This document shows positions 1-21,458 of a DNA stretch of 21,458 nucleotides, in pieces (within the stretch, counting starts at the first letter, position 1; the number at the start of each line of letters is the position of its first letter). Below the pieces are notes generated by a model. The model saw only the letters and a program-made list of their open reading frames with translations, was not told where the DNA came from and did not search any database. The position numbers were made by a program, and so were the translations under genes. The stretch spans positions 1 through 21,458 of the forward strand of contig JAGHCW010000118.1 in the NCBI GenBank assembly GCA_021160245.1, in the 5' to 3' direction. This DNA is from a bacterium (lineage in GTDB: Bacteria > B130-G9).

Positions 1-308
1 CCTTTGTCAGAGAACGAGATTTAACCTAGTCACGTTCTTGACGCTTTGAGGCTCTATTGTGGCTATAGGGAAAGTCCCACTTTGCCCGCCTTAATCGGGT
101 TTACATGCATGACCGGAGAAGAACACTGCGAGGCGGTGGGCTTCGGAGGGTATCAATGTTTGCATCCTTGTCTTCATCGTTCGAGGCGAGAGACGCCGAC
201 AGGTCGGTCAACACCCGACCGCGTGTGATATGGTTCTATGCTCTGTTTATCCTGATGAGTCACACCTTTGGTGGGACTGTAGCGGTGGTCGTAGTTCCGT
301 ATGGTTTA

Positions 309-329
309 TACATAATGCGGCATTATGTA
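309..329. repeat. 21-nt perfect palindrome, operator- or dif-like
   Basis: TACATAATGC and GCATTATGTA form perfect 10-bp arms around a single G. The right half, TTATGTAAAT, resembles the XerD half of bacterial dif sites. The gap between the CATAA and TTATG cores is 7 nt, whereas dif usually has 6, so a dimeric repressor operator is at least as likely. No adjacent regulator gene is visible. Confidence 0.45.
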
Positions 330-674
330 AATCTACGGCCGCCGTGCAATTGATGTCGGGCTACCGCACCGACTACCATGCGTTGGTTCGGATAAGAACT
401 TATCGGAATCAACAATCCATTCTTCCTTCCTTATTCGACGGGCTCTTGTGTGGCTATGATCGACAGGTGGGTTGAGGCTGCATGATGGCTTTAGTCGCAT
501 TGACAGACGGTGAGACACTTCTATTAGTTGTCTGACTGCGTTCTCTGATGTGGCTGGGCTGTGGGTGGCGTCCATAACTCCACCCAAATGCTTAGGTCGT
601 TGACGGTGTGGCTCGCGCATTATCTGCCAACGGGTTCCGCGTGCTCCATTATTGGGGTGGTGGGTATAGTTAGT

Positions 675-691
675 GAACGCAATTTGCGTTC
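675..691. repeat. 17-nt perfect palindrome
   Basis: GAACGCAA, T, TTGCGTTC: perfect 8-bp arms with a one-base centre in the gene-poor region. The size and symmetry suit a dimeric DNA-binding protein. No gene start lies close by on either strand that I can support, so the role is open. Confidence 0.35.
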
Positions 692-893
692 GCCATCAAT
701 AGCAACAACTCAAACGGAGAGAAGAGTTGTGCGGCAGTATCCTCGCGGTGTGAGTCTAATACTATGCAGAGGGAACAAGCCTTTAGCGCCGTTCCCGACA
801 TCCTTTGATTCCTTGTGGCTCTATCAATCATCGGGCTTCATATCTTGCCCTTTGCCTTGCCTGTGGTTGACAGTATGCCGGTTCAGATTTCAA

Positions 894-920
894 GGGTCTC
901 TCAAGGGTCACTAGGGGGTC
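894..920. repeat. Three GGGTC motifs at exact 11-bp spacing
   Basis: GGGTC occurs at 894-898, 905-909 and 916-920. The first two lie in a longer shared TCAAGGGTC. Spacing of one helical turn puts all three on the same DNA face, as in operators or iterons. An AT-rich hairpin begins at the next base. Confidence 0.4.
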
Positions 921-943
921 AATTTTTCTCTCTCTGAAAAATT
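921..943. other. AT-rich hairpin
   Basis: AATTTTTC (921-928) and GAAAAATT (936-943) are perfect 8-bp arms around a 7-nt TC-rich loop. The stem has one G:C pair, so it is weak as an intrinsic terminator stem. It directly follows the 11-bp GGGTC repeats. Confidence 0.35.
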
Positions 944-1028
944 CTCAATCGAAAAATACACATGCACAAAAAACGACTCGGGAAATTTCGCAAGTGCCCT
1001 GCAATGAATCACGCGAGCGACTGCCTTT

Positions 1029-1150
1029 GGCCAGGAGGACTCAACAGGCGAAGATGACTGGACGGGCCAGGCAGAATCTAATCAATCAACCCGGCCTACC
1101 GCAGCAATGGTGCGTGGGGAAGCTGTGATAGATCACAACCTCGCCATGCC
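1029..1150. repeat. Non-coding repeat unit, copy A
   Basis: This unit starts with GGCCAGGAGGACTCAAC and ends with GGGGAAGCTGTGATAG followed by ATCACAACCTCGCCATGCC. Both ends recur in the same order and orientation at 1771-1934, where the middle is about 40 bp longer. An inner 30-bp piece (1042-1071) recurs at 1166-1196. The ends agree at roughly 80 percent by eye. No open frame is shared by the copies, so I read it as a non-coding element or an old mobile-element remnant. Confidence 0.45.
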
Positions 1151-1165
1151 CTCGGCGCGGCGGAC

Positions 1166-1196
1166 CAACAGGGCGGAGATGACTAGACGGGCTAGG
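1166..1196. repeat. Partial direct repeat of 1042-1071
   Basis: CAACAGGGCGGAGATGAC followed by TAGACGGGCTAGG matches 1042-1071 at about 27 of 30 positions with one inserted G. It lies just downstream of copy A, so the element looks partly duplicated in tandem. Confidence 0.5.
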
Positions 1197-1770
1197 TTTT
1201 CTTCTATATTTCGCTCTTAGAAACCACCTCGACGCGAAGCGGCGCTGAGTCTATAACGCTGAGCCCGGGACAGAACACGCTGAGTAGACAGGGAGGTAGT
1301 CCGCTACCTGTTTCGGGAGTGCGCTCTCCAACTTGAGTAGTGATGTGCTGGGTTGCGCTTGGTGAAGTCATGCTCTGCGAGGGTGGGAGGCGGAGTAACG
1401 TCCGGCGACTCCGCTCATTTGGCATCTCTCTCTACATTCGCTCATTCCGCTGTCTTTAGCATTTCACCCTTTTTACGGTCGGCTTCAGGCGCGTAACGCT
1501 TGGCATGTTGCACGACCTCTTCATTGAGGCCCTTGCGCCGTGACCCCTCAACAATCCGGCGGATGCTCCCCCTTATGGACCGTTGTTCTATCTGCAAAAA
1601 ATGACAAAAGATACAGCTAAAAAGCACTTAGTGCTAAAACCAGCGACGTGAATCTCAGGGGATATTCAGATTTTCGATGGAAGTATATAAGCGGTTTGAC
1701 CCCAGAATCTAAGCTCTGTTGTACCAGTCCTGAGTAGAAGAATGCGCCAGCCACACTCGACTACCCCTCG

Positions 1771-1934
1771 GGCCAAGGGGACTCAACGCGCGCCGCCTAC
1801 ATAGGGTTGGCGCCGGCGGCTCCATGACTGGTCGCTGATGCAGGCGGTTCATCCTCTCGACCGTTGCTCCTTGTCCCGCCCCACCTGACAGGGCTGGTTG
1901 GGGAAAGCTCTGACAGACCACACCCTCGACTGCC
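1771..1934. repeat. Non-coding repeat unit, copy C
   Basis: The left end GGCCAAGGGGACTCAAC matches the start of copy A, and the right end (1900-1934, beginning GGGGAAAGCTCTGACAG) matches its end with about 28 of 34 bases. The middle is longer and GC-rich. Same orientation as copy A, about 740 bp away. Confidence 0.4.
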
Positions 1935-2159
1935 TTCTATGACAGAAGGTCTTATATTTCGACCGATCCTACTCGACGAAGAATATAGTCACAGAATCGA
2001 CCGTTCGGTGTGATGGTGGTTCAAAACCGCGAAACAGATTGACAAACAAACAGGATTCCCAGTAACCTTCTGTGCTTAATGCTGATCTGGCTGAGCGAAG
2101 GAGCTTAGCGAGGTCGAGGGGAATGACGATTCGCGAAGCCAAAATGTTCGACATTAATC

Positions 2160-2188
2160 TGAGCAAGCGAGAGATGGGGCGTTATAAT
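2160..2188 (+). promoter_or_regulatory. Candidate promoter of the defence operon
   Basis: A perfect TATAAT sits at 2183-2188, about 95 bp before the first operon start. At 17-bp spacing the -35 box would be TGAGCA (2160-2165), only 3 of 6 matches to TTGACA, so it is a weak or activator-dependent site if real. It is the best -10 box I see between 1900 and 2284. Confidence 0.3.
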
Positions 2189-2251
2189 CCAGTATCGTCC
2201 TTGAAGTGCCTGATCGGCTTGGCTAGTGATTAGTTTCTCGAGAGGCGGAAG

Positions 2252-2287
2252 ATGCACCTTTTTCAAGCGGCCAGGATGGACCTGTGA
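2252..2287 (+). other. Possible 11-codon leader ORF
   Basis: ATG at 2252 follows AGAGG (2241-2245) and encodes MHLFQAARMDL. Its TGA (2285-2287) overlaps the GTG start of the helicase (2284-2286) as GTGA, the arrangement typical of translational coupling. It may set helicase translation, be the tail of a lost upstream gene, or be chance. Confidence 0.2.
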
Positions 2288-5200
2288 TAAAAGAGACTGT
2301 TCCGCACGAAGGACAAATCCTCAAAGGCCCGCTTTTTGACGAACCCATGCGAGTTGAGACGGTATGTGAAGCTGGTGGCGGCACCTGGATCCTCGGGCTC
2401 GTGGGCGTTCATTCCGAACGCTTCCGAAAGGTCACATTAAGGCACGAAGACCTCGGGACTCTCGCAATAGCAAGCCCCATTAGCACTTACGAAGGAGATG
2501 GACGCCTTTTTCGGCTCGGACTTCAGGCGTATTCTTTGGGCATCGCGTACGAATTCGATCCCTACTTTGGCCTCTCGCTCTCGAGCGTCGATCCTCTACC
2601 CCATCAACTCGAAGCGGTCTATGAGTACCTCCTGAAACTGGCGCGAGTTCGTTTCCTGCTTGCGGATGACGCAGACGCGGGAAAGACAATCATGGCGGGA
2701 CTCTTGCTTCGGGAGCTTCAGCTTCGGGGATTGGCGGAGAGGATTCTGGTTGTTTGCCCCGCAAACCTGGCGTTTCAATGGCAGCGCGAGCTCAACGAGA
2801 AATTCACGGAAAAGTTCGAGATACTAAGGGGCAGCAATATCCGCGATCAATTTGGTATGAATCAATGGTTGGAGAAAAAGAAGATCATCACATCTTTGGA
2901 TCTGGCAAAGAGAGATGACATCCTTCCGGGGCTCGGGCAAGTTCAGTGGGACCTCGTTATCGTGGACGAGGCACACCGCATGTCCTGGACGCCGCCCTCG
3001 AAAAAGACGGCACGATATGCCCTCGGCGAGCTTCTAAGGGACACCTCAGACCATATCCTACTCCTCACTGCTACCCCTCACAAAGGGGACCCACGAATTT
3101 CAGCTTGTTCCTTCAGCTTCTTGACGAAGACACTTATGCGGATGTGCGGTCGATTCGCGAGGCCATGGAGCGTCGAAGAGCTCCATTCTATCTTCGCCGA
3201 ACGAAGGAGGCGATGGTCTATTTCCCTGAGAGGCAGCCGGATGGCTCATGGGCAGCAGCGAAGATCTTCAAGAAGCGCATTCCTCATACCGTGGACTTCA
3301 AAATCGACGGTCCGGAGTTCGAACTCTACAGAGAGGTTACTCGGTTCGTTAAGATGCAGTGCGCAAAAGCAGCGGCACGGGGTGACGACCCTCGTGCAAG
3401 AGCCGTGGGCTTCTTGATGTCCCTTTACCAGCGCCGGTTGGCATCGAGTATCTACTCGTTGCGCCGCAGTCTGGAGCGGCGAGCACAGAGGCTGGAAAAC
3501 GCTCTTAGTCGAGCCGAGGAGCTGGTGCAACTGGCCCCACCTGTTCTGCCCTCTCCTGAAGAGCTCGAGGAGATGGAGGAGGGGGAGCGCGAGAAGCTTG
3601 AAGAGATGCTCGAAGCCATAACCTTGGCTGGCAACGCCGAACAAGTGAGAGAGGAGATTGAGGAGCTTGAGCAGCTAGCGATTCAAGCACTCGCGGTCCA
3701 GCAATCCGGTGCAGAGGCCAAGCTATCGCGACTCAGGCACGTGCTGCACAAGGAGGGCTTCTTCGACAGCCCGGCGAAGCGTCTCCTGATATTCACAGAG
3801 TTCAGGGACACGCTCAGCTACCTTCTGGAGAACTTGAAGGCTTGGGGCTTCAAGGTTGGATGTATTCATGGAGGGATGAAGCCTGGATTGCGCGACAAAG
3901 AGGGAACGCGTCTCTATGCCGAGCAGGAGTTCAGGGAAGGCAGAATCCAAATACTTGTAGCCACAGAGGCTGCTGGGGAAGGCATAAATCTCCAAATGTG
4001 CAATATCCTCTTCAACTACGACATCCCTTGGAATCCCAATCGACTCGAACAGCGCATGGGACGTATCCACAGATACGGCCAAAAGCGTGACTGCCTTATT
4101 TTCAACTTCGTAAGTACAAACACGATAGAGGGCAGAGTGCTTCAGCGCCTTCTGGAGAAACTACAGCGAATCCGTGACGCTCTGGATAACGATGCGGTCT
4201 TCAATGTCGTTGGTGAACTACTGCCCGCCGCCCAGATCGAGCGAATACTTCGCGACTACTATGCCGGGAAACTGGGAGATGCTGACCTGGAAGAGCGATT
4301 GCTGGCGAATGTTGATGAGGGTCGATTCAGGTCTATATGCCAGAACGCACTTGAGGGCTTGGCGACCAAGCAGCTCAACCTGGAAATGCTGGTTGAGCGT
4401 CGAGCAAGGGCTCAAGAGCGACGAGTCGTCCCCGAGGCCATCTCGCGGTTCATTCGCAAAGCTGCGGATTACGTTCCAATTGCAATAAAGGTGATCGCGA
4501 ATCTCCCGCACACCTTCGAGCCGGGGCGAACGCCTATATCTCTTCGCTTATATGAGCGGGCACCGGACTGGAAGTTGCCAGTTTTGCTCAACAGATATCC
4601 CCGCTGCACAACGGATCGGGAGACAGCCGAGAAGCTCAACCTCGAATGGGTGACCCCAGGGCACCCTCTCTTTGAATCAATGCGCAGACGTATCGTTGAG
4701 CAGTCGGCAGAGGCCTTAGGGAAAGGAGCTTGCTTCTATTCTCTGCAGCACGAGAATCCTTCTCGCGTCGATTTCTATAGGGCTCGCGTCGTGGATGGCC
4801 TGGGGCAAGTCGTTCACGAACGCCTTTTTACTACAGAGATCGGGCAGAATAACGAGCGTCATCTGCGCGAACCGGGGATGCTCGGAGACTTCGTCCCATG
4901 CGAGACACCAGGAGAACTGCCACAAGTCGCGTCGGCATCCGAGCCATCAGAGTGGCTCAATGCCCATGCATTTCAGCCCTTTCTGGATGAAGTCCGAAAG
5001 GAGAGGACGACCGAAGTGCAACGGATCGCGGAGCACGTAGAGATATCCCTTACGGAGCTGCTTCAGAAGGTAGATCAGGAGATCGGGAGGGCCAGTGAGG
5101 AGGTCGCGAAAAACGTGCCAGGTGCGAAGGGACGCATGGCGCAGGCAGAGAACCGTCATGCCGAGCTCATGGCACGCCGGGAGCGTCGTCGAATGGAGCT

Positions 5201-5699
5201 TCAGCACCAGAGAGCCCTGTCTCTTCAGGCAGTTGAGCGGATTGCGAGTGCTCTAATCCTACCTCACCCGGACCGAGAAGAACCTAATATCCGCGGCATG
5301 AGACCTAACCCCGAGACCGAGGCTATCGCAATGCGTGTCTCGACGGAGCACGAGAGGGCCTTAGGCAGACAGGTTTATGATGTTCACGAGAAGAATCTCG
5401 GCTATGACCTAACCAGCCTCGACCTGAATTCGGGCGAGCTTCGCCTCATCGAGGTCAAGGGACTGACTGGGGCCACTGGCACCATCGTGCTGACCCCAAA
5501 TGAGCGACGCGTCGCCGAGGACCGCCCCGACTGTTACTGGCTCTATATCGTGACGAACTGCGGGACAGAACCAGTTCTTCAAGAGCCGATGATAAACCCA
5601 GCTCGACTTCCGTGGCATGAAGTTACTAAGATCGAGCACTATCTGCTGAGCTCGAGCAAGATCACCAAAGCAAGCGGCAAAACGACAAAAGGCGGGTAA
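2284..5699 (+). CDS. SNF2-family helicase with C-terminal DUF3883 (DrmD-like), frameshifted
   Basis: The SF2/SNF2 ATPase motor probably translocates on DNA for the defence system. Start is GTG at 2284 with AGGA at 2273-2276. Restored, the protein is about 1138 residues, normal for this family. Visible motifs: motif I LLADDADAGKT (Lys134), DEAH at 228-231, LLLTATPHKGDP near 258-269, a long acidic coiled coil, helicase C domain with FTEFRDT near 504 and MGRIHRYGQ near 594, and DUF3883 near 1040-1130 (GYDLTSLDLN, IEVKG), a restriction-nuclease-like fold. The frame breaks after Asp269: re-reading C3090 or adding one base to the CCC at 3090-3092 restores GDPTNFSLFLQLLDED. As written, translation from 2284 stops at 3417 and the remainder is open from 2946. 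Motif I has Asp131 where relatives have Gly. First gene of the operon; DrmD is the closest named relative I know. Confidence 0.9.
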
Positions 5700-5756
5700 C
5701 TTGAGCAGCAAGAGCTGTGAAGGCTCTGAGTGACCGCCTTGGGACACGAGGATCAG

Positions 5757-7073
5757 ATGACTAAGAAGCCGACTAGGCAAGGGGAAGATTTGGAAGCCCA
5801 TTACGGGTCGGCCCTTGGCGACATATCAACCGTAATTGATGCCGCCAGGCGGTCGGCGGCCCGTTCGGTCAACTGCATCATGACAGCTGCCTATTGGCTT
5901 ATTGGCCGACGCATCGTGGAGTTTGAGCAAGGGGGTGAGGCGCGAGCTGGATATGGAGAGATGCTGCTTGAGCGCCTGGCGGAGGATTTGACCGTGAGGT
6001 TTGGGCGCGGCTTCTCCTATCCGAATCTGAATAAGTTTCGCCAGTTCTACCTGGCCTATCCTTGGGAGGACATTCTTTCGACAGTGTCGAGAGAATTAAG
6101 CAGCCAGATTCTCTCGACGGTGTCGATAGAATCAAATCAGCAGAATCGCCTGACATCGTCTGGCAAATCACACCTGGCGCCCGAAGCTCAAGAACCGGTG
6201 CAGATTCCTCAGAGGGTGTCCGAAGAATCGCAATTATCTACCGCCGAGGTTGTCCTGCACCATGCGGCGGCGTGCTTCCCGCTTCCGTGGTCTGCTTACG
6301 TTCGGCTGCTCTCGGTCAAGAATGAGAATGCGCGACGCTTTTATGAGATCGAGGCCTTGCGTGGTGGCTGGTCGGTGCGACAACTCAATCGACAGATCAA
6401 CTCCCAGTTCTACGAGCGCACGGCGCTATCACGAAACAAGGCCGCCATGCTGAGCCAAGGGCAAGAGACCCTAGCAGAAGATGTGGTTCGGCCTGAGGAA
6501 GAGATCAAAGACCCTTATGTGCTTGCGTTTCTTGAGCTCAAAGATGAATACTCCGAGAGCGATCTGGAAGAGGCCCTCATTCGGCATTTGGAGGCTTTTC
6601 TTCTGGAACTCGGCGAGGGCTTCTGCTTTGTCGCCAGGCAGAAGCGCTTACGAATCGGCGACGAGTGGTATCGCGTCGATCTTGTCTTCTTCCATCGTCG
6701 GTTGCGATGTCTGGTCATCGTCGATCTCAAGATCGGCAAGTTCACGCACGCCGACGCCGGCCAGATGCACCTTTATCTCAATTATGCCCGTGAACAATGG
6801 GTGTGCGAGGGTGAGAATCCCCCTGTAGGCCTTATCCTCTGCGCACAAAAAGATGAAGCGGTCGCCCGATACGCGCTGGAGGGACTCCCCAACAAGGTGA
6901 TGGCATCGGAGTACAGGATGGTCTTGCCGGACGAGAAACAACTGGCCGCCGAAATCGAGCACACGCAGGCCATCCTGCAGGCGCGAAACAAAGCGGCACA
7001 TCCTTCTATGGGAGAGGGTGGATCGAAGAAGGACGCGGAGAATGTCACCACGCCCACGCAAGAGGGCGAATAG
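5757..7073 (+). CDS. DUF1016 (YhcG-type) PDDEXK nuclease
   Basis: A 438-residue protein of the DUF1016 family, which pairs an N-terminal DNA-binding region with a C-terminal PDDEXK nuclease and is common in restriction and defence loci. The N-terminal part has YWLIGRRIVEFEQGG and the family's GYPNLNKF-like GFSYPNLNKF. The middle carries ARRFYEIEALRGGWSVRQLN, typical of the family. The nuclease core has EYSESDLEEAL, then Asp308 (YRVDLVFFHRR) and Asp323-Leu-Lys325 (VDLKIG), so the catalytic residues look intact. I chose ATG 5757 because GAGG (5748-5751) lies five bases before it; GTG 5730 would add nine residues but has no good ribosome site. It starts 57 bp after the helicase. Residues about 106-126 are encoded by a palindromic repeat (see 6072-6133). 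Confidence 0.9.
   Translation: MTKKPTRQGEDLEAHYGSALGDISTVIDAARRSAARSVNCIMTAAYWLIGRRIVEFEQGGEARAGYGEMLLERLAEDLTVRFGRGFSYPNLNKFRQFYLAYPWEDILSTVSRELSSQILSTVSIESNQQNRLTSSGKSHLAPEAQEPVQIPQRVSEESQLSTAEVVLHHAAACFPLPWSAYVRLLSVKNENARRFYEIEALRGGWSVRQLNRQINSQFYERTALSRNKAAMLSQGQETLAEDVVRPEEEIKDPYVLAFLELKDEYSESDLEEALIRHLEAFLLELGEGFCFVARQKRLRIGDEWYRVDLVFFHRRLRCLVIVDLKIGKFTHADAGQMHLYLNYAREQWVCEGENPPVGLILCAQKDEAVARYALEGLPNKVMASEYRMVLPDEKQLAAEIEHTQAILQARNKAAHPSMGEGGSKKDAENVTTPTQEGE
6072..6133. repeat. Tandem pair of palindromes inside the DUF1016 gene
   Basis: Two 25-27 bp imperfect palindromes lie in the coding frame: 6072-6096 (ATTCTTTCGACA / TGTCGAGAGAAT, 11 of 12 paired) and 6107-6133 (GATTCTCTCGAC / GTCGATAGAATC, 11 of 12). 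They encode the repeated peptide ILSTVS. Similar repeated peptides at this place occur in other DUF1016 proteins as I recall them, so this may be a family trait. Confidence 0.6.
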
Positions 7074-7148
7074 GAATGAAACGTCAAGTCGTGTTGAATT
7101 GGGAATTCATCAAAGCAGTGATAGGCAAATGAGAGGAGACATAGCAGG

Positions 7149-8852
7149 ATGAAGCTGATTACAAAGGTCGTAGTCGATCATTTTCGCTCCATCCGCCATC
7201 AGGAGATAGGTGATTTCAGCAATTTCACATCTCTGGCTGGGCTAAACAATTCTGGGAAGTCGAACCTCCTGAGAGCAGTTAATGCATTCTTCAGCGGTCA
7301 TACAGATATCTGCGATCCGCTAGATTTTCAGCGCGATTACTTCTGTCACGATGCAAGGTCGAAAAAAGCCAAGCGCATATCGATAACAATCAAATTTGAT
7401 CTGCCAGATAACTTCAAATTCCCCAAACGTGTGAAGGACGCTGAAGACCTCCTGAGCCGTTCTTTCGCTATACGTAAAGTCTGGGACCGCGACAGCCGAG
7501 TGCCCCAATACTATTTGAACGACTCGGAAGACGAGCTCGACCAAACACGGCGCAGTGGCGTTGACAAGTTCCTTTCATTGATCGCCTTCCGATACATCCC
7601 GAATAGGGTAATACCTGTCGACGTCATTCGCAACGAACGCAAAGCCCTGAGAGACGTTCTGATAAGGCGTATGGGCCCCAAAGCGAGAGAGCAACATGGA
7701 GCATTTGAGACCATAAGAGCGACATCGGTTAACCTAATAACGGACCTTCAGGACTTAGTGCAAGGGGCTTGCCCGGATGTTGGCTCGATACGTCTGGCGA
7801 CACCTGCATCATGGCAAGATCTTGTTTTCGCTTTCGGCTACAAATTTATGGTAAGGGAGTCTGAGATAGACGACGTTGCGCAGGGCTCTGGCATACAAAG
7901 CCTACTTATGTTCGAGACCCTGTCTTTGATTGACCGTGATTTTCGTCAGAGGTTTGGCTGGCGCCAAGCATCCATCTGGGCAATCGAAGAGCCCGAATCC
8001 TCCCTTCACTCCTCGCTAGAGGCTAGCATATCTGAGTACCTTCGCAATCTCTCCACCAAGGAGAGCAACAGACTCCAGATTCTCTGCACCACCCACTCCG
8101 ACTTGATTCTCCAGTATTCTGACAGAGTTGTCTTCGCGGAGATGGAAGATGGACGAACTCTCTTCCGGAGCATGGGAGACAAAGCATCCATACTTCAGGA
8201 AGCCGCTAAGCTCGGAATCTCCAGATGGGCCCACCCAATACTCCGCGACCCTCTTAATCCAGTAATTTTGGTTGAAGGGAAATATGATTGCGCTTTCCTA
8301 GAGCAGGCCCTTCGCCTACTGGCTCCTCAGCGGACCATTAACGTCTCGTATGTCGGGCGGCTACAGGGCGGGGACGCAACGGGCGGCGACAAACATCTAC
8401 AGAGCTATGTAAAGAACAACGCCAGTGCGATAAAATCCAGACCCCATTCCGCACCGGTAATCGCATTGTTGGATTGGGATGCCGCAAGACGCGTGAATGA
8501 ATTCAAGAAAGGATTCGAGTCCTCCGATCCCTATCAAGTCAAAGCCTGGCCAGAAAATGCGTGTAATCCCGAGCTGGACAGGTCATTTCACGGCATCGAG
8601 CGACACATGCCGGACCGTATCATTGACCTTGCAGACCAAACGGCCAACATCATATTTAAACGAGGCAGGGCCAAAGCGATTCCGAAAGATGCGGATTATG
8701 GGAAGTTCAAGGAAGCAGTCTTTGGAATCGTGCAGAGGGGGATAAAAGCAGAAGATCTGGTTCATGTTGAGCCCTTTCTCAGGAGATTGCTCGACTCTCT
8801 TGACCTTCGTGGGGGGACAGCATCTTGCCTCCCAGAAGACGACGACAGATGA
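7149..8852 (+). CDS. OLD-like ATP-dependent nuclease (AAA ATPase plus TOPRIM)
   Basis: This 567-residue protein joins an SMC/ABC-type ATPase to a C-terminal TOPRIM domain, the layout of OLD-family and Gabija GajA-type nucleases. Walker A is GLNNSGKS (31-38); a signature-like GSGIQSLL follows near residue 250; Walker B is WAIEEPES with Glu280-Glu281; ILCTTHSD gives the H-loop. TOPRIM residues are Glu376 in VILVEGKYD and Asp442/Asp444 in LLDWDAA. All key residues appear present. GAGAGGAG (7131-7138) precedes the ATG. There is a 75-bp gap after the DUF1016 gene, the largest in the left half of the run, so a separate promoter is possible. The stop overlaps the next start (ATGA, 8849-8852), tying it to the PRTase partner. 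Confidence 0.9.
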   Translation: MKLITKVVVDHFRSIRHQEIGDFSNFTSLAGLNNSGKSNLLRAVNAFFSGHTDICDPLDFQRDYFCHDARSKKAKRISITIKFDLPDNFKFPKRVKDAEDLLSRSFAIRKVWDRDSRVPQYYLNDSEDELDQTRRSGVDKFLSLIAFRYIPNRVIPVDVIRNERKALRDVLIRRMGPKAREQHGAFETIRATSVNLITDLQDLVQGACPDVGSIRLATPASWQDLVFAFGYKFMVRESEIDDVAQGSGIQSLLMFETLSLIDRDFRQRFGWRQASIWAIEEPESSLHSSLEASISEYLRNLSTKESNRLQILCTTHSDLILQYSDRVVFAEMEDGRTLFRSMGDKASILQEAAKLGISRWAHPILRDPLNPVILVEGKYDCAFLEQALRLLAPQRTINVSYVGRLQGGDATGGDKHLQSYVKNNASAIKSRPHSAPVIALLDWDAARRVNEFKKGFESSDPYQVKAWPENACNPELDRSFHGIERHMPDRIIDLADQTANIIFKRGRAKAIPKDADYGKFKEAVFGIVQRGIKAEDLVHVEPFLRRLLDSLDLRGGTASCLPEDDDR

Positions 8853-9934
8853 GTAATCGCAAAGAGCTTCTGGGCACCATCGCCAAGATCATCTCTGACT
8901 ATCGGGAAGGAGATATTCCCCCAAGAGCGCCCGAACTCATCGAGCACTGGCTTCAGCAGTTCCCAGCATCGATCCAAGACGATCTTCTCGAGGCATGCGT
9001 TCATGTCTTCAAGAAAACCTATATTTCACTCACTTCTTTCAGGAGCTTTCTCACAGGTCTTGCTGTCTCAGATAAGCTGTATCCGGGCTGCGAGCCTTCC
9101 GATTATTGGCTGGAAGCGAATCTCCTTGACATTCAACAAGGGGGTAACAGCCAGAAAGAGATCCTTGAGATATTTGATGAGATCCTCCAAGATGAACACG
9201 GCTTTGGACTGGCGGATACAGGCAGCGGCGACGGGGATTTCGTATATATTGACGACTGCATGGGAACAGGAAATAGGGTCAAGCATGACATCTGCAGTTG
9301 GCTTGACCAGGACACTCCCAGACAGATAACCTTGAAAGTAGTAACACCGATTCTATATGCCGGTTCATGGTGGATTGACGAGTGGATCAAACAGAAGGCC
9401 ACTGAAAACGGGAAAACGATAACGATAGAGAAGTATTATCTGGATGATTCATATTTGGAGAATAGAAAGGGCTACAGGAACAACTCAGATGTGCTATGGC
9501 CCACAGAGATTCCCGACGATGGATGTGTTCGGGCCTACTGTGACCTGCTGAGTGAGAGAGGTTACCCGCATGAAGTGCGAGCCCGTGGTAATCCTGGAGC
9601 CGCTGAAATCTTTCGAGATGATTCCCAGAAGATCCTGCTGGAGCAGGCCTTTCTCGTTAGAGGCTGCCAGATTCGTCGCGAGAATCCCAATCTTCCGGAG
9701 GTCGCTCGTCCGCTTGGATACAACAAGCTCCATTCCCTTGGCTTTGGCTCGATGTTCGTCATGTATCGAAACTGCCCAAATAACTGCCCGCTTGTGTTTT
9801 GGGTGGAGCAGGATGAGTATCCGGCTCTGTTTCCGCGAAAGACCAATACCCAGACGAGGGAGGGGGCCCTGTTTTCGCCGAAGACGCCTGCTCGGCCAAC
9901 GGAGGAATCCATCCCAGAGGACTTTCCTTTCTAA
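8849..9934 (+). CDS. Phosphoribosyltransferase-like protein (PRTase-CE type)
   Basis: A 361-residue protein with a clear type I PRTase PRPP-binding motif, FVYIDDCMGTGNRV (Asp135-Asp136, then GTG), preceded by a helical N-terminal region. Type I PRTases use PRPP to make N-glycosidic bonds with bases; conflict-system versions (PRTase-CE, also effectors of some retrons) have no settled substrate. I take ATG 8849 as start, because it overlaps the OLD stop as ATGA; TTG 8825 would add eight basic residues inside the OLD gene. Its own TAA shares a base with the next ATG (TAATG). The overlaps suggest it acts with the OLD nuclease, the NADAR-methylase, or both. The C-terminal 200 residues show no second domain I recognise. 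Confidence 0.8.
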   Translation: MSNRKELLGTIAKIISDYREGDIPPRAPELIEHWLQQFPASIQDDLLEACVHVFKKTYISLTSFRSFLTGLAVSDKLYPGCEPSDYWLEANLLDIQQGGNSQKEILEIFDEILQDEHGFGLADTGSGDGDFVYIDDCMGTGNRVKHDICSWLDQDTPRQITLKVVTPILYAGSWWIDEWIKQKATENGKTITIEKYYLDDSYLENRKGYRNNSDVLWPTEIPDDGCVRAYCDLLSERGYPHEVRARGNPGAAEIFRDDSQKILLEQAFLVRGCQIRRENPNLPEVARPLGYNKLHSLGFGSMFVMYRNCPNNCPLVFWVEQDEYPALFPRKTNTQTREGALFSPKTPARPTEESIPEDFPF

Positions 9935-12900
9935 TGCAGAACCAAAGCCAAATCCGAACCTATGTGATGGCAGAATGCGCAGTTTTCAGGAAGACCAAAG
10001 AGCGCTTCGGTGGCCTTTCCAACATGGCGCCTGGTTTTCCGCTCCATGTCAATGGCGCCCATATTCTGACTTCTGAGGCTCTCTATCAAGCCTGCCGGTT
10101 TCCAGACCGGCCGGACCTTCAGGAGCTGATCATAAGGCAGCGAAGCCCGATGACTGCAAAGATGAAGAGCAAGCCTCATCGAAAGGAGCATACAAGGCGA
10201 GATTGGGACCGGGTTCGAGTCAAAATTATGCGATGGTGCCTCCGCGTCAAGCTCGCGCAGAACTGGAACAGTTTTGGCGCCCTACTGCAGACCACTGGTG
10301 ATCGCCCGATCGTGGAAAACTCACACAAAGACAGGTTCTGGGGCGCGGTTCCCGTCGACGAGACGACTCTTGAGGGCCGGAATACGCTTGGGAGGCTGCT
10401 GATGGAGCTCCGCGAAGAGCTTCGAGCTGATGCAGAGCATTTGAGGAATGTCGAGCCGCCACCCATACCGAGATTCCATCTTCTAAGAGAGCCAATACAA
10501 ACCATAAGAGCCCATACAGACGTGAGGGGTATTGGGAGAGAACAGCCTACACGGCAGACCGAGCTGCCTGAAAAGCCAATGCCCAAGGCGCAACCGCCTG
10601 AGAGGACACATAGTGAGGGAGTGATGCAGACTATAGCGAAGCCGGAGTGCCATCAAGCAGATGCAGAAAAGACGACAATCCCCAAAGGATGCAAGCGGCT
10701 GGCGGAGGTGGATTTCCCGATTGCGGAGGTGTCGAGGCATTCGGTGCGAGAGAAGTCCATCAGACATGGACATCCAAGCACGCTGCACCTGTGGTGGGCG
10801 AGGCGCCCTCTGGCTGCGTGTCGGGCTGTGCTTCTCGAGTTGTTGCTGCCCGATCCGTGCGACCCAGACTGCCCGGATCCCTTCAAGGGCAGAGCGAGGG
10901 AGCTTCTTCCTGCCGTTCAGGGCAGGCCAGGGCCATCCGACCTTGATCTACGCAGGGCGCTCTTGAAGTTCGTCGCCGACTTCGCCAACTGGGACAATTC
11001 GAGTCATCCTAAGTATCTGAAAGTCGGTCGGGGACTTGTGAAGGCCGCGCACCCTGAGGAAACTCCCCTCGTCGTTGATCCCTTTGCGGGAGGCGGTTCG
11101 ATTCCGCTTGAGGCGTTGCGCCTCGGCTGTGATGCTTTCGCTAGCGACCTCAACCCCGTCGCCTGTCTCATCCTGAAGGTGATGCTGGAGGATATCCCTC
11201 GTCATGGGCCAGAACTAGCCGATGAGCTCCGTCGCGTTGGGAAGGAGATCAAGGAGAAGGCGGAGCAAGAGCTGGCCGAATTCTACCCGAAAGATCCAGA
11301 CGGTTCGACTCCCATCGCTTATCTTTGGGCACGGACGGTACGGTGTGAGTCTCCCGACTGCGGAGCGGAGATACCTCTGATGCGTTCCTTCTGGCTCTGC
11401 AAAAAGGCCAAGCGAATGCGAGCTCTAAGACCAATTATTCACCACAGAGACACGGAGAACGCCGAGAAGAGAAATGAGTCTATGTGTCCCCGTGGTGACT
11501 TCCCTCATATCCACTTCGAGATCTTTGAGCCCAAGAGCGAGAGCGAGGTCCACGCGGGCACCGTATCTCGTGCAAAGGCGACCTGCCTGTGCTGTGGGAT
11601 GGTCCTGCCCCCTAAAAGGGTGCGGGCGCAGCTCTCTAAACAGCGAGGGGGAGCAGATGTTGTCTTTCATAAAAGAGACATAAAGACGGAGGAAAGGAAG
11701 GCAGACCTTATCTCTCCGTGGTGCAGGATTGGCGGTGCGCGGATGCTGGCCGTCGTAACGCTCAAGCCCGTAGAGAAGGGCCGGCATTACCGTCAGCCCA
11801 CAGACCGCGATTATGAGGCGGTCTGGAAGGCCCAGCAACAACTTGAATCTATCCTCGACGAGTGGGAACGAGGCGACAAGAAAGGCCTATGCCCACTGCC
11901 CGATGAGCCACTTCCGCCTATAGGGACCCTGGGATTTCGTGTTCAAAGATATGGCATGATAACATGGGGGGATCTTTTTGCGGCAAGACAGAAAGTGAGA
12001 CTGCTACAACTGCAACGGCAAATCCTGAAAGAGAATGGCCACGCTCTTCTGTTATTCCTCGCTCTTCTGTTTGGGAAAGTTGCGGATGGGAATAACTCCC
12101 TGTCACGCTGGATGGCCGGCTATGAGCATCCGGTCGGCCTGTTCAGTCGGCAGGCAATACCGATTGTGTGGGACTTCTGCGAGCAGGCTATTGGATGTCA
12201 TACCGGAGCCGCATTGGTTTCAGCAACGAATAGTATCGCAAGGGTGATTGAGTTCAATGCCATTCCCTCTCCAGGGCAGTGTCAGCAGGAGGACGCACGC
12301 TGCTCGTCTATACCACAAGGATCATGCCGTGTATGGTTCACGGATCCGCCTTACTATGACGCTATTCCCTATGCGGACTTATCGGACTTTTTCTTCGTCT
12401 GGCTCAAGCGCTTGATCTCCTATAACGCATTAATGCAGAGCTCACACGAATCAGACCCCAAACTCACACCCAAAGATCGCGAGATCGTGCAGGATGAAAC
12501 TAAGACCTTTGATGGAGCTCCAAAGGATAGGAGTTTTTTTGAAAACAGCATGAAAGTCGTCTTCTCAACCGGCCGGCGAGTCCTCTGCGACGATGGAATT
12601 GGCTCCATCGTATTTGCCCACAAGACAACCAGCGGATGGGAGGCCCTTCTATCAGGTCTCAGCAAAGGCGGATGGACGATTACTGCGTCTTGGCCGATCT
12701 CCACCGAAATGACATCTCGACTAAGGGCCCGCGATTCCGCAGCACTTGCCACCAGCGTTCACCTCATCTGCCGCCCGCGTCCTGCGGATGCCCCAGTGGG
12801 CGATTGGGCGGATGTGCTGCGTGAACTGCCGAGTCGGGTTCGTGATTGGATTGAGCGTCTTCAGTCGGAAGGTATCCGAGGCGCGGACCTCGTCTTTGCT

Positions 12901-13752
12901 TGCATTGGCCCTGCGCTTGAGATATTCAGCCGCTACTGCCGCGTCGAGACCGCCGAGGGCCAGGAGGTGAAGCTGGCCGAATACCTGGAGAAGGTCTGGG
13001 AAGTTGTGGGGCGCATGGCGCTTGAGCAGATTCTTGGCACGGAAGAGTCGCGAGTGAGCAATGGGGCGGGAAGTGTCCTAGAGGAGGACGCCCGTCTGAC
13101 AGCACTATTCCTATGGACGCTCCAGTCCACGGGTAAGGAAGTTACGGAGACACAAGAGAGCACAGAGAGGGAAGGTGGGGCTACAGAAGAGGGTGAGGAG
13201 GATGCTGACGATGCGTCTGGCCGTCGAGGCAAGGCAAAGGGTTATTCGCTCGTTTTCGACCTGGTGCGCCGCTTTGCTCAGCCGTTGGGAATAGGCCTCC
13301 CGAAATGGGAGGACCGCATCATCAAGACTGAGAAGGGCGTCGTTCGCCTTCTGCCTGTCTCAGAGCGTGCGAGGCAGCTATTCGGCAAGGATGGGGTCGG
13401 CCAGGCGGCAGACTGGATCGAGGCTCAACCCGACAAAGCTGCCCAATTGGCCCTCTTCCCCGAGTTAGAGGATCAGGCCCCCAAGATTCGTGGTCGGCGT
13501 AAGAGGGCTATCGTCGATCCGAAGGGGCTTGAAGGTGACGCGATGCGCGAGGCCACGACGCTCGATCGTGTGCACGCAGCGATGTTGCTCCAGGCGAGTG
13601 GTCAGGCGAATGCGCTTCGGGCGCTGATCAAGGCCGAGCAAGGAAGGGGCCCGAATTTCATGCGCCTTGCGAACGCGCTCTCTGCGCTCTATCCTCGCGG
13701 CAGCGAGGAGAAGCGTTTGCTGGATGCAATGCTTCTCGCTGTGCCGAGGTAG
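9934..13752 (+). CDS. NADAR domain fused to DUF1156 adenine-type DNA methyltransferase
   Basis: A single 1272-residue frame joins two proteins that are usually separate. Residues about 10-170 are a NADAR (YbiA-like) domain: GGLSNMAPGFPL, SEALYQACRF, SPMTAKM, ENSHKDRFWGA and LGRLLMELREEL. NADAR enzymes cleave N-glycosidic bonds, and some remove ADP-ribose from guanine in DNA. After a proline-rich linker, residues about 250-310 are DUF1156 (HLWWARRPLAACRA), followed by a gamma-class methyltransferase: motif I DPFAGGGS at 382, catalytic DPPYYDAIPY at 804, and Cys471/476 with Cys551/554 as a probable zinc ribbon. The protein should methylate adenine in DNA to mark self. Start ATG 9934 overlaps the PRTase stop. 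A palindromic repeat is inserted in frame at residues 502-522, and 1070-1095 is an acidic low-complexity linker. Confidence 0.92.
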   Translation: MQNQSQIRTYVMAECAVFRKTKERFGGLSNMAPGFPLHVNGAHILTSEALYQACRFPDRPDLQELIIRQRSPMTAKMKSKPHRKEHTRRDWDRVRVKIMRWCLRVKLAQNWNSFGALLQTTGDRPIVENSHKDRFWGAVPVDETTLEGRNTLGRLLMELREELRADAEHLRNVEPPPIPRFHLLREPIQTIRAHTDVRGIGREQPTRQTELPEKPMPKAQPPERTHSEGVMQTIAKPECHQADAEKTTIPKGCKRLAEVDFPIAEVSRHSVREKSIRHGHPSTLHLWWARRPLAACRAVLLELLLPDPCDPDCPDPFKGRARELLPAVQGRPGPSDLDLRRALLKFVADFANWDNSSHPKYLKVGRGLVKAAHPEETPLVVDPFAGGGSIPLEALRLGCDAFASDLNPVACLILKVMLEDIPRHGPELADELRRVGKEIKEKAEQELAEFYPKDPDGSTPIAYLWARTVRCESPDCGAEIPLMRSFWLCKKAKRMRALRPIIHHRDTENAEKRNESMCPRGDFPHIHFEIFEPKSESEVHAGTVSRAKATCLCCGMVLPPKRVRAQLSKQRGGADVVFHKRDIKTEERKADLISPWCRIGGARMLAVVTLKPVEKGRHYRQPTDRDYEAVWKAQQQLESILDEWERGDKKGLCPLPDEPLPPIGTLGFRVQRYGMITWGDLFAARQKVRLLQLQRQILKENGHALLLFLALLFGKVADGNNSLSRWMAGYEHPVGLFSRQAIPIVWDFCEQAIGCHTGAALVSATNSIARVIEFNAIPSPGQCQQEDARCSSIPQGSCRVWFTDPPYYDAIPYADLSDFFFVWLKRLISYNALMQSSHESDPKLTPKDREIVQDETKTFDGAPKDRSFFENSMKVVFSTGRRVLCDDGIGSIVFAHKTTSGWEALLSGLSKGGWTITASWPISTEMTSRLRARDSAALATSVHLICRPRPADAPVGDWADVLRELPSRVRDWIERLQSEGIRGADLVFACIGPALEIFSRYCRVETAEGQEVKLAEYLEKVWEVVGRMALEQILGTEESRVSNGAGSVLEEDARLTALFLWTLQSTGKEVTETQESTEREGGATEEGEEDADDASGRRGKAKGYSLVFDLVRRFAQPLGIGLPKWEDRIIKTEKGVVRLLPVSERARQLFGKDGVGQAADWIEAQPDKAAQLALFPELEDQAPKIRGRRKRAIVDPKGLEGDAMREATTLDRVHAAMLLQASGQANALRALIKAEQGRGPNFMRLANALSALYPRGSEEKRLLDAMLLAVPR
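11439..11498. mobile_element. Palindromic intergenic-type repeat inserted in frame in the methylase
   Basis: TCACCACAGAGACAC (11439-11453) pairs with GTGTCCCCGTGGTGA (11484-11498) at 13 of 15 positions. The ends and the inner AGACACGGAGAA resemble a widespread bacterial non-coding repeat beginning CACCACAGAGACAC. It encodes IHHRDTENAEKRNESM, foreign to the flanking DUF1156 sequence, which resumes as FPHIHFEIFEP. It keeps the frame open. Confidence 0.65.
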
Positions 13753-13762
13753 GGAGGGATTC

Positions 13763-14728
13763 ATGAAGACATACGGCAATGCGCGACCAATGTTGATCAT
13801 CAGAGCCAAAGGGCCAGCCACGAAGCACGGAAGTATCCCCCTCAAAGATCTACTGCTGCTGGGAAAGGGAATACAGACGGCCATTCAGCGCGTGGCTCGA
13901 GTCCTGGTTGGCCAGGGAGATAGTGGAAGACCGGGAAAGCCTCCAAAAGATGTTGCCTCAAGTTGCCTGTTGGAGGTAATAGCTCTGAATCGGGGCAGCT
14001 TCGAGCTGGCACTCGACCTTCCCCGGGACCAATTGCCAATTGCCCATCTGGGCATGGAGGCGATAAACAAGCTCCTTGACGGCCTGGAGGCGATCCAAGA
14101 GGGCAATGGCCCCATGCCGGCGGGCTTCGACAAGGGTGTTCTGCATAGCCTCAAGGATATTGGGGCAGACATCGGGAAGGGAATAGACGCCGTTGAGATT
14201 GAGTCCAGGCTGCAATCCGTAGCTAGAAGGTTTGCTCTGAACAAAGAGGTGAAGAGTCTGATCGCTAAGCGCATCCAAGGCCCAGTTGCGGCGTTGAGGT
14301 CCATCGAAGGGCGGCTGTTGATGGCCGATTTCGGCCATGCAAAGGAGAAATGTCGCATTCATCCACCTGCGGGACAACCCATCGTATGCAGCTTTGACGA
14401 ATCGCTTGAGGATACTGTCTATGAACATCTGAGGCAGTACGTTCGAATCACGGGTGAGACTCAGGAGGACGCTACTACAGGGAGAATCTCGAGCATTAAC
14501 ATCACGGACATTGAACCTGTCATCATAGAAAACCAGGAGGTTGGAACTTTCTCAGCGGAGGAATTCTGGGAGCGTAAATCCCTTGAGCAGTTGGCGAAAG
14601 AGCAGGAGATATCCCCAATCGCCGATCTGGATGATATCTGGGGCAAAGGTGCTGACCTTTGGGAAGACAACGATGATTTCGATGCTTTCATTGCTGGGAC
14701 CAAAGGAATTCCTGACGGGCTAGCTTGA
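13763..14728 (+). CDS. Antitoxin-like partner of the PIN nuclease (no assigned family)
   Basis: A 321-residue protein I cannot place in a named family. It has a long helical N-terminal region, a middle segment ending in GRLLMADFGHAKEKCRIHPP, a beta-rich stretch (GRISSINITDIEPVII), and an acidic tail FWERKSLEQLAKEQEISPI then WEDNDDFDAFIAG. Acidic tails of this kind in VapB- and AbrB-type antitoxins bind the PIN toxin. Proteins with this tail, encoded just before PIN genes, are known to me. The ATG at 13763 has GGAGGG just upstream; the frame is open back to 13667 but that overlaps the methylase. Its TGA shares a base with the PIN start (TGATG). I infer an antitoxin or PIN-regulator role. Confidence 0.7.
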   Translation: MKTYGNARPMLIIRAKGPATKHGSIPLKDLLLLGKGIQTAIQRVARVLVGQGDSGRPGKPPKDVASSCLLEVIALNRGSFELALDLPRDQLPIAHLGMEAINKLLDGLEAIQEGNGPMPAGFDKGVLHSLKDIGADIGKGIDAVEIESRLQSVARRFALNKEVKSLIAKRIQGPVAALRSIEGRLLMADFGHAKEKCRIHPPAGQPIVCSFDESLEDTVYEHLRQYVRITGETQEDATTGRISSINITDIEPVIIENQEVGTFSAEEFWERKSLEQLAKEQEISPIADLDDIWGKGADLWEDNDDFDAFIAGTKGIPDGLA

Positions 14729-15075
14729 TGATGGATACACTGCTGCTCGACACCAACATTGTCTCCTACGTTATGAAGGGCGACACTCGAGCAGAGAAAT
14801 ATCGTCCGTATTTCGCTGGAAGGACGTTGGCGATATCCTTCATGACCGTGGGCGAGCTGTATGAGGGCGCGTATCGGGCAGGCTGGTCCGAGCCTAGATT
14901 GAGGAGGTTGAGGGAAGAAATAAGACGATACTTGGTAATCCCTTTCTCATTCGCGGTTTGTGTGACCTGGGGACAACTTCGCGCTGAGCGCCGCAAGCAA
15001 CCTATTTCCGTTGCGGACGGATGGATTGCTGCAACGGCTCTCGCGCACGCGTGCCCGCTCCTACTCATAATCTAA
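14728..15075 (+). CDS. VapC-like PIN-domain nuclease, C-terminus frameshifted
   Basis: PIN ribonucleases of VapC type cut tRNA or rRNA and act as toxins. As read the protein has 115 residues. Acidic metal-binding residues are present at Asp8 (LLLDTN), Glu43 (TVGELYEG) and Asp97 (SVADGWIAATAL). The expected end, THNLNDFTGISELEILTEY, with the fourth acidic position, is found in the -1 frame from 15063; adding one base near 15061-15063 would give about 143 residues ending at 15158 and overlapping the DUF499 start. As written the last strand is replaced by LII. Start ATG 14728 overlaps the antitoxin stop; ATG 14731 is equally possible. It is either a broken toxin or a one-base sequence error. Confidence 0.8.
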   Translation: MMDTLLLDTNIVSYVMKGDTRAEKYRPYFAGRTLAISFMTVGELYEGAYRAGWSEPRLRRLREEIRRYLVIPFSFAVCVTWGQLRAERRKQPISVADGWIAATALAHACPLLLII

Positions 15076-15138
15076 ACGATTTCACTGGAATTTCTGAGCT
15101 TGAGATTCTAACGGAATACACTCGTCAGAAGAGGGACA

Positions 15139-17928
15139 ATGATGCAACCTTGGTATAAAATCGCACTACCACGGAAAGAGGTCCGCGAGGGTCGTTCGTT
15201 CAACCCGGACGAGTTCGCAATCCACTTGGAGCAAGTCGCAGCGGGAACCGCCCCTGAGGACTATCGGGACCCTAGACAATTCTTCTCTAGGAACTGGTTC
15301 ACTCAAGCGCTGACAGAGCACGTGGGCATGGTAATGAGAAGGCTCGACGGCCAGACGGTGAACACCGCCCCCGTCATTACGCTCGTCACCCAATTTGGCG
15401 GTGGGAAGACACATACTCTAGCGGCTCTTTACCATCTGTCAAAGAACGGTGCGGAGGCTATGGGCTTTGATGGCGTGCCTGATGTTGTCAAAAATTCAGG
15501 TGTCAAATCGCCCCCCAAGGCGAGAGTGGCAGCCTTCGTTGGCAATGCCTGGGACCCACGAGAGGGATCCGAGACCCCATGGATCGACGTTGCACGGCAG
15601 TTGGCAGGGGACAAGGGAGTTGCGGAGCTCGGCCCCGCAGCTAAGACTACTCCTCCTGGAACAGAGTCGCTGAGCCGCGTCTTCAAGGCGGCAAACGCGC
15701 CGGTCCTTCTCCTCTTCGATGAAGTTCTCAACTTCATGGGACGACATAGGGGAATGGCGGAGCAATTCTACGCATTCATTCAGAATCTAACGGTGGCAGC
15801 AACTGGCACGGCGCATGCCGCTGCTGTCATCAGCCTTCCGCGAAGTCAAGTTGAGATGACCGATTGGGATATGCAGTGGCAGGACAGGATCACGAAGGTC
15901 GTTCGTCGCGTTGCGAAAGACCTTATCGCTAACGACGAGACTGAGATCAGCGAGGTTGTGCGGAGACGGCTCTTTGATGAGATCGGAGGCGACCGGACCC
16001 GCAGAAATGTCTCAAAAGCCTATGCGGATTGGTGTTTTGAGCGCCGAGCACAGCTGCCATCCGAATGGACAGCTGTCAACAGCGCCTCAACCGAGAAGAA
16101 AGCGAAAGACTACCTTCGCAGCCGATTCGAGCTGTGCTATCCCTTCCATCCAGCCACGCTCTCCGTTTTTCAACGTAAGTGGCAGGCCTTGCCTCACTAC
16201 CAGCAGACTCGTGGTACGCTCGCGATGCTGGCCCAGTGGATTGCATGGGCCTTTCGGACCGGCTTTGCTGAGGCTCGCACCGAGCCGCTTATTACGCTTG
16301 GCTCTGCCCCGCTCCACGTGCGGGAGTTCCAGAGCGTGGTGCTCGGGCAGCTCGGCGAATCTCGTCTCTCTTCCGCGGTGGAAGCCGACGTATGCGGGGC
16401 CCAGTCCCATGCGAAGGCGCTGGATGCTGACACCAAAGGACCTCTTAGAGATATCCATCGCAGAGTCGGAACTGCGATCTTCTTCGAATCATCGGGCGGT
16501 CAAGTTGAGAAGGTTGCACATCTTCCAGAGCTTCGATTCGCTATCGGGGAGCCAGAAGTTGACACTACCTCCGTGGACAGTGCGGCCCTCGAGCTTGAGC
16601 ACAAGTCATACTTCATCCGAAGAGTAGGTTCCGACGGACTCAAGATCGGCTACAAACCGACTGTGAAGAAAGTCGTCAATGACAGGCGTGCGTCATTGGA
16701 TGAGGAAACCGAGATAAGACCGGCGATGCGTACACTAGTTGAGCGAGAGTTCCGGAGAGGCGCGGGCATACCCATCGTGCCCTTCCCGGCCGATGGCGCT
16801 TCGGTGCAGGATACGGCGAAGTTGATGCTAATAATTGGGGATCCCGAGCTAGAATGGAACGGAAGTGAATCGCTCTTTGCACAGTTAGCAGAGTGGACGA
16901 GGCTTCGTGACAAATCGCCGCGTCTTTATCCGGGTTCTCTTGTTTGGTGCCTCAAGAAGCAGGGCCGAGAGCTGCGCGACAAGGTGGAGCTCTGGCTGGC
17001 CTGGAAGCGAGTCGCCAGGGAGATTACGGAAGGCTACTTGGGGAGCGACTTCGAGCATCGGGAACGGGCAGAGATCTCGGCGAGGGAGAGAGAGGCTGCC
17101 GATGTCGCGAGAGATGAGGTCTGGGGCGACTATCGATTCGCTCTCATCTTCGACAGCAAAGAGCCTACTGGATTGCAGGTCATTGACCTGGGGGCAGGCC
17201 ATTCGAGTGCGGCAGAGACGCTCTGCAGTCGCGTGGTCGCTGCTCTGAAGTCCCAGGCATTGTTGAATGAGACTGTTGGCGCTGGCTACGTTGAGCGCCA
17301 TTGGCCGCCTGCATTCAAAGAATCGGGAGCGTGGCCGCTCGCAAGCCTTCGCCAGAGCTTCCTCAATGGATCCTTGACAAGATTGATCGACCCCGACGCC
17401 GTCCTGCGTTCAAAGGTGGTTGAGTGGATCGCGAAGGGCGAATTCGGGCTGGCCTCTGGCCAGAAGCCCGACGGCTCTTACAAGAGAGTTTGGTTCAACG
17501 AAGGCCTTTCGCCTGATGAGGTGACTTTCGAATCGGGCGTCTTTCTCCTGCTGAAAGCGCGAGCAGAGTCATTGAAGGAACCTGAGCCCTCCCCGCGAGG
17601 GTCAATCTTGGAACCGGAGCCCCCAATAGAACGAGGAGCATCGCGACAAGAGCGGAAGGACCAAGGGCCCGCGCCTCAGCTTGCTGTCGAGAAGAACGCC
17701 GAAGCAGCCAAGGCACCCAGAACATTCCGAATCTTAGGTGACATCCCTCCCGAGCTCTGGAACAGACTGGGCACAAAGCTGATACCGAAATTGCGAAACG
17801 GGACAAACCTCAGCATCGGCGTGGAGTTCGCTGTGACTGTCGATGGGCGCTTTGCCAGGAGCTTCGAGACTGATGTGAGGCAGATACTAGAGGATCTCGG
17901 GCTCTCGGAGATGGTGAGGATCGGATGA
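15139..17928 (+). CDS. DUF499 AAA-type ATPase
   Basis: A 929-residue protein of the DUF499 family, large P-loop ATPases found beside DUF1156 methylases and SNF2 helicases in predicted defence modules. Walker A is QFGGGKTHT (Lys90, Thr91) and Walker B is VLLLFDEVLNF (Asp194, Glu195). The N-terminus, with PRKEVREGRSFNPDEFA, is typical. A charged, proline-rich linker around 815-850 leads to a compact C-terminal domain (RILGDIPPELWNRLGTKLIP) that also occurs in relatives. Full length, with no break seen. GAGGG (15131-15135) precedes ATG 15139. Function is inferred: an energy-driven partner or DNA-loading factor for the methylase and helicase. It is the last large gene of the operon. Confidence 0.9.
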   Translation: MMQPWYKIALPRKEVREGRSFNPDEFAIHLEQVAAGTAPEDYRDPRQFFSRNWFTQALTEHVGMVMRRLDGQTVNTAPVITLVTQFGGGKTHTLAALYHLSKNGAEAMGFDGVPDVVKNSGVKSPPKARVAAFVGNAWDPREGSETPWIDVARQLAGDKGVAELGPAAKTTPPGTESLSRVFKAANAPVLLLFDEVLNFMGRHRGMAEQFYAFIQNLTVAATGTAHAAAVISLPRSQVEMTDWDMQWQDRITKVVRRVAKDLIANDETEISEVVRRRLFDEIGGDRTRRNVSKAYADWCFERRAQLPSEWTAVNSASTEKKAKDYLRSRFELCYPFHPATLSVFQRKWQALPHYQQTRGTLAMLAQWIAWAFRTGFAEARTEPLITLGSAPLHVREFQSVVLGQLGESRLSSAVEADVCGAQSHAKALDADTKGPLRDIHRRVGTAIFFESSGGQVEKVAHLPELRFAIGEPEVDTTSVDSAALELEHKSYFIRRVGSDGLKIGYKPTVKKVVNDRRASLDEETEIRPAMRTLVEREFRRGAGIPIVPFPADGASVQDTAKLMLIIGDPELEWNGSESLFAQLAEWTRLRDKSPRLYPGSLVWCLKKQGRELRDKVELWLAWKRVAREITEGYLGSDFEHRERAEISAREREAADVARDEVWGDYRFALIFDSKEPTGLQVIDLGAGHSSAAETLCSRVVAALKSQALLNETVGAGYVERHWPPAFKESGAWPLASLRQSFLNGSLTRLIDPDAVLRSKVVEWIAKGEFGLASGQKPDGSYKRVWFNEGLSPDEVTFESGVFLLLKARAESLKEPEPSPRGSILEPEPPIERGASRQERKDQGPAPQLAVEKNAEAAKAPRTFRILGDIPPELWNRLGTKLIPKLRNGTNLSIGVEFAVTVDGRFARSFETDVRQILEDLGLSEMVRIG

Positions 17929-17955
17929 GGTGAAAGCTGGACTATAAGAGGCCAC

Positions 17956-18078
17956 ATGAATAATCCAATCCTTTTCCCCTTCGAGCTGAGAGAGTTGAAT
18001 CCGCAAGAACTGGAAGGCAACGAACTCCTGGAATTGCTACAACAGGGCCTGAACGAAGACATCAATGCCCTTAATTAG
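17956..18078 (+). CDS. Possible 40-residue acidic ORF after DUF499
   Basis: ATG at 17956 follows AAGAGG (17946-17951) and encodes a 40-residue acidic peptide beginning MNNPILFPFELRELNPQELE and ending in TAG. The regular leucine and glutamate spacing fits an amphipathic helix. It begins 27 bp after the DUF499 stop, on the same strand. It may be a real small partner protein, or the start of a gene cut off at the island edge. I recognise no family. Confidence 0.4.
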   Translation: MNNPILFPFELRELNPQELEGNELLELLQQGLNEDINALN

Positions 18079-18582
18079 CGGCGATCGGCTGCTGGATCAT
18101 GAAAGGCGTCAGCAGCATTTGAGGAAGCAGGATAGTCCTCCGCCTGCCGCGATATGAGAACCGTGCGAATTCTCAGGGTTGTGGGGTCCCAATCCGACCG
18201 ATTCCACCACACACCCGCTAACGCACATTCGCCTTCTTGTGATTAAGGACACTACCACGCGGGCGCCAGTCAACAGAACGCAGTCAGTAAACTATTCGGG
18301 CATCCTGCGTTAAACTGACGAGCTCCAGTCAACTGCCAAATCCACGAATGTGAACTAAATGTGAAGTAAACCAGCGAGTCCAATGCCACACAGCCAAAAA
18401 CCCCACGATCATAGTTTGACTCAACCAATAGACCGGAAATGTGAAGTAAATGTGAACATTCCTATCACTTACAGGCATTACACACCACTAAGCATCAGCA
18501 TATATGGGGAAAACTCTCTTCAGAGGGATTTCGGAACTTTCTCGACCCATCAATCGTCGAGAAGGCCGCTATAAGACTAAAA
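18079..18582. other. Intergenic gap between defence operon and tRNA-Leu
   Basis: No gene that I can support. A loose stem (GCTGCTG at 18088-18094 with CAGCAGC at 18110-18116, 15-nt loop) lacks a following T-run, so it is a poor terminator. CCAGTCAAC occurs twice (18266, 18325). From about 18340 the DNA is AT-richer and holds the paired 11-bp repeats. No integrase or transposase is present. Confidence 0.6.
18348..18460. repeat. Two pairs of ATGTGAA repeats at 11-bp spacing
   Basis: ATGTGAA starts at 18348, 18359, 18439 and 18450. Within each pair the spacing is exactly 11 bp; the pairs are 91 bp apart, all in the same orientation. The shared unit AAATGTGAAGTAAA is identical at 18357 and 18437. 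One-turn spacing suits a DNA-binding protein site. Confidence 0.45.
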
Positions 18583-18663
18583 TGCGAGAGGGGGGACTCG
18601 AACCCCCATGGTAAAACCACTGGATCCTAAGTCCAGCGCGTCTGCCAGTTCCGCCACTCTCGC
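18583..18663 (-). tRNA. tRNA-Leu(UAG)
   Basis: An 81-nt class II tRNA: acceptor stem GCGAGAG with CTCTCGC, discriminator A at 18583, D arm TGGCGGAACTGGCAGACGC, anticodon loop CTTAGGA with TAG at 18629-18627, long variable arm TGG-TTTT-ACCA, and T arm GGGGG-TTCGAGT-CCCCC. It reads CUA leucine codons. CCA is not encoded; TTT follows. Its 3' end faces the defence operon. Confidence 0.95.
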
Positions 18664-19040
18664 AAAGGGCATTTTCGGCCGATGCAACTCTGCCCGCGTC
18701 AAGTGGTGTGGGCGGCGCCAGCCAAGATGAGAAGATTAAGGAACAATCGCCGCGTCTGCAAGCTTGAAATGGGGGATTCCCAATCGCCGTCGGAGGATCA
18801 TTGTAGTATTGGCAGCATCGCCATCAGCGCCTCGCAGTTGAAGTTGACCGAATCGAACCAATCGAGATCATCAGGGGCGCCATTTGCACTATTGTCGAGG
18901 AGATTGAAGAAGAGATGATCCCCCGAAGGGATAGTCCATGTCGGGCACCGATGTTCTCTCGAGGTTCAACTGCTGATATGTGATGATCGTTGACGGCTCA
19001 GCAAACCAGCAGGAGGCGCTCTGCCGCAAAAACCACCTGC
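18664..19040. other. Gap between tRNA-Leu and glycosyltransferase
   Basis: No intact gene. The minus strand holds a protein-like fragment (18798-18965) described separately; the rest shows no clear terminator, promoter or repeat. Confidence 0.5.
18798..18965 (-). pseudogene. Possible C-terminal gene remnant
   Basis: The minus-strand frame ending at TGA 18798-18800 reads TWTIPSGDHLFFNLLDN then DLDWFDSVNFNCEALMAML, which looks like real protein, but has no start codon and meets a stop at 18966-18968. A second frame just upstream (about 18940-19020) also reads plausibly (AEPSTIITYQQLNLERT, then VPDMDYPFGG), so a frameshift near 18910-18940 may have split one gene. The family is unknown. Confidence 0.3.
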
Positions 19041-20729
19041 TCAGTTCCGATCATTGGCCAGGGCAATGCGGATCCACTCTTCGGGAGTGTAACCACCAAC
19101 GTAGAAAGGAGCCTGCCAAATGTCCCGAGAATCGAAATCTGCCCGCAGTCCGAGGCCATCCACGAATTCACCGAATCCAGACATTGAGCGGAACTCGAAT
19201 GCGCTCAGTTTGGGTGAGGAGAAGAAGCAGTTGGGGTATTCCCGCCTCTGGGCCTCCCAGCGGTTGATGATGAGGACATATACCTCGCGGTCAGTGTTGT
19301 CCGTGGGTCTTTTGTAATGGTCTTTGCAGAAGTGATAATATGTGTAAAAGGGGCAGTTTTCATCCTCCTGCCCGGTCTCCTTACGATAGACGAATACGCG
19401 GCCATCAAAAACCCGCTCATCGTCCCCGAAGCGTTCAAGTAACGCCCTGACCAAGGTCTTTGCGCCTCCAAATGTGAAGATATACGGATTGCCAACCAGG
19501 ATTACGTGGTTGTAGATATGGCCGAAACCAAGAAGGACAATCGCGCCGACGATGATCGCTCGGTTTAGGCCGGCGATTCTGACGCTAGCCAACTGGATCG
19601 ATCCTTCACGCAGGACTTGGAAGAGGCGAAGACCAATATACAATGCGGCGATTGGGAGCGCATATATGGAATAGTGTGGCCGAAGCTCTGCCCCGAGCTG
19701 GAGATTCGCAGCCAGCATCGGAATGAAGGGCAAGGTGGAGACGATGAGAACAGGCAGTTCGATGCAACGAGCTAGGTCACACGAGGTTTTGTCCGTTTGA
19801 CCCCTTCTGAAGAGGTTCCAAAGTGCGAAGAAGGCAATAAGCCACAGTGTCGGTCGGAGGGGATTCGGATAGAACTTGGCGATGGAATAGAGTGATGACC
19901 CGAGAACGAGTCCCCACATTGGAATGGCAAGCCTATCGTGTAATGCGAATACGGCATGATGGAATCTTCTCACAAGAAAATGACCGAGCGCAATCATCGG
20001 TCCAACCCCGACATATATGACCAGACAAAGCACCGTCAGTGATGTATATTTCTCTGTCAGGATGCCGATAGAAAGAGGAATGGCGAGCGCGACGCCGAGG
20101 GCAGAGCCCGTTATCTTATGCTTGGCTGCGACTTTCTGGAGTGAGACCACGGGCAAGAATGCCAGCGGGGCAAGAAAAGCCATTGGATGCATGTGCGTGC
20201 ATAAAACGCCGGTCAGAATGAATGCGTACCACAAGCGAACACTGCCCGAATTGGCGAATAGGAGCGAGAACGAGAACGTCAGCAGCGATAGCGCTACCAG
20301 CAGATGGGGACTCCAGATCGTGTCCGTCAGATGTAGAAGCTCCGGGCAGACAAGAAGGAAGATAACGGTGAAAAGTGCAGCTTGCCCCCCAAAGAGCCGA
20401 CGCAGCGCGATCCCTGTAACGGCGAGAGTCACCAACCACAAAATATTCATCTCAATCACTGCGGCAAGCGGCGTGCCTCCAATGAAGCAGCCCAAAGCCA
20501 CAAGATAGTAGTAGACGGGCGACCCCCTAGTATTAAAGTCTATCGACATCCAGGGGCCAAAAAGAGGAAACTCCAGCCCCTGTGCGATGCGCATTGCATA
20601 ATACGAGTCCCTCGCCTGATCTTGCATCATCGGTGCGCGGTCCAGATACGCAATACGATACGCAAAGACTGCTGACAACAAAGCGGCGACCACAATCCAT
20701 GACTTAATGCTGATCGGTCGGCTCAACAT
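19041..20729 (-). CDS. GT-C (ArnT/PMT-like) membrane glycosyltransferase
   Basis: A polytopic membrane protein of about 562 residues. Around ten or more hydrophobic segments alternate with short loops, starting with WIVVAALLSAVFAYRIAYL. The first outer loop holds an acidic motif, MMQDQARDSYYAMRIAQG, at the place where GT-C enzymes (GT39 and GT83 kin) carry catalytic Asp/Glu, followed by TRGSPVYYYLVAL. The last 130 residues are soluble. Such enzymes move sugars from polyprenyl-phosphate donors onto lipids or proteins outside the membrane. I chose ATG 20729; TTG 20774 would add 15 residues and has AGGGA upstream, so it remains possible. Family assignment rests on topology and this one motif. 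It is oriented with the tRNA and away from the defence operon, and probably belongs to the host backbone. Confidence 0.7.
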   Translation of the reverse strand: MLSRPISIKSWIVVAALLSAVFAYRIAYLDRAPMMQDQARDSYYAMRIAQGLEFPLFGPWMSIDFNTRGSPVYYYLVALGCFIGGTPLAAVIEMNILWLVTLAVTGIALRRLFGGQAALFTVIFLLVCPELLHLTDTIWSPHLLVALSLLTFSFSLLFANSGSVRLWYAFILTGVLCTHMHPMAFLAPLAFLPVVSLQKVAAKHKITGSALGVALAIPLSIGILTEKYTSLTVLCLVIYVGVGPMIALGHFLVRRFHHAVFALHDRLAIPMWGLVLGSSLYSIAKFYPNPLRPTLWLIAFFALWNLFRRGQTDKTSCDLARCIELPVLIVSTLPFIPMLAANLQLGAELRPHYSIYALPIAALYIGLRLFQVLREGSIQLASVRIAGLNRAIIVGAIVLLGFGHIYNHVILVGNPYIFTFGGAKTLVRALLERFGDDERVFDGRVFVYRKETGQEDENCPFYTYYHFCKDHYKRPTDNTDREVYVLIINRWEAQRREYPNCFFSSPKLSAFEFRSMSGFGEFVDGLGLRADFDSRDIWQAPFYVGGYTPEEWIRIALANDRN

Positions 20730-20858
20730 TACACCGTGCTCACAGTCTTGTAGTCCCACCTCGCAGTCCAACAAATCCCTGCAGACGATATCGTCCTCAT
20801 GAACCTGCTCTTGGGCTTTGTGTGGCTAGATAGCCGATCGCTTATTTTTGATCAAGAG

Positions 20859-21458
20859 TTATTGCAAAGTAAACGCAGCTGTCCCAATATCTGAGTAGGA
20901 TATCAATGTGCCCGGCTCGATCAGCGCAGAGAACAGGATGAACTGCCCTGTTGTGTCGAATGGCCCATTCCCCGCTAGGCTTGCCACGAAAGCCGGGCCT
21001 GAGAATGTGAAGCCCCCCTCCAGCATCATGCTGGAGATGAAAGGTGTGATATCCGCAACCCACGGCGCCTCGCCAAACCCGCCCGGCGCCCAGAACTGAC
21101 CGTCCGGCGCGAGCATGAGCACGTAAACATCTGCGGTCAGATCATAAGGCACGTCAACATCCAACGAGATGACTACGGTATCGCCATCCGGTGAATAGGC
21201 GCCCTTGTCAGTGCTGATATTCACAAATGGCTCGCCGTCCAAGGTGAACCGGGTGGCTGCAATGTCAGTGATGAAATTGAGTGTCCCGGCCTCAACAGCA
21301 ACCGTTCTGAGCGTGTATGCGCCCGTCTTTGCGATCATCGGCAGCTCGCACGGCAGCGTTGTTGAGAGAACTTGCGTCGTCTCGTCGTGGCCGCTCTCGA
21401 TCTCTACATCCGTGTCATAATGCGAGGTGCCTTCCGCCCAATCTCCACTCTTAAGGGC
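20859..21458 (-). CDS. Secreted beta-rich surface protein, C-terminal part
   Basis: The frame is open through the right edge, so the 5' end lies outside the window; at least 199 residues are present. The sequence is beta-rich, with short hydrophobic strands and many Gly, Asp and Thr residues, low in Lys and Arg. A stretch near ISTDKGAYSPDGDTVVISLD, then DLTADVYVLMLAPDGQFW, matches the style of extracellular Ig-like or macroglobulin-type repeats, and it ends SDIGTAAFTLQ. No sorting signal or anchor is visible at the C-terminus. An outer-surface or secreted role is inferred. It lies 129 bp upstream of the glycosyltransferase start on the same strand; a substrate relationship is possible but unsupported. 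Confidence 0.7.
   Translation of the reverse strand, partial: ALKSGDWAEGTSHYDTDVEIESGHDETTQVLSTTLPCELPMIAKTGAYTLRTVAVEAGTLNFITDIAATRFTLDGEPFVNISTDKGAYSPDGDTVVISLDVDVPYDLTADVYVLMLAPDGQFWAPGGFGEAPWVADITPFISSMMLEGGFTFSGPAFVASLAGNGPFDTTGQFILFSALIEPGTLISYSDIGTAAFTLQ

Follow-up and report, generated by a model that had tools for sequence, protein, structure and literature searches.

A DS-32 PRTase-NADAR pair inside an Hma operon, with the NADAR fused to the methylase: a possible toxin-antitoxin guard of a DNA-marking complex

All three systems that matter here, DS-32, Hma and type I restriction, have been described before. DS-32 joins a PRTase gene to a NADAR gene, and free pairs of this kind, encoded by separate genes, occur in E. 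coli; we take the name to stem from DefensePredictor (PMC13092281, in its accessible part). NADARs serve as antitoxins (PMC11543638, PMC11125620), and in DarT1-NADAR (DarTG1) a NADAR is one gene of a two-gene pair (PMC11543638). PRTases are probable effectors of retrons (PMC9122126) and a PRTase is a probable DprA-linked effector (PMC12548924). The type I enzyme EcoprrI harbours the anticodon nuclease PrrC in latent form (PMC3874165).

The window analysed here, a stretch of 21,458 nucleotides from a bacterium of the GTDB lineage B130-G9, contains, judged by its gene content, an Hma operon that encloses a DS-32 pair, the NADAR half of that pair being joined to the methylase. As in DS-32, a PRTase-CE gene is followed directly by a NADAR of this type, both above their equivalog cut-offs; the NADAR here, however, is the N-terminal domain of a methylase of 1272 residues rather than a separate gene as in E. 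coli, and an Hma operon surrounds the pair, which in DS-32 stands by itself. By these family matches the pair is a fused variant of DS-32 and not a free pair, and an anti-phage role is predicted for it from the family name. PrrC in EcoprrI is, by analogy, its closest functional precedent. PrrC is a latent host-damaging effector that a DNA-modification operon encodes and its complex restrains, and the same would hold for the window, but the effector there is a PRTase instead of an anticodon nuclease, and what restrains it may be an enzyme domain that the complex carries by fusion. The PRTase, though it may act in the manner of PrrC, is a different protein: at 8849-9934 Pfam found only PRTase-CE, without PrrC homology. 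DarTG1 differs from the window in that the partner is an ADP-ribosyltransferase and not a PRTase; the pocket of the window's NADAR has the YbiA-type Glu128, and Arg55 for the essential lysine. With retron type III-A and DprA-PRTase systems the window shares a presumed PRTase effector whose partner binds or senses DNA, although the similarity of its PRTase to theirs is weak and local and no reverse transcriptase or DprA was recognised in the window.

Gene content of the locus

The genes from HmaA to HmaC all lie on the forward strand with the DS-32 pair between them, and PADLOC recognised HmaA (2284-5699), HmaB (9934-13752) and HmaC (15139-17928) in that order. The HmaA-like protein is an SNF2 helicase with a NOV_C C-terminus (Pfam SNF2-rel_dom, Helicase_C and NOV_C). 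Its gene is not intact: a single-base frameshift near 3090, either a mutation or a sequencing error, splits it into ORFs at 2284-3417 and 2946-5699, which matched the PADLOC HmaA model with 207.8 and 340.8 bits (model positions 61-274 and 276-1131). This copy of the Hma operon may therefore be inactive. Between HmaA and the pair lie a DUF1016/YhcG PD-(D/E)XK nuclease (5730-7073; Pfam YhcG_C 196 and DUF1016_N 140 bits, PADLOC PDC-S02 463 bits), a passenger that is missing from the other Hma fusion loci examined, and an AAA_15/OLD-like ATPase (7149-8852; Pfam AAA_15 77 and AAA_21 57 bits, weak PADLOC matches to AriA/Old). Downstream of the fusion, the product of 13763-14728 (start taken at the ATG at 13763) had no match in Pfam, PADLOC or NCBIfam; it is followed by a VapC-like PIN-domain protein (14725-15075; Pfam PIN 56 bits) and by HmaC, a DUF499 AAA+ ATPase (PADLOC HmaC 297.4 bits, Pfam DUF499 47 bits). 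The locus thus has the three Hma genes in their order but departs from Hma in the NADAR on HmaB, the inserted PRTase and passenger genes and the frameshifted HmaA, whereas a Planktothrix Hma operon has neither a NADAR on HmaB nor an inserted PRTase.

In the literature covered, which takes in few subscription journals and the DefensePredictor paper without its supplement, we found no report of a NADAR fused to DUF1156 or HsdS. A candidate report of a NADAR with HsdS proved to be a strain genotype, and other matches were judged by title. Figures in the supplement of PMC13092281 cover NADAR-domain proteins.

The PRTase and the fused NADAR methylase

The first component of the pair, at 8849-9934 on the forward strand, matched Pfam PRTase-CE with 154.9 bits and NCBIfam NF053875 with 309.4 bits (cut-off 250). 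Its start overlaps the stop of the preceding ATPase gene (ATGA) and its stop overlaps the start of the NADAR fusion (TAATG). A PRPP-binding loop, YIDDCMGTGN, is encoded at 9245-9274, with Y141, D143, D144 and G149 as its invariant residues. The AlphaFold2 model is confident (pLDDT 89.3). Foldseek alone gave 0 matches to this model at E <= 0.001, its top rows being mostly meaningless; in a VIA second look the solved structures that aligned most closely were PRTases and PRPP synthetases, at middling Z (6.9-8.4), and the model resembled PyrR and UPRT. The PRPP loop together with PRTase-type folds at these middling Z values marks the protein as one of PRTase fold. Similarity to PADLOC PRTase_III-A (E 9.5e-10) was weak and local, covering residues 295-344.

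The second component begins the ORF at 9934-13752 on the forward strand, which encodes 1272 residues without an internal stop. The earlier note had read this ORF as one uninterrupted frame joining a complete NADAR domain to DUF1156 and a full DPPY methylase, and the Pfam, NCBIfam and PADLOC matches bear it out. Pfam NADAR (PF08719) covers residues 18-164 with 90.6 bits (cut-off 35.1), and the NCBIfam model NF053876, 'DS32_2_antiphage', describes the N-terminus better, covering residues 8-188 with 273.8 bits (cut-off 240) and being filled end to end (positions 1-181, all 181); the NADAR domain, DS-32 component 2, is accordingly placed at 9934-10497 (residues 1-188). Pfam DUF1156 (PF06634) follows at residues 261-309 (77.2 bits, cut-off 24). 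The C-terminal part is HmaB by PADLOC (346.1 bits in three stretches), a predicted N6-adenine methyltransferase at 10666-13752 (residues 245-1272) with a SAM-binding DPFAGGG at residues 382-388 (at 11077) and a catalytic DPPY at 804-807 (at 12343). AlphaFold2 predicted residues 1-195 confidently and the methylase from 245 mostly confidently, and rendered residues 196-244 (10519-10665) as a disordered linker with pLDDT mostly 33-39. In the predicted structure the fusion is therefore two domains joined by a flexible tether. An internal ATG at 10624 lies in the linker behind GAGGGAG and is a possible separate start for HmaB.

The pocket residues of the NADAR, whose absence would have told against the earlier reading, are in place: E48, E128, D133 and W136 are all present, E48, E128 and W136 being invariant and D133 nearly so across 54 NADAR sequences. 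E128 aligned with the YbiA-type glutamate (PMC11125620). The position of the essential lysine, Lys in YbiA and in the E. coli C7 NADAR, is taken by R55, which is invariant there. In the C7 NADAR the corresponding change of Lys95, K95R, left the protein active in vitro but unable to rescue cells from DarT1 (PMC11543638). The domain thus has the superfamily set of a catalytic Glu and Glu/Asp, a phosphate-binding Lys/Arg and a Trp, from which N-glycosidic hydrolysis is predicted, and by their motifs the active sites of both NADAR and methylase look competent.

The resemblances of the two proteins bear on a reading that we regard as quite unlikely, namely that the PRTase makes or consumes a PRPP-derived nucleotide signal, which the NADAR hydrolyses, and that the fusion merely co-localises the switch with its sensor. 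YbiA is the best PDB match of the fusion's NADAR (2b3w, E 6.6e-29), the domain scored 71.7 bits with TIGR02464, just under the cut-off of 73.7, and YbiA hydrolyses riboflavin intermediates (as cited in PMC11543638). PyrR and UPRT, which the PRTase model resembles, bind free nucleobases or nucleotides. Against a signalling role, no dedicated receptor or effector gene accompanied the pair across contexts among the selected families searched.

NADAR partners and PRTase linkage across genomes

Scanning genomes with an alignment of NADARs yielded 277 relatives, of which the best 80 were taken; further viral contigs were added, and 103 NADAR loci remained after removal of duplicates. As these 80 are the genome loci closest to the window, the partner proportions given below do not stand for DS-32 NADARs in general. 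The first scan of viral contigs already yielded a locus (L007) with a helicase, a PRTase, a NADAR-DUF1156 methylase fusion and DUF499 in a row. Besides the window, 7 of the 103 loci (best 80 of 277 plus viral contigs) encoded a NADAR fused to a DUF1156 methylase. The methylases of L022, L034, L043, L056 and L083 are nearer to the window's HmaB (46-66% identity), those of L007 and L051 more distant (35%); in L035 NADAR and HmaB are adjacent, separate genes. Homologous fusions on seven other contigs, from unrelated assemblies and several phyla, rule out an assembly artefact, and no join near 10450-10650 is needed to explain the frame.

These fusions, with their catalytic residues conserved, come from contigs of Acidobacteriota, Planctomycetota, Actinomycetota, Pseudomonadota and Thermodesulfobacteriota. 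The single-base frameshift in HmaA would fit a functionless read-through fusion carried passively in a decaying island, but retention of the fusion in five phyla with intact catalytic residues largely refutes this as a general account, and we hold it to be highly improbable.

The commonest partner in the set was HsdS, fused to the NADAR in 45 of the 103 loci (again the best 80 of 277 plus viral contigs), and HsdM or HsdR was found in the same locus for all 45. Pfam Methylase_S confirmed the HsdS partner in L020 and L032, and the gene order in L020 was hsdM, GmrSD, PRTase, NADAR-hsdS fusion, hsdR. Such type I operons with PRTase-CE carry the same pair in the same order, with the NADAR N-terminal on a DNA-recognition subunit; they differ from the window in that the partner is HsdS, with HsdM and HsdR, instead of a DUF1156 methylase. 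The earlier note had overlooked this commoner parallel fusion, along with the PRTase-CE and the Hma operon. Helix-hairpin-helix partners were found in L061 (Pfam) and in L089, L092 and L093 (similarity), DUF4365 in L058, and C-termini without family assignment in cyanobacteria. In about 35 loci the NADAR was solo, with no DNA-binding partner, and the PRTase was of the same type.

That the partners (HsdS, the DUF1156 methylase, helix-hairpin-helix) are DNA-recognition modules is what would be expected if the PRTase marked phage and host DNA alike and the methylase or specificity subunit steered the NADAR to clean self sites; the fusion would then work by DNA targeting rather than by guarding the integrity of the complex. 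NADARs do strip ADP-ribose from guanine in DNA (PMC11543638). If only methylation sites were cleared, however, the mark would stay on most of the host genome, and the roughly 35 NADARs lacking a DNA-binding partner pair with the same PRTase type. We consider such site-directed erasure unlikely.

Among the 94 loci with enough upstream sequence, 88 had the PRTase directly upstream of the NADAR; of the remaining six, five are phage contigs and one is a distant YbiA-like gene. In the reverse direction, searching the viral collection by PRTase gave a NADAR directly downstream in 28 of 28 loci, including some with no more than 24-29% identity; the putative toxin was thus never found without the putative antitoxin, although the query had been built from NADAR-linked loci, which biases it towards linkage and makes the search not fully independent. 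Seven phage records of up to 533 kb carried a DS32-like NADAR and no DS-32 PRTase match. A PRTase that is not seen without a NADAR, and a NADAR that sometimes stands alone, is a toxin-antitoxin pattern, and NADAR-only phage records are as expected of phage-borne antitoxin mimics, with AdfB, which acts against DarT, as precedent (PMC11481870). The PRTase and NADAR together are the unit.

This unit bears directly on what the earlier note had made of the fusion, namely that the methylase-borne NADAR clears or detects bases that carry ADP-ribose or a sugar added by phage, a view in which the PRTase plays no part. The fusion and the competent-looking active sites on which that interpretation stood hold, as does the intact pocket, and NADARs that have been assayed accept guanine-ADP-ribose, in DNA as well as RNA, as a substrate (PMC11543638, PMC11833690). 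The proposed cleaning or sensing role, however, leaves out of account the near-obligate linkage to the PRTase (88/94 and 28/28), because of which the NADAR substrate is more likely a product of the PRTase than a phage modification. Nor did family scans of the window's main genes recognise an ADP-ribosyltransferase of the DarT or YarT type: the gene adjacent to the fusion is no DarT but a PRTase-CE by both Pfam and NCBIfam. Base cleaning in its own right is therefore, in our estimate, very improbable.

The module is rare. Besides the window's own genome, a DS-32 PRTase exceeded the cut-off in 1 of 386 sampled genomes, and that genome (L148) also has a NADAR fused to an HsdS-like sequence; an HmaB-like match of some kind was present in 79 of the 386. 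A near-identity search with one free pair from E. coli matched 62 of 5426 complete genomes.

A candidate guard mechanism and the evolution of the module

The asymmetric linkage, the effector and antitoxin precedents and the fusions to DNA-recognition or DNA-binding partners, repeated across many lineages, suggest a toxin-antitoxin module with the antitoxin forming part of a DNA-marking complex. The PRTase would draw on PRPP to phosphoribosylate an essential target, a nucleic-acid base or nucleotide, and so be toxic; the NADAR would be the antitoxin, cleaving that N-glycosidic bond, holding the PRTase, or both. Tethered to HmaB (or, in type I operons, HsdS), the antitoxin would belong to the defence complex itself, and a phage that inhibits, titrates or destroys the complex would leave the PRTase unrestrained, upon which the infected cell would stop growing. 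We give this reading of the window's pair, as PRTase toxin and fused NADAR antitoxin guarding the Hma complex, about even chances. The broader proposition, that restriction and DNA-marking systems have repeatedly captured a suicide module of new chemistry, in which a PRPP-dependent enzyme phosphoribosylates an essential nucleic acid and a NADAR antitoxin fused to the specificity or methylase subunit undoes this, such that a phage disarming the complex brings about cell death, is more tentative and we think it possible but doubtful.

Several observations count against the guard reading. NCBIfam names the free DS-32 pair as anti-phage by itself, so that defence can do without the methylase. Nor does a two-gene make-up by itself mean a toxin-antitoxin, since DS-5, also a two-gene system, was not toxin-antitoxin-like upon gene deletion according to the DefensePredictor paper (PMC13092281). 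The possible inactivity of the window's operon, with its frameshifted HmaA, is a further point against it, as are the moderate correlation between PRTase and NADAR distances (r 0.45) and the L056-like PRTase described below, given that a tuned antitoxin might track its toxin more closely.

If the guard reading is true, a guard layer has been added to defence systems as common as type I restriction and Hma, and DS-32, for which the literature found gives no mechanism, gains a testable one. Phage-borne NADARs of the DS-32 type would then be predicted to be counter-defence proteins. Fusion to HsdS and HmaB tells us the site of NADAR action within the cell and offers experiments a point of entry.

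The distances within 40 type I operons indicate how the parts have moved. NADAR distances correlated closely with those of HsdM (r 0.84) and HsdR (0.83), PRTase distances less so (0.40 and 0.39), and the PRTase diverged about twice as fast. The mirror-tree signal for a special co-evolution of PRTase and NADAR was weak, and we did not take it as support. The AU test neither established nor rejected a single origin of the methylase fusions (p 0.34 for the eight DUF1156 fusions and 0.69 for the six near HmaB). Parsimony placed 21 partner changes on the NADAR tree, which is poorly resolved, and we therefore claim only several partner classes. In the Hma setting, the window's PRTase shares 60% identity with the L056 protein and 43-45% with those of L043 and L083, whereas its HmaA and HmaC are 71-75% identical to the L043 and L083 counterparts. 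With these discordant identities the PRTase seems to have been exchanged within the Hma scaffold, and one reading of this exchange is effector diversification under phage pressure.

Apparent exchange of the PRTase gene within the Hma scaffold

The PRTase encoded directly upstream of the NADAR fusion in the window (8849-9934) is 60% identical to that of L056, a NADAR::DUF1156 methylase fusion locus whose HmaA helicase and HmaC ATPase are just 43 and 34% identical to those of the window. Its identity to the PRTases of L043 and L083, two further loci with this fusion, is 43-45%, whereas their HmaA and HmaC are 71-75% identical to the window proteins. Because PRTase identities run opposite to those of HmaA and HmaC, the PRTase gene appears, from these sequence comparisons, to have been swapped within the Hma scaffold.

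Reading frames of the Hma operon and neighboring genes

Inside the disordered linker of NADAR::HmaB lies an ATG, and the purine-rich bases just ahead of it look like a ribosome-binding site (window 10600-10630); internal linker ATGs of this kind are also found in L043 (9416) and L083 (10655). A separate HmaB could start at this codon, in which case one gene would yield both fused and free methylase. A second DUF1156/HmaB-like methylase gene, with an open frame of 1009 aa, is present elsewhere in the window's genome (contig C39, 2785-4830, minus strand). Upstream, a single-base frameshift beside a short C run (3060-3110) splits the HmaA gene into two ORFs whose combined matches span most of the HmaA model; the frameshift may be a sequencing error or a true mutation. 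The protein encoded between HmaB and HmaC (13763-14728) has no family match, and L083 carries an unmatched 321-aa protein at the equivalent position. Outside the island, an apparently hydrophobic 577-aa protein (19041-20774, minus strand) has no Pfam match.

NADAR in phages and in variant operons

A DS32-like NADAR stands alone in seven phage records (L010, L017, L112, L114, L116, L117 and L152), none of which has a PRTase match and several of which come from jumbo-sized phages; these NADARs are candidate counter-defence genes. Many NADAR::HsdS operons encode a GmrSD-type protein between hsdM and the PRTase, as do the type I restriction operon L020 (at 7097-8893) and alphaproteobacterial loci like it, and these operons may therefore possess an additional defence layer. 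In L058, two tandem PRTase-CE genes (7864-9980) precede NADAR::DUF4365. The NADAR fusions of L061, L089, L092 and L093 end in a C-terminal helix-hairpin-helix domain (Pfam HHH_3 in L061), a further DNA-binding partner for NADAR.
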